Below, in pieces: positions 1-64,000 of a DNA stretch of 64,000 nucleotides. The position numbers were made by a program, and so were the translations under genes. The stretch spans positions 1-64,000 of the forward strand of contig JAJEAI010000103.1 in the NCBI GenBank assembly GCA_022824205.1. The letters run 5' to 3'. Source of the stretch: Candidatus Binatia bacterium. Its GTDB lineage: Bacteria > Desulfobacterota > Binatia > UBA9968 > JAJDTQ01. Numbering within the stretch: position 1 is the first letter of the stretch; each line of letters opens with the position of its first letter. The notes below the pieces were generated by a model. The model was not told where the DNA came from, made no database searches, and saw only the letters and a program-made list of their open reading frames with translations.

Positions 1-423
1 CTGGCGGCTCAACGCGCGCAACTCCCGGAACGGCTGCGGCGGCACGTGAGAAGGCGTGCACAGCCCGAACTGGCACACGCAGGCCAGCCACACGCTGTCG
101 GCCACATCGGTCTTGCGCCCCTTCAACTGCTTCACCTGCTGGGCATGCACCAGGATCGCTTCGATCCCCGCACGCTCCAGTGCCTCGAAGGGCGCCACCC
201 AATACACCCCGGTCCCTTCCATCACCGCCGCCTCCACCCCGTGCCCGCTCAACCATTCCGCCATCTCCTCCAACCCTCCCGGCGTGGCGACAAATTCCCG
301 CGTCTCCACCACCGGCTCGCCCCCGCCCTCGCTCAACCGCACCGTCGCCGTGATCTGCATCTTGTGAACGTCCAGTCCCGCCGCCCGCGGGTGCACCACA
401 TGAAGGCCTTTGGTCTCCATCAT
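1..423 (-). CDS. IS110-family transposase, N-terminal part (cut by window edge)
   Basis: The minus strand reads an open frame from ATG at 423 to the window edge: 141 residues with no stop. The start of an IS110 DEDD transposase/recombinase is recognisable. There is G-L-D-V-H-K with D18, then M-E-G-T-G-V-Y with E69, then K-G-R-K-T-D-V-A-D with D106 and D109, matching the RuvC-like acidic tetrad of this family. A second ATG at 420 is equally possible. IS110 enzymes move circular intermediates and need no long terminal inverted repeats, so none is expected. The C-terminal domain with the catalytic serine lies outside the window. Whether the element is intact cannot be judged here. Confidence 0.88.
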   Translation of the reverse strand, partial: MMETKGLHVVHPRAAGLDVHKMQITATVRLSEGGGEPVVETREFVATPGGLEEMAEWLSGHGVEAAVMEGTGVYWVAPFEALERAGIEAILVHAQQVKQLKGRKTDVADSVWLACVCQFGLCTPSHVPPQPFRELRALSRQ

Positions 424-812
424 TGCGTCCCCCCTTGCGCTTGCGGTCGCAACCCTCTATGGTCGCAACGTGCCGTTGTAATGGCGGTGTGCGGGGATAA
501 CGGCCGGAAACACACGCATCGGAACAAGCCGATGCCGTTCGTTTTGCCGCGCGTCCACGGCCTAAGGCCGGGCACTATACGGGGTGCGGAGCCGACCGCC
601 GGATGCAGTTTGACAACGGGGAAACAACCGCCGTTAACTCGACGCTCTCCAATCCCCGCCACCGCCTCCTTTCACACTGCCACGTTGCCAACTGCTTCGG
701 TAGCTCCTTGCTCCAACCCCTTCTGTTTCATCCTACGGGGTGGCTTGCCGCAGGCCATGGCCGTTTGACGCAGGCCATCGCGGAGTCGTACACAGAGGCT
801 GCAAGCGTATGC
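424..812. other. Non-coding gap; possible IS110 left end / bridge RNA region
   Basis: About 390 bases without a convincing gene separate the transposase start from the first gene of the next operon. It contains a 9-base direct repeat GGTCGCAAC (445-453 and 461-469). A TTGACA box at 610-615 is followed 18 bases later by a weak TTAACT, which may serve the downstream operon. In the IS110 group the non-coding left end upstream of the recombinase encodes a structured bridge RNA, and this stretch has the right position and size. I could not fold it, so an RNA gene here is inference. Confidence 0.3.
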
Positions 813-1247
813 ATGGACCGGCATCACAAGTCACCGGCGGATGTCCATCTGGACAGCAGCGGCGTGCGTTCAACAACAGTGGTCGAGTGGCAAACCCCAA
901 ATGCGCGAGTACGGCGGGCATGGGCCAATGAGATCGACACCACGGAAGCCGGTGCCTACGCCTGTGTCTTGGCAGCGGTTGAGCTCTTCTATGGCCTCGT
1001 TGCCGTCCGCCGGGCAGAAACAAAGACCGGCGCCGACTACTATGTTGCGCCCAAGGGCAGAATACAGTCCGATCTGGAAGAATGTTGGCGGCTTGAAGTA
1101 TCCGGCGTGGATCGTGGACAAGAGGACACGGTCACGCAGCGCCTTCGGACCAAACTCGCTCAAGCCACAAGAGGGCACAGTAACCTGCCCGCGCTCGCGG
1201 GTGTGGTCGGTTTCAAGGCGCGTTTGATCCTGTTGGCCAAGCTTTGA
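813..1247 (+). CDS. Conserved hypothetical protein, first gene of a three-gene operon
   Basis: 144 residues from ATG 813. Upstream in-frame sequence looks non-coding and is not included. The body has a compact conserved look (NEIDTTEAGAYACVLAAVEL, then RRAETKTGADYYVAP, then LEVSG). I recall similar small proteins in cyanobacteria and proteobacteria next to a TPR-like partner like the next gene; this is memory, not a search. No catalytic motif, signal peptide or membrane segment is seen. The stop lies 20 bases before the next start. The sequence appears less GC-rich than the catabolic genes further right, and a transposase adjoins, which fits recent transfer. Function unknown. Confidence 0.7.
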   Translation: MDRHHKSPADVHLDSSGVRSTTVVEWQTPNARVRRAWANEIDTTEAGAYACVLAAVELFYGLVAVRRAETKTGADYYVAPKGRIQSDLEECWRLEVSGVDRGQEDTVTQRLRTKLAQATRGHSNLPALAGVVGFKARLILLAKL

Positions 1248-1267
1248 ACTCCGTGACGAAGGGCACA

Positions 1268-1705
1268 ATGTCCTGGATCGAACACCACGAGATCAGTGAG
1301 CGTCTGGCTTCGGACGCACAGTTGGCCCTGAGCCAAGGTAGGAGGCAAAACGCTTTCGACTTGTATACCCGTGCCGCTGATGCCGAGGCAAGTGCCCTTG
1401 CCGACCTGGATTTGTCCAAAACGCGGACGCTCGGCATCTCTGCGGTGAGCGCGGCCTCGCTGTACTACAAGGCCAAGAAGTTTGGCAAAGCCAAGGAAGT
1501 CGCGTTTCGGTGGTTGAACCACGCGGCCACCCCCGTGTTCGCCAGGAACGAGTTGAGCAGCCTTCTTCAGTCTATACGGGAGGAGGCCCCGGACGTCTCG
1601 GCTTCGTCACCTGTGCGGAACATCCAGCCCACGATTGGGAGGGTTGATTGGCGATACAGCGTCCGTCCATCACCCACCGCCGAGATCTATCTTTATAGTG
1701 GATGA
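1268..1705 (+). CDS. Hypothetical helical (TPR-like) protein, second gene of the operon
   Basis: 145 residues from ATG 1268, chosen because GAAGG lies just upstream. A TTG at 1244 overlapping the previous stop would add eight residues. The protein is almost all helix and resembles a short TPR/helical-hairpin fold: ASDAQLALSQGRRQNAFDLY, then AVSAASLYYKAKKFGKAKEV. Such proteins usually mediate protein contacts. Its TGA overlaps the ATG of the next gene, so the two are almost certainly co-translated. No enzyme motif is visible. Role unknown; a partner or inhibitor of its neighbours is a guess. Confidence 0.72.
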   Translation: MSWIEHHEISERLASDAQLALSQGRRQNAFDLYTRAADAEASALADLDLSKTRTLGISAVSAASLYYKAKKFGKAKEVAFRWLNHAATPVFARNELSSLLQSIREEAPDVSASSPVRNIQPTIGRVDWRYSVRPSPTAEIYLYSG

Positions 1706-2322
1706 ATAGTGCCCAGTACATCAGAAACTTGGCGGACACCAAGGCGTTCGCGGAGTCCGCTTGGCTGATCGAACGTCGGATCCGGGAGTTGGGGGCCAAA
1801 GAGGGCGATACCTCGCCAATCGGCGGTGCCACCGGGTGGCGCAAACACGACGTTTGGGAGTCGCTCAAAACGGTGAGCCACTTCAACCTTGGTGTTGCGC
1901 TTGAACTGCGATTGAAATGCCTGTTGGCATTGCATCACATAGCGCCGACGAGACGTGGAGCCCAAGGCCATTACTTGAGGAAGCTGCTTGAACGGCTCCC
2001 CTCTGAACTGTTGAATCGGCTCGAAGCACTTTACCGGCAGGCCATGGCCGAGAGAACCGTAACTCTCCTGGCGTTTATTAGCACTCAAGGACCTGAACGT
2101 CCGAAGGGGCCTCCCGATCGAAGTCTGGATACTCTGAGGGACTTTTGCACGTATCTCGATGAGGACGTCGGGCTGTGGGGCAAGCGATATGCTTGGGAAC
2201 AGCTCGATGAAGAGGACACATGGCGACACTATTTGACTGACCTCGACGCAATGCTGGACTTTCTCGACCGCTCCGAAGAGCTGGCCGCCGAGTTGGCGAA
2301 GGAAAAGGGCCTTGTCAGATGA
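1702..2322 (+). CDS. Hypothetical protein, possibly HEPN-like, third gene of the operon
   Basis: 206 residues starting in a four-base ATGA overlap with the preceding stop. The centre (ALELRLKCLLALH, then GHYLRKLLERLP, then LEALYRQA) looks like the helical bundle of HEPN/AbiV-type proteins, where a conserved helix carries LE..LK. A clear R-x4-6-H RNase motif is not evident, so nuclease activity cannot be claimed. The C-terminus is acidic and helical. With the two genes upstream it forms a tight cassette beside a transposase, an arrangement common for defence or toxin-antitoxin modules. Function is not recognised. Confidence 0.7.
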   Translation: MNSAQYIRNLADTKAFAESAWLIERRIRELGAKEGDTSPIGGATGWRKHDVWESLKTVSHFNLGVALELRLKCLLALHHIAPTRRGAQGHYLRKLLERLPSELLNRLEALYRQAMAERTVTLLAFISTQGPERPKGPPDRSLDTLRDFCTYLDEDVGLWGKRYAWEQLDEEDTWRHYLTDLDAMLDFLDRSEELAAELAKEKGLVR

Positions 2323-2450
2323 CTACCGGCCCGGGAAGTGGCGACAATTGGCTTACATTAGCGCCTAATACGACCCATCGGATGGCTGCCTCAAACGGCA
2401 CTTTGGCCTCCGATTCATAGAACCCCAGGGACGCCTTGTGCGTCCCCGTA

Positions 2451-2480
2451 GTTGACCCGGAAATGGTTGACCCGGAAATG
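2451..2480. repeat. 15-bp perfect tandem duplication
   Basis: GTTGACCCGGAAATG occurs twice head to tail (2451-2465 and 2466-2480) in the 249-base gap between the unknown operon and the convergent transporter gene. This is probably a replication-slippage duplication. Nothing else is seen in this gap. Confidence 0.9.
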
Positions 2481-2571
2481 CTGGGGGGAGCATCAATCTC
2501 GCCGGTCTCCTGGAGCAATACCGCTTGCTAAGACAAGCGTGGCGACGCGCGCCGATCGCGTTAGCCCCGCG

Positions 2572-3441
2572 TCAACGCCCCACCGACACCAGGATGATCC
2601 CCGTCACCACCAGCACCGTCCCGAGAACCGTGCTGCGGGTCACCCGTTCCATGTCCCGGAGGAAGATGACGGTGCCCAGGAGGATCCACATGGGCAGGGT
2701 GGCGGTGATGGGGGCGATGACGATGACCTCGCCGGCGTTGAGGGCGTAGAGGATGCCGCCGGCGGACACGCCTTCGAAGAGCCCCGCCGCGACGAAGGGC
2801 CAGAACGCGCGGCGGTCCCAGACGTAGCGTTGCGCCAGACCCGGCACGACCTGGGTGATCCCCAGCAAGGTCAGGCCCACCGTGCCGGTGACGGCGGTGA
2901 AGAACACCGGCTCGGGGGTCAGCGTCAGGGCGGCCCGCCGCAAGGGGAAGGCGATGCCCGCCATGACCGCGGCGGCCAGGGGCACGAGGACGTACCACCG
3001 GGGGCTGTCCGCTCTGGCCTCGGCGGCCCTGGCGCCCTCACTGGAAATGGCAGCGATGCCGGCGACCACGGTCACGTTGCCGAGGAACACGGGCAGCGTC
3101 AGTTCTTCCCCAAGCAGTGAAATCGCGATAATGCCGGCCCAGAAAGGATGGGTGGCCCGGAGCGAGCCGCTCCGGGCGGCGCCGATGGTCTGCATGCCCC
3201 GATAGGTCAACTGGCGTACGAACGGTTGCAGGCTGCCGGCGGCGACCATCAGCGCCACCGCGGTCCAACTGAAGGCCGGCATCCCTCGAATCGCCACCGC
3301 CACGCTGAAGATCCCGGCCTGGAACACCATCGAGAACGTCGTCACGGTGGCCGGGGTGGAGTAGCGCAGTCCTCGCCGCGCGACGATGAAGCTCACGGCA
3401 TACATTGCGGCGGCGACGAGGGCGACAAGTTCGGGGATCAT
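2572..3441 (-). CDS. EamA/DMT-family transporter
   Basis: 289 residues with about ten hydrophobic segments in two five-helix halves. The first half starts MIPELVALVAAAMYAVSF; the second starts near residue 152 (WYVLVPLAAAVMAGIAF). This is the typical layout and length of EamA (DMT superfamily) inner-membrane carriers, which mostly export small metabolites. The C-terminal TVLGTVLVVTGIILVSVG helix is characteristic. The gene lies 199 bases downstream of the binding-protein-like gene on the same strand. The substrate cannot be inferred. Confidence 0.88.
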   Translation of the reverse strand: MIPELVALVAAAMYAVSFIVARRGLRYSTPATVTTFSMVFQAGIFSVAVAIRGMPAFSWTAVALMVAAGSLQPFVRQLTYRGMQTIGAARSGSLRATHPFWAGIIAISLLGEELTLPVFLGNVTVVAGIAAISSEGARAAEARADSPRWYVLVPLAAAVMAGIAFPLRRAALTLTPEPVFFTAVTGTVGLTLLGITQVVPGLAQRYVWDRRAFWPFVAAGLFEGVSAGGILYALNAGEVIVIAPITATLPMWILLGTVIFLRDMERVTRSTVLGTVLVVTGIILVSVGR

Positions 3442-3640
3442 GGCGAGGTGTTACACCCTTACGCGGAGGCCGCCGTCCGGGTCATGGTTTCGGCGAGAAC
3501 CGGCGTCGAAGGTCCATGCAACCGCGTCAACACCCGTGGTTCCCGGCGGGAGAGTCGGTGGCAAGGGTGGCCGGCCGGCGCTCCCGCCAGTATCCGGCCC
3601 GTTCGGCGTGTCGATGCCTTCCGATGCCAACACGGAGCGC

Positions 3641-4561
3641 TCAGGAGCCGGCCGCCGGGGCCTCGGGGCTCGCCGCCCCGGGCGCGAGCCAGCGCGACGC
3701 CAGATCGGACACGCCGACACCCGCGTTGGGCGCGGTCAGGCGCACGAGTCTCTCCACCCGCGGCAGGTCGACGGTGAGACGCGGGTCGAGCAACACGAGG
3801 TACTCGTCGTAGAGCACGGCCGCAAGGTCGGGCGCATAGCCGAACACCCGGTCGAGCATGGCCAGGGTCTCGTTCCGATGCCCCTGGAGGTAGCGGATCG
3901 CCTCCCGGTGCGCGGCCAGGAACGCCGTGATGGCATCACGCTTCTCGCTCAGCCGCGCCGCCATCGTTTCGACGGTGATGGGCATGGGATCGTCCGCGAC
4001 GACCGGCCAGCCGGCGAGCGGCAGGAAACCTCGTTCCCGGGCGACGAAGTCGAAAGGCCGCGGCAACAGCGCCGCGCCCGCGGACCCCTCCGTAAGCCGG
4101 TCCAGCGCGTGCTGATCGGTGGCCACCGTGTCCAGGCCAAGGTCGGCCCCCAGTTCCAGGCCGCCGAGGCTCCGGAACGTCTCCGCCAGCGGCGCCGTCT
4201 CGGCGATGACGCGGCGGCACGCCAGCACCTTGCCATCGAGATGCGCGAGATCGTTTGTCCCGGCCGGGACCATCAACACGTAGGGGCTGCTGTTCATGCA
4301 CGAGCCGATGAGCCGCGTGGCTCCCGTGCGCAGGAAATGCTGGAGCGACGCCCGCCCGATGACGAAGGACAGGTCGGCGTCACCGGCCGCCAGCGCCTGG
4401 TTGCGCTCGTCCGTGCCTTGCACGTGGTCCCAGGACAGCTCCAGTCCGTGCCGGCGATAGATTCCCTGCTCGATTCCCAGATAGCCTGTCGGGTCTCGCG
4501 GCACGCTTTCACTCCCCTCGCCGAGGACCCCGTAGAGCACCCTTAGCCGTGTGACTTGCAT
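3641..4561 (-). CDS. Periplasmic-binding-protein-fold protein (NMT1/THI5-like), no signal peptide
   Basis: 306 residues from ATG 4561, which has GGAGA just upstream; an earlier in-frame start would only add residues encoded by the palindromic repeat. The fold signature is that of NMT1/THI5-like or ABC substrate-binding proteins: a GIEQGIYRRHGLELSW opening, the AAGDADLSFVIG strand-helix, a central LDGKVLACRR and a C-terminal helical lobe. There is no hydrophobic leader and no lipobox, so secretion is doubtful. Some proteins of this fold are cytoplasmic enzymes (4,5-dihydroxyphthalate decarboxylase, Thi5), so an enzyme is a real alternative. No ABC permease or ATPase adjoins. A second signal-less protein of the same fold starts at 40565. 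Confidence 0.72.
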   Translation of the reverse strand: MQVTRLRVLYGVLGEGSESVPRDPTGYLGIEQGIYRRHGLELSWDHVQGTDERNQALAAGDADLSFVIGRASLQHFLRTGATRLIGSCMNSSPYVLMVPAGTNDLAHLDGKVLACRRVIAETAPLAETFRSLGGLELGADLGLDTVATDQHALDRLTEGSAGAALLPRPFDFVARERGFLPLAGWPVVADDPMPITVETMAARLSEKRDAITAFLAAHREAIRYLQGHRNETLAMLDRVFGYAPDLAAVLYDEYLVLLDPRLTVDLPRVERLVRLTAPNAGVGVSDLASRWLAPGAASPEAPAAGS

Positions 4562-4597
4562 TCGGTCTCCTGCCGTCTTCCCGCGAGGCCCAAAGGC

Positions 4598-4715
4598 ACT
4601 CCGAATCGTCATTCCCGCGGAAGCGGGAATCCAGGGGTGGGGAGGGGCAATGCGACGTGTTTCCCCGCCTCACCCCGCCTGGATTCCCGCTTCCGCGGAA
4701 ATGACGATTCGGAGT
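4598..4715. repeat. REP-like long inverted repeat, copy A
   Basis: Two arms, each with the hairpin CATTCCCGCGGAAGCGGGAA or its reverse, face each other around a G-rich centre. The outer ends ACTCCGAATCGTCATT and AATGACGATTCGGAGT are perfect complements. Copies B, C and D share the design. A second conserved block (TCTTGCCACACCCTGTTTCG) lies about 50 bases to the right at 4769-4788 and is also found beside copies B and D. The rest of the 450-base gap up to 5011 holds no gene. Confidence 0.92.
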
Positions 4716-5011
4716 GGCGGCGCCGATTCGAAGTGGCGGTGCCGTATCGTGGCTCCACGGAGTCTTGCCACACCCTGTTTCGCCGGAAACACGTATCCGC
4801 AACGTCTGCTCCGAGTAGAGACAAGGCCCGATCATCCCGCTCGCCGGCTCCGCCCGGCAAAGCTTGACACCACCATAGCGAAGGTGTACCGCCTTGCATA
4901 GGCGGACGGGTCTGGTGCCGTCTGCCCCGCTTTTCACACACTGGTTCGCGCGCCCGGCTACGACCGTCCGCCCGCCGCGCGAACAGGACCCATTTCGAAG
5001 GAGACACAGCC

Positions 5012-6088
5012 ATGAGCATCGCACTTTCCCACGGCGGAACGACCATGTATTCGTCCCCTTCCCGCTCCGACGAACTGTGGGTGGGGACACGCAAAGGCAT
5101 CGCGGTCCTGGAGCGTGAAACCGGCGGCAACGGCTGGCGTGTCGCCCGGCACATGCTGGAGGACAAGCACATCAGCGCCATCCACCAGGAACCGGGGAGC
5201 GGCCTGTTCTTCGCCGGGGCGTTTCATGCGGGGCTGCACGTGAGCGGCGATGACGGCGCCACCTGGAAGGCGCGCGAGAACGGGCTGACGGAGCTGGACG
5301 TCTATAGCATCAATTCGTCGCGCAGCAACGGCCGCACCCGGCTGTATGCCGGCACCGAGCCCGCGCACCTGTTCTGCAGCGACGACCTGGGCGAGCACTG
5401 GAGCGAACTGCCGGCGCTGCGGTCGGTGCCCAGCGTGCCCAACTGGAAGTTCCCGGTGCCGCCGCACATCGCCCACGCCAAGCACATCAACTTCGATCCG
5501 CACGACCCCGACACCGTTTACGTGAGCGTGGAGGTGGGAGGGCTGCTCAGGAGCCGGGACCGCGGCGAGTCCTTCGAGGAGCTTCTCGGGATCTACGAGG
5601 ACGCTCACAGGCTGGTGATCCACCCGCGGGACTCCGATCGGCTGTACGAGGTAACCGGACGCGGGTTGTACGTCTCGGAGGACGGGGGCAAGAACTTCGA
5701 GGAGCGGCTCGTGAGGCCGTGCGAGAACGGCGATTATCCGGACGGATGCGTGCTCAACCCGCTGAACCCCGACATGATGTTCCTGAGCGCGGCGCAGTAC
5801 AACCCGGGGCAGTGGCAAAGGACCCACTCCGCCGGCGCACGCATCTCGCGCAGCATGGACGGCGGGCGCACCTGGGAGATCCTGCGCAACGGGCTCCCGG
5901 ACCGCCTGCAGGCGAGCATCGAGGCGCTGTGCCTGGAAGCGGCGGGCGATTCGGTCTCGGTCTTCGCCGCCACCACCAGCGGCGAGGTCTATTGCAGCGA
6001 CGATGCCGGGGATAGCTGGTCCGTCATCGCCAGCGGGCTGGCGCCCATCTCCAAGGACTTCCACTACAAGGACTTGCAGGCCGCTTAA
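5012..6088 (+). CDS. BNR/Asp-box repeat (sialidase-like beta-propeller) protein
   Basis: 358 residues from ATG 5012, preceded by a good AAGGAG. The chain is a string of Asp-box repeats spread over the length: SGDDGATW, SDDLGEHW, SRDRGESF, SEDGGKNF, SMDGGRTW and SDDAGDSW. Such S-x-D-x-G-x-T-W boxes mark six- or seven-bladed propellers of the sialidase/VPS10/YCF48 type. No signal peptide and no sialidase Arg triad are evident, so a cytoplasmic propeller of unknown role is more likely than a glycosidase. The gene stands alone, with a hairpin following. Confidence 0.85.
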   Translation: MSIALSHGGTTMYSSPSRSDELWVGTRKGIAVLERETGGNGWRVARHMLEDKHISAIHQEPGSGLFFAGAFHAGLHVSGDDGATWKARENGLTELDVYSINSSRSNGRTRLYAGTEPAHLFCSDDLGEHWSELPALRSVPSVPNWKFPVPPHIAHAKHINFDPHDPDTVYVSVEVGGLLRSRDRGESFEELLGIYEDAHRLVIHPRDSDRLYEVTGRGLYVSEDGGKNFEERLVRPCENGDYPDGCVLNPLNPDMMFLSAAQYNPGQWQRTHSAGARISRSMDGGRTWEILRNGLPDRLQASIEALCLEAAGDSVSVFAATTSGEVYCSDDAGDSWSVIASGLAPISKDFHYKDLQAA

Positions 6089-6161
6089 GTCCAAGGGTTC
6101 CGAGGGCCCGTCCCGGCACGGCCGGGCACACACAACGCGAGAAGAGCCACCGCGGCCATAG

Positions 6162-6192
6162 CACGGGGGCGGGTTTCATGCCCGCCCCCGTG
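6162..6192. terminator. GC-rich hairpin between genes
   Basis: CACGGGGGCGGG (6162-6173) pairs perfectly with CCCGCCCCCGTG (6181-6192) across a 7-base loop, 74 bases past the propeller gene. There is no T tract on either side, so it is either a Rho-type or pausing hairpin or part of the next gene's leader. Confidence 0.45.
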
Positions 6193-6270
6193 TCGGTCCG
6201 CGCGGGCGAACAACGGAGGACGGCGCGAACGTGAAAAGGATGCGTCGCGCCGCGCAACGGGGATGACTCG

Positions 6271-7287
6271 ATGAAGTTCGGCTTGTTGGTTGACTGTCAC
6301 GTGCGCGAGGGTATGACGCAGACCCTCGCTTTCGACGAGTTGTTCGATCAGGTGGATGCCGCCGAATCCATGGGGCTGGATTCCATCTGGATCGTCGAGC
6401 ACCATTTCCGGCCCAAGGCCTCGGTGCTCTCCGCGTCCATGATGGTGGCCGGGGCCATCGCCGCGCGCACCAAGCGCGTACGCATCGGCACGGCGGTGCA
6501 GGTGCTGCCGCTGGGCAACCCGCTGCGCATCGCCGAAGAGGTGGCGTCCATCGACCACATCAGCCACGGGCGGTTCGACTTCGGCGTCGGCCGCAGCAGC
6601 ATCCCCAAGTTCTACGACGGCTTCAACATTCCCTACTCGGAAAGCACGGCGCGTTTCACCGAGTCGTTCGAGATCGTCATGCGCGCCTTCACCCAGGAAA
6701 CGTTCTCCTTCGAAGGCGACTACTACTCCTACCACGACGTCAGCATCTCGCCGCGGCCGCTCCAGCAACCCTATCCCCCCATCTACATGGCCGTGCGCAC
6801 GCCCGAGGGCTTCGCGCACACGGCCCGGAGCGGATTCAACGTGGTGCTGTGGTTCATGGGCGACTACTACGAGGACCGCCTGCAGATCTATCGCGAGGAA
6901 TGGCAGGCCGCGGGCCACGCCGAGCCGCCTGAAGTCCACGTGCGCGTGCCCATCTTCATCGCGGAGTCCGAAGCCGAGGCGCGGGAGATACCCCGAGCCA
7001 GCGTGGAGCACGACCTCCACCGCGTCATCGGCGAGGCCACGGCCATGAACGCCGCCGACCGCGTGGCCCAGGCCCAAGCCTTCCTGCAAGACTACGATTC
7101 GTTCCTGCGCACCCGCGTCATCTACGGCTCGCCCGAGTCCGTCCTCGACCGCATCGAAGAGTTCCGCGAACGCACGGGCCTGACCGGCATGATCCTCGAC
7201 GTCAACCACGGCGGCCAGATTCCCCACGACCAGGTCATCAACTCCATCCGCCTGCTCACGGAGAAGGTCGCCCCGCGGTTGACGTAG
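6271..7287 (+). CDS. LLM-class flavin-dependent oxidoreductase (luciferase-like)
   Basis: 338 residues, the usual size for the bacterial luciferase-like TIM-barrel monooxygenases, which use FMNH2 from a separate reductase to oxidise an organic substrate. Recognisable parts are the N-terminal MKFGLLVDCHVREG, then GLDSIWIVEHHF with the His typical of the family, TKRVRIGTAVQVLPLGNPLR, and DHISHGRFDFGVGR. The C-terminus carries the YGSPESVLDRIEEF element found in most LLM proteins. The gene stands alone between two hairpin/repeat-containing gaps. The substrate is unknown. Confidence 0.92.
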   Translation: MKFGLLVDCHVREGMTQTLAFDELFDQVDAAESMGLDSIWIVEHHFRPKASVLSASMMVAGAIAARTKRVRIGTAVQVLPLGNPLRIAEEVASIDHISHGRFDFGVGRSSIPKFYDGFNIPYSESTARFTESFEIVMRAFTQETFSFEGDYYSYHDVSISPRPLQQPYPPIYMAVRTPEGFAHTARSGFNVVLWFMGDYYEDRLQIYREEWQAAGHAEPPEVHVRVPIFIAESEAEAREIPRASVEHDLHRVIGEATAMNAADRVAQAQAFLQDYDSFLRTRVIYGSPESVLDRIEEFRERTGLTGMILDVNHGGQIPHDQVINSIRLLTEKVAPRLT

Positions 7288-7346
7288 GCATCGGCCCGAC
7301 ACCATCCAACATCGCACGTCCCTGCCCCGGGTCGCGTGCCCCTGCC

Positions 7347-7367
7347 ATTCCCGCGCCCGCCGGGAAT
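7347..7367. repeat. Degenerate REP-like half copy
   Basis: ATTCCCGCG and CGGGAAT form a short hairpin closely like one arm of the long inverted repeats A-D. It sits just upstream of where the decayed ATPase gene becomes recognisable, so it may mark the deletion breakpoint. Confidence 0.55.
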
Positions 7368-7394
7368 CCGGGGACCGATCCGCCGCCAGCCTTC

Positions 7395-8258
7395 CTGTCC
7401 ACGCCGGCCAGACGGAGCCACAAGCGCCCTCGTTCCCACGCCCCGCTCCGCGAGGAAGGCGAGAGCCTGCTGGGGCTCGAACTCCGCCGCAACTACCTCG
7501 CCGTCCTCCGCGTCCTTGCGGAACGGAGCCGCAGCCACGCGGAACTGCGCGAGGCTCTTCCCGACCTCCGCAGTCTGGGACCTTACCTGCAAACCCTGAC
7601 ACGGGACTTGCGGTTGGTGGAGAGGGAACTCCCGGTTTTCGCTCAGGAGACCGGCAAGGGCGCCCGGTACCATCTTTCGGACCCGTTCCTGCGCGCATGG
7701 CTCTCCATCCTCCAACCTGCCTGCCAGACCGCGCGGGTGCTCCCCGCTTCCGAGGTGGCGCAACGGCTGGTCTCCAGGCTCGCCGGTCTTGAGGGGCGGG
7801 CGTTCGAGCGCATGGTGCGCCAGGCGAGTGAAGAGGCCTCCCGGGCGGGCGACGGCGACTTTCCCCTGACCGATCTGGTCCGTGGTTACTGGAACCGGCC
7901 GCGAACGCAACCCGCGTCCATCGAGATCGACCTTGTGGCGTGGAACGAGGACCATCGCCGTGTACGTTTCGGCTCCTGCAAGCGCGACCCCCGCCGTCAC
8001 GACCGGACGTCACTGGGGGACTTTTACGACCACGTGCAACGCTTCCTGTCCACGCGCCGGGGCAAGCGGTTCCAGGGCTGGCGCCGGGAACTCGCGCTCT
8101 TCGCTCCCCTGTTCCCGGCGGACCAGCGTTCCCGGCTGACCGCGGATGGGTGGGTGTGCCGCGACCTGAGCGACTTCCGACGCGCGCTCAGCGATGACGC
8201 GCGCGGGGTCAAAGGGGATTGGACGGTGGCCGACCAGATCGCGGGAGAATACCGATGA
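7395..8258 (+). pseudogene. Remnant of an ATP-binding protein (AAA ATPase with DUF234-type C-terminus)
   Basis: A frame recognisable from about 7446 (LREEGESLLGLELRRNYLAV) runs to the stop at 8258. It matches only the C-terminal half of archaeal-type AAA ATPases: a winged-helix part, then GKGARYHLSDPFLRAWL, then a PD-(D/E)XK-like end with EIDLVAWNEDHRRVRFGSCK. The N-terminal Walker A and B ATPase domain (about 200 residues) is absent, and no good start codon or ribosome site precedes the frame. A TTG at 7608 is the first possible start. The stop overlaps the next gene's ATG, as in an intact operon, so the loss is at the 5' side. Confidence 0.75.
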
Positions 8259-9033
8259 GCCGGCCCATCGCGACGAGCGCACCGGACAAGGGGCGGCGCT
8301 TGACGGTGGCCAACGACAACTGGGGGGCGACCAGCCTCGCGGCCGTGCTTGCCGTGCTCGAATCCACCTACGCCGTCCTGACCGACGCGTTCGGGACGCA
8401 GCCGGACGCTCCCGTACGGGTAGCTCGATGGGATCGCGACCCACGTGCGCTCCACGACCGGAGACCCTACGAAATACGCCTGAGCGCGCGGGAGCGGCAT
8501 TGGTGCCAGTACGTCTATCAGTTCTCGCGTGAACTCTGTCACGTCATGACCCGTTTCGACCGCTACAAGGAACACAGGCACAACTGGTTCGAGGAAGCCT
8601 TTGCGAGATGGCTTCCCTCTTCGTTCTGCACCGGCTGGCAACGGTCTGGGTCGAGAACCCGCCACCCGACGTCTTCGGCGCTTCCGGCTTTGCGCCAAAC
8701 CACCGGGCCTATGCCGAGAAGATCGAGGCACAGCACCGCGCGGTTCCCGGCGGCGTCCTGCCGGAATGGTTCTCCGAGAACATAGGAACTCTGGAAGCGG
8801 CTCCGTTCGAACGGGACCTCAACGGCGTGGTGACCGTTTCTCTGCTGGATCGGTTCAGGGATGACCCGTCGCTCTGGCGTGGCTGCGGCTGGCTGAACCG
8901 CTGGGACCCGCGGTCAGATGCGACTTTCTCCGACTACCTCGATTCCTGGTCCGCCTGCCTGCAAACGAACGGAATGGAGGACAGGGCGACGACCATCGTG
9001 AGAGAGTTGTTCCTGCCCGACGTTGCCCTCTGA
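8255..9033 (+). pseudogene. Conserved hypothetical gene with a single-base frameshift
   Basis: Starts at ATG 8255 in an ATGA overlap with the ATPase remnant. The first frame runs through RHNWFEEAFARW and then loses sense. A second frame picks up at once with MASLFVLHRLATVWVENPP and continues to 9033. Adding one T in the TTTGCGAG run near 8601 would give FCEMASLF and join them into one 259-residue protein (779 + 1 bases is divisible by three). The family is unnamed to me; the NWFEE-x2-CE-x-ASLF region resembles a metal-dependent helix but no function is known. Either a young pseudogene or a sequencing error. Confidence 0.72.
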
Positions 9034-9075
9034 CGCCTCCGGCCGCCATTCGCCGGCAACGTGTCCCCGGAACCG

Positions 9076-9888
9076 CTACTCTTCCGGCTCCCATACGTCA
9101 TCGTCATCGGGGTCGGCGCCGTACGTGAAATCGAACAGTTGACCGTATCCTTCCACATCGGAAAACACGTGAGCCAAGCCCAGGCCGGCCCACATCATGG
9201 CCTGCATGCTGGTCACCACCGGGACGCCGAGATCACGCTCCAGGCTGTCGATGATGGCCACGCTAGGCATGAGTGCGCCGGTGATCCAGATGCCGTCCGC
9301 CGCCGGATTCGAGAGAAAGAGATCCTTGGCGGCGCGGTAGATCTCCGCCAGCGGCATGGTGGAGACGCCGTAGCGCCGTGACATGGCGGCCTCGTCCGAG
9401 GGCCACAGGGAGCGGTTGGCCACCACCTCGATGCCGGCGTGGCCCACGTACTCGGCGAGCTGCCGGTCCATGGACTCGTCGAACGGCGTCAGCATGACCA
9501 CCCGCTTCATGCCCAGGGTCTCCATGGCGCGGATGCAGGCGCCGATGTCCGTGGCAAAGGGTATGTGGGTCCGGCCCGCCACCTCCGCCAGCAGCTTGTC
9601 CTCGAAGCCCCACCCCCGGGTGACCACCAGCGGCACCCCCGCCTGGATGATGGAATCCACCCGCCGGTCCTCCAGCTCGCCCACCGCCACGTCCATGCGG
9701 CCCACGGCGTCGTCGTACTGCTGCTGGGTCAGCTCGGTGACGTGTAGCGAGGTCATCACGATGGTGACGCCGTCGGGCGCCATCAGATAGAACTCGTAGC
9801 CGTTGTTCTCGTGCCCCGGACTGGGAGTGACGAAGCCGATGCGCGCGCGCCAGCCGTAGGTGGCCCCGAGGGGCGGTGTCAGTGCCAT
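9076..9888 (-). CDS. Asp/Glu racemase superfamily protein (maleate isomerase/arylmalonate decarboxylase-like) lacking catalytic Cys
   Basis: 270 residues from ATG 9888 (GGGAGG upstream). The opening ATYGWRARIGFVTPSPG, the middle MKRVVMLTPF and the late ADGIWITGALMPSVAIIDSL, then LGVPVVTSMQAMMW, follow maleate isomerase and arylmalonate decarboxylase. These enzymes carry a Cys in each half (in the CTS-type strands). Here the first site reads VVTRGWGFE and the second ITGALMPS, with no Cys at either; the only Cys is in DIGACIRAME. The enzyme therefore works differently, has lost activity, or binds a ligand. It is in line with the amidohydrolase upstream on the same strand, with repeat E between them. 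Confidence 0.8.
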   Translation of the reverse strand: MALTPPLGATYGWRARIGFVTPSPGHENNGYEFYLMAPDGVTIVMTSLHVTELTQQQYDDAVGRMDVAVGELEDRRVDSIIQAGVPLVVTRGWGFEDKLLAEVAGRTHIPFATDIGACIRAMETLGMKRVVMLTPFDESMDRQLAEYVGHAGIEVVANRSLWPSDEAAMSRRYGVSTMPLAEIYRAAKDLFLSNPAADGIWITGALMPSVAIIDSLERDLGVPVVTSMQAMMWAGLGLAHVFSDVEGYGQLFDFTYGADPDDDDVWEPEE

Positions 9889-9920
9889 GGTGACCTCCCG
9901 GAAATCAGGGAACCAAGCAG

Positions 9921-10023
9921 GTCCTTCGACTTCGCTCGGCTGCACCACGCTCCGCTCAGGACGAACGGTAATGGAACTCGTTCCCCGTTCGTCCTGAGCG
10001 TAGCGGAGTGCAATCGAAGGACG
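9921..10023. repeat. Inverted repeat of the TTCGACTTCGCT family, copy E
   Basis: GTCCTTCGACTTCGCTC on the left and GAGTGCAATCGAAGGAC on the right form long imperfect complementary arms, with inner complementary parts CGCTCAGGACGAACGG and CCGTTCGTCCTGAGCG. It fills the gap between two same-strand genes. Copy F is similar and copy G is partial. Confidence 0.88.
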
Positions 10024-10044
10024 CAAATCCGCTGCCCCCGGATC

Positions 10045-11166
10045 TTACAGCGCGTACAGCCGCCTGGGGTTGGCGTCCAGGATCGCGTCCTTGTCGGCGT
10101 CGGAGATGTCCGTGCGCTCCCGCAGCATGCGCGCGGCGAAGCGCTCCCGGTCGCCGTGGGGCATGTCCGTCCCCATGACGATCTGGCCTTGCCCCACCTC
10201 GGCCATCACGTGCGGCAACAGGGAGTCCTCGATCTCGGCGCTGAAGAAGAGGTTGCCCTTTTCGACGTAGTCCATGGCGGGCAGCGCCTGCTTGGGAACG
10301 CACTCGGGGATGAACTTGAGCAGCAGCTCGCCCTGGTTCTCGTAACGGTGCTTCAGGCGGTCGAGCATGAACGGCACCCACATGCACCCTGCCTCCAGGA
10401 ACACCGTCCGCATGGCCGGGAAACGGTCGAGGATGCCGCCGGCGATGAGCGAGGTGCACGCCATCAGCACCGGCATGTGGAAGGCGATGACGCCGGAGGG
10501 ATAGATGTGCGAGTAGAGGTTGTTCACCGATGGGCAGGACCAGCCCACGTGAACGCCCAGCGCGAGGTTGTTTCCCTCCACCGCTTCGTAGAACGGCAGC
10601 AGCGCGTCGTCGTCGAGCAGCCGGTCTCCCGCGGTCCCCAGCACCATGACGGACACGGCTCCCAGGCTCGCGGCCTCGTTCACCGAGCGCACGGCGCCGT
10701 CCACGTCGTCGAGGTTCACCACCGCGGCCCACTTGAGGCGGTCGTTGCCGCTCAGCCGGTCACCCAGCCAACGGTTGTACGAGTCGCACAGAGCGGTGGC
10801 CAAGGGAACGTTGTCGGTCAGCGGATAGGCGAGAAAGAGCGTCGTGTACACCACCTGGACGGCGATCTCCTCCTCGTCCATGATCGCCAGCCGCTCGGGG
10901 ATGTTGGTGAGCTCCTGACTGCCGACGCTGTCCACCTTGCCCACCGAGTGCTTCGCAAGTTCGCCGTTGATGGTCAGGGGCGTTCCCAGGTTGTTGCAGC
11001 CCCGGCCCACCCGGCGCGGGAAGAGTTGCTCGTCGATCATCCAGTAGGCCATGCCGTCCACGCCCACCACCCGGGGCTTCTGGCCGCGGAAATTGGGGTC
11101 CAGGTACTTGTCGTCGAAAGTCTCCAGGCACTCTTCCACGTGGCCGTCGGCGTCTACGCAGTCCAT
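10045..11166 (-). CDS. Amidohydrolase-2 family metal-dependent hydrolase/decarboxylase
   Basis: 373 residues from ATG 11166. It carries the marks of PF04909 (the ACMSD/gamma-resorcylate decarboxylase group, TIM barrel, one divalent metal): N-terminal DADGHVEE (D-x-H-x2-E rather than H-x-H), a central ALGVHVGWS with a metal-binding His, and a C-terminal VMGTDMPHGDRERF with the catalytic Asp. The LDRFPAMRTVFLEAG-x-W-V-P-F strand is typical. Two paralogs of nearly equal length are at 20698 and 23994. Substrates of this subgroup are mostly unknown; decarboxylation or ring-acid hydrolysis is likely. Confidence 0.88.
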   Translation of the reverse strand: MDCVDADGHVEECLETFDDKYLDPNFRGQKPRVVGVDGMAYWMIDEQLFPRRVGRGCNNLGTPLTINGELAKHSVGKVDSVGSQELTNIPERLAIMDEEEIAVQVVYTTLFLAYPLTDNVPLATALCDSYNRWLGDRLSGNDRLKWAAVVNLDDVDGAVRSVNEAASLGAVSVMVLGTAGDRLLDDDALLPFYEAVEGNNLALGVHVGWSCPSVNNLYSHIYPSGVIAFHMPVLMACTSLIAGGILDRFPAMRTVFLEAGCMWVPFMLDRLKHRYENQGELLLKFIPECVPKQALPAMDYVEKGNLFFSAEIEDSLLPHVMAEVGQGQIVMGTDMPHGDRERFAARMLRERTDISDADKDAILDANPRRLYAL

Positions 11167-11377
11167 TTCTCACCTCCATCGATTCACGGTACATTGACTC
11201 GTCGTCCTGTCCGGGAGGACAAGACAACGAACAACATTGAAGGCGCCGCGGTGTGTTGTCAAGCAGCCCGCCGCGGACAAAACGGCCCATGGCACAGCGG
11301 ACCGGCCATGCCATGGCTCGCCGGGGGCGGGTGTCAACCTCGTCCGCGGCGCGATCTCCTCCGAGGGAGTCCTTCCA

Positions 11378-12748
11378 ATGAGCGAACCCGATACGAACGT
11401 AACCCAACGGCTGGCGGAATGGGTCTGTGGATCGGTCTTCGACGCCGTCCCCGACGCCGTGCGCGACGAAGCCGCGCGCACGCTGCTCAACTGGATGGGT
11501 TGCGCCGTGGGGGGATCGCGCCACGAATCCGTAGACATCACGCTGCGTGCGCTGGGCCCCTTCATGGGACAGCCCCAAGCGTCGGTGCTGGGCCGGACGG
11601 AGCGCGTCGATGTGCTGCACGCAGCGCTGCTGAACGGCATCGGCTCCCACGTGTTCGACTTCGACGACACGCACCTTCAGACCATCATTCATCCCGCGGG
11701 GCCGGTGGCGTCGGCGCTGGTGCCGCTGGCCGAGCACCGGCCCGTGTCCGGGCGCGACTTCCTGCACGCGCTGATCCTCGGCGTCGAGGTGGAGTGCCGC
11801 ATCGGCAACGCCGTCTACCCGGACCACTACGACGTGGGCTGGCACATCACCGGCACCGCCGGGGTGTTCGGCGCCGCCGCCGCCGCGGGACGGCTGCTGG
11901 GACTGGACGTGCAACGCATGTGCTGGGCGCTGGCGGGCGCCGCCACCCAGGCCGCCGGCCTGCGGGAGATGTTCGGCACCATGCTGAAACCCTTCCACAT
12001 CGGACGCGCCGCGCAGAACGGCCTGGCCGCCGCGCTACTGGCCGCCGAGGGACTCACCGGTTCCGAGCGCGCCCTCGAGGCGCCGCGCGGCTTCGCCCGG
12101 GTGCTGTCCACGAAACAGGACTTCGGTGCCATCCGCGACGGCCTGGGCGACAGCTACGAGACCCTGCTCAACACCTACAAGCCCTACCCCTGCGGTGTCG
12201 TGATCCACCCCAGCCTCGACGGCTGCATCAGCCTGAAACGGCGGCACGGGCTCACGGGCGACGATATCGAGTCCGTGGAACTGCGGGTGCACCCGCTGGT
12301 GCTGGAACTCACCGGCAACAAGACCCCGGAGACCGGACTGCAGGGCAAGTTCAGCGTGTACCACGCGGTGGGCGCCGCCCTCGTGCTCGGACGCGTGGGT
12401 GTCGCCGAGTTCACCGACGAGGTCGTGCGGGACCCCCGTGTGATGGCCGTGCGCGACCGCGTCTCGGCGGTGGCGGACAATCAGGTCCGCGAAGCCGGCG
12501 CCGTGGTCACGATTCGGCTCAAGGACGGACGCACCCTCGAGGAGGTCGTCGAGCAATGCTCGGGCAGCCTGGAATGTCCGCTGTCCGACGAGGACATGGA
12601 CGCCAAGGTCCACGCCCTCGCCGATCCGCTGCTGGGGAGGGCGGCAGCCGGGGAGATGATTCGCGCCTGCCGAACGGTGGTGGAGTTGGACGATGCGAGC
12701 GCCCTCGCCCACAGCGCCACACCGAAGGAGAACCACGGGCGGAGTTAG
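11378..12748 (+). CDS. MmgE/PrpD family protein (2-methylcitrate dehydratase-like)
   Basis: 456 residues from ATG 11378 (GAGGGAG upstream), the normal length of the family, which dehydrates or isomerises methylcitrate-like or itaconate-like acids. Seen in order: LLNWMGCAVGGSRHESVDI, the HVFDFDDTH motif near residue 90, GWHITGTAGVFGAAAAAGRL, and KPYPCGVVIHPSLDG with the conserved Lys-Pro-Tyr near residue 267. It is transcribed away from the amidohydrolase across a 211-base gap that must hold both promoters; no box is obvious there. It stands alone, with none of prpB, prpC or acnM beside it, so a methylcitrate role is doubtful. Confidence 0.9.
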   Translation: MSEPDTNVTQRLAEWVCGSVFDAVPDAVRDEAARTLLNWMGCAVGGSRHESVDITLRALGPFMGQPQASVLGRTERVDVLHAALLNGIGSHVFDFDDTHLQTIIHPAGPVASALVPLAEHRPVSGRDFLHALILGVEVECRIGNAVYPDHYDVGWHITGTAGVFGAAAAAGRLLGLDVQRMCWALAGAATQAAGLREMFGTMLKPFHIGRAAQNGLAAALLAAEGLTGSERALEAPRGFARVLSTKQDFGAIRDGLGDSYETLLNTYKPYPCGVVIHPSLDGCISLKRRHGLTGDDIESVELRVHPLVLELTGNKTPETGLQGKFSVYHAVGAALVLGRVGVAEFTDEVVRDPRVMAVRDRVSAVADNQVREAGAVVTIRLKDGRTLEEVVEQCSGSLECPLSDEDMDAKVHALADPLLGRAAAGEMIRACRTVVELDDASALAHSATPKENHGRS

Positions 12749-12939
12749 CAGCCGGCTCCGCGGTCCCCGTTGCGAGACGCGCCATGATACCCCGAACCCG
12801 TCGCTGCCGCGAAACAGGTTGTGTCAAGACACCACTCGGTCTGGAAACAGCACGCCCCCCAAGACGTCGTTGATATGAAAACAGAATCTTGTACCGTGAA
12901 TTCAGGCAGTTACAGACGTTCGTCTTCATCATTCCCGGC

Positions 12940-13057
12940 CCTCCAATACGTCATTCCCGCGGAAGCGGGAATCCAGGGGTGGTTGTGTGGCGGCCCCATT
13001 ACCCCAGGCCCCACCCCGCCTGGATTCCCGCTTTCACGGGGAATGACGTATTGGAGG
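12940..13057. repeat. REP-like long inverted repeat, copy B
   Basis: Outer ends CCTCCAATACGTCATTCCCG and CGGGAATGACGTATTGGAGG are perfect complements, with the internal hairpin CCCGCGGAAGCGGG as in copy A. The conserved side block (reverse of TCTTGACACAACCTGTTTCG) is upstream at about 12811-12833. A further half arm, TTCCCGCTTCCGCGGGAATG, is at 13107-13126. The whole 424-base gap 12749-13172 is repeat sequence with no gene. Confidence 0.92.
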
Positions 13058-13172
13058 GGTCTCTGCCTCGTGAGTCTCGACACGGCCTGGCAGGCGAGAG
13101 TCCGTCTTCCCGCTTCCGCGGGAATGACGGATCACACCCTCTGGCCACTTCCGCCAGCTTGGGGAGAATCCC

Positions 13173-14683
13173 ATGTCCGACCACTACGATGTCATCATCA
13201 TCGGCGGCGGCTCCGGCGGCTGCGTTGCCGCGGCGCAGCTCACCGAAGACCCGCGCCGCAGGGTGTTGCTGTTGGAGGCCGCGCCGGACCCGCGACCGAT
13301 CCCGGAAACCATCCGCCTGGCCAGCGCGCGGGACCGGGTCTGGCTGGAGACCGCTTACGTCGACATGGTCCCCGTGGTGCGGCCCGTCGACGGCAGCCCG
13401 TTCCGCTCCCTGGCGGGAAAGATCATGGGCGGGGGCTCTTCGGTCAACGCCATGGCCTGGGTGTGGCCGACCCGCCATGACATGGACCGGTGGGTGGCGG
13501 CGGGGAATTCCGACTGGTCCTGGGACACGGTCCACGGAGTCCTGAAGCGCATCGAAGCGGACCAGGACTTCCCGGACGACCCGGACCACGGCCACGCCGG
13601 ACCTGTCTACGTCAAGCGTCCCTTCAGCCTGGACTCGGACCTGTCCCCGGTGGTGCGAGCCTGTATCGACGGCGCCGTCGAAATGGGCCTGCCGCGCCTC
13701 CCCGACACCAACGTCCCCGACCCCGTGGGCGTGGGGCCGGGGGTTTCCAACATCAAGGACGGCGTACGCCAGTCCGCGGTGGTGAGCCATCTCGAACCGG
13801 CACGGGAGCGTCCGAACCTCACCGTCAAGGCGGAGGCACCGGTGCTGGGCTGACCCTGTCGGGCAGCCGCGTGGAAGGCGTGCGTTACGAGAAGGACGGC
13901 CGCCTCCACACAGACACCGCGGGCCAAGTGGTTCTGGCCGCGGGCGCGTACCGTACCCCCCAGCTCCTCATGCTGTCGGGTATCGGCCCGGCCGCGGAAC
14001 TGGAACGGATGGGCATCGAGGTGACCCACGGGCTTGAGGGCGTCGGAGGAAATTTCCAGGACCACGCCGTGGTCCACGTGACCTTCGAGGCCGCCATGGA
14101 CTTGGAGGTAGCGTGGACCCTGTCGAGGCTCCGTCTCATGGCACGGACCTCCCCGGGCATGGATCACGGCGACTTCAGCGCTTCGCTGCGGCCGCCCACC
14201 AGGATCGAGGGCGTGGGGACGCTGCTGCCCTTGTCCGTTCAACTGCTCGAGCAAGAAGCGTCGGGACGAATTCGCCTACCGAGCCTGGATGCCAGGGATT
14301 TCCCCGTCGTGGAGACAGGACTGCTGGAAGACCCGAAGGACGTGGAGAGGATGGTGGCGGCCATGGAGTTCCTCCGGGACCTCGCCCGGACGGCGCCGAT
14401 GCGCGAGTTCTACGGCGCGGTGCGCAATCCGGCGCCCCACGAGGACTGGGCGACCTTCGCCCGCTCAACCTACGACAGCTACCACCACGCCTCCGGTACC
14501 TGCAGGATGGGACCGGCGGACGACCCCGCCTCGGTGGTGGACCAGCGCCTGCGCGTCCATGGGCTCGACAACCTGTGGGTGGCCGACGCCTCGATCATGC
14601 CCGAGGTAACCCACGCCAACACCAACGCCACGGTCTACGTGATCGGCGAACGGGTGGCCGAGTTCCTGAGCAGCGCGGGGTAG
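13173..14683 (+). pseudogene. GMC-family FAD oxidoreductase, broken by a one-base deletion
   Basis: The first frame gives SDHYDVIIIGGGSGGCVAAA (FAD-binding) and runs to a TGA at 13851. The rest, from LTLSGSRVEGVRYEKDG to HASGTCRMGP and NLWVADASIMPEVTHANTNA, is in the next frame and ends at 14683. The tandem paralog at 15153 reads GGGCCTGACC where this copy reads GGGCTGACC. One restored C gives 1512 bases, exactly the paralog's length, so a single base is missing at 13850/13851. All catalytic parts are otherwise intact, so this is very recent inactivation or a base-calling error. GMC enzymes oxidise alcohols, choline-like or sugar substrates. Confidence 0.9.
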
Positions 14684-14738
14684 GAACCTGTCCTGACTCC
14701 CAATGTTGCAAAAAAGTTTGTGATCCGCGGCAAGCCCT

Positions 14739-14850
14739 ACGATCGTCATTCCCGCGAAAGCGGGAATCCAGGGGTGGAGAGGGGCCAACTGGGCGGCCTC
14801 CCCGCCCACGCGCCGCCTGGATTCCCGCTTTCGCGGGAATGACGATTCGT
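14739..14850. repeat. REP-like long inverted repeat, copy C
   Basis: Arms CGTCATTCCCGCGAAAGCGG and its reverse, ending AATGACGATTCG, surround a G/C-rich centre. It lies in the gap between the two GMC genes. 14851-14999, between this repeat and copy F, is more AT-rich and shows no gene. Confidence 0.92.
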
Positions 14851-14999
14851 GAGATTCCGGATAACCCTACTCCTCACCTACAGTGACATTCCCCAACAAT
14901 ACCCCTCCGCCCTTCCAAACCCCATCCCGCTTGTCTCTCGGGCCTCTCCATACTTCCGGCTTCTGCAACATTGAGGCTAATAGGCTATGGAAGACATGG

Positions 15000-15106
15000 T
15001 CGGCGCCCTTCGACTTCGCTACGCTCAGGGCGAACGGTTGAGTTCGGGAATCCTGATGAAAACCCGGTCGCCCCGAGCGTAGCGAAGCGAAGTCGAAGGG
15101 CGCCGA
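15000..15106. repeat. Inverted repeat of the TTCGACTTCGCT family, copy F
   Basis: TCGGCGCCCTTCGACTTCGC at the left end is the near-complement of GCGAAGTCGAAGGGCGCCGA at the right end. The inner CTACGCTCAGGGCGA and TCGCCCCGAGCGTAG also pair, with one mismatch. It ends 46 bases before the intact GMC gene. Confidence 0.9.
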
Positions 15107-15152
15107 CCCGAGTCAGACGAAGTCTTCAACAGCCTGCTACAAGGAGGAACCC

Positions 15153-16664
15153 ATGTCCGATCACTACGACGTCATCATCATCGGCGGCGGCTCCGGCGGC
15201 TGCGTGGCCGCGGCTCGGCTGAGCGAGGACCCGCGCCGCAGGGTGCTGCTGCTGGAGGCCGCCGCGGACCCGCGGCCGGCGCCGGACAACGTGCGGCTGG
15301 CCAGCGGCCGGGACCGGCTCTGGCTCGAGAGTCCCCACATCGACACGTTGGCCGTAGCGCGGCCCATCGACGGAAGCCTGTTCTACCCCATGGCCGGGAA
15401 GATCATGGGCGGAGGCTCGTCCGTCAACGCCATGGGCTGGGTGTGGCCCACGCGCCACGACATGGAGCGTTGGGTGGCGGCCGGCAATCCCGACTGGTCC
15501 TGGGACACGGTCCACGGCGTGCTGAAACGCATCGAAGCGGACCAGGACTTCCCCGACGACCCCGACCACGGCCATGCCGGCCCGGTTTACGTGAAACGCC
15601 CTTTCGGACTGGACTCGGACCTCGCCCCGGTGGTCCGGGCCTATATCGACGGCGCCGCCGAGATGGGCATCCCGCGCCTGCCCGACACCAACCTCCCGGA
15701 TCCCGTGGGCGTGGGCCCCGGGGTCTGCAACATCAAGGACGACGTCCGCCAATCCGCGGTGGTGAGCCACCTCGATCCGGCGCGCGGGCGTCCGAACCTC
15801 ACCATCAAGTCGGAAGCGCTGGTGCTGGGCCTGACCCTGTCGGGCAGCCGCGTGGACGGCGTGCGTTACGAGAAGGACGGCCACGTCCACGTGGACACCG
15901 CCGGCCAAGTGGTGTTGGCGGCGGGCGCCTACCGCAGCCCGCAGCTCCTGTTGCTGTCGGGCATCGGCCCGGCCGCGGAGCTGGAGGGCCTCGGCATCGA
16001 GGTCGAACACGCGCTGGACGGCGTGGGAAGGAACTTCCAGGACCACGCATCCATCCACATGACGTTCGCGGCTGCCAGGGAATTCGAGGTGGACTGGACC
16101 CTGCCGAGGCTCCGGCTCATGGCCCGGAGCGCCGCCGACCTGGACCACGGCGACTTCAGCGTCACCCTGCGCCCGCCCACGCAAATCCAGGACGTCGGCT
16201 CGCTGCTCCCCATGTCCGCGCAACTGCTGGAGCAGGAAGCACCCGGGCGGGTCCGCCTCAACAGCACCGACCCCAAGGACTATCCGGCCGTCGAGACCGG
16301 ACTGCTGGAGCATCCCGCGGACGTGAAGAAGATGGTCGCCGCCATGGAGTTCATTCGCGACCTCACCCGGACCTCACCCATGCGGGATTTCTACGGCGAG
16401 TTGCGCAACCCCGGGCCGGCGGAGGACTGGGCGACGTGGGCCCGCTCGACCTACGACAGCTATCAACACGCCAGCGGCACCTGCAAGATGGGGCCGGCCA
16501 ACGATCCCGCCGCGGTGGTGGACCAGCGGCTGCGGGTCCACGGCCTGGACAACCTGTGGGTGGCCGACGCCTCGGTCATGCCCGAGGTGGTGCGCGCCAA
16601 CACCAACTCCACGGTGTATGTGATCGGGGAACGGCTGGCGGAGTTCTTGGGGAGCGCGGCGTAG
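15153..16664 (+). CDS. GMC-family FAD-dependent oxidoreductase (intact tandem copy)
   Basis: 503 residues from ATG 15153, preceded by AAGGAGG. The N-terminal Rossmann motif IIIGGGSGGCVAAARL binds FAD and LLLEAAADPR follows. GKIMGGGSSVNAMGWVWPTR is GMC signature 1, and AAGAYRSPQLLLLSGIGPA (about residues 255-275) is signature 2. The C-terminal YDSYQHASGTCKMGP holds the first active-site His near residue 438, and VVRANTNSTVYVIGERLAEF the second region (Asn). It is the parent or twin of the broken copy upstream. Oxidation of a primary alcohol to an aldehyde, with O2 or another acceptor, is the family reaction; the substrate is unknown. Confidence 0.95.
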   Translation: MSDHYDVIIIGGGSGGCVAAARLSEDPRRRVLLLEAAADPRPAPDNVRLASGRDRLWLESPHIDTLAVARPIDGSLFYPMAGKIMGGGSSVNAMGWVWPTRHDMERWVAAGNPDWSWDTVHGVLKRIEADQDFPDDPDHGHAGPVYVKRPFGLDSDLAPVVRAYIDGAAEMGIPRLPDTNLPDPVGVGPGVCNIKDDVRQSAVVSHLDPARGRPNLTIKSEALVLGLTLSGSRVDGVRYEKDGHVHVDTAGQVVLAAGAYRSPQLLLLSGIGPAAELEGLGIEVEHALDGVGRNFQDHASIHMTFAAAREFEVDWTLPRLRLMARSAADLDHGDFSVTLRPPTQIQDVGSLLPMSAQLLEQEAPGRVRLNSTDPKDYPAVETGLLEHPADVKKMVAAMEFIRDLTRTSPMRDFYGELRNPGPAEDWATWARSTYDSYQHASGTCKMGPANDPAAVVDQRLRVHGLDNLWVADASVMPEVVRANTNSTVYVIGERLAEFLGSAA

Positions 16665-16695
16665 GCACCGGCGGCTGCCCGCAGTGCGATGCATT

Positions 16696-16722
16696 GACAG
16701 GCGGGTTTGAAACCCTCCTGTC
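16696..16722. repeat. 27-base palindrome downstream of the GMC gene; left inverted repeat of the toxin-antitoxin block
   Basis: GACAGGCGGGTTT pairs with GAAACCCTCCTGTC apart from one mismatched pair. It may end GMC transcription, though no T tract follows. Its first 18 bases, GACAGGCGGGTTTGAAAC, recur inverted at 17593-17610 with one change, so the two copies bracket the DUF433/DUF5615 pair. Confidence 0.7.
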
Positions 16723-16728
16723 GGTTGA

Positions 16729-17103
<375 letters not shown>

Positions 17104-17106
17104 GGA

Positions 17107-17469
17107 ATGGCCCAAGTGCGGTTCAAGCTAGACGAAAACCTCCCCACGGAAATGGCGGATTTGTTCAATGGGGCAGGCCATGATGCGGTCACCGTTCTCG
17201 ATGAGCAGCCGGGCGGTGCAAGCGATCCGGATCTGGCGAACGTCTGCGTCCAAGAAGGCCGCGCCATCGTGACGCTCGATGGTGACTTTTCGGATATCCG
17301 AACGTACCGGCCCGGCGCATATCCGGGAATCGTCGTGTTTCGACCGAACAATCAAGCACGAGACCATCTTCTGGAAATTGGAGCACGGTTTCTTCATCGG
17401 CTTTCCACCGGTTCCCTCGACGGCCAACTCTGGATCGTTGAGGAATCGAGGATTCGGGTGCGTGATTGA
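17107..17469 (+). CDS. DUF5615 PIN-like protein (putative toxin)
   Basis: 120 residues. The KLDENLPTEMADLFNGAGHD start with its acidic D-E pair, the SDPDLANVCVQEGRAIVTLD-G-DF strand with the second acidic cluster, and PGIVVFRP are hallmarks of the DUF5615/Mut7-C PIN-like fold. The conserved Asp residues suggest a metal-dependent RNase, though activity is proven for few members. The three-base spacing from the DUF433 gene shows co-translation. The module stands between inverted 18-base repeats. Confidence 0.92.
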   Translation: MAQVRFKLDENLPTEMADLFNGAGHDAVTVLDEQPGGASDPDLANVCVQEGRAIVTLDGDFSDIRTYRPGAYPGIVVFRPNNQARDHLLEIGARFLHRLSTGSLDGQLWIVEESRIRVRD

Positions 17470-17592
17470 AGTAGTCCATTCGACTCGATTTCGGACCTTC
17501 AGATATCAGACTTATTCGAGCGCCGGGTTGACCCGTAGTTGGTTCCGGTGCGTTTAACTTGAGCTTCTTGTAGGGGATAACAAGACGGCCAA

Positions 17593-17610
17593 GTTTCAAA
17601 CCCGCCCGTC
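17593..17610. repeat. Right inverted copy flanking the toxin-antitoxin pair
   Basis: GTTTCAAACCCGCCCGTC is the reverse complement of 16696-16713 with one mismatch. The rest of 17470-17653 is a gap with no visible gene. Confidence 0.7.
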
Positions 17611-17653
17611 CGGCTTCAGCGGTGAAATTCGCGCCCCCTGGCGCCGTGTTGCA

Positions 17654-18469
17654 CTATCGTTCTGTCAGGTCCAGCAGCACCCCATCCGGGTCGGCCATGG
17701 CGTACTGCCCGATGACGCAGCCCTCCAGGTCCGCCCGGGTCATGGCGCCGAAGCGGCCGGCGTCCAGGTTGGCGGGCGCCGACTCCGGGGCGATCTCGCT
17801 CAACTCCTCGATGTCCTTCAGGGTGCGCTCCAGGTCTTCCACGACGAAGCCGATGTGGTCGAGCCCCTCGCGCATGCCACGGTAGAGGGCGTTGTTGCAC
17901 GGGCGCACCAGCAACTCCACCTTCCCGTCGGTGACCCGGAAGCTGCCGTCGGGTCCCGGCGTCTCGCCGACGTCCAGCTCGAACACGTTGTGGTAGAACT
18001 CCGCGACCCGCTCGGGGTGCTTCGCGCGGATGGAGATGTGGTTGATCCGGCGCGGCTGGTCCCAGCCGTCCTCCAGGTAGCCCTCCCGGACCTTGGCGAC
18101 GCCCTTTTGTGAGATGTCGTACTGGGTGCCGCAGGGGTCGGTGCCGCGTGAGACCGAGAACGGCACGTGGGGCAGACTCTTGGCCACCAGGAGTTCCGGG
18201 TAGTCGTTGCGCATGCGCTCCAGCACCAGCGGTATCTCCTCCACCTCGAAGCCGAAGTGGTCGAGCCCGGACTGGTTTCCCGGATGCTTCTGCAACATGG
18301 CGAAGCCGATGACGCCGTCGCTGATGTGGCCGCGGTTGGGGTTGTAGTTGCCCTTCTCGTCGGTCATCCCGGTGGTGATCTTCTTCATGCCGAAGATGGT
18401 CTGATAGAACCTGGCCATCCGGTCCCAGTTCTCGGTGTTGAGGGCGATGTGCCGGATCCGCGTCTTCAT
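17654..18469 (-). CDS. Two-domain VOC protein (extradiol dioxygenase-like)
   Basis: 271 residues from ATG 18469 (GGGAGG upstream). Two glyoxalase/VOC modules are seen: the first with RIRHIALNTENWDRMARFY and LDHFGFEVE, the second, from about residue 150, with INHISIRAKHPERVAEFYHN, LDHIGFVVED and DPDGVLLDL. The duplicated layout and length resemble type-I extradiol dioxygenases. The His pair (INHIS, LDHIG) fits a metal site, but the third ligand, usually Glu, appears replaced by Asp in LLDL. It is transcribed divergently from the FAA-hydrolase gene 213 bases away and may act in the same ring-cleavage route. Confidence 0.85.
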   Translation of the reverse strand: MKTRIRHIALNTENWDRMARFYQTIFGMKKITTGMTDEKGNYNPNRGHISDGVIGFAMLQKHPGNQSGLDHFGFEVEEIPLVLERMRNDYPELLVAKSLPHVPFSVSRGTDPCGTQYDISQKGVAKVREGYLEDGWDQPRRINHISIRAKHPERVAEFYHNVFELDVGETPGPDGSFRVTDGKVELLVRPCNNALYRGMREGLDHIGFVVEDLERTLKDIEELSEIAPESAPANLDAGRFGAMTRADLEGCVIGQYAMADPDGVLLDLTER

Positions 18470-18681
18470 GGTGAACCTCCCGACTCGGTGAAGTAGCGCT
18501 CTTGGGGGACGCCACTGGGAATCGAACATTTGAGCGCGGGTGTCAAGCGGAGTCCGCCGCGCTCCACGTCCCCTTCGTCGGGCTCCGCCGCCCCGTCCAA
18601 TGCGCGCGACGCCCGGCCCTGTCCCGGCCCTCGCCCGTTGTGGTATAAGGCAACCATTTCCAGCACGGAGGAACTCAACGC

Positions 18682-19569
18682 ATGAAATTCTGCACCTACG
18701 ACGCGAAGCAGGCGGGAGTGGTGGTGGACGACAAGGTCTATCCGGTGGGCGCGGCCATGGTGGCGGCCGGCATCCTCAAGGAAGGCTACACCATGGTCCA
18801 GGTCATCGAAGCGATGACCGGCAACCCGGACGCCCCGGCCTGTGTCGACGAATGCATCCGCTCCGGCGATGCCACGCCTCTGGACCAGGTGACCCTGCGC
18901 GCGCCCGTCGACAACCCCACCTCGTTGTGGGCCGCGGCGGCCAACTACATGGACCACCGCAAGGAGATGGAGACTCGCATGGGCGGCGGCCACCAGGAGC
19001 TGCCGGACAAGGACGACCACATGTCCCAGGACTTCCTGAAGCCGGTGTCGTCCATCATCGGGCCGGGGGGCACCGTGATCATCCCCAAGGTCTCCCACGA
19101 CGTGGACTTCGAGTGCGAGCTGTGCGTGGTCATCGGCAAGACGGCCCGCAAGGTCACCGAAGAGGAAGCGCTGGACTACGTCTTCGGCTACACCATCTGC
19201 TGGGACATCAGCCAGCGGGACCCCTGGGGCCGCGGCAAGCAGAACACCCGCAACATCCGCAAGGGGTTCGACACCTTCAGCCCGCAGGGACCGTGGATCG
19301 TCACGGCGGACGAAGTCCCGGAGCCGCAGGACCTCTCCCTCAGGGCGTGGCACAACGGCGAGCAGGTCATGACCGCCCACACCAGCGACATGATCTGCGG
19401 GGTGCGCGACCACATCCGTTTCCTGTCGAACGTGGTGACGCTGCGGCCCGGCGACCTCATCACCACCGGAACGCCGGCGGGCGTGCACACGCTCCTCGAC
19501 GGCGACAGGATTCGCGGCGAGATCGAGAAGATCGGCGTGATGGAGCTGAACGTCAAGGCGGAGGCCTGA
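18682..19569 (+). CDS. Fumarylacetoacetate hydrolase family protein
   Basis: 295 residues from ATG 18682, with GGAGG upstream. It has the C-terminal FAH fold: DVDFECELCVVIGK supplies metal ligands E144 and E146, GYTICWDIS supplies D175, and LITTGTPAGVH is the conserved end motif near residue 262. Members hydrolyse or decarboxylate diketo acids from aromatic ring cleavage, or act as acylpyruvases or oxaloacetate decarboxylases. The insert GGGHQELPDKDDH around residues 101-113 is unusual. The neighbouring VOC gene supports an aromatic-cleavage role; the exact substrate is open. Confidence 0.92.
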   Translation: MKFCTYDAKQAGVVVDDKVYPVGAAMVAAGILKEGYTMVQVIEAMTGNPDAPACVDECIRSGDATPLDQVTLRAPVDNPTSLWAAAANYMDHRKEMETRMGGGHQELPDKDDHMSQDFLKPVSSIIGPGGTVIIPKVSHDVDFECELCVVIGKTARKVTEEEALDYVFGYTICWDISQRDPWGRGKQNTRNIRKGFDTFSPQGPWIVTADEVPEPQDLSLRAWHNGEQVMTAHTSDMICGVRDHIRFLSNVVTLRPGDLITTGTPAGVHTLLDGDRIRGEIEKIGVMELNVKAEA

Positions 19570-19661
19570 AGGGCTTCGAACCATGGCGGCCGCGGTGACC
19601 CGACCGCTTCGCGAACGAGGATTCACCGCACCAACGAGAATTCAGCGCACGGGAGGTACCC

Positions 19662-20642
19662 ATGAAATCGATCCTTAGAGCAGCGACGATCCTGTTGAGC
19701 CTGTTGGTAGCGCTCGCCATGGCGGCGCCGGTCCAGGCCGAGTTCCCCGAGAAGAACCTGAACTGGATCGTGCAGTTCCCGCCGGGCGGCGGCTATGACG
19801 CCATGAGCCGCGCGCTGGCGCGCAGCATCAACAAGCAGTTGCCCAAGGGCACCAGCGTCATCGTGAAGAACGTGACCGGCGCCGGCGGGCGGCGCGGCGC
19901 CATCAGCCTCTACCGCGCCAAACCCGACGGCTACACCGTAGGCGTGCTCGACATGCTCGGGCTCGTGACGGCGCAGATCCAGGCCGGCGCCGGCAAGACC
20001 GTCTACGACCTCGAGAAGTTCGAGTACATCGCGCGCATGGGCAACGAGCCGTACACCATCTTCGTCAGCGGGAAATCGCCCCACAAGACCCTGGACGACC
20101 TCAAGAAGCTCGACCGGCTGACCTGGGGATCGGAAGGGATCGGCTCCGGACGCTGGCTGCCCAGCTTCCTGGCGGCCCGCAGCCTCGAGCTCAAGTTCCA
20201 GTTGGTGACGGGCTACCGCGGCACCGGCGACAGCGTGCCCGGTCTGATGCGCGGCGATTTCGTGACCTGGCTCAACCCCAGCGAGCACTCCACCGTGGGA
20301 CCGCTGGCGCGGGACGGCAACCTTCGCTGTATCGTCCACCTCGGCTCCAAGCGATCGTGGGCGTGCCCGGATACACCCACCGCCAAGGAGATGGGCATCG
20401 ACCACATCAACGAGATCGTGCGCCTGGTGGCCATCCCTCCCGGGGTGCCGCGGGATCGGGCCAAGAAGCTGGAGGAGATCGTCGTCAAGGCCATGGACGA
20501 CCCGGATTACCGCGACTGGGCCAAGTCCAGCGGCACCGCCATCAACCCGGGCGACGCGGCCGCCTCGGTCGCGACTTACAAGAATCTCATGGGGATGGTG
20601 AACCGGGAGGCGGACGCCATCCGGGCGGCGCTCAAGAAGTAA
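19662..20642 (+). CDS. Tripartite tricarboxylate transport (Bug) family receptor
   Basis: 326 residues with a Sec signal peptide ending VQA-EFPEK at about 26. The mature start LNWIVQFPPGGGYDAMSRAL, KNVTGAGGRRGAISLYRAKP and the C-terminal helical region are typical of BugT/TctC periplasmic receptors for carboxylates. The downstream amidohydrolase starts 55 bases later on the same strand, suggesting the ligand is related to that enzyme's substrate. No TctA or TctB gene is near. Two other Bug receptors are at 39272 and 43580. Confidence 0.92.
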   Translation: MKSILRAATILLSLLVALAMAAPVQAEFPEKNLNWIVQFPPGGGYDAMSRALARSINKQLPKGTSVIVKNVTGAGGRRGAISLYRAKPDGYTVGVLDMLGLVTAQIQAGAGKTVYDLEKFEYIARMGNEPYTIFVSGKSPHKTLDDLKKLDRLTWGSEGIGSGRWLPSFLAARSLELKFQLVTGYRGTGDSVPGLMRGDFVTWLNPSEHSTVGPLARDGNLRCIVHLGSKRSWACPDTPTAKEMGIDHINEIVRLVAIPPGVPRDRAKKLEEIVVKAMDDPDYRDWAKSSGTAINPGDAAASVATYKNLMGMVNREADAIRAALKK

Positions 20643-20697
20643 CGAAGCCATTCGCGCGGCAAGCGCCCGCGTGCGCGGGCAAAGGACGGAGGTTCCC

Positions 20698-21825
20698 ATG
20701 CCGGGTGTCATCGACGCCGACACGCACATATCCGAGTCGGAGGGGATGTGGGAGCTCATGGAGCCTTCCATGCATCCCCGCCGGCCGGTGATGACCGAGG
20801 TGCCTGACGATACGCTGTACGCGGACATCAACGTCCTGTGGCTGATCGACGGCAACCTCTTTCCCAAGCCCGCCGGAAGGGGCGGCTTCCGGCTGGTGAC
20901 GCCGTCGCGTTCCAAGGGCCAGGTCCGGCGCAAGGACGTGCTCACTGCGTGCCGGGAGATCACCGACGTGCCGGCGCGGCTGGCGGACATGGACAAGCTG
21001 GGCGTGGACGTCCAGGTCATCTACCCGACCCTGTTCCTGGTCTACCTCACCGACGACCCGGAGCTGGAGGCGTCGTTGTGCGGCGCGTACAACGACTGGA
21101 TGGGGGACGTGTGGGCCAAGTCCGGCGGGCGGCTCCGCTGGGTGGTGGTGCCGCCGCTGCACTCCATGGAGGCCTCGCTGGAGGAGATGCGGAAGGGCAA
21201 GGCCAACGGCGCGGTGGGGGTCACCCTGCGCGGGCTCGAAAGCGACCGGAGCATCGCCGAGCCGTACTTCTTTCCGCTGTATGAGGAGGCCGAAAAGCTC
21301 AACCTGCCCATCTGCATCCACACCGGGTCCGGCTCCCGCACCCTTCTCAACCTGTTCGACCTGGCGGTCAGCTCGGTGTTCGCCAACCAGGTGGTGCTGC
21401 CGCTGTTCGCGTTCCGGGACATCGTCGCCAACCACCTGCCGGCGCGATATCCGGGATTGCGGTTCGGCTTCATCGAGGCCAAGGCGAGTTGGATCCCCTA
21501 TCTGCTGCACCTGCTCCGGCGGGAATCCCGGGCCGCGGTGGCCGGCGGCCGGAAGGCCATCCAGCGCCCCCGGTGGAAACACGAGACCAACGCGGAGATG
21601 TTCCGCGACTACCGCATCTACGTGGCCTGCGAGGCCGACGAGGACCTGCCCTACCTGCTCAACTACACCGGCGAGGACAACCTCCTCATCGGCTCGGACT
21701 ACGGCCACACCGACCCGGCCCACGAGCCGCGCATGGTGGACGTCATGCGGGCGCGCGACGACGTCCCGGCCGGCGTCATCGAGAAGATACTGGCGGACAA
21801 TCCCAAGGCGTTCTACGGCCTCTGA
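20698..21825 (+). CDS. Amidohydrolase-2 family protein
   Basis: 375 residues from ATG 20698 (ACGGAGG upstream; a GTG at 20671 is less likely). It is a paralog of the genes at 10045 and 23994. It has N-terminal GVIDADTHISE, NLPICIHTGSGSRT with the metal His, YPGLRFGFIEAKASWIPYLL, and LLIGSDYGHTDP with the catalytic Asp. The end DNPKAFYGL is shared by the group. It sits in an apparent operon with the Bug receptor before it and a ferritin-like gene 93 bases after it, so an imported carboxylate may be its substrate. Confidence 0.88.
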   Translation: MPGVIDADTHISESEGMWELMEPSMHPRRPVMTEVPDDTLYADINVLWLIDGNLFPKPAGRGGFRLVTPSRSKGQVRRKDVLTACREITDVPARLADMDKLGVDVQVIYPTLFLVYLTDDPELEASLCGAYNDWMGDVWAKSGGRLRWVVVPPLHSMEASLEEMRKGKANGAVGVTLRGLESDRSIAEPYFFPLYEEAEKLNLPICIHTGSGSRTLLNLFDLAVSSVFANQVVLPLFAFRDIVANHLPARYPGLRFGFIEAKASWIPYLLHLLRRESRAAVAGGRKAIQRPRWKHETNAEMFRDYRIYVACEADEDLPYLLNYTGEDNLLIGSDYGHTDPAHEPRMVDVMRARDDVPAGVIEKILADNPKAFYGL

Positions 21826-21918
21826 CGGGCCATCGGCCGGACGGGGCCGGCAGCGGCATCGCATCGCGGGGGCGCATCCCGAAGGCGCCGTCCGCGGCGA
21901 TTCACGGGAGGCGTTACG

Positions 21919-22740
21919 GTGGCGGATTCACGGGAAACCATGGGTGAAAGGGCGGCGCGGGAGGTCGGCGTGCTGCTGGGCAAGTGCGCGGCCGGGGAGG
22001 CGGAGGTGGCCGCGACCTACTTCAGCCGGCCGCGCCCCAGGGAAGATCACGTCCGGTTCCTGACGCAGCAGACCGGCCGGGAGCTGACCCGCGTGTTCCA
22101 GTTGGGCGGCCTGCTGGCCAACCAATTGGCCGGGTTGGGGGTCACGGTGGACCGGCACACGTACCTGGAGACCCTGGAAAAGCTCCACGAAGAAACCAAC
22201 CACTACGTCATGTGCCACGACGTGCTGGCGTGGCTCATGGGAGAGCCGCCCTTCATCGGCGAGTTGCGCCGCTACGACATCTTCAACCCCGACCCGACCC
22301 TTCCGGAAAACGACGCCAGCGTCCAGCTTTCCCGCGAGAAGAAGGCCATCGAGGACGAGTTGGCGGCGGAAGCGGCTCCTTGGGCGGCCCTGGTCGGGGA
22401 CGAAGGGGTGCTGGAGGGCGGTGGCTCGGGTACGTTCTTCGCCTGCAGCCGGATCGAGGGCGGCGAGTTCGAAGGGCGGCTGGCCGCGGCCATGAAGGTG
22501 GTCCTGGACGACGAGCTACGGCACGGCGCCGACCAACTGGAGCGGTTCCACGACATCGAGTTGACGGAGGAAGACCTGGAGCGGATCAAGGGGTACGTCA
22601 AGCGTCACGGCGATGCCCGCGTGCGCTTTCGCAACGCCCAGTTCAACTATCCCTTGAGCGAGGAGCGCATGCGCGAGATCGAAGCCGGGCAGATCGAGCC
22701 GTTGTACGTCTGGGAAGAGGTGGCGCGGAGCAGACCGTGA
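21919..22740 (+). CDS. Ferritin-like (di-iron-type) protein of unknown function
   Basis: 273 residues from GTG 21919, chosen for the GGGAGG just upstream; ATG 21940 is an alternative. It is all helical with two ExxH motifs: E92-T-N-H95 in LHEETNHYVMCHDVLAW and E199-L-R-H202 in LDDELRHGADQLERF, about 105 residues apart. That is the spacing of ferritin-like di-iron proteins, with bridging acidic residues expected on the other two helices. It is not a standard ferritin, rubrerythrin or R2. It follows the amidohydrolase and is followed at once by the kbl remnant, so deletion may have brought the neighbours together. Confidence 0.65.
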   Translation: MADSRETMGERAAREVGVLLGKCAAGEAEVAATYFSRPRPREDHVRFLTQQTGRELTRVFQLGGLLANQLAGLGVTVDRHTYLETLEKLHEETNHYVMCHDVLAWLMGEPPFIGELRRYDIFNPDPTLPENDASVQLSREKKAIEDELAAEAAPWAALVGDEGVLEGGGSGTFFACSRIEGGEFEGRLAAAMKVVLDDELRHGADQLERFHDIELTEEDLERIKGYVKRHGDARVRFRNAQFNYPLSEERMREIEAGQIEPLYVWEEVARSRP

Positions 22741-22753
22741 CGCACGCATTCGC

Positions 22754-23155
22754 CAGAGAGCGCGCCTCTTTCTCTTCTCCAAGACCATGGTGCCGGTCAT
22801 TGCCCGGACGAGACTGAGCGCCCTGGACCTGCTGACGGAACCCACCGAGCCGCGCGACCGGCTGTGGCGCAACACGCGCCATTTTCGTTCGGCGATGACC
22901 GCCCTCGGCTTCGAGATCCTCCCGTGCGACCCCCCCATCGTGCCCGTGATGCTGCGCGATCCGAAGCTGGCGCAGAGCTTCGCCCACCGACTCCGAGACA
23001 AGGGCGTGCCTGCCGTCGCGTTCTCCTTCCCGGTGGTGCCGCGCGGGCAGGACCGTATCCGCGCGCAGAGGTCGGCGGCCCACGAAATCGAGGAACTCGA
23101 CCGCGCCCTCGGGGCGTCCGCGGAAGTGGGGCGCGAACTCGGCGTTGTCGAATAA
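22754..23155 (+). pseudogene. kbl: C-terminal fragment of a glycine C-acetyltransferase/AONS-type enzyme
   Basis: RQRARLFLFSKTMVPVIART, then NTRHFRSAMTALGFEILPCD, PIVPVMLRDPKLAQSFAHRL, and FSFPVVPRGQDRIRAQRSAA match the last third (about 130 residues) of 2-amino-3-ketobutyrate CoA ligase and related alpha-oxoamine synthases. The two-thirds with the PLP lysine are missing, and the homology begins a few bases past the stop of the ferritin-like gene. An ATG at 22787 could start a 122-residue peptide, but it could not be an enzyme. It is a deletion relic that has kept its frame. An intact copy may exist elsewhere. Confidence 0.85.
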
Positions 23156-23177
23156 CTGACCGCGGAGGAAGCCACAC

Positions 23178-23945
23178 ATGTACTCTCTCGCAGGACACAG
23201 CGCCATCGTCACCGGCGGCGCCAGCGGCATCGGCCTCGCCACCGTCCGCTTGCTGGCGGAAGCCGGCGCCAACGTGGTCATCGCCGACATCAACGAGGAG
23301 GCCGGCGCGCAGGTGGTGGAGGAGGTCGCGAGCAAGGGCGCGGGCGCGCTGTTCGTGAGGACGGACGTGACGCGGGGCGAGGACGTGGACGCGCTGATCC
23401 GCGCCACCACGGACCGGTTCGACTCGCTGCAGATCGTCATGCCGTTCGCCGGGATCGGGCTCGAGAAGCTCGCCCTGGAGACGACTCGGGAGGAATGGAA
23501 CCGCGTGATCGCCATCAACCTCACCGGCAGCTTCCTGGTGATGCAGGCGGCGGGCGCGGTCATGGTGGAGGCGGGCTACGGCCGCATCGTGGCCATGGCC
23601 TCCGTCTCCGGCATGCGCGGCGGCACCGGGCGCACGGCTTACGGCGCCACCAAGGGCGCCATGATCACCATGACCCGGGTCATGGCCCTGGAACTGGCCG
23701 AAACGGGGGTGACCGTGAACGCGCTGGCCCCGGGCCCGGTGGACACCGCGCTGACCCGGAAGATGTACGACGACGAGACCCGGCGCGCCTATGACCGGAG
23801 CATTCCCATGCGTCGTTTCGCCCTGCCGGAGGAAGTGGCGCACGCGGCCCTGTTCCTGGCCCTGCCGCAGTCCGGCTACATCACCGGCATCACCCTGCCG
23901 GTGGACGGCGGCTTCAGCTCGAGCGGCGTCATCAAGCGGAGTTGA
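23178..23945 (+). CDS. SDR-family NAD(P)-dependent oxidoreductase
   Basis: 255 residues, GGAGG upstream, classical short-chain dehydrogenase size. TGGASGIG (12-19) binds the cofactor. D37 after the second strand favours NAD. S142, Y155 and K159 (S-x12-Y-G-A-T-K) form the catalytic set with N114. The usual NNAG motif reads MPFAG (88-92), an odd replacement in the central strand. C-terminal NALAPGPVDTALT and YITGITLPVDGG are standard. It lies between the kbl relic and the convergent amidohydrolase; its substrate is unknown. Confidence 0.93.
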   Translation: MYSLAGHSAIVTGGASGIGLATVRLLAEAGANVVIADINEEAGAQVVEEVASKGAGALFVRTDVTRGEDVDALIRATTDRFDSLQIVMPFAGIGLEKLALETTREEWNRVIAINLTGSFLVMQAAGAVMVEAGYGRIVAMASVSGMRGGTGRTAYGATKGAMITMTRVMALELAETGVTVNALAPGPVDTALTRKMYDDETRRAYDRSIPMRRFALPEEVAHAALFLALPQSGYITGITLPVDGGFSSSGVIKRS

Positions 23946-23993
23946 GCGGCCGGGCGAACGAGCCCGGAAGAAGTTCCACGAGGTCTGCCGGGG

Positions 23994-25100
23994 TCAAAGC
24001 TTGTAGAAGGCGAGGCCGTTCTCGCGCAGGATCTTGCGTTTGACGGCCTCGGAGACGTCGGTGCGTTCACGCATCTCTTCGATGCCCGTCTCGCGCGCCT
24101 CGGCATGGGGGATGTCGCCCTCGATGAGGATCTGGTCCTCCCCCACGAGTTCGATCACCTGGGGCAGCAGCGGTTCCTCCGCCTCGCAGGTCACGTAGAC
24201 CCGACCCTCCTTGAGATATTCGCTGGGCGGCTTCTTCGAGCGGTTTCCCAGCATCGCCACCACCGGATGGTAGTGGTCCATCCGTCCCACCATGTAGGGG
24301 ATCCACTCGGAGCCGGCCTCCAGAAAGGCCACCCGCAGCGTCGGGAAGCGGTCCAGCACGCCGCCGCCCACGATGCTGAAGAATCCCATGAGCACCGGCA
24401 GCGTGAAGCTCAGGATCAATGCGGCGTAGGGGTCCTCGCAGGTGCGGGTCAGGCCCGGCGCGCTCCAGCCCGTGTGGATGCACACCGGCAGGTCCGCCTC
24501 GCAGGCCGCCGCGTAGAACGGCGAAAGGTCGGGGTGGTGCAGCAGGGTCTGACCCGCGGTGCCGCCGATCATCAGCCCCACGGCACCCAGCTCCCGGGCG
24601 CGCCGGACCTCCGCCACGCACGCCTCGCGGTCGCGCATGGGGATGACCGCTGCCCACTTGAGGCGGTCGGGGCGCTCGCCGCAGCATTGCGCGATCCAGG
24701 TGTTGTAGCTGCGCATCAGCGCGGCTTCCAGGCGCGGGTCCTCGGTGAGCCGATGGAAAAGAATCGACGAATAGATCACCTGGATGTCGATGCCGAAGGC
24801 GTCCAGGTCCCTGATGCGCGCGTCGACGTCGGTCATGCCCTGGCTGCCGATGTCGAAGATCTTGTCACGGGCGAACTTCATCTCCAGCGGGGTGCCGCTG
24901 AAGGTCGTGCCCGGTCCCCAAAGCCGGGGGTGGATCTGACCGTCGATCAGCCACCACGCGTCGATGTGCGCGTTGGTGGGCAGGCCCTCGCCCTGGACCA
25001 CGATGGGCCTCCGGTGCCGGAATTCGTCATCCAGGTAGTCCCAGGTCTCCGGCACTTCCATGACGTGCGAATCCGCGTCGACGACGTCGATGGCGCGCAT
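23994..25100 (-). CDS. Amidohydrolase-2 family protein
   Basis: 368 residues from ATG 25100 (AGGA seven bases upstream); a few more N-terminal residues are possible. It is the third paralog of the set: VVDADSHVMEVPETWDYLD, DLPVCIHTGWSAPG, LDRFPTLRVAFLEAGSEWIP, and LIEGDIPHAEARE with the conserved Asp. The first residues of the DxH-x2-E signature and the GG-x-LDRFP helix match the gene at 10045 most closely. It is convergent with the SDR gene and faces the XRE-cupin regulator across 185 bases on the same strand, so that regulator may control it. Confidence 0.88.
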   Translation of the reverse strand: MRAIDVVDADSHVMEVPETWDYLDDEFRHRRPIVVQGEGLPTNAHIDAWWLIDGQIHPRLWGPGTTFSGTPLEMKFARDKIFDIGSQGMTDVDARIRDLDAFGIDIQVIYSSILFHRLTEDPRLEAALMRSYNTWIAQCCGERPDRLKWAAVIPMRDREACVAEVRRARELGAVGLMIGGTAGQTLLHHPDLSPFYAAACEADLPVCIHTGWSAPGLTRTCEDPYAALILSFTLPVLMGFFSIVGGGVLDRFPTLRVAFLEAGSEWIPYMVGRMDHYHPVVAMLGNRSKKPPSEYLKEGRVYVTCEAEEPLLPQVIELVGEDQILIEGDIPHAEARETGIEEMRERTDVSEAVKRKILRENGLAFYKL

Positions 25101-25285
25101 AGTGTGTCCTCCGCGTGTCATCTACCGCCCGATTCCCGATGGGCCGGTTTCACGCGGCACTATCGGGCAAATGGCCGCTGCTGTCAACGGTGCATCCAGG
25201 GTTCCGCGTTGGCTTGTCGGGCCACGGTAAGGAGGTGCGAGAAATATCTCGCGTGCCCCGGCGCGAAGTTGCGTGGAACGTCGAT

Positions 25286-25879
25286 TCAGGTCTGTTCGGG
25301 TACGTGCCTGGCAGCTTCGTACACGGCGAGAACCACGGCATCCTCCTCGCCCGCCGAGGCAAAACCGTGGGGCATGCGCCCGTCGAAATACACCGACTCG
25401 CCGGTCTGCAGCAGAATGGTGCTGTAGGGTTCCATGTAGAATTTCAACGGCCCTTTGAGGACATAGAGGAACTCCTCCCCGACGTGACCGCGAAGGACCG
25501 GGGTCTCGATGGTTTCCCTGGGCACCCGCACCAACACTGGCTGAAGCGCCTTTTGAGCCAACTCTCCGCTAAGCAGACAGTATCGGCCCCGGTCGTTCTC
25601 GCACTCGACCCCGTCAGCTTTCCGGTTCACCGTCCTGGAGCCACGCGCGAAGTTCGCGAAGCTCCCGCCCCCCAACAGTTCCGATAGATCCAGTCCGATG
25701 CCGTCGCACAACCGCATCAGCACATCGAAGTTCGGCGACGTCTGGTTGTTCTCGATCTTGGACAGGGTCGAGACCGCGATCCTCGTCTTCTCCGCGACCC
25801 GCGCCAGGGTCCAGCCGTTCTCTCGCCTGACACGCCGGAGCATTCTGCTGAGTTGACTGGCCCGTTCGATCCTCGACAT
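25286..25879 (-). CDS. XRE-family regulator with C-terminal cupin (first of two)
   Basis: 197 residues. Residues 8-64 are an HTH_3 helix-turn-helix (LRRVRRENGWTLARVAEKTR, then STLSKIENNQTSPNFDVLMR). The C-terminal 80 residues are a cupin_2 domain (VGEEFLYVLKGPLKFYMEPY, then LQTGESVYFDGRMPHGFASA). This is the PuuR-like design in which a small ligand in the cupin tunes DNA binding. It is very similar to the next gene upstream; the pair probably arose by duplication. Likely targets are the flanking catabolic genes. Confidence 0.93.
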   Translation of the reverse strand: MSRIERASQLSRMLRRVRRENGWTLARVAEKTRIAVSTLSKIENNQTSPNFDVLMRLCDGIGLDLSELLGGGSFANFARGSRTVNRKADGVECENDRGRYCLLSGELAQKALQPVLVRVPRETIETPVLRGHVGEEFLYVLKGPLKFYMEPYSTILLQTGESVYFDGRMPHGFASAGEEDAVVLAVYEAARHVPEQT

Positions 25880-26063
25880 TGACCTTCCCGTTCCCTCGCG
25901 GATACCTTCCGACGGTGATGCGGTGCCGCCGGAAGGTCTTGAGACAGGAATGTAGTCAAAGGCACGCTTCCGCGCGCCCTCAATTTGGGGGAAGTTCAGG
26001 CAGGCGGGACAGAAAATTATTCGCGCTTTGCGACAGTATCCTGTGGCATCGTTCCAGTTTGTT

Positions 26064-26672
26064 TCAATCCGACGCTGGGAATTGTCGCTCCGTCAACACG
26101 ACATCCGATTGCGAAACCACGAGCACCAAGGCCTCCCCTTGCCCCTCCGCGACGGCCGAATGAGGCACCCGTGCGTCGAAATGTACGGAATCCCCCGCCT
26201 TCAATACTGTCGCCCGATAAGGTTCCATGAAGAACTTCACGGAGCCGCTCAGCACGTAGGCAAACTCCTCCCCCGCGTGCGCCGCCAACACGACGGGGAC
26301 CTCCCCGCCCTTCGGCACCCTGATCAATCTGGGCATCAGGGCCTTCTTCGACAACTCACTGCTGAGCTCAAGGACCTCGCCGTGTGGGGACTGGTGCCGG
26401 TCTCCCTTTCCCAGGCGATTGACGGCCCTGGAACCGCGTGGAGCCGTGGAACCCGCTCCCGCCTGGACCAGTTCGACGAGGTTGATCGCGAGGCCGTCAC
26501 ACAGACGGACGAGCACATCGAAATTCGGCGAGGTCTGGTGCTTCTCGATCTTGGAAAGGGTGGATACCGCGACGCCGGTCTTCGCGCTTACGTCTGCAAG
26601 GGTCCAGCCGTTTTCGCGCCGAAGGCGGTGCAACGCCTGACCGACATCGTGAGAGTGCGGTGTTTCGCGCAT
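26064..26672 (-). CDS. XRE-family regulator with C-terminal cupin (second of two)
   Basis: 202 residues from ATG 26672; an earlier start at 26714 would add 14 residues. The HTH (LHRLRRENGWTLADVSAKTG, then STLSKIEKHQTSPNFDVLVR) and cupin (AGEEFAYVLSGSVKFFMEPY, then LKAGDSVHFDARVPHSAVAE) are alignable with the neighbour at 25286 almost throughout. It diverges from maiA across 272 bases that are visibly less GC-rich and hold a 10-base palindrome. It may regulate itself and the maiA-transporter operon. Confidence 0.92.
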   Translation of the reverse strand: MRETPHSHDVGQALHRLRRENGWTLADVSAKTGVAVSTLSKIEKHQTSPNFDVLVRLCDGLAINLVELVQAGAGSTAPRGSRAVNRLGKGDRHQSPHGEVLELSSELSKKALMPRLIRVPKGGEVPVVLAAHAGEEFAYVLSGSVKFFMEPYRATVLKAGDSVHFDARVPHSAVAEGQGEALVLVVSQSDVVLTERQFPASD

Positions 26673-26762
26673 GCAAGCCCCGTTGCCCGTTTCAATGGCC
26701 GGCGACGGGCACAAGATGAAGCTGCCGTGATGAAGGCGTCGCGAGCAAATACCTATAAAACA

Positions 26763-26772
26763 GATAACGTTA
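26763..26772. promoter_or_regulatory. Candidate operator palindrome in the maiA/regulator gap
   Basis: ATAACGTTAT is a perfect 10-base palindrome in an AT-rich patch. On the minus strand, TTGGAA and TATAGG (spacing 15) flank it, suggesting a promoter for the XRE-cupin gene at 26672 that its product could block. Weak evidence: one site only, with no second copy found near 25879. Confidence 0.3.
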
Positions 26773-26944
26773 TTCCAAGCAAGTGTCTCGCCAACGATCC
26801 GTATCGAGGTAGCACGGCTGGCACGGCCGTTCTCCTCGCGCTAGACTTCCGGGATTCAAGTCCGGCCGGGTGGCGCCCAGTTGCGTCCACGGGCGAAGAG
26901 GGGTTGATGGAAAGGGCGGCCGGCCGGCTGTCATCGGAGGGAAG

Positions 26945-27583
26945 ATGCAACTCTACGGCTACTTCAGGAGCTCGGCTTCGTACCGGGTGCGCATAGCCCT
27001 GTCGCTCAAGGGCCTGGACTACGACCTTCAGCCCGTCCATCTGCGCCGCGGGGAACAGCAGGCGCCGGACTATGTGGCGCGAAATCCTCAAGGACTGGTC
27101 CCGGCACTGGTGCACGATGGATCGGTGTTCACGCAATCCCTGGCCATCGTGGAGTACCTCGAGGAACGTTTTCCGGAGCCGGCCTTGCTGCCCGCCGCGG
27201 CGGTCGACCGGGCCTGGGTCAGGGCGCTGGCGCAGGTGGTGGCCTGCGACATCCACCCCATCAACAACCTGCGCGTGTTGCAGTATCTGGAGAAAGACCT
27301 GGAGCTGGATGAAGGCGCCCGGGGCGCGTGGGCACGCCGCTGGATCGAGGAAGGCTTTGGCGCCATGGAAGCGATGCTGAAGAACGATCCGCGTACGGGC
27401 GCGCACTGTTTCGGAGACCGTCCGACCCTCGCCGACGTCTGCCTGGTGCCGCAGGTCTTCAATTCGCAGCGCTTCGCCGTGGACATGGGGCGGTACCCCA
27501 CCCTGGCGCGGATCCACGACAACTGCATGCGCCTTTCGCCGTTCAAGGACCAGGCTCCCGAACGACAGCCCGACGCCGAATGA
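26945..27583 (+). CDS. maiA: Maleylacetoacetate isomerase (zeta-class glutathione transferase)
   Basis: 212 residues from ATG 26945 (GGAGGGA upstream), exactly the family length. The active-site signature RSSASYRVRIALSLKGLDYD (12-31) is the bacterial MaiA form of SSCxxRVRIAL. GLVPALVHDG, then SLAIVEYLEERFP, makes the glutathione-binding half. The C-terminal helical domain keeps CDIHPINNLRVLQYL and GDRPTLADVCLVPQVFN. It isomerises maleylacetoacetate or maleylpyruvate using glutathione. The ATGA overlap with an SLC13 carrier implies an operon for uptake and use of dicarboxylates or gentisate/homogentisate products. Confidence 0.95.
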   Translation: MQLYGYFRSSASYRVRIALSLKGLDYDLQPVHLRRGEQQAPDYVARNPQGLVPALVHDGSVFTQSLAIVEYLEERFPEPALLPAAAVDRAWVRALAQVVACDIHPINNLRVLQYLEKDLELDEGARGAWARRWIEEGFGAMEAMLKNDPRTGAHCFGDRPTLADVCLVPQVFNSQRFAVDMGRYPTLARIHDNCMRLSPFKDQAPERQPDAE

Positions 27584-28968
27584 CCCTCGCGCTGTCACCG
27601 GCGCGGCTGTTGGCGGCGGGCGCATGCGCCATCGGCGTGGCGCTGGCCTGCATGCCCACGCCCGACGGACTGCCTCCCGCGGTCCTTCCCACCGCCGGAG
27701 TCGTGGTGGTGTGCGTGGGCCTTTGGGCCACGGCGGCCATCCCCGAGTACCTCACCGCGGTCATCTTTTGCTTCCTGGCGGTCACCGTCACCGGCGCGCC
27801 GAAGGACGTGGTCTTCGCTGGTTTCGCCTCCACCGCGGGGTGGTTGGTGTTCGGTGGCCTGATCATCGCGGCGGCGGTGCAGACCACGGGCCTCGGGGCG
27901 CACATCGCCACCGCCGCGGTGGCGTACTTCGGCCGATCCTATCGCGGTTTCCTGTGCCGCATCGTCCTCACCGCCGGGCTCATGGGCTTCATCGTGCCTT
28001 CGAACATGAGCCGGGTGCTGGTCATGCTGCCGATCTTTCTCAGCATGGGCGAGCGTCTCGGGTTCGAGCGGGGCAGCACCGGTCGCACCGGCGTGACCCT
28101 GGCGGTGGCCGCGGGCAGCATCTTCCCGAGCTTCGGAATACTCACCGCCGCCGTGCCCAACGTCGTCATGCTGGGCGCGGCGGAGAGCATCCACGGCATC
28201 CACATCACCTACGGCGAGTACTTCCTGATGCACTTTCCGGTGATCAGCATCGTCAACCTCGTCGCCCTGCCCTTCCTGATCGCCGCGCTCTTCCCCGCCG
28301 AGGTGCGGGCGTTGGAGGCGCCGGACGCGCCCACGCCCTGGACGGCCGCGGAACGCAAGCTGCTACTGTTCCTGGTGGCGGCCCTGGCCCTGTGGGTCAC
28401 CGACCACTGGCACCGGGTGTCACCGGCCTGGATCGCCCTCGGGGCCGGCATCCTGTGCCTTCTGCCGCGGCTCGGATGCATGGCGCCCGATTCCCTCGCC
28501 GGCAAGGTCAACCTGGGGCCGTGGCTCTTCATCTGCGGTATCGTGGGCATGGGATCGGTGGTGGTGCATAGCGGCCTGGGGGATCTTCTGGCCGGCTGGC
28601 TGCTGGAGAAGCTCCCCATGCAGCCCGGCCGCGACTTCGGGAACCTCGCCGCCATGAGCGCCGTGGGCATGCTCATCAGCATCGCCACCACGGTTCCGGG
28701 CGAGCCGGTCATCGCAGCCACCCTGGCAAGGGATATCAGCGCCGCCACCGGTTGGCCGGTGGCGACCGTGCTCCTCACCCAGACCGTCAACTGGTCCATG
28801 GTACCCTTCCCGTACGAGCTTCCGCCGATGGTGGTGGCGGCGCGCATGGCCGGGATGCCGGTGGGCCGCGCCACGCGCCTGTTGCTGTGCCTGACCCTGT
28901 TGGCCTGGGTCGTGACGCTGCCCCTCCAGTTCTTGTGGCTGCGACATCTGGGCTATTTCGCGGGCTGA
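27580..28968 (+). CDS. SLC13/DASS-family anion permease
   Basis: 462 residues starting in an ATGA overlap with maiA. It is highly hydrophobic, with about 11-12 membrane segments. VLPTAGVVVVCVGLWATAAI, GWLVFGGLIIAAAVQTTGLG, PSNMSRVLVMLPIFLSMGER and TTVPGEPVIAATLARDISAA are consistent with the divalent-anion:Na+ symporter and related CitMHS/ArsB folds, including an SNT-like PSNM in place of the typical SNTA. Substrate probably di- or tricarboxylates or sulfate. It is followed by a TauE gene 31 bases on. Confidence 0.85.
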   Translation: MTLALSPARLLAAGACAIGVALACMPTPDGLPPAVLPTAGVVVVCVGLWATAAIPEYLTAVIFCFLAVTVTGAPKDVVFAGFASTAGWLVFGGLIIAAAVQTTGLGAHIATAAVAYFGRSYRGFLCRIVLTAGLMGFIVPSNMSRVLVMLPIFLSMGERLGFERGSTGRTGVTLAVAAGSIFPSFGILTAAVPNVVMLGAAESIHGIHITYGEYFLMHFPVISIVNLVALPFLIAALFPAEVRALEAPDAPTPWTAAERKLLLFLVAALALWVTDHWHRVSPAWIALGAGILCLLPRLGCMAPDSLAGKVNLGPWLFICGIVGMGSVVVHSGLGDLLAGWLLEKLPMQPGRDFGNLAAMSAVGMLISIATTVPGEPVIAATLARDISAATGWPVATVLLTQTVNWSMVPFPYELPPMVVAARMAGMPVGRATRLLLCLTLLAWVVTLPLQFLWLRHLGYFAG

Positions 28969-28999
28969 ACGCCGGGCCGGCACGGGACAGGATACCGAG

Positions 29000-29722
29000 G
29001 TGGGTTGGGAAACCGGACTCTACGTTTTCGCCGTGGTGCTGGCGGCCGCGAGCCTCCAGGGCATCACCGGGGCCGGCATGATGATCCTCTCGGTGCCGGC
29101 TCTGGTGGTGGCGCTACCGGCCACCGTGGTGGTTCCGGGCATCGTCCTGGTCTATCTTCCCCTGGGCACGGCCCAGGTCATCCAGCTTCGCCGCGACGTG
29201 GACCGGCGACGCCTCGCCCTCCTGGCCGTGAGCTCGGCGCTGATGGTCCCGTTCGGCGCGGTGGTCCTGGGCGAAGTCGACACGGCGACCTTGCAACGGG
29301 GCATCGGCGCGCTGATGATCGTCCTGGCGCTGCTGCTGCAGGTCAAGCCCGGCCCGCCTTACACGCGGGAGGCGCCGGCGTGCGCGGGAGTCGGCCTGAT
29401 CGCCGGGTTCCTCGCCGCCAGCACGTCCGTGTCCGGCCCGCCCCTGGTGCTCCTGGGGCTGAAGCAACGCTGGCCGCCGGCCCGGTTCCGTGCCACCGTC
29501 ATCGCCTATTTCCTGATCATCTCCGCGTTCTCTCTCCCCTTCTACTGGGAAATGGACCTGCTCACCCCCGTCACCTGGCAGTTCGTACTTTACGGGCTGC
29601 CCGCCGTTGCCATCGGCTACTTCACCGGAACGTGGCTTCGGGCACGGGTGTCGGTGGCGGCCTTCCGTTGGCTCGCCACCGGCGTGGTGGTTGCCGGTGG
29701 CCTGTCGGCGGTTCTGCTATAG
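29000..29722 (+). CDS. TauE/SafE-family membrane transporter
   Basis: 240 residues from GTG 29000, with eight or so hydrophobic helices. The N-terminal SLQGITGAGMMILSVPALVV and the second-half LIAGFLAASTSVSGPPLVLL are the two paired G-x-x-G repeats typical of TauE/SafE (DUF81) carriers, which export sulfite, sulfoacetate or other organic anions. It is third in the maiA operon, so a sulfonated or carboxylated aromatic might be the substrate, but this is only a suggestion from context. Confidence 0.88.
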   Translation: MGWETGLYVFAVVLAAASLQGITGAGMMILSVPALVVALPATVVVPGIVLVYLPLGTAQVIQLRRDVDRRRLALLAVSSALMVPFGAVVLGEVDTATLQRGIGALMIVLALLLQVKPGPPYTREAPACAGVGLIAGFLAASTSVSGPPLVLLGLKQRWPPARFRATVIAYFLIISAFSLPFYWEMDLLTPVTWQFVLYGLPAVAIGYFTGTWLRARVSVAAFRWLATGVVVAGGLSAVLL

Positions 29723-29780
29723 GCGTTTCGGACACCACGGGCTTGGGCGAAGACGCGGCTTCGGGGGCTCTGGAGAAGTG

Positions 29781-29810
29781 TTGACAACCTATTGGCGACG
29801 TTGGTAGAAG
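29781..29810 (+). promoter_or_regulatory. Putative promoter of the first peptide-type binding protein
   Basis: TTGACA (29781-29786) is followed after 18 bases by TAGAAG (29805-29810). The same TTGACAAC and ACGTTG-x-TAGAAGCGC are kept ahead of the duplicated gene at 31499-31527, so selection or recent duplication has preserved the block. Confidence 0.45.
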
Positions 29811-29891
29811 CGCGGCCAAACAGGCAACGGCACGTCCACCCGCACTCCGACGTTTCTGCAACGCACGGGACGAACCAGAAAGGAGACGGAA

Positions 29892-31421
29892 ATGCGAACT
29901 CGATTCCGCGCCACTTTCGCGGCCTTGGTCTTCGCGGGCCTCGCCCTGACCCTTGCCGCCAACTCGGCATCGGCTCAGAACAAGACCCGGATCACCGTCG
30001 GCGTCACCGAGACCATGGAGACGTTCAACCCGTACGGAGACAGCGTGGCCCTGCTTTACGGCGTCTACACGGAGATGACCGGTCCCCTGTGCAAGTACAA
30101 CTGGAAGGACGCCAGGTGGGAGCCGCGGCTGGCCAAGAGCTGGACGGTGGAAGACCCGAACAACTGGCTGTTCGAAATCGACCAGCGCTACACGTTCAAT
30201 GACGGCAGCCCGGTGACCGCCGACGACATCGTGCACTCCCTCACGCGCATCCTCACCGATCCCCAGAGCAAGCAGAAGGCCGCGGTGACTCGCCCCATCA
30301 AGGAGGCCGCGGTGGTGGACAAGTTCAAGGTCCGCATCACCACCAAGAAGCCCACCGCTCCGCTGCTGGACTTCCTCTGCGACAACCTGATCATCACCAG
30401 CAAGGCGGCCTTCGACAAGTACGGCGCCAGGGAAGCCGACCGCAAGCACATGATGGGCGGCGGTCCCTACGCGTTCGCGGAGTTGGTGCCGGGACAGCGC
30501 ATGGTCATCAAGAAGCGCCCGGACCATCCGGACATGGCGAGAAACCCCAACGCGCCGGACGAGATCGTGTTCCGGGTCATGCGTGAACCCGAGCAGCGTG
30601 TGGCGGCGCTGATGAACAACGAGGTGCAGATCGCCCAGTTCATACCGCCGCACCTGTTCAATCCCGTGAACGATTCACCCAACCACAAGATTGCCAAGGC
30701 GGACTCCATCGAGATCATGTTCCTGGCCATGCAGCCCAAGCCGCCGTTCGACAAGAAGGAAGTGCGCCAGGCGGTGTGCTACGCCATCGACCGGGACAAG
30801 ATCATCAACACCCTGCTGCAGGGTCAGGCGCGGCGCCTCGACGGGCCCCTGGGTCCGGGGCAGTTGGGCTACAACCCGAACCTGAAGGCCCGCTACACCT
30901 ACGATCCCAAGAAGGCGCGCGAACTGCTGGCCGCGGCCGGCTATCCCGACGGTGTGGCCGTGGAGTTGCAGACGCCGGTCAACCGCTACGTGCTGGACAA
31001 GCAGGTGACCGAGGCCATGATCCCGATGCTCAACGCCGCGGGCTTCAAGGCCAGGCTGCTGACGCCGGAGTGGCCGACGCTATGGGCCAACGTGCAGAAG
31101 GGCAAGGTGCCGTTCTTCTACATGGGCCGCGGCGGGGTGCTGGACCCGAGCTCGGCGTTCCACCAGTACTTCAGGACGGGCGGGTCGCCGCGCATCGGCT
31201 TCTACCGTCCCGAAATCGACGCGGCCCTCGACGCGGAGCAGGCGGAGTTCGATCCCGAGAAGCGCAATCAACATCTGACCACGGCGATGGAGCTGATCAC
31301 GGATCTGGCGCCGGCCTGCTTCCAGTGGCGGCACCAGCTCCTGTGGGGCATGACCAAGGACATCGAGTATGAGCCCCCGGCCGACGCCCGCATCTACGGC
31401 ATGGACATGGTGGTGAAGTAA
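29892..31421 (+). CDS. ABC transporter substrate-binding protein, family 5 (oligopeptide/dipeptide type), copy 1
   Basis: 509 residues from ATG 29892 (AAAGGAGA upstream). A Sec signal peptide ends SASA-QNKTR at about 29. The mature protein follows SBP_bac_5: TMETFNPYGDSVALLYGVYT, LAKSWTVEDPNNWLFEI, VKVRI-like ligand helices, and VYA-type C-terminal lobes (YDPKKARELLAAAGYPDGV; GRGGVLDPSSAFHQYF). Such proteins bind peptides, opines, nickel or glutathione. It lacks any permease or ATPase nearby. A near-identical gene follows, after a terminator. Confidence 0.95.
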   Translation: MRTRFRATFAALVFAGLALTLAANSASAQNKTRITVGVTETMETFNPYGDSVALLYGVYTEMTGPLCKYNWKDARWEPRLAKSWTVEDPNNWLFEIDQRYTFNDGSPVTADDIVHSLTRILTDPQSKQKAAVTRPIKEAAVVDKFKVRITTKKPTAPLLDFLCDNLIITSKAAFDKYGAREADRKHMMGGGPYAFAELVPGQRMVIKKRPDHPDMARNPNAPDEIVFRVMREPEQRVAALMNNEVQIAQFIPPHLFNPVNDSPNHKIAKADSIEIMFLAMQPKPPFDKKEVRQAVCYAIDRDKIINTLLQGQARRLDGPLGPGQLGYNPNLKARYTYDPKKARELLAAAGYPDGVAVELQTPVNRYVLDKQVTEAMIPMLNAAGFKARLLTPEWPTLWANVQKGKVPFFYMGRGGVLDPSSAFHQYFRTGGSPRIGFYRPEIDAALDAEQAEFDPEKRNQHLTTAMELITDLAPACFQWRHQLLWGMTKDIEYEPPADARIYGMDMVVK

Positions 31422-31439
31422 CATCTTGTCCGGCGCACG

Positions 31440-31480
31440 GCGGGCATGCCTCCCGAACGGAGGCATGCCCGCTTCCTTTC
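31440..31480 (+). terminator. Rho-independent terminator of binding protein copy 1
   Basis: GCGGGCATGCCTCC (31440-31453), loop CGAAC, then the perfect complement GGAGGCATGCCCGC (31459-31472) and TTCCTTTC. It lies 18 bases past the stop codon. Confidence 0.85.
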
Positions 31481-31498
31481 CGAGTCCGTCCGCTTGAG

Positions 31499-31527
31499 TT
31501 GACAACTCCCAACCACGTTGATAGAAG
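31499..31527 (+). promoter_or_regulatory. Putative promoter of binding protein copy 2
   Basis: TTGACA (31499-31504), 17 bases, TAGAAG (31522-31527), directly after the terminator of copy 1. It mirrors 29781-29810. Confidence 0.45.
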
Positions 31528-31593
31528 CGCCAGAATCACGCAACCGTGTCGTCATGTTGCAAGGGAAGGTACAACCAGAGGAGAATAAACGAT

Positions 31594-33123
31594 ATGCGGA
31601 ACCACATGCGAACCACACTCGTGGCACTGGCCGTGGCCGGGCTCGCCCTATGCTTGGCCGCCAACACGGCGTTGGCACAGAACAAGACCCGCGTCAGCAT
31701 CGGCGTCACCGAGACCATGGAGACGCACAACCCGTACGGCGACAGCGTGGCCCTGCTCTACGGCATCTATACCGAGATGACCGGACCGTTGTGCAAGTAC
31801 AACTGGAAGGACGGCAAGTGGGAGCCGCGGCTGGCCAAGAGTTGGACCGTCGAGGACCCCAACAACTGGCTCTTCGAGATCGACCAGCGCTACAAGTTCA
31901 ACGACGGCAGTCCGGTGACCGCCGAGGACATCGTGCACTCCCTCTGGCGCGTACTCAACGACCCTCAGAGCAAGCAGAAGGCTTCGGTGGCGCGCCCGGT
32001 GAAGGAAGCCACGGTCGTCGACAAGTTCAAGGTCCGCATCACCACCAAGAAGCCCACCGCGCCGCTGCTGGACTTCCTCTGTGACGGTTTGATCATCACC
32101 AGCAAGGCGACCTACGACAAGGTCGGCGCCAAGGAAGCGGACCGCAAGCACCTGATGGGCGGTGGCCCGTATGGGTTGGCGGAACTGGTGCAGGGACAGC
32201 GCATGGTCATCAAGAAACGGCCCGATCACCCGGCCATGGTGCGCAACCCCAGCGCCCCGGACGAGATCGTGTTCCGGGTCATGCGCGAGCCCGAACAGCG
32301 GGTGGCGGCCCTGATGAACAACGAGGTTCAGATCGCCCAGTTCATCCCGCCGCATCTCTACAAGCCCGTGGACAGTTCCCCCAACCACAAGATCGTCCCC
32401 ACGGACTCCATCGAGATCATGTTCCTGGCCATGCAGCCCAAGCCACCCTTCGACAAAAAGGAAGCTCGGCAGGCGGTGTGCTACGCCATCGACCGGGACA
32501 AGATCATCAAGACCTTGCTGCAGGGACAGGCACGCCGCCTCGACGGTCCCCTGGGACCCGGACAGTTGGGATACAACGCGGACCTGAAGACCCGCTACAC
32601 CTACGACCCCAAGAAATCGCGCGAACTGCTGGCCAAGGCTGGCTATCCCGACGGCGTGGCCGTGGAGTTGCAGACGCCGGTGGGCCGCTACGTCCTGGAC
32701 AAGCAAGTGACCGAGGCGATGATCCCGATGCTGAACGAAGCGGGCTTCAAGGCCAAGCTGCTCACACCGGAGTGGCCGACGCTCTGGGCCAACGTACAGA
32801 AGGGCCGAGTGCCGTTCTTCTACATGGGCCGGGGCGGCGTGCTCGACCCGAGTTCGGCGTTCCACCAGTACTTCCGCAAGGGCGGCTCGCCGCGCATCGG
32901 CTTCTCGCACCCGGACATCGACGCGGCCCTCGACGCGGAGCAGGCCGAGTTCGACCCGGAGAAGCGCAATCAGCACCTCACCCGCGCCATGGAACTGATC
33001 ACCGACATGGCGCCGGCCTGCTTCCAGTGGCGCCACCAGCTCCTGTGGGGCATGGCGAACAACATCGAGTATCAGCCTCCGGCTGACGCCCGCATCTACG
33101 GCATGGACATCGTAGTCAAGTAG
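31594..33123 (+). CDS. ABC transporter substrate-binding protein, family 5, tandem copy 2
   Basis: 509 residues from ATG 31594 (AGAGGAGAA upstream); signal peptide ending TALA-QNKTR. It aligns without gaps to copy 1 over the whole length, with changes such as ETFNPYG to ETHNPYG, TRILTDPQ to WRVLNDPQ, and NNPNLK to NADLK. Most differences are on the lobe surfaces, so the copies may bind related but not identical ligands. It has its own promoter and terminator like its twin, pointing to duplication of the whole unit. No membrane component is present. Confidence 0.95.
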   Translation: MRNHMRTTLVALAVAGLALCLAANTALAQNKTRVSIGVTETMETHNPYGDSVALLYGIYTEMTGPLCKYNWKDGKWEPRLAKSWTVEDPNNWLFEIDQRYKFNDGSPVTAEDIVHSLWRVLNDPQSKQKASVARPVKEATVVDKFKVRITTKKPTAPLLDFLCDGLIITSKATYDKVGAKEADRKHLMGGGPYGLAELVQGQRMVIKKRPDHPAMVRNPSAPDEIVFRVMREPEQRVAALMNNEVQIAQFIPPHLYKPVDSSPNHKIVPTDSIEIMFLAMQPKPPFDKKEARQAVCYAIDRDKIIKTLLQGQARRLDGPLGPGQLGYNADLKTRYTYDPKKSRELLAKAGYPDGVAVELQTPVGRYVLDKQVTEAMIPMLNEAGFKAKLLTPEWPTLWANVQKGRVPFFYMGRGGVLDPSSAFHQYFRKGGSPRIGFSHPDIDAALDAEQAEFDPEKRNQHLTRAMELITDMAPACFQWRHQLLWGMANNIEYQPPADARIYGMDIVVK

Positions 33124-33143
33124 AACGCGTTTTGTCCGACGGA

Positions 33144-33188
33144 AAGAGGGGCATGCTTCCGGCTCGGAGGCATGCCCCTCTTGATTTC
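33144..33188 (+). terminator. Rho-independent terminator of binding protein copy 2
   Basis: AAGAGGGGCATGCTTCC (33144-33160) pairs with GGAGGCATGCCCCTCTT (33166-33182) with one G-T wobble, followed by GATTTC. It shares the GCATGC core with the first terminator, as expected from duplication. Confidence 0.85.
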
Positions 33189-33258
33189 AGCGACCCGAGC
33201 CCGATCCCCAACGTGACGGGAATTCGCGCCTGGGACCGAAACATCCAGGGAGGCACTC

Positions 33259-34161
33259 ATGAAACCCCGATTCCGCGGCATCTTCATCCCTACCCTGACC
33301 ACTTTCGACGACGATGGCGAGGTGGACTTCGACGTTCTCGCCGAGATGCTGGAGTTCCACATCGCCGCCGGCGTGCACGGCCTCTTCGTGCTCGGCTCCA
33401 CCGGCATGGGCCCGGCCATGACCACGGAGCAGCGCGTGGCCACGGCGGAGTTCGTCATGGAGCGGGTCAGGGGACGCGTCCCGGTGGTCATGCACGCGGG
33501 CACCGCCGACGTGCAGACCACCTGCCGGCTCGCCCGGCACGCCCAGGGACTGGGGGTGGACGCGGTGGCCGTGGTGCCGCCGTACTACTATACCGACCAC
33601 ACCCCGTGGGAAATCACGGCGCACTTCAAGACCGTGGCGGACGCGGTGAACGGCACGCCGCTGTTCCTCTACGACAACGTGAAGTACTCCGGCTGGGCCT
33701 TCACTCCGGCCACCGCCAAGGCCTTGCAGAGCGAAGTGCCGGCGCTCTGCGGCATGAAGGCGAGCTACTACGCCCAGGGACCCCTGCTCGGTTACCTCGA
33801 AGCCATGCCCGGGGACTTCGCCGTCATGTCGGGAAACAGCATCGACCTCATGCCGGCGACGCCCCACGGACTCAGCGGCGCCATCCCGCCCTTGACCAGC
33901 GCGATCCCCGAGATCTGCGTGGCCCTGTGGAACGCCCTGGAGCGCCGTGATTACGAGGCGGCGGTGCCGCTGCAGAAAAAGGCCGACGACTTCGGGCGCG
34001 CCATCGGCCGTCTGGGCCAACGCTTCGGCCGCAGCGCGCATCGGGAAGCCATGCGCGCCCGCGGTTTCAAGATCGAGCGCTACCCGCGCTGGCCGTCGGA
34101 GGAGCTGACCGAGGAAGCGATGCAGACCGTCGCGGACGCCTTGAGGGCCACCGGCGTCTGA
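33259..34161 (+). CDS. DapA-family aldolase (dihydrodipicolinate synthase/N-acetylneuraminate lyase type)
   Basis: 300 residues from ATG 33259 (GGGAGG upstream). TIM-barrel class I lyase with GSTGMGPAM (46-54) in place of GTTGE, VVPPYYYTDHT around residue 106, the Tyr in FLYDN (138), and the Schiff-base Lys at 167 in ALCGMKASY. The GSTG form belongs to the broad DapA-like group that cleaves or makes 2-oxo acids and not only lysine precursors. Last of the plus-strand run; the opposite cluster starts 47 bases on. It may cleave a keto-acid product of that cluster. Confidence 0.9.
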   Translation: MKPRFRGIFIPTLTTFDDDGEVDFDVLAEMLEFHIAAGVHGLFVLGSTGMGPAMTTEQRVATAEFVMERVRGRVPVVMHAGTADVQTTCRLARHAQGLGVDAVAVVPPYYYTDHTPWEITAHFKTVADAVNGTPLFLYDNVKYSGWAFTPATAKALQSEVPALCGMKASYYAQGPLLGYLEAMPGDFAVMSGNSIDLMPATPHGLSGAIPPLTSAIPEICVALWNALERRDYEAAVPLQKKADDFGRAIGRLGQRFGRSAHREAMRARGFKIERYPRWPSEELTEEAMQTVADALRATGV

Positions 34162-34208
34162 CGGCAACGCGCGGTCCGGGGCTGCGCGCGGTCGGGGCCG
34201 CGCGTGGT

Positions 34209-34640
34209 TCAGGCCTTCTTCTGCGCGGAGGCGGGGGCGGGCGGCTCGAGGTCCCAGCCCTGGGCGGAGATGTCCATGATCACGCCGTTGGGGCCGCGCA
34301 CCTTCTCCTCGAAGTAGAAGCTGTGGTGGGAGCCGACGGCGTCGCCGAGGATCTCGGCACCGGTGCCGTCGAGCTTCGCGTTGGCCTCCTGAACGTCGTC
34401 CACCTGGAACCCCATGTGGTGGAGTCCCTCGTAGGCGGCGCCGCCGACCATGTCCGCGGCCTCGTCGGAGGGGTAGTTCAGGAACGCGAAGTTGACGTGC
34501 CCGTCCGAGAGGAACACGCCACCGCCGCGCGGCGAGTCGGGCACCTTCTTGATGAACTTGAGCCCGAACACCTTCTGGTAGAAGGCCGCGGTCTTGTCCG
34601 GATCCTTGGTGGCGATGGCGATATGCCTCAAGCGTGCCAT
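34209..34640 (-). CDS. Single-domain VOC protein (glyoxalase-like), last gene of the HDO cluster
   Basis: 143 residues. ARLRHIAIATKDPDKTAAFY, VNFAFLNYPSD, EGLHHMGFQVDDVQEANAKL and GPNGVIMDISAQGWD make a single VOC module. Likely metal ligands are H6 and a His of LHH; the third position carries Asp. The tail ends in lysine/alanine. It belongs to the minus-strand set with HDO oxidases; a related VOC gene begins that set's second position (38907). Such proteins often isomerise or cleave the product of an oxygenase. Confidence 0.9.
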   Translation of the reverse strand: MARLRHIAIATKDPDKTAAFYQKVFGLKFIKKVPDSPRGGGVFLSDGHVNFAFLNYPSDEAADMVGGAAYEGLHHMGFQVDDVQEANAKLDGTGAEILGDAVGSHHSFYFEEKVRGPNGVIMDISAQGWDLEPPAPASAQKKA

Positions 34641-34691
34641 GGGGACTCCCTTCTTCTCTTTCGTGTCTGTTCCCGGCGAACGCGGACGCCG

Positions 34692-35402
34692 TCAATCGGC
34701 CGTTTGCATGGCCCGGCCGACGCCGCCGAGAAACACCTGCCAGAACTCCAGCGACTGCCGCGCCGCGTCCAGAATGCCCTCCCACTGGACTTCCGTCGTG
34801 GCGTAGTTGGCCAGCAGGTCCATGGTCTGGCCCTTGTGGTCGGTATCGGCCTCGCGGTGCAGCCTGAAGTTGGGCAACTGCTCCTCGCTCAGCCCGAGGT
34901 CCGTCATCCAGCGCTCCTGGGCGCGCGTCTGGTGCGCGCCGCCCGGAATGATCGGGTCCAGGTTGACGCGCTCCAGCACCGCCACGCCGCCGAGCCCCTC
35001 CAGCCATCCCAGGTTGAAGGCCAGCCAGCTCCAGCCGGCGATGGCTGCCCGGGTGGTGGGCAGCGGTTGCGCGTGGTGCACCTCGTCCGCGGTGAGGCCC
35101 ACGGCCTCGCCGTGCCGCACCCACAGGGTGTAGTGGTCGGAACCGCAACGCGGATCGAAGAGCATCTCCTCGGTCTCGTGCTCCAGCAGTTCCTTCTTGA
35201 CCTCCATGTGCGGACAGCGCGCGATGAGGTAGGCCCAGGCCGACCGCCGCCCGCGCACGAACAGGCCGAACTGCTGCGCGATGATCCGCGCCCGGCGCGG
35301 GGTCAGCCGCACCCCGTAGAACTCCTGGACCTCGGGAGCGGCAAACGCCTCCCGGGTCAACTGGTTCAGCATCTCGTCGTACCGTGTTGCCGTCGCATCC
35401 AT
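34692..35402 (-). CDS. HDO-type iron oxidase (TenA/heme-oxygenase-like fold), paralog A
   Basis: 236 residues, all helical, of the heme-oxygenase-like di-iron (HDO) superfamily that includes CADD, UndA and BesC. A full six-ligand set is visible: E79 and H90 (ETEEMLFDPRCGSDH), E135 (LGWLEGL), and H182, D186 and H189 in NFRLHREADTDH. The H-x3-D-x2-H end is the same as in paralogs B and C. It probably activates O2 for an oxidative bond cleavage or desaturation. Starts 23 bases after the stop of paralog B, hence co-transcribed. PqqC/TenA without metal would lack these ligands. Confidence 0.82.
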   Translation of the reverse strand: MDATATRYDEMLNQLTREAFAAPEVQEFYGVRLTPRRARIIAQQFGLFVRGRRSAWAYLIARCPHMEVKKELLEHETEEMLFDPRCGSDHYTLWVRHGEAVGLTADEVHHAQPLPTTRAAIAGWSWLAFNLGWLEGLGGVAVLERVNLDPIIPGGAHQTRAQERWMTDLGLSEEQLPNFRLHREADTDHKGQTMDLLANYATTEVQWEGILDAARQSLEFWQVFLGGVGRAMQTAD

Positions 35403-35425
35403 CCCGCCGCTCCTTTTGGACGACT

Positions 35426-36148
35426 CTACCGTCCCGCGTCCGCCGGTATGCGCTCCATGGCCTCCAGCACGCCGGCGCGATAGATGGTCATGAGCTCCAT
35501 GGACTCCTTGACGGCGCGCAGCGCCTCTTCCTGCAACGGCCCGGTGGCGTGCTGCTCGAGGTCGGGCAGGAACATGTCGCTGTGCTCCTCATCCGCCTGG
35601 GAGTGCACGTCGAAGTTGGGCATCTCCTTCATCTTGAACCCCATGTCCTCGCTCCAGCGCCGGCCCATGCGCGTGGAATGGCCGCCGCCGTGGTCTCCCA
35701 GCAGGCGGTCGTCGTTGGCCCACTCGGTCACCGTGAGCGCCGCCAGCCCCTCCAGCCAGGGTTTCTCGCGGGTGATCCAGCCCCAGGCGTAGAGCACCGC
35801 GCGGGTGGTGGGAAGCGGGTCGGCGTTCAGGATGTCCTCGGGCTCGAGGCCCACCAGCCTGCCCTGGTTCACGATCAGGGTGATGTGGCCGTGCTCGCTG
35901 AACTCGTCCTTGATCACCTCGCCGTACTCGTGCTGCAGTATCTTCTGCTTGACCGACCAGACCGGGCAGTTGCCGGACACGTGCGCCCAGCAATCCCGGC
36001 GGTGGCGTATGAAGTGGGCCAGCTCCCGCACGATCACCTGGGCGCGCAACGGCGTCTGCTTGAGGTCGAAGTAGCGGGTCACAACGTCGGAAGCCGAATG
36101 CTCCCGCACGATGTCGCCGATGGCCTTGCGCCACTCATGAACTTGCAT
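35426..36148 (-). CDS. HDO-type iron oxidase, paralog B
   Basis: 240 residues from ATG 36148 (GGGAGGG upstream). Same fold as paralog A: E77 and H88 (YGEVIKDEFSEHGH), E133 (PWLEGLAAL), and H182, D186 and H189 in NFDVHSQADEEHSD. It aligns with paralog A along its length, including DPLPTTRA and EMPNF/QLPNF. It is set between gamma-glutamyltransferase and paralog A on one strand. The three copies are too different for a recent duplication and probably act on different steps or substrates. Confidence 0.82.
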   Translation of the reverse strand: MQVHEWRKAIGDIVREHSASDVVTRYFDLKQTPLRAQVIVRELAHFIRHRRDCWAHVSGNCPVWSVKQKILQHEYGEVIKDEFSEHGHITLIVNQGRLVGLEPEDILNADPLPTTRAVLYAWGWITREKPWLEGLAALTVTEWANDDRLLGDHGGGHSTRMGRRWSEDMGFKMKEMPNFDVHSQADEEHSDMFLPDLEQHATGPLQEEALRAVKESMELMTIYRAGVLEAMERIPADAGR

Positions 36149-36222
36149 GGTCGGTCCCTCCCGGTCTGGTGTAGCGTCCCGCGAGCCGTCTCGCGCCGCG
36201 CGGGACCACGAAACGTTCCAAT

Positions 36223-37788
36223 TCAATAGCCGATGGCGCAGCCGTCCTTGCGCGGGTCCGACCCGCCCATGAGAACCCCGGTGTCCGGCTCGATGGCGAT
36301 GGCGTGGGCGCCGCCGAAGCTTTCGGGCGCCCCGGAGACCACTTCGTGGCCGCGCGCTTCCAGGGCGCTGGCGGTGCCGCCGGCGACGCCCGGTTCCAGC
36401 GCCACTTCCACGCCGGACAGGTGGTTGAACCGCGGCGCGTCCAGCGCCTCCTGCGCGCTCATGCCGAAGTCCACCACGTTGCTGATGATCTGACTCTGCA
36501 CCTGGGCCTGGACGTGGCCGCCCTTGAGCCCCACCACAAGCACCGGACGCCCGTCCCGGCACACCATGCCCGGCATGAGCGTGTGGCTGCAACGCTTGTG
36601 CGGGCCGAGGCAGTTGGGATGCCCTTCCTCGAGACAGAACATGTGGCCGCGGTTCTGCAGCACGATGCCGGTGTCCTCCACCGCCACGCCCGAGCCGAAG
36701 CCCATGAACAGGCTCTGGATGAAGGACACCCGGTTGCCCCGGCCGTCGGCCACGGCCACGTACTCGGTGTCCCCCGCCACCGGCGCCGCGTCCACGCGCG
36801 CCGCCGCCCTGTCCATGGAGATGCCGCGCCGGAGCGCGGCGATGCGCGGTTCGGCCGCCAAGTCGCGCCAGTTTACGGTCATGCTGTCGCGGTCGCCGAG
36901 ATAAAGCTCGCGGTCGGCAAAGGCACGCTTCTTGGCTTCGATGAAGAGATGGAGATGGTCGGCGCCGTTGTGCTCCATCGAGCCCAGGTCGTAGCCCTCC
37001 AGAATCCCGAGCATCTCCAGCGCCACGAACCCCTGCGTGGCCGGCGGCAACTGGTACACCTCGTGGCCGCGGTAGCACGCGCGGATGGGCTCCACCCACT
37101 CCGAGGCATGCCCTTCCATGTCCCGCATTTCGAAGACGCCGCCGAGCTTGCGCGAGCAGCGCACCAGCTTCTCCGCCACCTCGCCGCGGTAGAAGTACTC
37201 CGTGCCTCCGTCCGCGATGCCGCGCAGGGTCCGGGCGAGGTCCGGTTGCCGGAAAATCTCTCCGGGCCTTGGCGCGCGTCCGTCCAACAGGTAGCCCGCC
37301 GCGGCTGCCTCGTTCTTCCGCAGCTTACCCTCCAGGCCGCGCCACTCCTCGCTGGTGAAGCCGCTCACCGGGAACCCTTCCTCGGCGTAGCGGATGGCGG
37401 GCTCCAGCAGCGCCGCCAGGGTGCGGGTACCGTGGGCTTCCAGAAGCGTCTGCCACCCATGCACCGCGCCGGGCACCGTTACCGAGTGGATCCCGGTCTG
37501 CGGCACCGCATCCAGGCCCTCCTTCCGGAAGGCCTCGGCATCGGCCGCGCAGGGCGAGCGGCCACTGGCGTCCAGCGCCTTCATCTCGCCGGTCTCGGCG
37601 ACGTAGAGAAGCGCGAAGGCATCGCCGCCGATGCCAATGGACATGGGCTCCAGCACCCCGAGCATGGCCGCGGTGGCCACCGCCGCGTCCACGGCGTTGC
37701 CGCCCCCCGCCAGCACCTGGACGCCCACCAGCGACGCCAGCCGCTGGCTGCAGGCCACCATGCCGTTCCTGCCCATGACCGTGCCCAT
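36223..37788 (-). CDS. ggt: Gamma-glutamyltransferase family protein, without leader
   Basis: 521 residues from ATG 37788 (GGAG upstream). It has the two-subunit Ntn-hydrolase plan: AGGNAVDAAVATAAMLGVLEP near the start, the autoprocessing Thr near residue 341 in AGDTEYVAVADGRGN, and the late GHVQAQVQSQIISNVVDFGM and PRF-x-H segment. No signal peptide is evident, so it is likely cytoplasmic, unlike periplasmic GGT. Such enzymes remove gamma-glutamyl groups, for example from gamma-glutamylated amines in amine catabolism or from glutathione conjugates. Its place among the HDO genes suggests it unmasks their substrate or product. Confidence 0.9.
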   Translation of the reverse strand: MGTVMGRNGMVACSQRLASLVGVQVLAGGGNAVDAAVATAAMLGVLEPMSIGIGGDAFALLYVAETGEMKALDASGRSPCAADAEAFRKEGLDAVPQTGIHSVTVPGAVHGWQTLLEAHGTRTLAALLEPAIRYAEEGFPVSGFTSEEWRGLEGKLRKNEAAAAGYLLDGRAPRPGEIFRQPDLARTLRGIADGGTEYFYRGEVAEKLVRCSRKLGGVFEMRDMEGHASEWVEPIRACYRGHEVYQLPPATQGFVALEMLGILEGYDLGSMEHNGADHLHLFIEAKKRAFADRELYLGDRDSMTVNWRDLAAEPRIAALRRGISMDRAAARVDAAPVAGDTEYVAVADGRGNRVSFIQSLFMGFGSGVAVEDTGIVLQNRGHMFCLEEGHPNCLGPHKRCSHTLMPGMVCRDGRPVLVVGLKGGHVQAQVQSQIISNVVDFGMSAQEALDAPRFNHLSGVEVALEPGVAGGTASALEARGHEVVSGAPESFGGAHAIAIEPDTGVLMGGSDPRKDGCAIGY

Positions 37789-37861
37789 GCGTTCTCCGTC
37801 TAGACAGCTTCCTTCGAAAGGCCGTGCCAAGACTCTGCTCAAACACTACGTGGCACCGCCA

Positions 37862-37976
37862 CCCGAATCGTCATTCCCGCGAAAGCGGGAATCCAGGAGG
37901 GGTGAGGCGGGGAAAGACGCCGCTTTGCTCCCGCTCCACCCCTGGATTCCCGCTTTCGCGGGAATGACGATTCGGG
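37862..37976. repeat. REP-like long inverted repeat, copy D
   Basis: CCCGAATCGTCATTCCCGCG at the left and CGCGGGAATGACGATTCGGG at the right are perfect complements. The side block TCTTGACACACCCTGTTCCG follows at about 37995-38015, as with copy A. It sits in the 343-base gap between the glutamyltransferase and paralog C of the HDO group; the remaining gap 37977-38131 shows nothing else. Confidence 0.92.
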
Positions 37977-38131
37977 GCTTTGGTGCCTCGCGTGTCTTGA
38001 CACACCCTGTTCCGCGGAAAGGACGTCTCGAAGGACACCGTTCTGCTTACTCCGACAGACTCCTGTCGCAGCATGAATACCTTGGGGCCGGTGCAATTCC
38101 TTCCGCCGAATCTTGCCTGCCGCCCGCCGGT

Positions 38132-38830
38132 TTACGCCGCCTGGGTCTCCTCCACCTCCACCATGGCCGAGCCCAGCGCCCCGCGGTACGCCCGGTCCAG
38201 GGCGAGGCAGTCCCGCGCCGCGCGGATGATCAGGGCGCCGGTGTCCGCGTCGCGCACGTATTTCTCGAACACCGGGTCGAACATGTCCGAATGGCCGATG
38301 TCCGCGGTCATGTGGAGCTGGGTGTTGGCGTCGAGCTTCTCCACGGAACCCACGATCTCGCGGGCCTTCTTCATGGCCATGCGGTGGGTGAAGCCGCCGC
38401 CCTTGACGATCTCGTTGTTGTTCTTGCGCTCGGTGGTGTGGTTGACCATCAGGGACTCGATCCACGAACGCGTGGAGCACAGGTGGAACCACGCCCAGAA
38501 CGCCGCCCGCGCCCCCGGCAGAAGCTCGCCCTCGTCCGCGGCCACGGCCATCTCTTCGTCCGTGAGGTGCGCCGATCCCAGCCGTTCGTCGAAAATCAGC
38601 TCATCCTTCTCGTGCTCCCAGATGGCCCGCTTCACGTCCAGCGGCGCCTTGCCCGCCGCCACCGCCCAGCAGTCGCGCCGGCTCTTGATGTAGTGGGGGT
38701 AGTGGAGATCCAGGATGGCCTGGCGCGCCGGGGTGAGGCGCACCCCGAAGATCCGCCGGTATTCGGCGCTCTCGAAATGCCGGTTCACCATCTCGTCGAC
38801 GACCGTGCGGGCCTTCGTCCACTCGCTCAT
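38132..38830 (-). CDS. HDO-type iron oxidase, paralog C
   Basis: 232 residues from ATG 38830. E77 and H88 (KDELIFDERLGSAH), E125 (RSWIESL), and H173, D177 and H180 (QLHMTADIGHSD) give the complete ligand set, in the same spacing as in A and B. The middle (KNNNEIVKGGGFTHRMAMKK) is divergent and lacks the PLPTTRA element. It precedes gamma-glutamyltransferase and follows a small VOC gene. The three HDO copies within 5 kb are the most distinctive point of this region. Confidence 0.82.
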   Translation of the reverse strand: MSEWTKARTVVDEMVNRHFESAEYRRIFGVRLTPARQAILDLHYPHYIKSRRDCWAVAAGKAPLDVKRAIWEHEKDELIFDERLGSAHLTDEEMAVAADEGELLPGARAAFWAWFHLCSTRSWIESLMVNHTTERKNNNEIVKGGGFTHRMAMKKAREIVGSVEKLDANTQLHMTADIGHSDMFDPVFEKYVRDADTGALIIRAARDCLALDRAYRGALGSAMVEVEETQAA

Positions 38831-38906
38831 GGGTCACCTCCGTTCCGGGGCATTCCCGCCAAACGGCCGGACCGTGCCGGGAGGGCGGGCTTCGAAGACG
38901 ATGCGC

Positions 38907-39245
38907 TCAGACGGGCCAGCCGTGCTCGGACACGTCCACGCGGTTGTCCTCGGGATCGGTGATCCAGCTCTCCGCGATGGCGCCGTAGGTGTTGGCGTTG
39001 GCCGTGGCCTGCGTGGAGTCCTCCACGGCCTTGACGCTGTCCACCACGAACCCGAAGTGGTGGATGCCGTAGGGCAGGTTCGGACTGCTGATCAGCGCCA
39101 CGTCGACGAAGCCGTCGGAGAGGTAGATGGTGCCGTTGGGTCCCCGGGACTTCTCCTCCAGGCCGAAGTGCTCCTTGTAGTATTCCGCCACCTTGTCGCG
39201 GTCGTGGGTGTTGATGGCGATGTGCCGTATCCTGGGCCGTGCCAT
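38907..39245 (-). CDS. Single-domain VOC protein, second in the HDO cluster
   Basis: 112 residues from ATG 39245. PRIRHIAINTHDRDKVAEYY, GTIYLSDGFVDVALIS, YGIHHFGFVVDSVKAVED and DNRVDVSEHGWPV make one VOC module, with H8 and a HHF His as possible metal ligands. It resembles the VOC gene at 34209 in order and the final GW motif (SAQGWD and SEHGWP). It lies 26 bases past the stop of the Bug receptor, in the same direction. Confidence 0.9.
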   Translation of the reverse strand: MARPRIRHIAINTHDRDKVAEYYKEHFGLEEKSRGPNGTIYLSDGFVDVALISSPNLPYGIHHFGFVVDSVKAVEDSTQATANANTYGAIAESWITDPEDNRVDVSEHGWPV

Positions 39246-39271
39246 GGGTATCCTCCTTCCTGAGGGCAAGT

Positions 39272-40294
39272 TCAGTTTCCGATGATGTTCCTGAGCTTGG
39301 CCTTGACCGCGGGCGAGGCGGCCAGCACCTGCTTCACCTGGGCCGCGACGGCGTCCGCCGGTACGTGATCGATGGTCATCCGGGTCTTCTTGGCCAGCGC
39401 CAGAAACTCGGGGTCCTCCAGCGTGGCCTGGAAAGCCTTGCGCAGAACCTCCACGGCTTCGGCGGGGGCCTTCGGCGGAGCGGCGAACGGGCGGAAGAAA
39501 CGGTACTGGGCCATCCACGCGTTGAACGCCTCCAGGTCCTCCGCGCCCTTGATGAAGTCGGTGTACTTGGGCAGCCCCTTCACCTGGGGGTCATTGGAAT
39601 CGCCCTGCAGGAGCACCGGGATCAACCGGTCGTCGCCCTTGGCGTTCAGCATGTCGCGCGCCGTGATCTTCATGGACACCCACTGCCAGCAGGCGCCGTC
39701 CACCTCGCGCCGGGTCATGGCCGCGCGAATGCCCGCCGTGCCCTGGTAGCCGGGCACCATCTTCACGTTGGCGCCGATCAACTGCTTGAGGATCCGGGGC
39801 TGCTCCCGGGTGCTGCTGCCCGCCGCCCCCATGGTCAGCGTCTTCTTGGACTTCACCACGTCGTCGAGGGTCTTGACGCCGCTGAAGCCCATGAACGCGC
39901 ACACCGGCATGCCCACGCTCGGCGCCCCGATCCACTGGAACTTGTCGGCGTCGAACTTGATCCCCTCCGTGCCCATGGTCTGCTCCATGACCAGGCCGCT
40001 GATGAGCATGGCGAAGGTCAGACCGTCCGGCTTGGCGACGTTGTACAGGTAGTTGGCGGCGATGAGACTGCCCGCCCCGGGCATGTTCTGCACGATGACG
40101 TTGGGCTTGCCCGGCAGGTGCTTGGGCATGTGGCGCGCGATGGCGCGCGCGTAGGTGTCGTACCCGCCGCCCGGCGACGTGCCGACGATGAGCCGCAGCG
40201 TCTTGCCGGTGTAGTCCGGCGCCGCATGGGCCGTGGCGAGCCAGCACAATGAGGCGGCGACTACGAGACAAGCAAGTGTCCTGATTCTGCGCAT
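39272..40294 (-). CDS. Bug-family (TTT) periplasmic receptor
   Basis: 340 residues, with a Sec signal peptide ending TAHA-APDYTGK at about 25. KTLRLIVGTSPGGGYDTYAR, NVIVQNMPGAGSLIAANYLY, and the TLTMGAAGSSTREQPRI loop are typical of the ligand pocket. Upstream and first in the minus-strand HDO cluster, so its ligand is a good clue to the pathway substrate (carboxylate). No TctA/TctB partner is seen; the receptor may share a membrane unit encoded elsewhere. Confidence 0.92.
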   Translation of the reverse strand: MRRIRTLACLVVAASLCWLATAHAAPDYTGKTLRLIVGTSPGGGYDTYARAIARHMPKHLPGKPNVIVQNMPGAGSLIAANYLYNVAKPDGLTFAMLISGLVMEQTMGTEGIKFDADKFQWIGAPSVGMPVCAFMGFSGVKTLDDVVKSKKTLTMGAAGSSTREQPRILKQLIGANVKMVPGYQGTAGIRAAMTRREVDGACWQWVSMKITARDMLNAKGDDRLIPVLLQGDSNDPQVKGLPKYTDFIKGAEDLEAFNAWMAQYRFFRPFAAPPKAPAEAVEVLRKAFQATLEDPEFLALAKKTRMTIDHVPADAVAAQVKQVLAASPAVKAKLRNIIGN

Positions 40295-40564
40295 GAGCTC
40301 CTCCGCGGGTGCAAGAACGCGGTTGCTGGGTGTTGGCGAAACCGGGACCGCCTTTCGTGTGTCATCCCATTTACTCCTCTTCGGTCTCCCGGTTCAACCC
40401 CGGCGGGAACGCCTCCGGCCGCAAACCGCTGGCCAGCCGACCGTTGGCCACCCGTTCGCGGGCAAATCGCGACTGGTGTATACGATAATACGATAAGGAG
40501 CTGTCATCTCTCCGCCCACCCGGCATCGAGGCGACAGGCAACGACCTCGAGGGAGGACGACACC

Positions 40565-41482
40565 ATGGACCAGATACATTTTCCCTACCGCTCCGCCAGC
40601 CACTTGGCGTTCCTTCACGTGGCGGCGCAGTCGGGCGCGTGGGAGGAGCACGGCCTCGACGTGGAGTACGATACCTACATCAGCTCCGAGGACGCCCACA
40701 AGTTCGTGGCCGACGGCAGCGTCGAGTTCGTCGGCGGCAACCACGTCTCCACCTACGGCGCGCGCACGCGCGGGGACCAATGGCTCTACCTGGGACAGAC
40801 CGTGAGTTGGCTGGACCACCGCCTGGTGGTGCGAGCGGACTCCGGCATCGACGGCGTGCCGGACCTCAAGGAAAAGGTGGTGGCCATCCGCGGCAACCAC
40901 CCCGGCCTCAACACGTGGCTGTTCCTCAAGCAGCACGGACTCGACCAGGACCGCGGCGACGTGACCCTTGAAAGGATCCGCGGCGCCGCCACCTGGGAAA
41001 TGGTTCGCGACGGCGACGCCGACGCGGCGCTGGTGAATCCGCCCGCGCACCTCTTCGCCCAACGCGCCGGGTTGAAAGTCATCGACGTGGACCCCCTGCC
41101 CATGGTGTGGTTCACCACCATGTCCAGCGGACGGAAGTTCGTGGACGGTCATCCGGACATCGTGGAACGATTCCTCAAGGGCGCCTGCCAGGGCATCGCC
41201 TACTTCAAGACCCACCGGCAGGAGTCCATCCGGATCATCCAGGACCGGTACAAGACCGATGGAGACCTGGACCTGGAGGCCGCCACCAGCCTGTGGGAGA
41301 GCATCTCGAAGATCCTGAGCCCGAAGCCCTACGCCTCGTTCCAGGCCGTGGGCAACGTGTACGAGCTGGCCAAGCGCAAGGACCCGGCCGCCGCGCAGGT
41401 CGAGCCCACGTCGCTATGGGACTATCATCACCTGCGCAGGATCGACGACAGCGGATTCATCGACGGCCTGTACCAGACGTAA
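40565..41482 (+). CDS. Periplasmic-binding-protein-fold protein (NMT1/THI5-like), no signal peptide
   Basis: 305 residues from ATG 40565 (GAGGGAGGA upstream). AAQSGAWEEHGLDVEYDTYI, ADGSVEFVGGNH, LKEKVVAIRGNHPGLNTWLF and RDGDADAALVNPPAHLFAQ have the order of NMT1-type binding proteins or the decarboxylases of this fold. It lacks a leader peptide just like the gene at 3641, and lacks transporter neighbours. It is divergent from the Bug receptor across 270 bases, which must carry both promoters. The enzyme alternative (4,5-dihydroxyphthalate decarboxylase-like) should be considered. Confidence 0.75.
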   Translation: MDQIHFPYRSASHLAFLHVAAQSGAWEEHGLDVEYDTYISSEDAHKFVADGSVEFVGGNHVSTYGARTRGDQWLYLGQTVSWLDHRLVVRADSGIDGVPDLKEKVVAIRGNHPGLNTWLFLKQHGLDQDRGDVTLERIRGAATWEMVRDGDADAALVNPPAHLFAQRAGLKVIDVDPLPMVWFTTMSSGRKFVDGHPDIVERFLKGACQGIAYFKTHRQESIRIIQDRYKTDGDLDLEAATSLWESISKILSPKPYASFQAVGNVYELAKRKDPAAAQVEPTSLWDYHHLRRIDDSGFIDGLYQT

Positions 41483-41547
41483 GCGGCGAAAGGCGCGAAG
41501 AAACGACCGGAGTGTCTCAAGGCTTCATCTTGGCGAAGGAGGTTCCC

Positions 41548-42384
41548 ATGTGGCGTTTGGCGCTCGTGCTGGTGGTTCTGCTGACTGCGTGTTCGGAAGC
41601 GGACAAGAAACGGGTGCTCGAAGGCCTGGAGCACGTGGAGGTCGTCGGAGGGATCGCGGAGGTGCTCGCCAAGTCCGATACACTGATGGTGAGCGATGTG
41701 TTGAGCGTCGAGGGGACGCCTTCATTGACCGAGTATGAGTGCATCACCGAGACAAACACATGCACGCGAACCAGTACGCCCTTGTTCGAGCCCGCCGGGA
41801 CGCTCGCGGAACTCATCACGGTAACGGCCAATCCCGACGTCGAGCGATCCGATATCCGCCGGTACAACGGCATCGACCTGGCCGAATACAGCGTCACGGC
41901 GACCCGCGACGGAGTCGAATGGACGACCTCCCACTACGGTGCATGGCTGGACTACAGCGCCTTCGAGACCACCATCGCCCGCGCCACGAAGCCCGACAAC
42001 GTGAATGTGCTGGCGGCCTACAATATCTCCTTCGGCCAAAGGACGGGTACGGCTCCCCAAGGCAATGCTACGTGGGAAGGGATCATGCTGGGCCACACAC
42101 GAGGGCAGGACGCCGTCCACGCGCTTCAAGGTGACGCGACCATCGATTTCAGCCTCGACGCGATGACCGTCGATGTTTCCCTTTCCAACATCACCGTCGT
42201 GGGGAGCGGCGAGGACCGACCCGGGGTGGAGTTTTCCGGCGTCCCGGTCAGCGACGGGACATTCACGAACCGCACCGCGACCGCACACATCGCGGGGCGC
42301 TTCTACGGCCCCGCCCATGAAGAGGTCGGTGGCGTGTTCACCTACCCAACGGCGTTGGGAGCGTTCGGCGGGCGCCAGCAATGA
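41548..42384 (+). CDS. Lipoprotein with C-terminal TbpB-like barrel domain
   Basis: 278 residues from ATG 41548 (AAGGAGG upstream). MWRLALVLVVLLTAC-SEAD is a clean lipoprotein signal with LTAC lipobox, Cys 14. The last half shows strands and ends HIAGRFYGPAHEEVGGVF, then GAFGG, the hallmark of the transferrin-binding-protein-B beta-barrel (TbpB_B_D) found in surface lipoproteins. These serve in host-iron or other ligand capture and are moved out by Slam proteins; no Slam gene is in view. Ligand unknown. It stands after the binding-protein-like gene but with no obvious link. Confidence 0.85.
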   Translation: MWRLALVLVVLLTACSEADKKRVLEGLEHVEVVGGIAEVLAKSDTLMVSDVLSVEGTPSLTEYECITETNTCTRTSTPLFEPAGTLAELITVTANPDVERSDIRRYNGIDLAEYSVTATRDGVEWTTSHYGAWLDYSAFETTIARATKPDNVNVLAAYNISFGQRTGTAPQGNATWEGIMLGHTRGQDAVHALQGDATIDFSLDAMTVDVSLSNITVVGSGEDRPGVEFSGVPVSDGTFTNRTATAHIAGRFYGPAHEEVGGVFTYPTALGAFGGRQQ

Positions 42385-42412
42385 CGAGGCCACGCGGAGC
42401 CGGGTAAGGGCG

Positions 42413-43507
42413 ATGGCGTCCACCGTCTCGGCCGGGGCCGGCGGGATGGCGTCGGGCTTCGGCTCGATCTCCGAAGCACCGGAGACCGTACTGGTCACCG
42501 GCGCCAGCGGCTTCATCGCCAAGCACGTCGTACTCGAGCTGCTGAACGCGGGCTATCGTGTAGTGGGGTCCGTGCGGTCGGAATCGCGCCGGGACGAGGT
42601 GCGCGACGCGGTGCGGCCGCGTCTCTCCTCCACCGACGACCTCGACCAACGCCTGGGCTTTGTCAATCTGGATCTCGACAAGGATGACGGCTGGCTGGAC
42701 GCCATGTCCGGCGTGGACGTCTTGATGCACACGGCGTCGCCGTTGCCCATGGGACAGCCGCGGGACGAGAACGAACTCATCCGGCCTGCCGTCGACGGCA
42801 CGTTGCGGGCGCTCCGCGCAGCCTTCGCCGCGGGCGTTCGCCGCGTCGTGCTGACGTCCTCGTCGGCGGCCGTGACGAACCGGGCGCCCGCCACCGGAAA
42901 GCAACGGTTCGACGAGTCGGACTGGAGCGACCCCACCTGGCCGGGGATGACGCCCTACACGAAATCCAAGACTCTGGCGGAACGCGCGGCGTGGGACTTC
43001 GTCGCGAACGAGGCACCGGACATGGAGCTGACCGCCATCAATCCCTGCCTCGTGCTTGGCCGTCCCCTCGACGACCACTACGGTACTTCCTTGAAGGTCG
43101 TGGAGCGGCTGCTCCGAGGCCGGGATCCGATGCTGCCGAGGGTCGGCCTTCCGGTGGTGGACGTCGAGGACGTGGCGCGCATGCACGTCCGCGCGATTGT
43201 CGCGGCGGGCGCCGCGGGCAAGCGCATCATCGGAGCCACCGAATTCATGTGGCTCTCGGAGGTGGCCGCGATCCTCAAGGCGGAATACCCGGGCCGGCGC
43301 ATCCCTTCCAGGACCGCGCCGGACTTGCTGATCCGCATGGTCGCCCTCTTCGACCGCTCCATCCGCTCCATCGTGCCCCTGCTGGGCCGCCACCAGGAAC
43401 TGGACAACGGCCGGGCGCGGGAACTCCTGGACATGGAGTTCACTCCCGCCGCCGAGAGCCTCCGCGCCACCGCCCGCTATATCATGGACCGCGGCCTGGT
43501 TCTTTAG
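42413..43507 (+). CDS. NAD-dependent epimerase/dehydratase family protein (aldehyde reductase-like)
   Basis: 364 residues from ATG 42413; ATG 42446 is an alternative. TVLVTGASGFIAKHVVLELL near residue 25 binds NADP. SSSAAV and YTKSKTLAE (Y-x3-K) give the catalytic set. The sequence MLPRVGLPVVDVEDVARMHV is typical of dihydroflavonol-4-reductase/aldehyde reductase relatives of the extended SDR group. Starts 28 bases past the lipoprotein gene; convergent with the Bug receptor at 43580. Confidence 0.92.
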   Translation: MASTVSAGAGGMASGFGSISEAPETVLVTGASGFIAKHVVLELLNAGYRVVGSVRSESRRDEVRDAVRPRLSSTDDLDQRLGFVNLDLDKDDGWLDAMSGVDVLMHTASPLPMGQPRDENELIRPAVDGTLRALRAAFAAGVRRVVLTSSSAAVTNRAPATGKQRFDESDWSDPTWPGMTPYTKSKTLAERAAWDFVANEAPDMELTAINPCLVLGRPLDDHYGTSLKVVERLLRGRDPMLPRVGLPVVDVEDVARMHVRAIVAAGAAGKRIIGATEFMWLSEVAAILKAEYPGRRIPSRTAPDLLIRMVALFDRSIRSIVPLLGRHQELDNGRARELLDMEFTPAAESLRATARYIMDRGLVL

Positions 43508-43579
43508 TGTCCGAGAGTGGTCCCCCTTCGGGCCGAACTCCGACCGCCGGCCGATATGAAGCCGTCAGCCCAAGTCCAT

Positions 43580-44611
43580 CTACTTCCCGGACACGAGCTG
43601 CTTGTACTTGTCGAGAAGCTCTTTCGGAGCGCTGTAAAGATCGGCCACGGTCTTCTCGATGTCCCGCGGATCGGCGGGCGCGATGACCAGGTTCTGCCGC
43701 TTCGCCTGCTCCAGAAGTTCCGCACTGCTCAGAGTGTCCATGAAGCCCTTGCGCAGGATCGCCACGCGGTCCGGAGGCGTGCCCGGAGGCACGGCGAACA
43801 ACCGCAGCAGCTTCCACGTCCCTATCAGGAAGTCCGCCATGCGTTGCTGCTCGGCATTGAGGTTGAAGTCCTTGAGCGTGGCGATGCCCGGGATCGGCTT
43901 GAGCCGCGGCTCCTCTCCCATGGAGAGGATCGGGCGCACCAAGCCGCTCTTGATGTAGCGCCGGTAGTTGCCCTGCATGGTCTGCTGGGACATGACCCGC
44001 GCGTCCAGCTCCTTTCGTTCCATGGCGGCCATGACGTTGGACGTACCGCGATAGCCCATGACCGCCTTGATGGGGAAGCCCAGGTGACGCAGGAACAGCG
44101 TGGCCGCGGTGGATGCCGAGCCGACGCCCGTGGAACCGGCGTGCAGGGGCTTCTTGGAGTTCTTGAAATCCTCGAACGTCTTGACGGGAAGGTCGCTGCG
44201 GACCCAGAGAACCTCCGGCAAGCTCCCGATGGCCGGATCCGTGATCCAGTTGAACTTCCGTGGGTCGAACTTGACGGACTTGTCTCCCACCACCGCATCG
44301 ACGAGCGAGCCCGCGTTGAACGCGACGATGGTGCGGCCGTCGCCCGGCTGCATGGCGTAGACGCGGTTGGCCGCGGCCTTGCTCCCCGCTCCCGGCATGT
44401 TCATGACGATGACCGAGGGATTGCCGGGGATGTGGGCGCTCAGGTAGCGGCCCACCAGGCGGGAGAACGTGTCGAAGCCGCCGCCGGGACTGTAGCCCAC
44501 GACGATGCGGATGGTCTTGCCCTTGTAGAAAGGCTCGCCAGCGGCCCAGGCGCCGCCGGCCACCAGCGTCAGCGCGACGAGTCCCAACAGCGTCGAACGC
44601 AGTATCTTCAT
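43580..44611 (-). CDS. Bug-family (TTT) periplasmic receptor
   Basis: 343 residues from ATG 44611 (AAAGGAGGA upstream); signal peptide ending GAWA-AGEPFYKGK at about 24. KTIRIVVGYSPGGGFDTFSR, SVIVMNMPGAGSKAAANRVY and HAGSTGVGSASTAATLFLR match the family; closest in the window to the receptor at 39272. It follows the GlcG-like gene on the same strand with a 104-base gap. Orphan as the others. Confidence 0.92.
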   Translation of the reverse strand: MKILRSTLLGLVALTLVAGGAWAAGEPFYKGKTIRIVVGYSPGGGFDTFSRLVGRYLSAHIPGNPSVIVMNMPGAGSKAAANRVYAMQPGDGRTIVAFNAGSLVDAVVGDKSVKFDPRKFNWITDPAIGSLPEVLWVRSDLPVKTFEDFKNSKKPLHAGSTGVGSASTAATLFLRHLGFPIKAVMGYRGTSNVMAAMERKELDARVMSQQTMQGNYRRYIKSGLVRPILSMGEEPRLKPIPGIATLKDFNLNAEQQRMADFLIGTWKLLRLFAVPPGTPPDRVAILRKGFMDTLSSAELLEQAKRQNLVIAPADPRDIEKTVADLYSAPKELLDKYKQLVSGK

Positions 44612-44715
44612 CGGGGATTCCTCCTTTGGACCATGCCGACCGTCGGGACCCCGGGTGTGGCAGTGGCCGCCCCACGGCTTACGGTCAACGGTCTCCAAAC
44701 TTTGCGAGACGGCCG

Positions 44716-45129
44716 TCAGAGGCCCGCTTTCGCATTCAACTTGTCGATCAGCCGCACCGCCACCTCGATGTCCTCCTCCATGGTGCGCCCGCTCACGCCC
44801 ACGGCGCCCACCACGGCGCCCTCCCCGTCCTTGACGAGCACCCCGCCGCCGATTGACGTCAGGTTGGCATCGCCGTACGCGGCGATGCCGCGGTTTCCGA
44901 CCATCTTCTCGATCTCCACCGAGTCCCGGCCGAACCACAGGGCCGAGTAACCCTTGTTGTGGGAAAGCACGCTGGACCGGTAAGGGGCGCCGTCCATGCG
45001 CGTGTAATGCACCAGCTCCCGATGTGGGTTGAGCACCGCCCAGGACACCGGCCGCCCGGCTTCGTTGGCCAACTCGGCCATCAGCTCGCCGGCCGCTTCG
45101 TGAATCGCACTGTGAGACAGTTCCGCCAC
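44716..45129 (-). CDS. GlcG/HbpS-family (DUF336) protein
   Basis: 137 residues from GTG 45129, with a strong GGAGGTGA upstream. GRPVSWAVLNPHRELVHYTR, AAYGDANLTSIGGGVLVKDG and VVGAVGVSGRTMEEDIEVA have the pattern of the heme-binding/GlcG family, which occurs near glycolate and glyoxylate, propanediol or aromatic degradation genes as a small dimeric protein. No leader peptide. Probably first in an operon with the Bug receptor, so may handle the imported acid. Confidence 0.9.
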   Translation of the reverse strand: MAELSHSAIHEAAGELMAELANEAGRPVSWAVLNPHRELVHYTRMDGAPYRSSVLSHNKGYSALWFGRDSVEIEKMVGNRGIAAYGDANLTSIGGGVLVKDGEGAVVGAVGVSGRTMEEDIEVAVRLIDKLNAKAGL

Positions 45130-45272
45130 TTGGTCACCTCCGTTGGGGGTCGTCGGTAAAAGGTGTTCTCTATTTGATCGCCGCCGGTGGAGTCAAGTCG
45201 ATTCGTCGACCTCATTCGGTCATGGATACGAAGCCGGGTTCCGCCGGCACGCGCCAACGGTCGAATGGATGG

Positions 45273-46499
45273 CTACAGGTCCGCTCTGCGGAGGTCGCGG
45301 CGCCACGCGAGCATCCCGACGGTGGCGCCGGCGCACACGACGGCGCCCAGCAGCAGCGTGAACGCCGAACCCAGGAAAGACGCCACCAGTCCGGTCTGGG
45401 CCTCGCCGAGTCCGGGCATGCCCACGCTCAACATCCGGGTGAAGCTCGACACGCGGCCGCGCAACGCGTCCGGCGTCACCGCCTGGATCACGGTGTTCCG
45501 CGGGATGGCCTGCATGGCGTCGAAGAAGCCCAGGAGCGCCACCATCGCGAGCGAGGTCCAGAACCAGGGAGAGAGCGCGAGGCCGGCCAGACACGCCGCA
45601 TAGGTCAGAATGCCGCCCGCCACCACCAGACCCTTGTAGCGGACGTCGCCCACGGCGATCATGGCCGCGGCGCCCAGAAGCGCACCCACCGCCGGCGCGG
45701 ACGAGAAGAGCCCGAAACCCGCCGCCCCCATGCCGAAGCTCGCCGCGATGATCGGCAGAAGCACGCGAAAGCTGCCGAAGTACACCGCCACCACGTCCAT
45801 GGCCACCAGCACGGCGATGATCGACTCCACACGGACGAACGACAGCGCCTCCACAAGGCTCCTCCAGGCCGACTGAGTGTCGCCCATGTACGTGGCCCGA
45901 TAGTTGACGAGCACCAGCACCAGGGCGCTTACGAGATAAACGCAGGCGTTGAAGCCGTAGGCCGCGCTCGTGCCCGCGAAGCCGATCATCAGGCCGGCCA
46001 CCGCCGGGCCCACGAGCTGGGCCAGCTTCCATGCCGTGGAGGTGAACGCGAACGCGTTGATGAGGAGCTCTCTGGGCACCAGGTTCGGCGTCATGGCGGT
46101 GCGCGCGGGCGCGCTGATGGCCACGAACGCGGAACTCACCATCGAGATGAGCAGGATGTGCCACAAACGGACCGCGCCCGCGGCGATCAAGACCGCCAGC
46201 AGCACGTTGGCCGCCGCGCTGGCGAGTTGCATCGCCATGATGAACTTCCTGCGGTCGATGCGGTCGGCGATGATGCCACCGCCCAGCGAGAAGACTACGA
46301 TGGGAATGCCCCGGGCCAGACCGGTAAGGCCCAGAAAGGCAGGCGAATCGGTCAACTCATAAACCAGCCACAGGTCCACGATCCGCTGAATCTGGTTTCC
46401 CATGGAGGCGCTGACCACCGCCGCGTAGAAGTATCTGAAGTCACGGTAGGCGAACGAACTTCCGGCCCGCTGGAGTCTGGCCTTGATACCTTGGGGCAT
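45273..46499 (-). CDS. MFS transporter (EntS/MFS_3-type exporter)
   Basis: 408 residues from ATG 46499; a GTG at 46523 would add eight. About 12 membrane segments. YAAVVSASMGNQIQRIVDLW, GIIADRIDRRKFIMAMQLAS (the A-like motif between helices 2 and 3), and NTVIQAVTPDALRGRVSSFT (a repeat of it in the second half) are typical of MFS_3/enterobactin exporter-like proteins. Exports lipophilic metabolites or siderophores. It is divergent to the haloperoxidase across a 405-base gap. Confidence 0.9.
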   Translation of the reverse strand: MPQGIKARLQRAGSSFAYRDFRYFYAAVVSASMGNQIQRIVDLWLVYELTDSPAFLGLTGLARGIPIVVFSLGGGIIADRIDRRKFIMAMQLASAAANVLLAVLIAAGAVRLWHILLISMVSSAFVAISAPARTAMTPNLVPRELLINAFAFTSTAWKLAQLVGPAVAGLMIGFAGTSAAYGFNACVYLVSALVLVLVNYRATYMGDTQSAWRSLVEALSFVRVESIIAVLVAMDVVAVYFGSFRVLLPIIAASFGMGAAGFGLFSSAPAVGALLGAAAMIAVGDVRYKGLVVAGGILTYAACLAGLALSPWFWTSLAMVALLGFFDAMQAIPRNTVIQAVTPDALRGRVSSFTRMLSVGMPGLGEAQTGLVASFLGSAFTLLLGAVVCAGATVGMLAWRRDLRRADL

Positions 46500-46904
46500 G
46501 AAACCGAAGGGAAGTCGCCGCACGCACGGAATAGCACGTGCGATCGTTAAGCAGTAGTTCGTTACAGTTCGATCGATAACGATTCAGAATGAAGGACGCG
46601 AGCCCGTTGGCATTGACGGCCGGCACCCGCTTGACACACGAACTATCCTATAGTACGGGTCGTCTTTAAGGGCGATTTTCCAAGCACTAAAAGAGTTTTC
46701 GGGCAGCAACATGACACGAATCGTTCTCACCTCGCACCCGAACAAGTTCCCTTAGGAACGCGGTCGAAAGAGGGGGCCGGAGCGGCAACTCCGGCCCCCG
46801 ACACCATCTGTCAAGGAGTGCTTGACATAGGTGCAACCCAACCGTCCCTTGTAAAGGAACAACCCGCCTAGGTCAAGCTCTCCGTACCCGAGAGGAGAGC
46901 ATTC
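46500..46904. other. Divergent gap with hairpin and TTGACA boxes
   Basis: This gap is richer in AT than its surroundings. GGGGGCCGGAG (46772-46782) pairs with CTCCGGCCCCC (46789-46799) over a 6-base loop; a run CTCTTTC is on its minus-strand side, so it could act as a terminator in that direction. GTTCCCTTAGGAAC at 46746-46759 is a small palindrome. TTGACA occurs at 46631 and at 46822 but neither has a credible minus-10 at normal spacing. No gene is visible. Confidence 0.45.
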
Positions 46905-48281
46905 TTGAATGTTTCCAGAAGGCGATTTCTGGCTGCCTCGGCGGCGGCGTGCACGCTTCCGTTTTTCGGCTGCGTCACCCCGCACGGGCACCGTTCATCC
47001 TACACGACACCCATTCTCGAACCGCAACACCGGAACACGGTGTTTCACTGGATCGACGTGGCCCTGCAACAGGTCCGCGACCAGCGGCTGTCTCCGCCCC
47101 GGGCGGCTTACAACCTCGGCTTGACCACGGTTGCCGGATTCCTCGCCGCCAACGGCATCGTCCGGGCGTATGACGAACCCTACGGCATCGGCCCGGGGCC
47201 GCGCGGGGCGGACCCGGAAGTCGCCTACGGCACGGCATTCGCGGCGGCCGCGGCCGAAGCCTTCCAGCAACCCTTCCTGTTCGAGCGGATGGCCTTCAAC
47301 GACCGCTTCCCCGGCAGCGAAGCCAAGTCGATGGGGGTCGAGTGGGGCGCCGCCGTGGGGCGGCAGGTGGTGGAGATGCGGACCGACGACGGTTCCGAAC
47401 CCAGCGAGGCCCAGTACTACCTCGGCCGCTACCGCCGGCGTACGGACTCGTTGCGCTGGTCCCCCACGGGGCCTTTCTACGGCGCAAGTCCCGGCCCGGC
47501 TTACGCCTCCTTCGATCGCGGGCTGTTCCCGGGGCATGGCCGGATCAAACCCTGGACCATGACCGGCGCGGACCAATTCCGCGCCCGGGACTTTTACGAC
47601 CCGGCGAGCCCCGAGTTCGCCGACGAGTTCGACATGATCCGCCGCCTCGGCGGCGCGGACAGCACCCTACGAACCGCGGACCAGTCGGAGATCGCCATGT
47701 TCTGGGAGGACGGCCCTTGGGGCTGCACCCCGTCGGGTCACATGGCCTGCATCGCCATACAACTCCTGCAGGACCGCGAATTGACCTTCATCGAGCTGGC
47801 CCGGGCCTTCGCCTTGATCGGGATGACCCAGTGTGACGCTTCCATCAGCGCCTGGGACAACAAGTACCACCACGACATCGTCCGACCGGAGAGCGCCTTT
47901 CGCACGCGTGCTCCCGAATTCGCCAACCCCGACCCGCGGGTCATCCGGCAGTCCGGTTGGCGAAGCTACATCCCCACCCCCGAGTTCCCCGCCTACACCT
48001 CTGGCCATTCGACGTTCGCCGCGGCCGCGGCCGAGATGATCGCGCTGATTTACGGCCGCGACGACGTCGCCTTCAGCGGACAGTCGCCGGACCAGGTGTT
48101 GTGGCCGAAGCTGGCGGGCGTTACCCGTCACTGGACCAGCCTCACCCGGATGGCGGAGGAAAACGGAATGAGCCGCCTCTATGGCGGCGTGCATTGGAAC
48201 ATCGACAACACCGAAGCGTTGACGGCCGGCCGGGCCATCGCGCGACAGGCGTTTCGATCGACCTTCCCGCGAAAAGCGTAA
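46905..48281 (+). CDS. Vanadium-dependent haloperoxidase-like protein (PAP2 superfamily)
   Basis: 458 residues from TTG 46905, chosen for AGAGGAGAG ahead. It begins SRRRFLAASAAACTLPFFGC, a twin-arginine signal possibly ending in a lipid-modified Cys. The vanadate/phosphate site is complete: K in WDNKYHHDIVRP near residue 320, with its Arg; SGHSTF near 366; and R-x-Y-G-G-V-H near 427. This is the bacterial VHPO relative, which oxidises halides with peroxide, although acid phosphatases share these residues. Exported and folded by Tat. A barrel gene follows after six bases. Confidence 0.9.
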   Translation: MNVSRRRFLAASAAACTLPFFGCVTPHGHRSSYTTPILEPQHRNTVFHWIDVALQQVRDQRLSPPRAAYNLGLTTVAGFLAANGIVRAYDEPYGIGPGPRGADPEVAYGTAFAAAAAEAFQQPFLFERMAFNDRFPGSEAKSMGVEWGAAVGRQVVEMRTDDGSEPSEAQYYLGRYRRRTDSLRWSPTGPFYGASPGPAYASFDRGLFPGHGRIKPWTMTGADQFRARDFYDPASPEFADEFDMIRRLGGADSTLRTADQSEIAMFWEDGPWGCTPSGHMACIAIQLLQDRELTFIELARAFALIGMTQCDASISAWDNKYHHDIVRPESAFRTRAPEFANPDPRVIRQSGWRSYIPTPEFPAYTSGHSTFAAAAAEMIALIYGRDDVAFSGQSPDQVLWPKLAGVTRHWTSLTRMAEENGMSRLYGGVHWNIDNTEALTAGRAIARQAFRSTFPRKA

Positions 48282-48287
48282 CGGGCC

Positions 48288-49322
48288 ATGAACGTTCGTA
48301 TGGGTTTTCCACGGCTGCTCCTTGCTCTCGTTCTGGGGGTCGCTACCATTCATGCGACGACGGTCGCCGCGCAGGACGTCCCCATCAACTACGAACGACT
48401 GTCGTCGCTGGAGGAGCCCCTCGCCACCGAGATCGGTGACGTGACGTTCGTATTGACGGGCCTCCTCGACTTCCCGCTGATCGCGGAACTGCGGGACGAC
48501 AACGAAACGGACACGGGGTTCATCGGCAACTTCCAGGTGGCCGCCCGGACCCAGTGGCCCAACCGCTGGCGTGTGGGCCTTTCCTACTTCGGGCAATACG
48601 CGACGGACCCGACCGCGGTTCTCGAACAGAACGACGGCTACACGGACAACGCCGCCGCTTCCGTCGGGGGCGCCTGGGGAACGGTGTTCGGCGGGAACGT
48701 ATCGGGCCTTGTACGGGAGCAGACACGCCGTGCGCGGGGGGCGGGCAACGCGTCTCTGGCCCTGGACGGCGTCCTCGGCACGCCGAAGGACTGGGGCGGC
48801 GGCTATACCGGCCGATTCGGCCCGTGGCTCGTCGGCGCCATCGTCAACGCGGGAGGTGACGTCGACCTCGGGGCGACGTTCCAACGTCCCCTCGGCAACA
48901 GGGATTATCGGTTCTCCACGCGCTACACGAGGAGAACCTACCGCCCGGGGGACCGCCCGGAGAAGTTCGACACGAGTGCCGTCGGGACCGTCGGCGAACT
49001 CACCTACGGCAGCACCGTGTTCGACGCGGGCATCGGCTACCAGCGCCTTGCGTCGAATGGTTCCACGGCCGATCGCTGGTACGTCTCGGCAGGGATTCGC
49101 CACAAGGCCGGGATGCTGAGCCTGTCGCTGGAAGGCCACTACGGACGGTTCGAAGGCGACGAAGAGACCTCCGCGGCGTTGGGAGTCCAATACGATGTGA
49201 CCCGCGGGCTGTCCGTGAACGCGGGGATCCACTACGCCGAGGCCGCCGCGACACTGGACGGCGTCCCGCTGGTGGAGCTGGACGAGACGAAGGCCGTGCT
49301 GTCGCTACGCTACAGCTTCTAA
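48288..49322 (+). CDS. Outer-membrane beta-barrel protein (porin-like)
   Basis: 344 residues. Signal peptide ending TVAA-QDVPIN near 29. The mature protein shows alternating amphipathic strands (RWRVGLSYFGQYA, RWYVSAGIRHKAG, SLSLEGHYGRFEG) and ends in VLSLRYSF, with the C-terminal Phe that BamA recognises. It looks like a 16-strand porin-type barrel of the capsule-weak DUF group but I cannot name it. It starts six bases after the haloperoxidase, so the two are one transcript; it may anchor or feed that enzyme. Confidence 0.85.
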   Translation: MNVRMGFPRLLLALVLGVATIHATTVAAQDVPINYERLSSLEEPLATEIGDVTFVLTGLLDFPLIAELRDDNETDTGFIGNFQVAARTQWPNRWRVGLSYFGQYATDPTAVLEQNDGYTDNAAASVGGAWGTVFGGNVSGLVREQTRRARGAGNASLALDGVLGTPKDWGGGYTGRFGPWLVGAIVNAGGDVDLGATFQRPLGNRDYRFSTRYTRRTYRPGDRPEKFDTSAVGTVGELTYGSTVFDAGIGYQRLASNGSTADRWYVSAGIRHKAGMLSLSLEGHYGRFEGDEETSAALGVQYDVTRGLSVNAGIHYAEAAATLDGVPLVELDETKAVLSLRYSF

Positions 49323-49366
49323 CAAGCTGTTGAGAAACAAACTCCGTTCGCCATGAGCGTAGCGCC

Positions 49367-50956
49367 TCAAGGCCAGCTTCGCGCGGCTACCTCGTTGCGC
49401 AGGATCTTGCCCACCGGGCTCTTGGGAATCGCCTCGGCAAACGCGATGCGGTACGGCACCTTGTAGTGGGCCAACTCGTCCCTGAGGCTCTGGCGCAGGG
49501 TCTCCGCCAACTCCGGGGACGCGCTCTTCCCTTCCGCCGGCACCACCACGCCGAGGACGCGGTTGCCGATCTCGGGATCCGCCTCCGGCACCACCACGGC
49601 CTCGGCCACCGCGGGATGGCGCTGGAGCGCGTTCTCCACTTCCGTGGGCACGAGGAAGAGCCCGCGGGTCTTGAAGCAGTCGTCGCTGCGCCCGGCGATG
49701 AAGAAGTAGCCCTCCGCGTCCCGGTAGGCCAGGTCGCCGGTGTCGTAGACGCCGTCGCGCCGGGCCGCTTCGGTGCGTTCGGAATCGCCGTGATACTCCA
49801 GGAACAGCCCGGGGTCCTCGGTGGCAATCACCGTGCGGCCCACGGCGCCGTCCGCCACCGGGCGGCCGTCCTCGTCGACGATGGCGATGCCCACGTCCGG
49901 AGCCGGTACTCCCACCGAGCCCGGCTTCACCGGATGGCGCGCGCCCTGCCCCACCACGAGTTGGTACTCGGATACCCCATAGTGCTCGTACATCTCGCAG
50001 CCGAAGCGCGCCTTCCACTGGCGATACGTGGCTTCGCGTAGCGCCTCGCCGGTGGAGTGGACGCCCCGGAGCGCGCGGATGTCGTACGCGTCCTCGATGC
50101 CCTCCGTGGCCAGCATCCGGCGGTAGACCGTGGCCACCGAGTGCAGCAGCGTGACGCGGAAGGCGGCCACGTGCTCCAGCACGTTCTCCGGCGTGGCCCG
50201 GCCCGACAGCACCGCGCAGGTGACGCCGTTGCGCAGCGGGAAGAGCAGGTTGTGGCCCAGGGCGCTGATGAAGCTCCACTCGCCCGTGGCCATCACCACG
50301 TCTTCCGGCTCCGGCGGAAGACGGTAGCGGTTGAGGTCCCCCAGCGCCACGATCCAGCGGTGCGCGTGCACGATGCACTTGGGGCGGCCGGTGGTGCCGG
50401 ACGTGCACACCATGAAGGCCGGTTCGTGGGCGGACGTGTCTCTCGTGGGGACATCCTTCAGCGGGTCGCCGGCGACGGCGGCGAACGGGACTTCGTCGTC
50501 CCCGGCCTTCCCGGCGCAGACAACGGCCTCCAGTCCCATGGGCGCGCGAAGCTCGCGCAACGCCTGGGCGCGGGAGCCCTCGGTGACGGCGATCCGGGGC
50601 TTCGTCTGCTTCAGGATGGCCCGGACTTCCCGCACCCCCAGGAGCGAGTTGACCACCACCGGGAGGGCGCCGAGCTTCACCGCCGCCAGGAAGGCCGTGG
50701 CGAACTCCGCCGAATTGGGCATCTGCACGAGCACCCGCTCCCCCGGCACGACCCCCAACGCCTGGAGTCCTCGGGCGAGGCCGTGCACCCGGCCGCGAAG
50801 CTCGCCGTAGCTGAGCGATCCCCCGCGCCACACCATCGCGCGGCGCGCACCATGACCCGCCGCCACCGGACGCTCCAGTACCTCGTCGGCGAGGTTGAGC
50901 CTGGACGGGATCTCCCTATAGCCCGGCCACGGAGCCGCGGATTCAGAGTTGCTCAT
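49367..50956 (-). CDS. AMP-dependent acyl/aryl-CoA ligase
   Basis: 529 residues. The ANL signature is seen: TSGTTGRPK near residue 189, EHYGVSEYQ (A5), DGVYDTGDLAYRDAEGYFFI with the hinge Asp, and the C-terminal PKSPVGKILRNEV with the catalytic Lys. LNLADEVLERPVA and the SGEAL-like STGEAL motif bring it closest to benzoate/hydroxybenzoate CoA ligases. It would activate an aromatic acid for beta-oxidation or ring attack. With the enoyl-CoA hydratase and UbiD genes upstream on the same strand it forms a pathway-like set. Confidence 0.93.
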   Translation of the reverse strand: MSNSESAAPWPGYREIPSRLNLADEVLERPVAAGHGARRAMVWRGGSLSYGELRGRVHGLARGLQALGVVPGERVLVQMPNSAEFATAFLAAVKLGALPVVVNSLLGVREVRAILKQTKPRIAVTEGSRAQALRELRAPMGLEAVVCAGKAGDDEVPFAAVAGDPLKDVPTRDTSAHEPAFMVCTSGTTGRPKCIVHAHRWIVALGDLNRYRLPPEPEDVVMATGEWSFISALGHNLLFPLRNGVTCAVLSGRATPENVLEHVAAFRVTLLHSVATVYRRMLATEGIEDAYDIRALRGVHSTGEALREATYRQWKARFGCEMYEHYGVSEYQLVVGQGARHPVKPGSVGVPAPDVGIAIVDEDGRPVADGAVGRTVIATEDPGLFLEYHGDSERTEAARRDGVYDTGDLAYRDAEGYFFIAGRSDDCFKTRGLFLVPTEVENALQRHPAVAEAVVVPEADPEIGNRVLGVVVPAEGKSASPELAETLRQSLRDELAHYKVPYRIAFAEAIPKSPVGKILRNEVAARSWP

Positions 50957-51102
50957 GTTTCCCGGTTTTCCGGCGGGCGCCTCAGCGTTGCGGGTCCTCT
51001 GCCGCGCCCCAAGTGCTCACGGTCTCCCCCACGTTTCCGCCGTCCCACGGACCCTCCGACATCAGTCGGATCAGCCGCGGCCGCAACAGGACGCACCGGC
51101 GG

Positions 51103-52008
51103 TCAGTCCTTCTTGCCCGGCTTCCCGGGGAACGGCCACCCGGCGTCATAGGGGTAGGTGTAGCGCGGCGGACGCTTCTCCCTGAACGCGCGCATGCCTT
51201 CCTGGCAGTCCTTGGTGCGGGTGATCTCGAGCACCGACTCCAGCTCCTCGCGGTAGCCCTCGTCGGTACGGTTCCAGTTCCAGTACATCTTTACCAGCCG
51301 CTTGGCGTGGCGCACGGACAGGTAGGGGTTGGCGGCGATGCGACCGGCCAGGGCGAAGGCCTGCTCCATCAGGTCCTCGTGCGGGAACACCTCGTCCACG
51401 AGCCCGATGCGCAGGGCTTCGGCGGCGTCGATGATCTCGCCCGTGAGGATCAGGCGCATGGCGCGCCCGATGCCGACGAGCTTGGGCAGGTTGCGCGAGC
51501 CGCCGCTCTCGGGCACGAACCCCGCCGGCACCGCCACCTCGCCGAAGCGCGCCCGCTCCGACGCGAGCCGCATGTCGCACAGCGTGGTCATCTCCAGTCC
51601 CACGCCCACCGCCGGCCCGTTCACCGCGGCGATGGTGGGCTGCGGCAGATCTTCCAGCTTGCGCATGGCGCTCTGCAGCACCCGGTGGCGCAGGTCGTTC
51701 AGGAAATACTCCGCCAACTCCTTGTAGGGGCCCTCGATGCCGCTGGAACCCTCGAACGCGCCCAGCACCGCCCCCTCCGAGGTGAGGTCCCCGCCGGCGC
51801 AGAACCCCCGCCCTTCGCCCGTGAGGATCACGGCCTTGAGCACGGAGTTGCGCGCGATCTCGTTGCACAGGGCATCGAGCTCCAGCCGCATCAGCGGGTC
51901 CACCGCGTTGAGCTGGTCCGGCCGGTTGAGCGTGATCACGCCGATGCACGGCTCCCCCGCCCGCGACGGATTGTCATGCACGGCCCACTTGATCGTCTTG
52001 TAGTCCAT
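51103..52008 (-). CDS. Enoyl-CoA hydratase/isomerase family protein
   Basis: 301 residues from ATG 52008 (GGGAG upstream). The crotonase fold gives GVITLNRPDQLNAVDPLM, then GRGFCAGGDLT (oxyanion-hole strand) and NGPAVGVGLEMTTLCDMR (second oxyanion NH). Typical Glu is seen in FVPESGGSRNLPKLVG, fitting hydratase activity. Longer at the C-end (WNWNRTDEGYREELESVLE) than classical ECH. It lies between UbiD (32 bases) and the CoA ligase, so it works on an acyl-CoA made from the same acid. Confidence 0.93.
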   Translation of the reverse strand: MDYKTIKWAVHDNPSRAGEPCIGVITLNRPDQLNAVDPLMRLELDALCNEIARNSVLKAVILTGEGRGFCAGGDLTSEGAVLGAFEGSSGIEGPYKELAEYFLNDLRHRVLQSAMRKLEDLPQPTIAAVNGPAVGVGLEMTTLCDMRLASERARFGEVAVPAGFVPESGGSRNLPKLVGIGRAMRLILTGEIIDAAEALRIGLVDEVFPHEDLMEQAFALAGRIAANPYLSVRHAKRLVKMYWNWNRTDEGYREELESVLEITRTKDCQEGMRAFREKRPPRYTYPYDAGWPFPGKPGKKD

Positions 52009-52040
52009 GGGCAACCGCTCCCTTCGGTCGCGCGGCCGGC

Positions 52041-53720
52041 TCAGTCCTCGTCTTCGCCGTAGTACGACGTGTTCGGCGGGATGTCCTTGGTGGAGCGGCG
52101 CTGGCGCGCGATCTTGGCGCCGGTCTTCCAGTACTCGCCGCGGGTGGCGAGGGCGGCCTCCTGCTCCAGCTCCTCGTTCCAGTCGCCGAGGGAGTAGCCG
52201 AACCACGGCGACTGGGGCTCCAGCTCCGGCAACCCCAGCTCCTCCCAGAGCTTCCGGCCCCGCTCCATGTACTCACGGGTGGGGAGGGAGATGGGCGGGA
52301 GCTTCTCCTTGAGAGTCGCGTCCCACAGCAGGCACGAGTCCTCGGCCGAGCCGCGCGCGTCGTGCCGCGGGGCGTGGCCCACGTCCATGCCGTGCATGAT
52401 CTGCACGTCCCGGTGCGGCTTGGAGCGATAGCCCATGGCCCAGAACACCGCGTCGAGGTTGTCGGGATCGATGTCCTCGTCCACCGCGATGACGATCTTG
52501 GACATGGACGGGCGGAACGCCACCGCGCCCATGAGCGCGCGCCACACTTCCGCGGGCGTAGGCTGGCGCATCTGGATCACCGTGAGCTTCTGGGTGGCGG
52601 TGAGCGGCTCGTGCAGCATCACGCGCACCACGCTCTTGACGCCGATGCCGTCCCGCAGGTGCTCCAGGTAGATGGGCTCGTAGGCCATCTTCTTGATGAC
52701 GCTCGACTCGGACGGCGTCACCTGGCTGATGATGGAGCACAGGACGGCGTCGCGCCGGCGCGTGATGCAGGTGACCTCCATGAAGGGGTTGTACTCCTTG
52801 GGGTTCACGTGGCCATGGGACTCGCCGAAGGGCGCCTCGGGCTCCAGCCACTCGGTGGAGACGAAGCCCTCGATGACGATCTCCGCGTCCGCCGGCACCA
52901 TCACCGGCACCGTCCGCCCTTCCACCACCCGGATGGGCGCCTTCACCAGGCCCCCCGCCACCGAGAACTCGTCGAGGTCGTAGGCGAGCTTCTGCGCCGC
53001 CACGTAGGAGATGGCCGGCACGCCGCCGATGCACAGCGCCACGGGCATCTTCTCGCCCCGTTCCCGGTACTTCTCCCAGTGCCGGTAGATCCCCTGGCCC
53101 AACTCGATGGAGGGGTTGCAGCCGACCCGGTCGCGCGCCTTGATCATGGCCCGGTAGGTGCCGATGTTGTGCCCGCCGTGATCCGGATCGCGGGAGATGA
53201 AATGGGCCGCGCTCACGTAGGGCGCGTTGTCCCAGCCCGGCGAGGAGATGGGAACCGGAATGCCGTCCACGCCCCTGCCGCGGGTCTTGAGCTGCGCGCC
53301 CGAGTACACCACCTCGTGCACCGGCGCGGCCGACGAAGGGATCTCCACCGGCGCCACCGGATTGGTCTTGGCCTCGGCCCACAGCGCGTTGATGTCCGTG
53401 TCCTCGCCGCACCCGAGCCCGATGCGGTAGATGCGCCGGTTGGCCGCGAGCACGCCGATGGCCACGGGAATGTCATAGCGCTGGCCCTTGGCGTCCACCG
53501 GCTGCTCGAACAGGAACGCCTTGCGGTCGCGCTCCTTGATGCCGCCGCGGAACTGCCAGCGCACCAGCGGATGCATCTCCTGGTCCTTGTCCACCGCCCG
53601 CGCCACCCGGATCAGCAGGCCGGCGTCGTCCAGCCGCTGGAGGTGCTCGTGAAGGTCGGGATAGCCCCGCTCCGGTATTGCCTGCGCCGCGCTCGCGGCC
53701 GTCGGGTTTCTCTTCGCCAT
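52041..53720 (-). CDS. UbiD-family prenyl-FMN-dependent (de)carboxylase
   Basis: 559 residues from ATG 53720 (AGGA upstream). The order GTYRAMIKARDRVGCNPS, then CIGGVPAISYVAAQKLA, EAPFGESHGHVNPKEYNP near residues 293-310, and the AVDEDIDPDNLDAVFWAM metal region fits UbiD. The catalytic triad E-R-E can be placed in EAPFGE and GTYR. It needs prenyl-FMN from a UbiX enzyme, which is not in the window. It probably decarboxylates a hydroxybenzoate/gallate-type or alkenyl acid. First gene of the minus-strand set with enoyl-CoA hydratase and the CoA ligase. It diverges from mfd over 216 bases. Confidence 0.92.
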   Translation of the reverse strand: MAKRNPTAASAAQAIPERGYPDLHEHLQRLDDAGLLIRVARAVDKDQEMHPLVRWQFRGGIKERDRKAFLFEQPVDAKGQRYDIPVAIGVLAANRRIYRIGLGCGEDTDINALWAEAKTNPVAPVEIPSSAAPVHEVVYSGAQLKTRGRGVDGIPVPISSPGWDNAPYVSAAHFISRDPDHGGHNIGTYRAMIKARDRVGCNPSIELGQGIYRHWEKYRERGEKMPVALCIGGVPAISYVAAQKLAYDLDEFSVAGGLVKAPIRVVEGRTVPVMVPADAEIVIEGFVSTEWLEPEAPFGESHGHVNPKEYNPFMEVTCITRRRDAVLCSIISQVTPSESSVIKKMAYEPIYLEHLRDGIGVKSVVRVMLHEPLTATQKLTVIQMRQPTPAEVWRALMGAVAFRPSMSKIVIAVDEDIDPDNLDAVFWAMGYRSKPHRDVQIMHGMDVGHAPRHDARGSAEDSCLLWDATLKEKLPPISLPTREYMERGRKLWEELGLPELEPQSPWFGYSLGDWNEELEQEAALATRGEYWKTGAKIARQRRSTKDIPPNTSYYGEDED

Positions 53721-53936
53721 GATCCGTCCTTTGTGTGGGGAGTTGCCGTGAGTGGAGTGTGCCAATGTAACGTACCCGCGCCTGGGAAGTCCAGGAACGC
53801 CGCACTGCCGGCACTCGGCGTCATTTCTTCGTCCGGCCCGAAGGAGGATTCCCGGGAAACCGGTGGTTCCCGTTGCGGCTGCCGCCCCCCTTCGGCTACA
53901 CTCCTTTCTCCGTTCGCTCGCGAGGTAACCGGCCCG

Positions 53937-56900
53937 GTGGCGTCCCTTTCACTCGACGACAAGATATCCCGACTGCTGAGCCAGGAATGGCGCGGCGAGA
54001 AGCGCCTCTCCGGCCTCCAGGGGAGCGCCAAGGCCTACGCGGTCTTCCTGGCGGCGCGGCGGCTCGACGGGCCGCTGCTGGTGCTGACGCCCACGGTGAA
54101 GGAAGCGGAAGCGCTCTTCCGCGACCTTCTCTTCTTCCTGGGCGAAGAGGAACAGGCCAAACCCCTGGACAGCCGCGTGCACCTCTTGCCGGGCTGGGAC
54201 ATCCTGCCGTTCGAGAGCCTGTCGCCGAGTCCCGACCAAATGGCCGCGCGCATGGAGGGGCTCCACCGGCTGGCGGAGCAGCGCGCGCCGGTGCTGGTGA
54301 CCACGCCGGCGGCGGTGATGCAGCGCGTGGTTCCGCGCGAGAGCTTTCACAGCACGCGCTTCATCGAGGGACAGGAAGTGGACCGGGAGCACCTGCTGTG
54401 GCAGCTCTCGAACCTGGGTTTCACGCGCGCTCCCCTGGTGGAGGAGCGCGGCGACTTCAGCGTGCGCGGCGGCATCGTCGACCTGTTCCCGCCGGGCTAC
54501 GGGCGGCCCGTGCGCCTGGAGTTCGCCGACGACTGCATCGAGTCCATTCGCGAGTTCGACCCGCGCACCCAGCGCTCGCGCTCGTACTACGAGGAGTTGA
54601 TGCTGCTGCCCATCAAGGAGTTCACCGCGGGGCCGGGCACCAGCCGCGACACCCTCCTGCGCATCGAGGAGCGCGCCGACGAGCTGGGCTTCACGCGCAA
54701 GAACAAGCGCGCGCTGCTGGAGTCGGTGCGCGAGGGCGTCGGATTCGCGGGCATGGAGTTCCTCGTCCCCTATTTCCACGACCGCCCGCTGCCGTCGCTG
54801 CTGGATCATCTGCCGCGGCGCGGCATCGTCTGGTGCGACCAGCCGGCGCGGGTGGAAGAGGAGCTGGAGCGGTTCGAGAAGCTCGTGGCGCAGCGCGCGG
54901 CCAAGGCCGCGACCGACGGACGCTTCCACGCTCCCGCCGAGGCCCTCTACCTGGACCCCGACGGCTGGCGCGAGGAAGCCGCGGCGTTCCGGCAGGTCCA
55001 CAGCGAAAGCCTGGACACCCTCGCCGCCTCCGAGGATCCGGCGTCGGGGATCTCGGTGCGCTCCTATACGAACACCGACCTGCACACGGCCCTGACCGCG
55101 CCCCAGGGGGCGGAACGGTCGCTGGCGCCGCTGGTGGAGCACCTGGAGCAGTGGCGCGGCCAGCGGGTGCTGTTCGTCGCCGGCCATCCGGGCGACGCGC
55201 AGCGCCTGCAACAACTGCTGGCCTACTACGACGTGGACCTGCCCATCTCGGAGCGGCCCTTCCACGAAGTGGCGGGAACCTCCCGCAACGGTCCCGAGAT
55301 CCTTCTCGGGGACCTGACCCAGGGGATTCGCCTCCCCGACGAAGGGCTGATCCTCGTCACCCTGGAAGAGCTCTGGGGGCGCAGGAAGCGCGACCGCTCC
55401 GTGCGCAAACGCGAGAACGCCGGCCACTTCATCACCAGCCTGAGCGAGCTGCGCCAGGACGACGTGGTGGTGCACCTGGACCAGGGCATCGGCATCTACC
55501 GCGGCCTCAGGTACCTCAAGGTGGCGGGCACGGAGGGCGAGTTCCTGCACCTGGAGTACCAGGGGGGCGACCGCCTCTACCTGCCCATCGACCGCATCAA
55601 CCTGGTGCAGAAGTTCATCGGCGCCGACGGCGCCGCGCCGGTGCTGGACCGCCTGGGCGGGACCTCCTGGCTCAAGCTCAAGGCGCGCACGCGCAAGTCC
55701 ATCGTCGCCATGGCCAAGGAGCTGCTGCGGGTCTACGCCGCCCGCGAGGTGCACGACGGCCACACCTTTCCGCCGCCGGACCAAGCGTACCGGGAGTTCG
55801 AGACCGCCTTCGAGTACGACGAGACGCCGGACCAGGAACAGGCCATCGCCGACACCTTGAAGGACATGACGCAGAGCAAGCCCATGGACCGGCTCATCTG
55901 CGGCGACGTGGGTTACGGCAAGACCGAGGTGGCCATGCGCGCGGCCTTCACGGCGGTGATGGACGGCAAGCAGGTGGCCGTGCTGGCGCCCACCACGATC
56001 CTGACCCAGCAGCACCTGGAAACGTTCCGCGCGCGCTTCGAGCCCTACCCGGTGCGGGTGGAAAGCCTGAGCCGCTTCGTCACCGGCAAGACCGTGCAGG
56101 AGTCGCTCAAGGACCTCGCCAACGGGCTCATCGACATCGTCATCGGCACCCACCGGCTGCTGCAGCAGGACGTGGCCTTCAAGAACCTCGGGCTCGTCGT
56201 CATCGACGAAGAGCACCGCTTCGGCGTCGGCCACAAGGAGAAGCTCAAGCAGCTTCGCGCCACCGTGGACGTCATGAGCCTCACGGCCACGCCGATCCCG
56301 CGCACGCTGCACATGTCGCTGTCGGGGATCCGCGATCTCAGCGTCATCGAGACGGCCCCGCCCAACCGGCTGGCGGTGCGCACCTACGTGACGCGCTACG
56401 ACGAGGGCGTGATCCGCGACGCCATCCTGCGGGAAATCAACCGCGAGGGCCAGGTGTTCTTCCTGCACAACCGGGTGGAGAGCATCCAGCGCGTGGGGCA
56501 GAAGATCATGGACCTGGTGCCCGAGGCGCGGGTGACCGTCGCCCACGGGCAGATGACCCCGGGCGAGTTGAAGAAGAGCATGGACCGGTTCCACGAGAAC
56601 GAGGCTCAGGTGCTGGTGTGCTCGGCCATCATCGAGTCGGGCCTGGACTATCCCAACGCCAACACCATCCTCATCAACCGGGCCGACCGTTTCGGCCTGG
56701 CGCAGCTCTACCAGTTGCGCGGGCGGGTGGGGCGGTCGTCGCGGCGCGCCTACGCCTACCTGCTGCTGCCCGCCAGCGGCACCGTGACCAAGGACGCGGA
56801 GAAGCGGCTGCGGGCGCTGCAGGAGCTGGACGAGCTGGGTAGCGGCTTCAAGCTGGCGCTCCACGACCTGGAGATCCGCGGCGCCGGCAACCTGCTGGGG

Positions 56901-57437
56901 CGGGAGCAATCCGGCCAGATCGCCGCGGTGGGCTTCGAGCTCTACACCCAGATGATGGAAGAGACGATCCACGAACTGAAGGGCGAAGAGCGCCGGGTCA
57001 GCGTGGAGCCCGAGATCCGCCTGGGCATTGCCGCCTACTTCCCCGACGACTACATGCCCAGCGCCAACCAGCGGCTGCTGTTCTACAAGCGTTTGGCCAA
57101 CCTGGAGGACGCGGCGCAACTGGTGGAGCTGCGGGACGAGATCCGCGACCGCTACGGCCACTACCCCGAGGTGGTGGAGAACCTGTTCCGGGTCATGGAG
57201 CTGCGGCGCGCCCTGATCCGCGCCCTGGCGACCCAGATCATCTACCAGGACGGCCGCCTGTCGCTGAACTTCCATGCCACCTCCACCCTCGACGTCGACC
57301 GCCTGCTGCGGTTCGCGCGGGAGGACCACCGGGACTTCCGTTTTTCTCCCGAGGGACGCCTGTCGTACACCCCGGACCATGCGGACTGGCCCGGGCTCAT
57401 CGATGAGACCTGCCAGTTATTGCACGCGATTTGTTAG
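53937..57437 (+). CDS. mfd: Transcription-repair coupling factor
   Basis: 1166 residues from GTG 53937 (GAGGT ten bases upstream), standard Mfd length. N-terminal UvrB-homology region (LHLLPGWDILPFESLSPSPD, then GGIVDLFPPGYGRPVRLEF), an RNA-polymerase-interacting CarD-like domain (DVVVHLDQGIGIYRGLRYLK), and RecG-like helicase motor: Walker A GDVGYGKTEVAMRA near residue 656, and DEEHRFGVGHKEKL near 755; TRCF C-terminal domain after VEPEIRLGIAAYFP. It removes stalled RNA polymerase and recruits UvrA. Followed by surA 21 bases on. Confidence 0.98.
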   Translation: MASLSLDDKISRLLSQEWRGEKRLSGLQGSAKAYAVFLAARRLDGPLLVLTPTVKEAEALFRDLLFFLGEEEQAKPLDSRVHLLPGWDILPFESLSPSPDQMAARMEGLHRLAEQRAPVLVTTPAAVMQRVVPRESFHSTRFIEGQEVDREHLLWQLSNLGFTRAPLVEERGDFSVRGGIVDLFPPGYGRPVRLEFADDCIESIREFDPRTQRSRSYYEELMLLPIKEFTAGPGTSRDTLLRIEERADELGFTRKNKRALLESVREGVGFAGMEFLVPYFHDRPLPSLLDHLPRRGIVWCDQPARVEEELERFEKLVAQRAAKAATDGRFHAPAEALYLDPDGWREEAAAFRQVHSESLDTLAASEDPASGISVRSYTNTDLHTALTAPQGAERSLAPLVEHLEQWRGQRVLFVAGHPGDAQRLQQLLAYYDVDLPISERPFHEVAGTSRNGPEILLGDLTQGIRLPDEGLILVTLEELWGRRKRDRSVRKRENAGHFITSLSELRQDDVVVHLDQGIGIYRGLRYLKVAGTEGEFLHLEYQGGDRLYLPIDRINLVQKFIGADGAAPVLDRLGGTSWLKLKARTRKSIVAMAKELLRVYAAREVHDGHTFPPPDQAYREFETAFEYDETPDQEQAIADTLKDMTQSKPMDRLICGDVGYGKTEVAMRAAFTAVMDGKQVAVLAPTTILTQQHLETFRARFEPYPVRVESLSRFVTGKTVQESLKDLANGLIDIVIGTHRLLQQDVAFKNLGLVVIDEEHRFGVGHKEKLKQLRATVDVMSLTATPIPRTLHMSLSGIRDLSVIETAPPNRLAVRTYVTRYDEGVIRDAILREINREGQVFFLHNRVESIQRVGQKIMDLVPEARVTVAHGQMTPGELKKSMDRFHENEAQVLVCSAIIESGLDYPNANTILINRADRFGLAQLYQLRGRVGRSSRRAYAYLLLPASGTVTKDAEKRLRALQELDELGSGFKLALHDLEIRGAGNLLGREQSGQIAAVGFELYTQMMEETIHELKGEERRVSVEPEIRLGIAAYFPDDYMPSANQRLLFYKRLANLEDAAQLVELRDEIRDRYGHYPEVVENLFRVMELRRALIRALATQIIYQDGRLSLNFHATSTLDVDRLLRFAREDHRDFRFSPEGRLSYTPDHADWPGLIDETCQLLHAIC

Positions 57438-57457
57438 GAATGTATGGTGGTTGTGTC

Positions 57458-58714
57458 ATGAAGATCGCTCGCGAACGCCTGTGCGCGGCCGCCCTGCTCG
57501 CCCTTGTCGCGCTGGTCCCCGGCGCCGCTTCCGCGAACCTCGTCGAGAAGATCGTCGTGGTGGTCAACGGCGCGCCGCACACCTTCTCGGATTTCCGCAA
57601 GTTCGCCAGGGACAATCTCCGGCAGGACGTCCGGCTCGACGAGATCACGGCGGGCCGCGTGCCACAGGAATGGCTGGAGGAATTCATCACCAACGAGTTG
57701 ATCCAGGCCGAGGTGAGGGGCACGGGCATTCGTGTGCGCGACGCGGACATCGACAGCTATATCGAGGCTGTCCGCAAGCAGAACAAGTTGTCCGTGGCGC
57801 AGTTCGACGCCCTCGTGCAACGGCAGGGCAAGGACATGCAGCAGTACCGCCAGGAGGTTCGCGCGCAGATCGAGAGGGACGAACTCATCCGGCGTAACGT
57901 CCGGCAACGGATTCACATCACGATCCAGGACGCACAACGCTACTACAACGCCAACCCCCACCTCTACCGCACCGATCTCAAGATGCATCTCCGCCACCTG
58001 ATGCTGAGCGCCGACGAGAACGCCTCGACCGACCAGCAGCAGGCGGTGCGCGAGCGCATCGACGCGCTGCGCGGTCAGGCTCTCGAAGGCGCGGATTTCG
58101 CCGCCCTGGCGCGCACCCACTCCCAGGGCGCGGGGGCGAGCGACGGCGGCGACATCGGCTGGGTCGAAACCAAGAGCCTGCCCGATTCCCTGGCGAAGGC
58201 GGCGGCGACCCTCCGGAAAGGCGAGATCAGCCCGCCCGTCCGCACCAGCCTGGGCTTCCACTTGGTCAAGGCGGAAGACCGCCGGGGCGGCGAGAGGCTC
58301 GGCTTCGAGGCCGTCTCGGAGCAGGTGCGCGACGAGCTGTACAACAAGACGCTCCAGGAGCGGTTCGCCAAGTGGCTCAAGACCGACCTGCGCAAGAAGC
58401 ACCGGGTGGAGGTCAAGCTGACCGAATACGACTTCGAGGCGGAGGAAGCCGGGCGGGGCACGGTCGGCAGCCTCATGGCCACCAGCGACGGGCCCGCCCG
58501 GGAAAAAGGGTTCTGGGACTACGTCAACCCGCTGACCTACATCTACGACGAGGAACCCATCCCCGACCCGTCGGGCATCAGTGACCGCAAGCGAGTCAAG
58601 CTGTTCGGAATTCCGCTGTTCACCACCGAGGCGGGGGACGATGAGGACGTGCCGCTCAGCGAGCCCATCGAGGCGGCGGCGCCACCGGCGGGCGGCTCCG
58701 CCACCACGCCCTGA
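57458..58714 (+). CDS. surA: SurA-type peptidyl-prolyl isomerase/outer-membrane protein chaperone
   Basis: 418 residues from ATG 57458, chosen because it gives a clean Sec signal peptide ending AASA-NLVEK at about 26. The SurA_N helical domain (RVPQEWLEEFITNELIQAEV) comes first. One parvulin domain follows at about 180-290 (LRHLMLSADENAS, HSQGAGASDGGDIGWVE, LGFHLVKAEDRRGG), with a C-terminal tail rich in acidic and Pro/Ala residues after residue 340. E. coli SurA has two parvulin domains; single-domain forms are usual in this part of the tree. Acts in the periplasm on barrels such as the one at 48288. Confidence 0.92.
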   Translation: MKIARERLCAAALLALVALVPGAASANLVEKIVVVVNGAPHTFSDFRKFARDNLRQDVRLDEITAGRVPQEWLEEFITNELIQAEVRGTGIRVRDADIDSYIEAVRKQNKLSVAQFDALVQRQGKDMQQYRQEVRAQIERDELIRRNVRQRIHITIQDAQRYYNANPHLYRTDLKMHLRHLMLSADENASTDQQQAVRERIDALRGQALEGADFAALARTHSQGAGASDGGDIGWVETKSLPDSLAKAAATLRKGEISPPVRTSLGFHLVKAEDRRGGERLGFEAVSEQVRDELYNKTLQERFAKWLKTDLRKKHRVEVKLTEYDFEAEEAGRGTVGSLMATSDGPAREKGFWDYVNPLTYIYDEEPIPDPSGISDRKRVKLFGIPLFTTEAGDDEDVPLSEPIEAAAPPAGGSATTP

Positions 58715-58892
58715 CTCGTCCGGATTGATGCGGCGGCTTGCCTGATCGAGGCGAGACTCTTCACGAGTCGGGTCGGGCCTCGCGACGTCGTCACCGGTCA
58801 GGATACCGGCACGCCATACCCTTTTCGTTGTTCCGTTACCGCCCCCGAAGCCTGGTCCAAGACGGTCACCCCCTACAGGGAAGAGTGTTCGG

Positions 58893-59888
58893 ATGTCCAA
58901 ACCCATAGTCGCCGTAACCATTGGAGATCCCGCCGGAATCGGGCCCGAGGTGGCGGTGGGAGCGGCCCGTGACGCGGCCGTGCGGCGGGCTTGCCGCGTG
59001 GTGATCGTGGGAGACCCGGTGCTCCTGGAGCGGAGTCGCGCTCCCCGGTGGCCGGTCCGGCGGCCCGAGGCCGCGGCGACCGCCGTGGCGCCCGTGACGG
59101 TGGAGCCGGTCATCGGTCTCAAGTCCGGCGAAGTCCGGCCGGGCCGGGCTACCCGGGCGGGTGGCGAGGCCTGCTACCGCTATATTCTCCGGGCGGTGGA
59201 TCTCATCCGCGCGGGCGCGGCCGATGCCATGGCCACGGCGCCCATCAGCAAGAAGGCGCTGAACGACGCCGGCCACCTCTATCCCGGACACACCGAGCTG
59301 CTGGCCGAACTCACCCGGACACGCGACGTGCGGATGATGCTGTACGGAAGCCGCCTCAAGGTGGTGCTCGTGACGGTGCACCTGCCGCTCACCGAGGTGG
59401 CGGCCGCGCTGACGCGCAAGCGGGTGCGGGCGACCGTCGAGCTGACGCACGCGGCTCTGCGAGGGTGGTTCGGCGTGGCGGACCCGCGGCTGGCGGTGGC
59501 GGCGCTGAACCCCCACGGGGGCGAGGACGGCATGTTCGGTCAGGAAGAACGCCGGGTCATCCGGCCGGCGGTGCGTGACTGCGCCGCCCGCGGCATGGCC
59601 GTATCCGGCCCGGTCCCGGCCGACAGCCTGTTCCACCGCGCCGCGCAAGGGGAGTTCGACGCGGTGGTGTGCATGTACCACGACCAGGGGCTCGGGCCGT
59701 TCAAGCTGCTGCACTTCATCGACGGCGTCAACCTGACCCTGGGCCTGCCGCTCATCCGCACCTCCGTGGACCACGGCACCGCGTACGACATCGCCGGCAA
59801 GGGAGTGGCCGACGGCCGCAGCATGAAGCAGGCGATATTGCTGGCCGCGGAGCTGGCGCGCCGTCGCAAGTCCGACGGAGGGGCATGA
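58893..59888 (+). CDS. pdxA: 4-hydroxythreonine-4-phosphate dehydrogenase
   Basis: 331 residues. Family landmarks: [13 protein letters not shown] at the start; metal His in [12 protein letters not shown], in [13 protein letters not shown], and in [15 protein letters not shown]; and [13 protein letters not shown] at the end. It oxidises 4-phosphohydroxy-threonine in vitamin B6 synthesis, with NAD. Its TGA overlaps the uvrA ATG (ATGA at 59885). 178 bases separate it from surA, with no obvious terminator. Confidence 0.97.
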
Positions 59889-62416
59889 GCATTCGCATCA
59901 AGGGCGCGCGCGTCCACAATCTCAAGAACGTCGACGTCGAGATTCCGCGCGGCGAACTGGTGGTGATCACCGGGGTTTCGGGGTCCGGCAAGTCCTCGCT
60001 GGCTTTCGATACCGTGTATGCGGAGGGACAGCGGCACTACATGCAGTCCCTGTCCACCTACGCGCGCCAGCTCCTCAACCCCTTGGCGCGCGCGGACGTG
60101 GACTCCATCCGCGGGCTCGCTCCGGCCATCGCGGTGCCGCAACGGCGCTTCCACGAGAATCCGCGTTCCACCGTGGGTACCCTGACCGAGATCCACGACC
60201 ACCTGCGGCTGCTGTTCACCCACGTCGGCCAGCCGCATTGCGTGAGCTGTGGCGAGCCCATCACGGTGCACACGGTGCAGCAGATGGTGGACATGGTCCT
60301 GGAGCGCCCGTCCGGCGCGCGCATCGAGGTACTGGCCCCATTGCGCTGCGGCAGTCGGGACGAGTTCCGCGGCGAGACCGAACGGGTGATGCGCGGCGGG
60401 TTCGTGCGCGTCAAGCTGGACGGCGAGGTCGCGGAGCTGGCCGAGCTGACCGACTCACCTCCGCCTGCCCGGGCAGAGCTGGTGGTGGACCGGTTGGTGG
60501 TGCGTGAAGGGGTGGGCAAACGGTTGGCCGACTCCATCGAGGTCGCACTGGAGCACGGCGATGGTGTCGTGGCCATCGAAACGCGCCATGGCTCCGCATC
60601 CGAGTCATGTCGCTACACCCAACGTGCGGCTTGCCTGGAATGCGGCACGCCGTTCCCCGAGACGGTGCCGCAGCTCTTCTCGTTCAACAGCCCGCAAGGG
60701 GCCTGCCCGGCGTGCCACGGCCTTGGCGTCCAAACCCGCGGGCGTCCTCGTGAAGCCACCACGGGACGGACGGATGCCGTCCTGCCGCCCTGCACCGAGT
60801 GCGGCGGAACCCGACTGCGGCCGGAAAGCCTTCAGGTGAAGATCGGCGGGCTGCACATCGCGCAGGTTTCCGCGTTGCCGCTCAACGACTTACAGGGCTT
60901 TATCCAAGAACTGACCCTCACCGGACGCGAGACCGCGGTGGCCGGAAACGTCGTCCGGGAGATACGCGAGCGCACCGAGGCACTGCTTCGGCTGGAGCTG
61001 GGTTACATGACCCTGCAGCGCTCGTCCGACAGCCTGTCGGGAGGCGAGTGCCAGAGGATCCGGCTGGCCGCGCACATCGGCGCGCGTTTGTCCGGCGTGA
61101 TCTACGTGCTCGACGAACCGACCGTCGGGCTCCATCCTCGGGACACCGCGCGGCTCCTCGAAATCCTGCGGGAGCTCAAGGCCGCGGGCAACACGGTGCT
61201 GGTGGTGGAGCACGACCGGGACGTGATCCTGGCCGCCGACCACGTCATCGACATGGGGCCGGGGGCGGGGGTCGAGGGAGGGGAGGTGCTCGCCACGGGG
61301 CCGGTGGCGGACATTCGCCGGAACCCCGCTTCCCGGACCGCGCCGTACCTGGCCGGAACGGCGGCACCGCCCCTCCCCAAGCACCGGACCGGCACCGGCA
61401 CGATCTCGATCAGAAGCGCCAGCCGGCACAACCTGAAGAACATCGACGTGGACATTCCCGCCGGCGCGATGACGTGCGTCACCGGCGTGTCCGGCTCGGG
61501 CAAGAGCAGCCTCGTGGTGGACACCCTCTACGCGGCGGCGTCACGAACGCCACCGCGGGGCACGCGAACCGGTGGGACGCGAAGCCGGACCTCCACCGCG
61601 GGCGGGGCGCCCGCTCCCACCGTCACCGGCCTCGACGCCTTCGACCGCATCCTCTACGTCGACCAGGCTTCCATCGGCCGCAACAGCCGCTCCACTCCGG
61701 CCACCTACGGCGGGCTCTTCGACCCGCTGCGGAACCTGTTCGCGCGCCTGCCCGAGGCCCGGCTGCGCGGCTACGGCGCCGGCCGCTTCTCCTACAACGC
61801 CGCGGGCGGGCGCTGCGAAGCCTGCCAAGGCGCCGGCACGGTGGACATCGAGATGCAGTTCCTGCCCGACGTATCGGTGACCTGCGACGTCTGCGGCGGG
61901 CGCCGCTACAATCGGGAAACGCTGGAGATCCGCTACAAGGGAGCCAGCATCGCGGACGTGCTGGACCTCACCGTCACCGAAGCCCTGGAGCTTCTCGGCA
62001 ACGTGCCGCTGATCCGGGCGCGGCTGGAGACCCTGTGGCAGGTGGGCCTGGGCTATCTTAGGCTGGGGCAGCCGGCCACGACGCTTTCGGGCGGCGAGGC
62101 GCAACGGGTGAAGCTCGCGCGGGAGTTGAGCAAGCGGCCCGGCGGCCATGCCCTCTATCTCTTCGACGAGCCCACCACCGGCCTTCACTTCGAGGAGGTG
62201 GGCCGGTTGGTGGAGATCCTTCACCGGCTGGTGGAGGCCGGCCATACGGTCATCGCCATCGAGCACAACCCGGACTTCCTGCGCTGCGCCGACTACATCG
62301 TGGACCTGGGACCCGAGGGCGGCGAAAACGGCGGCTACGTGATCGCGGCGGGGACGCCCGAGGAGGTCATGCGGGCGGCCGGGTCCGCCACCGGGCAATG
62401 CCTTGCAAGGCTCTGA
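59885..62416 (+). CDS. uvrA: UvrA-family excinuclease ATPase, shortened form
   Basis: 843 residues; ordinary UvrA has about 940. Both ABC modules are complete: Walker [15 protein letters not shown] (about 30) and [14 protein letters not shown] (about 537), signatures [13 protein letters not shown] and [13 protein letters not shown], with [11 protein letters not shown] and [11 protein letters not shown]. The N-terminal CVSCG and UvrB-binding and insertion regions are kept. The loss is between CPACHGLGV and CTECGGTRL: only about 26 residues against roughly 120 in E. coli UvrA. The second module also has a Gly/Thr/Arg-rich insert (about 550-570). It may be a secondary UvrA paralog. Co-translated with pdxA. 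Confidence 0.9.
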
Positions 62417-62434
62417 TCGGTTGCGCGCCACCCT

Positions 62435-62488
62435 GTCCTTCGACTTCGCTACGCGAAGCCTGTCCCGAGCCCCGTCGAACGGCGAACG
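62435..62488. repeat. Partial TTCGACTTCGCT-family repeat, copy G
   Basis: GTCCTTCGACTTCGCTACGC, followed by a rearranged remainder (CTGTCCCGAG, CGAACGGCGAACG), resembles one arm of copies E and F. It lies 18 bases past uvrA. Confidence 0.65.
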
Positions 62489-62528
62489 CCCTTCCCCGCC
62501 CGACGTCCTCCCCGTTCTGCCCCGTTTC

Positions 62529-62556
62529 TTGACAATCACGCTACCAAGGGCATAAA
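62529..62556 (+). promoter_or_regulatory. Putative iscS promoter
   Basis: TTGACA (62529-62534), 16 bases, CATAAA (62551-62556), 25 bases ahead of the start codon. It is one of the best sigma-70-like sites in the window. No IscR-type operator was recognised. Confidence 0.5.
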
Positions 62557-62581
62557 TGAACAGGTTCTGGAGGTGTTTTTC

Positions 62582-63790
62582 GTGAAACTTCCCGTTTATT
62601 TCGACAATCATGCGACGACACCCGTGGACCCGCGGGTGGTGGAGGCGATGCTGCCGTTCTTTACGGAGCAATTCGGCAACTCGGCCAGCAAGCACGCGTT
62701 CGGCTGGGAGGCGGATGCGGCGGTGCATGAGGCGCGCAAGAACGTGGCCGCGCTCATCGGCGCCGTGCCCAAGGAGATCGTCTTCACCAGCGGCGCCACC
62801 GAGTCGGACAACCTCGCCATCCAGGGGGTGGCGGAGATGCACCGCGACCGGGGCGACCACGTCATCACCTGCGCGGCCGAGCACAAGGCGGTGCTGGACT
62901 CCTGCAAGTACCTCGAACGCCACGGCTTCCGCGTCACCTACCTGCCCGTGGACGCCCACGGCACGGTGAACCTCGACAAGCTGCGCGCGGCCATCGACGA
63001 CAGGACCCTGCTCATCTCCATCATGGCGGCCAACAACGAGGTGGGCACCATCCAGCCGCTGGAGGAGATCGGCCGGATCGCCGCGGAACACGACGTCCTG
63101 TTCCACTCCGACGCCACCCAGGCGGTGGGCAAGATGCCCATCGACGTGGAAGCGTCGGGGATTCACCTGCTCTCCATGACCGCCCACAAGCTGCACGGAC
63201 CCAAGGGGATCGGCGCGCTCTACGTCAGCGCGCGCAAGCCGGCGGTGCGCCTCAGCCCCACCCTTCACGGCGGCGGCCATGAAGGGGGCATGCGCTCGGG
63301 CACGCTCAACGTGCCCGGCATCGTCGGGTTCGGCAAGGCATGCGCGATCGCGCGTGAGGAGATGGCCACGGAACTGCCGCACATCACCCATCTGCGGAAC
63401 CGTCTTCAGGCGGGCCTGTTCTCGCGCCTGGACGAGCTGCACCTCAACGGGCATCCCACGGAACGCCTGTGCGGCAACCTCAACGTGGCCTTCGGATACG
63501 TGGAAGGCGAGTCCCTGATCATGGGCCTCAACGACGTGGCGGTCTCCTCCGGCTCCACCTGCACCTCCGCCGCGCTGGAACCCTCCCACGTGCTCAAGGC
63601 CATGGGATTGCGCGAGCACCTCGCCCACGGCTCCATCCGTTTCGGCCTGGGCCGGTTCAACACCGAGGAAGAGGTGGACTACGTGCTGGACCGGGTGGAG
63701 GAAGAAGTCAACCGCTTGCGCGGGCTCTCGCCGGCCTACGCCAAGCGCGCCGCGGCCGCCGGACCGGCACGGGCGGCCGCCGGGAAATAG
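62582..63790 (+). CDS. iscS: Cysteine desulfurase
   Basis: 402 residues from GTG 62582, chosen because GGAGGT lies seven bases upstream; a GTG at 62573 overlaps that site. The protein opens with [23 protein letters not shown]-binding Lys 203 is in [11 protein letters not shown]; the His of [11 protein letters not shown] near 101 stacks on PLP. The catalytic Cys near 325 in [17 protein letters not shown], on the long flexible loop, places it in the IscS/NifS group I. Mobilises cysteine sulfur for Fe-S clusters and tRNA thiolation. An IscA-type gene follows; iscR and iscU are not seen between. Confidence 0.96.
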
Positions 63791-63851
63791 CGCGCCGACA
63801 GGCCGGCCGCCCCGCAACGGACGGCACGCCCACGGCACACGGGAACACGCA

Positions 63852-64000
63852 ATGGCCACAGAGGTCCAGATCACCGGAAGCGCGGCCCACCGCATCAAGG
63901 AACTGGTCGAACTCGACGAGCGGAACTGTACGGGTCTGCGCCTCAAGGTCGTGGGTGGCGGCTGCTCCGGGTTGCAATACAAGATGGATCTCGACGATCC
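63852..64000 (+). CDS. iscA: IscA/HesB-type Fe-S assembly protein, N-terminal part (cut by window edge)
   Basis: ATG 63852 opens a frame that leaves the window after 49 full codons. ITGSAAHRIKELVELDE and LRLKVVGGGCSGLQYKMDLD give the start of the A-type carrier fold with the first conserved Cys (GGGCSG). The second Cys pair would lie outside. It follows iscS after 61 bases, likely as one transcript. IscA, ErpA or SufA cannot be separated from this part alone. Confidence 0.92.
   Translation, partial: MATEVQITGSAAHRIKELVELDERNCTGLRLKVVGGGCSGLQYKMDLDD

Follow-up and report, generated by a model that had tools for sequence, protein, structure and literature searches.

A 2026 review counts more than 10,000 sequences of heme-oxygenase-like dimetal oxidases (HDOs), of which just about a dozen are functionally validated, and places them in biosynthesis (PMC13108848). 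Homologs of gamma-glutamyltransferase (GGT) perform other chemistry as well, such as the C-C hydrolysis of LmbA and Ant6. In lincomycin/anthramycin biosynthesis, where this succession is proven, the small VOC extradiol dioxygenase LmbB1 is followed by LmbA2991 or Ant6, GGT homologs with a D|T site, which hydrolyse a C-C bond in the ring-cleaved compound and so release oxalate (PMC5519988, PMC4780272, PMC12311729).

Here we analyse a locus in which HDO, VOC and GGT-type genes stand together. The window, by which we mean the whole 64,000-nucleotide stretch of DNA that was analysed, comes from a Candidatus Binatia MAG; the Binatia are an uncultured lineage from sponges and soil. In the literature searched we found no pathway with this gene set, as the original prediction had held, and no catabolic HDO cluster; a catabolic oxygenase role for HDOs appears to be undescribed.

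Results

The gene set

Seven minus-strand genes had been predicted at 34209-40294 (a Bug receptor, two VOC proteins, three HDOs and a GGT), with a DapA-type gene opposite. All are present as placed, and their families are assigned by Pfam and NCBIfam profiles. The features are as follows.

39272-40294, minus strand: Bug/TctC-type solute receptor, first gene of the set, genus-level (PF03401, E=1.2e-9; same-place orthologs in the genus 85-97% identical)
38907-39245, minus strand: VOC-A, single-domain VOC protein of 112 aa (PF00903; weak matches to TIGR03211 catechol_2_3 and PDB 5zsz)
38132-38830, minus strand: HDO-A, predicted heme-oxygenase-like dimetal oxidase (alignment, ligands, model)
37869-37969, no strand: palindromic dispersed repeat with CGTCATTCCCGCGAAAGCGGGAATCC arms, inside the HDO-A/GGT gap (arm matches in the window)
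36223-37788, minus strand: GGT-homologous Ntn hydrolase (PF01019, E=2e-148)
35426-36148, minus strand: HDO-B (PF14518; ligands; model)
34692-35402, minus strand: HDO-C, B-side paralog restricted to the genus (PF14518, E=5e-18; alignment; tree)
34209-34640, minus strand: VOC-C, single-domain VOC, methylmalonyl-CoA-epimerase/glyoxalase-like (PF00903, E=5e-15; PDB 3rmu)
33259-34161, plus strand: divergent DapA/NAL-superfamily lyase adjoining the set (PF00701; NCBIfam equivalogs all below cut-off)

From Bug to VOC-C, the intergenic gaps measure 26, 76, 343, 74, 23 and 51 nt. The widest, between HDO-A and GGT, contains the palindromic repeat, of which further copies lie elsewhere in the window (8 matches to the arms, against 0 expected). 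Since the same gap spans just ~20-46 nt in several relatives (L011, L013, L056), a single transcript for the seven genes is plausible. A promoter scan gave no signal exceeding chance.

HDO paralogs carry a complete ligand set

The canonical 3H/3C ligand positions are E77, H88, E134, H173, D177 and H180 in HDO-A; E77, H88, E142, H182, D186 and H189 in HDO-B; and E79, H90, E144, H182, D186 and H189 in HDO-C. In an alignment of 63 diverse homologs these positions are 100% invariant, and they align with the equivalent residues of CADD-type proteins. Five of the six ligands originally proposed for each paralog are thereby confirmed. The sixth, a glutamate placed at E125-135, was misassigned: the residue at A125/B133/C135 is 92% conserved across the 63 sequences but is Ala in CADD-type enzymes, and the true third-Glu position lies nine residues further on, at A134/B142/C144.

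HDO-A falls below Pfam detection, yet it aligns with HDO-B and HDO-C and has the HDO fold and all ligands. Its AlphaFold2 model (pLDDT 92) has CADD 1rcw as best PDB match (E=2.8e-4, prob 1.00), and the HDO-B model (AlphaFold2, pLDDT 93) has FeII/MnII CtCADD (E=3.3e-7, TM 0.73/0.81). The top Foldseek matches of both models are CADD, PqqC, BesC and PolF, at prob 1.00; UndA is matched too, and TenA is also among the structural matches. The structure prediction originally called for thus yields HDO folds for HDO-A and HDO-B, with the modelled ligands at the CADD positions; HDO-C is placed by sequence. These data support the assignment of all three paralogs, at the level of sequence, as HDO-type enzymes. 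By alignment with CADD, the ligands would meet in one dimetal site, probably diiron.

A search of plasmids with HDO-B gave no match, and a phylum-wide search with HDO-A at a strict cut-off found it in 1 of 297 genomes, namely its own.

The VOC proteins and the GGT homolog

Residues H9, H64 and D105 of VOC-A (P0004 numbering) are invariant in 14 orthologs, of which 12 also have E108; as we read the motif, the usual Glu ligand position seems to be taken by the invariant Asp105. The matches of VOC-A are weak overall (E 1e-3 to 1e-5): the top profile is catechol 2,3-dioxygenase TIGR03211 (E 6e-5, well under the curated cut-off), and the top structure is PDB 5zsz, an extradiol catechol dioxygenase (E 0.002). 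Close orthologs of VOC-C were seen in the window's genus only.

The GGT matches PF01019 over its full length, scores above cut-off for PF01019 and TIGR00066, and has no evident signal peptide. Its processing and nucleophile site is D339|T340, both residues being invariant in 12 orthologs. Such a D|T site is reported for LmbA-like proteins (PMC5519988); here it is weak evidence for an LmbA/Ant6-type enzyme, since GGT paralogs of 40% identity in the order likewise carry DT. The closest PDB match, at 411 bits against 255 bits for E. coli GGT, is 2nlz, a B. halodurans protein named cephalosporin acylase and the nearest solved relative.

In the alignment, the counterparts of all five E. coli residues that hold the gamma-glutamyl group (R114, N411, D433, S462 and S463) are replaced. 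R114 becomes S74 and S462/S463 become H401/T402, and these three residues are invariant in the 12 orthologs. The same Ser and His-Thr substitutions occur in GtGGT and PtGGT, which are regarded as GGTs, PtGGT being a hydrolase (PMC8062742). Since the pattern is that of a known GGT clade, the enzyme may hydrolyse gamma-glutamyl compounds.

Conservation across genera

The entire 27-46 kb region is syntenic within the genus. We therefore discounted within-genus synteny as support, and the conservation argument uses cross-genus data only. Across genera of one order, the core of HDO-A/HDO-B and VOC-A, often with GGT, is maintained at ~60-70% identity. In all 17 genomes, from 8 genera, the VOC-A ortholog adjoins an HDO gene (rough chance product 3e-18), and GGT shares the HDO/VOC-A cluster in at least 11 genomes. 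Co-conservation is thus far above chance. Between genera the gene order shifts and most flanking genes differ, whereas module membership stays, so that selection on the gene set is likelier than passive synteny.

In two of the order's families GGT is adjacent to HDO-A, and elsewhere it is partnered with Amidohydro_2 or UbiD; it is missing from the cluster in L012/G009, and in G018, G027 and G032 it lies on a separate contig from HDO-A. Bug, HDO-C, VOC-C and DapA are found at this locus in the window's genus only, as additions to the order-wide core. The Bug ortholog is truncated in L012; DapA is kept within the genus, and paralogs of it lie near other HDO modules (L027, L047). The original expectation that the neighbours would be conserved in related genomes is therefore borne out across genera for HDO-A, HDO-B, VOC-A and, in part, GGT, and within the genus for these four genes.

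Neighbours of sister modules

Elsewhere in the order, paralogs of the HDO-A/B type adjoin UbiD decarboxylases, cupins resembling gentisate/5-aminosalicylate dioxygenases, and Amidohydro_2 pairs. For example, the window's genus has a sister module (L061) that reads UbiD-Bug-HDO-HDO-gentisate-dioxygenase-like cupin-cupin. Solute receptors lie inside or next to most modules, and many have NMT1/THI5-like receptors. Some of these neighbours may be due to chance, since the lineage is rich in Bug/NMT1, UbiD, VOC and Amidohydro_2 genes.

The window's own cluster is without UbiD, cupin and Amidohydro_2 genes. Two candidate members were considered and rejected: the UbiD gene at 52041-53720, which shares just 48% identity with the UbiD that accompanies a related module and belongs to a set of five similar copies within this genome, and the Amidohydro_2 partner of another family's modules, whose best match here lies on contig C31 with no HDO gene adjoining.

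Discussion

We propose, as the best of the readings considered and at a probability of roughly 45%, that the module serves the O2-dependent catabolism of an aromatic or N-heteroaromatic acid; we infer the catabolic direction, the aromatic substrate, the succession of steps and what each enzyme catalyses. A carboxylate would be captured by the Bug-type receptor, and its ring or side chain oxygenated by the HDO enzymes by means of O2 and their dimetal (probably diiron) site. VOC-A would act on the HDO product, its simplest role being that of an extradiol ring-cleaving dioxygenase. Through Thr340, the GGT homolog would then cleave an acyl bond, either amide or C-C, in the compound left by ring opening. 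VOC-C, the DapA-type lyase or both might finish the carbon skeleton.

Several observations favour this reading: the UbiD, cupin and Amidohydro_2 genes beside HDO paralogs in the order, the receptors in or near most modules, the catechol extradiol dioxygenases as best profile and structure matches of VOC-A, the precedent of LmbB1 followed by LmbA/Ant6, the clustering of HDO with VOC-A (and often GGT) across genera, the persistence of this membership where gene order and flanks differ, and the complete 3H/3C set in every HDO paralog. Against it count the weakness of the VOC-A matches together with the apparent Asp as third ligand, the position of the UbiD, cupin and Amidohydro_2 genes outside the window's cluster, and the biosynthetic or protective roles of characterised HDOs. 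A fuller version, in which the place of the usual flavin, heme or Rieske hydroxylases on an aromatic acid is taken by HDO dimetal enzymes, the single-domain VOC opens the ring and the GGT homolog hydrolyses the product, would make the module a catabolic counterpart of LmbB2-LmbB1-LmbA with the first catabolic HDOs; we regard this version as doubtful.

The variable position of GGT bears on a looser arrangement, in which the HDOs and VOC-A share one function while the neighbouring GGT, Bug and DapA genes of the catabolic island act independently. The genomes in which GGT is absent or on another contig favour it, as does the restriction of Bug, DapA, HDO-C and VOC-C at this locus to the genus; but GGT adjoins HDO-A in two families and otherwise keeps its Amidohydro_2 or UbiD partners, and we find such an arrangement somewhat unlikely. 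It is also unlikely that the genes form a small biosynthetic pathway whose HDOs modify a metabolite derived from an amino acid, while the VOC and the GGT homolog play the parts known from lincomycin/pyrrolobenzodiazepine precursor synthesis. Characterised HDOs do mostly produce natural products or cofactors (PMC13108848), and VOC plus GGT homolog is an established biosynthetic pair; however, the genes called in the core modules include no recognised NRPS, PKS, methyltransferase or F420 reductase, most modules have import receptors, and the sister modules neighbour decarboxylases and ring-cleavage-type dioxygenases.

The original scheme, in which an amine or carboxylate is taken up, processed as a gamma-glutamyl derivative and set free by GGT once the HDO and VOC steps are over, now seems improbable. 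The enzyme keeps its Thr nucleophile and its PF01019/TIGR00066 scores, and GtGGT and PtGGT count as GGTs with the same substitutions (PMC8062742), yet the E. coli-type gamma-glutamyl-holding residues are replaced and the closest solved relative bears the name of a cephalosporin acylase. No gamma-glutamylamide synthetase was noticed in the general gene list of the modules' called genes. Thiamine or pyrimidine salvage, with TenA-like HDO-fold proteins and pyrimidine-binding NMT1-like receptors, would account for the fold shared with TenA and for the NMT1/THI5-like receptors of many modules. We rejected it as highly improbable on the strength of the metal-ligand set, invariant in 63 of 63 sequences; moreover, the best structural matches are CADD, and we noticed no thiamine genes among those of the modules.

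If the aromatic-acid reading is true, a conserved multi-paralog HDO set, linked to genes for transport, decarboxylation and ring-cleavage-type enzymes, opens a catabolic branch of the HDO family, aromatic acids become a defined candidate substrate class for deorphaning HDOs, and GGT homologs are linked with ring-cleavage products beyond antibiotic clusters. It also suggests a role for Binatia in aromatic carbon, of which the phylum's main genomic survey makes no mention under the terms searched (PMC8262859).

Comparison with known systems

With the HDO superfamily (CADD, BesC, UndA, PolF, AetD) the module's HDOs share the seven-helix heme-oxygenase fold and the E...H...E...HxxxDxxH 3H/3C motif, and CADD is the best match for both models. 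They differ in being ~11-20% identical to any solved member, in having three paralogs within a single cluster, and in standing among decarboxylase, dioxygenase and receptor genes, whereas the literature places characterised HDOs in biosynthesis or, in the case of DtpC, stress protection. The LmbB2-LmbB1-LmbA (Ant6) route to the lincomycin/anthramycin precursor has the same succession of oxygenase, small VOC extradiol dioxygenase and GGT homolog with D|T, roles that are predicted here. In that route, which belongs to another phylum, a heme protein rather than an HDO hydroxylates; the module is without a recognised methyltransferase, isomerase or F420 reductase and, unlike the Lmb system, has receptors.

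Gentisate and hydroxyaryl-acid clusters (gentisate 1,2-dioxygenase, UbiD) resemble the sister HDO modules of the order in their related cupin and UbiD genes, whereas in the window's module VOC-A takes the ring-cleavage-type place and there is no flavin or Rieske hydroxylase. Finally, the GGT shares with the 'extremophile' clade (B. halodurans 2NLZ, GtGGT) a Ser at E. coli R114, the His-Thr of GtGGT at Ser462-Ser463 and the lack of an evident signal peptide, but it is embedded among HDO and VOC genes.

Composition of the gene set

The genome in question measures 4.82 Mb, and the window is its contig C42. Each of the seven minus-strand genes of the original prediction, and the DapA-type gene opposite them, was found in its place (families from Pfam/NCBIfam; HDO, heme-oxygenase-like dimetal oxidase):

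39272-40294, minus: Bug receptor (PF03401)
38907-39245, minus: VOC-A (PF00903)
38132-38830, minus: HDO-A (no Pfam detection)
36223-37788, minus: GGT, gamma-glutamyltransferase homolog (PF01019)
35426-36148, minus: HDO-B (PF14518)
34692-35402, minus: HDO-C (PF14518)
34209-34640, minus: VOC-C (PF00903)
33259-34161, plus: DapA-type gene (PF00701)

HDO-A aligns with HDO-B at 31% identity, with every ligand position common to both, and its nearest named records are Candidatus Binatia or 'Deltaproteobacteria' MAGs, which marks the host as Binatia-type. PF14518 matches at 13 places in the window's genome.

HDO-A and GGT are separated by one of the window's four copies of a palindromic dispersed repeat with CGTCATTCCCGCGAAAGCGGGAATCC arms (37869-37969, 14744-14844, 4607-4706 and 12949-13129); in several relatives the HDO-A/GGT gap is ~20-46 nt. 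Two similar tandem SBP_bac_5 peptide-type receptors (29892-33123) both match a single common gene in each relative checked, which suggests a recent duplication. Two adjacent FAD-dependent oxidoreductase genes (13173-14683, 15153-16664) have near-identical starts, and the former, called as two ORFs, looks frameshifted or decayed.

Metal-ligand residues and fold

Aligning 63 diverse proteins of the HDO-A, -B and -C types bears out the predicted full set of six ligands but relocates one of them: the canonical ligands (E77, H88, E134, H173, D177 and H180 of HDO-A) are invariant, and the third Glu ligand lies nine residues after the residue first proposed (A125/B133/C135), which is 92% conserved and corresponds to Ala in both CADD and a 4-aminobenzoate synthase. 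H73, E74 and an RRxxW motif are further invariants marking the group; E74 or D81 might conceivably supply a fourth carboxylate. For the AlphaFold2 models of HDO-A and HDO-B (pLDDT 92 and 93), Foldseek ranks CADD on top in both cases, followed by PqqC, BesC and UndA and, for HDO-A, also PolF.

Conservation across the order

The whole neighbourhood is syntenic within the window's genus, which alone is little evidence; the informative comparison is across the order. HDO-A orthologs (62-69% identity) are present in a second and third family, and VOC-A orthologs in 17 of 35 genomes. In all 17, from eight genera, an HDO gene lies 80-1,096 bases away from VOC-A, with a rough chance product of 3e-18 when one value is taken per genus; genome G032 has one additional, weaker VOC-A match on a different contig. 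In at least 11 genomes the cluster also contains the GGT ortholog (at least 59% identity); elsewhere this gene keeps Amidohydro_2 or UbiD neighbours, and one locus, L012, has the cluster without GGT. The co-occurrence that the original prediction proposed to check is found for HDO, VOC-A and GGT, in a gene order that differs from genus to genus. In the other family HDO-B has undergone at least one duplication, HDO-C forms a clade limited to the window's genus in the tree, and Bug, DapA and VOC-C occupy this place at genus level only. Since a strict search for HDO-A among 297 genomes sampled phylum-wide returned no genome besides its own, the module looks confined to this order.

Neighbouring genes

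Both the modules of other genera and the sister modules of the window's own genus carry UbiD decarboxylases, Amidohydro_2 pairs, NMT1 or Bug receptors and two cupin types, one of which matches models for gentisate 1,2-dioxygenase (E 7e-85) and 5-aminosalicylate dioxygenase (E 1e-93), both under the model cut-offs. A locus in the window's genus (L061; G008:C1, 6464-12738) reads UbiD-Bug-HDO-HDO-gentisate-dioxygenase-like cupin-cupin, a set split over two contig ends (L026, L028) in the window's genome. The Bug/DapA association recurs, because another locus, L027, reads Bug-DapA-HDO-cupin-UbiD-receptor-like-UbiD. From this context, we take the neighbours to point to import and degradation of aromatic acids, and we give aromatic-acid catabolism as the module's role a probability of about 0.45.

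The L061-type sister module is perhaps an easier path to a substrate than the window's. In two genera, HDO-A-like pairs and a cupin have as their neighbour an EutA-type reactivating-protein lookalike, recognised by eye (L046, 5209-6663; L047, 8461-9930). Small TPP-enzyme subunits (split decarboxylase-like) and molybdenum-hydroxylase-like genes occur in the vicinity of HDO or GGT in several of the genera (L038, L040, L041, L050), hinting at N-heteroaromatic substrates.

The GGT homolog and a possible route

The best solved relative of the window GGT is B. halodurans 2NLZ (411 bits, against 255 for E. coli GGT). Its pocket is altered: all five positions corresponding to E. coli R114, N411, D433, S462 and S463 are replaced, invariantly so at R114, S462 and S463 among 12 orthologs, while T340, of the D339\|T340 site, and the Gly-Gly oxyanion pair are retained. 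Ser at R114 and His-Thr at S462-S463 are shared with an intracellular GGT clade termed 'extremophile' (PMC8062742; see also PMC4568574), so gamma-glutamyl hydrolysis may still be within the enzyme's reach, though no observation speaks for a gamma-glutamyl-amine cycle of the kind originally proposed. A second GGT homolog, about 40% identical, has conserved Amidohydro_2 neighbours throughout the order (L062, L063, L064), joined at L064 by a nearby VOC and Bug gene.

The gene content, ligand residues, fold, joint conservation and changed pocket are observed; for the catabolic reading we can sketch a route whose substrates and step order we infer entirely. The receptor would capture the substrate, one or more HDO paralogs, perhaps as heteromers, would oxygenate it, VOC-A would carry out an extradiol-type ring opening, the GGT homolog would hydrolyse an acyl bond (amide or C-C), and VOC-C and the DapA-type enzyme would perform finishing steps. 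This specific HDO-VOC-GGT sequence we consider unlikely to be right as drawn.

Comparison with known systems

Every protein family of the module is already known. The characterised HDOs, about a dozen, are described in biosynthesis (PMC13108848), with DtpC a stress-related exception (PMC13232832), and full-text searches within an open-access library yielded no catabolic HDO cluster. A set of oxygenase, VOC and GGT homolog does have biochemical precedent, because the gamma-GT homologs LmbA2991 and Ant6 hydrolyse a C-C bond in the compound that a VOC-family extradiol dioxygenase produces, using a Thr that becomes exposed at a D\|T site (PMC5519988; PMC12311729). The window GGT has the same site (D339\|T340); the precedent is biosynthetic, unlike the catabolic module proposed here.
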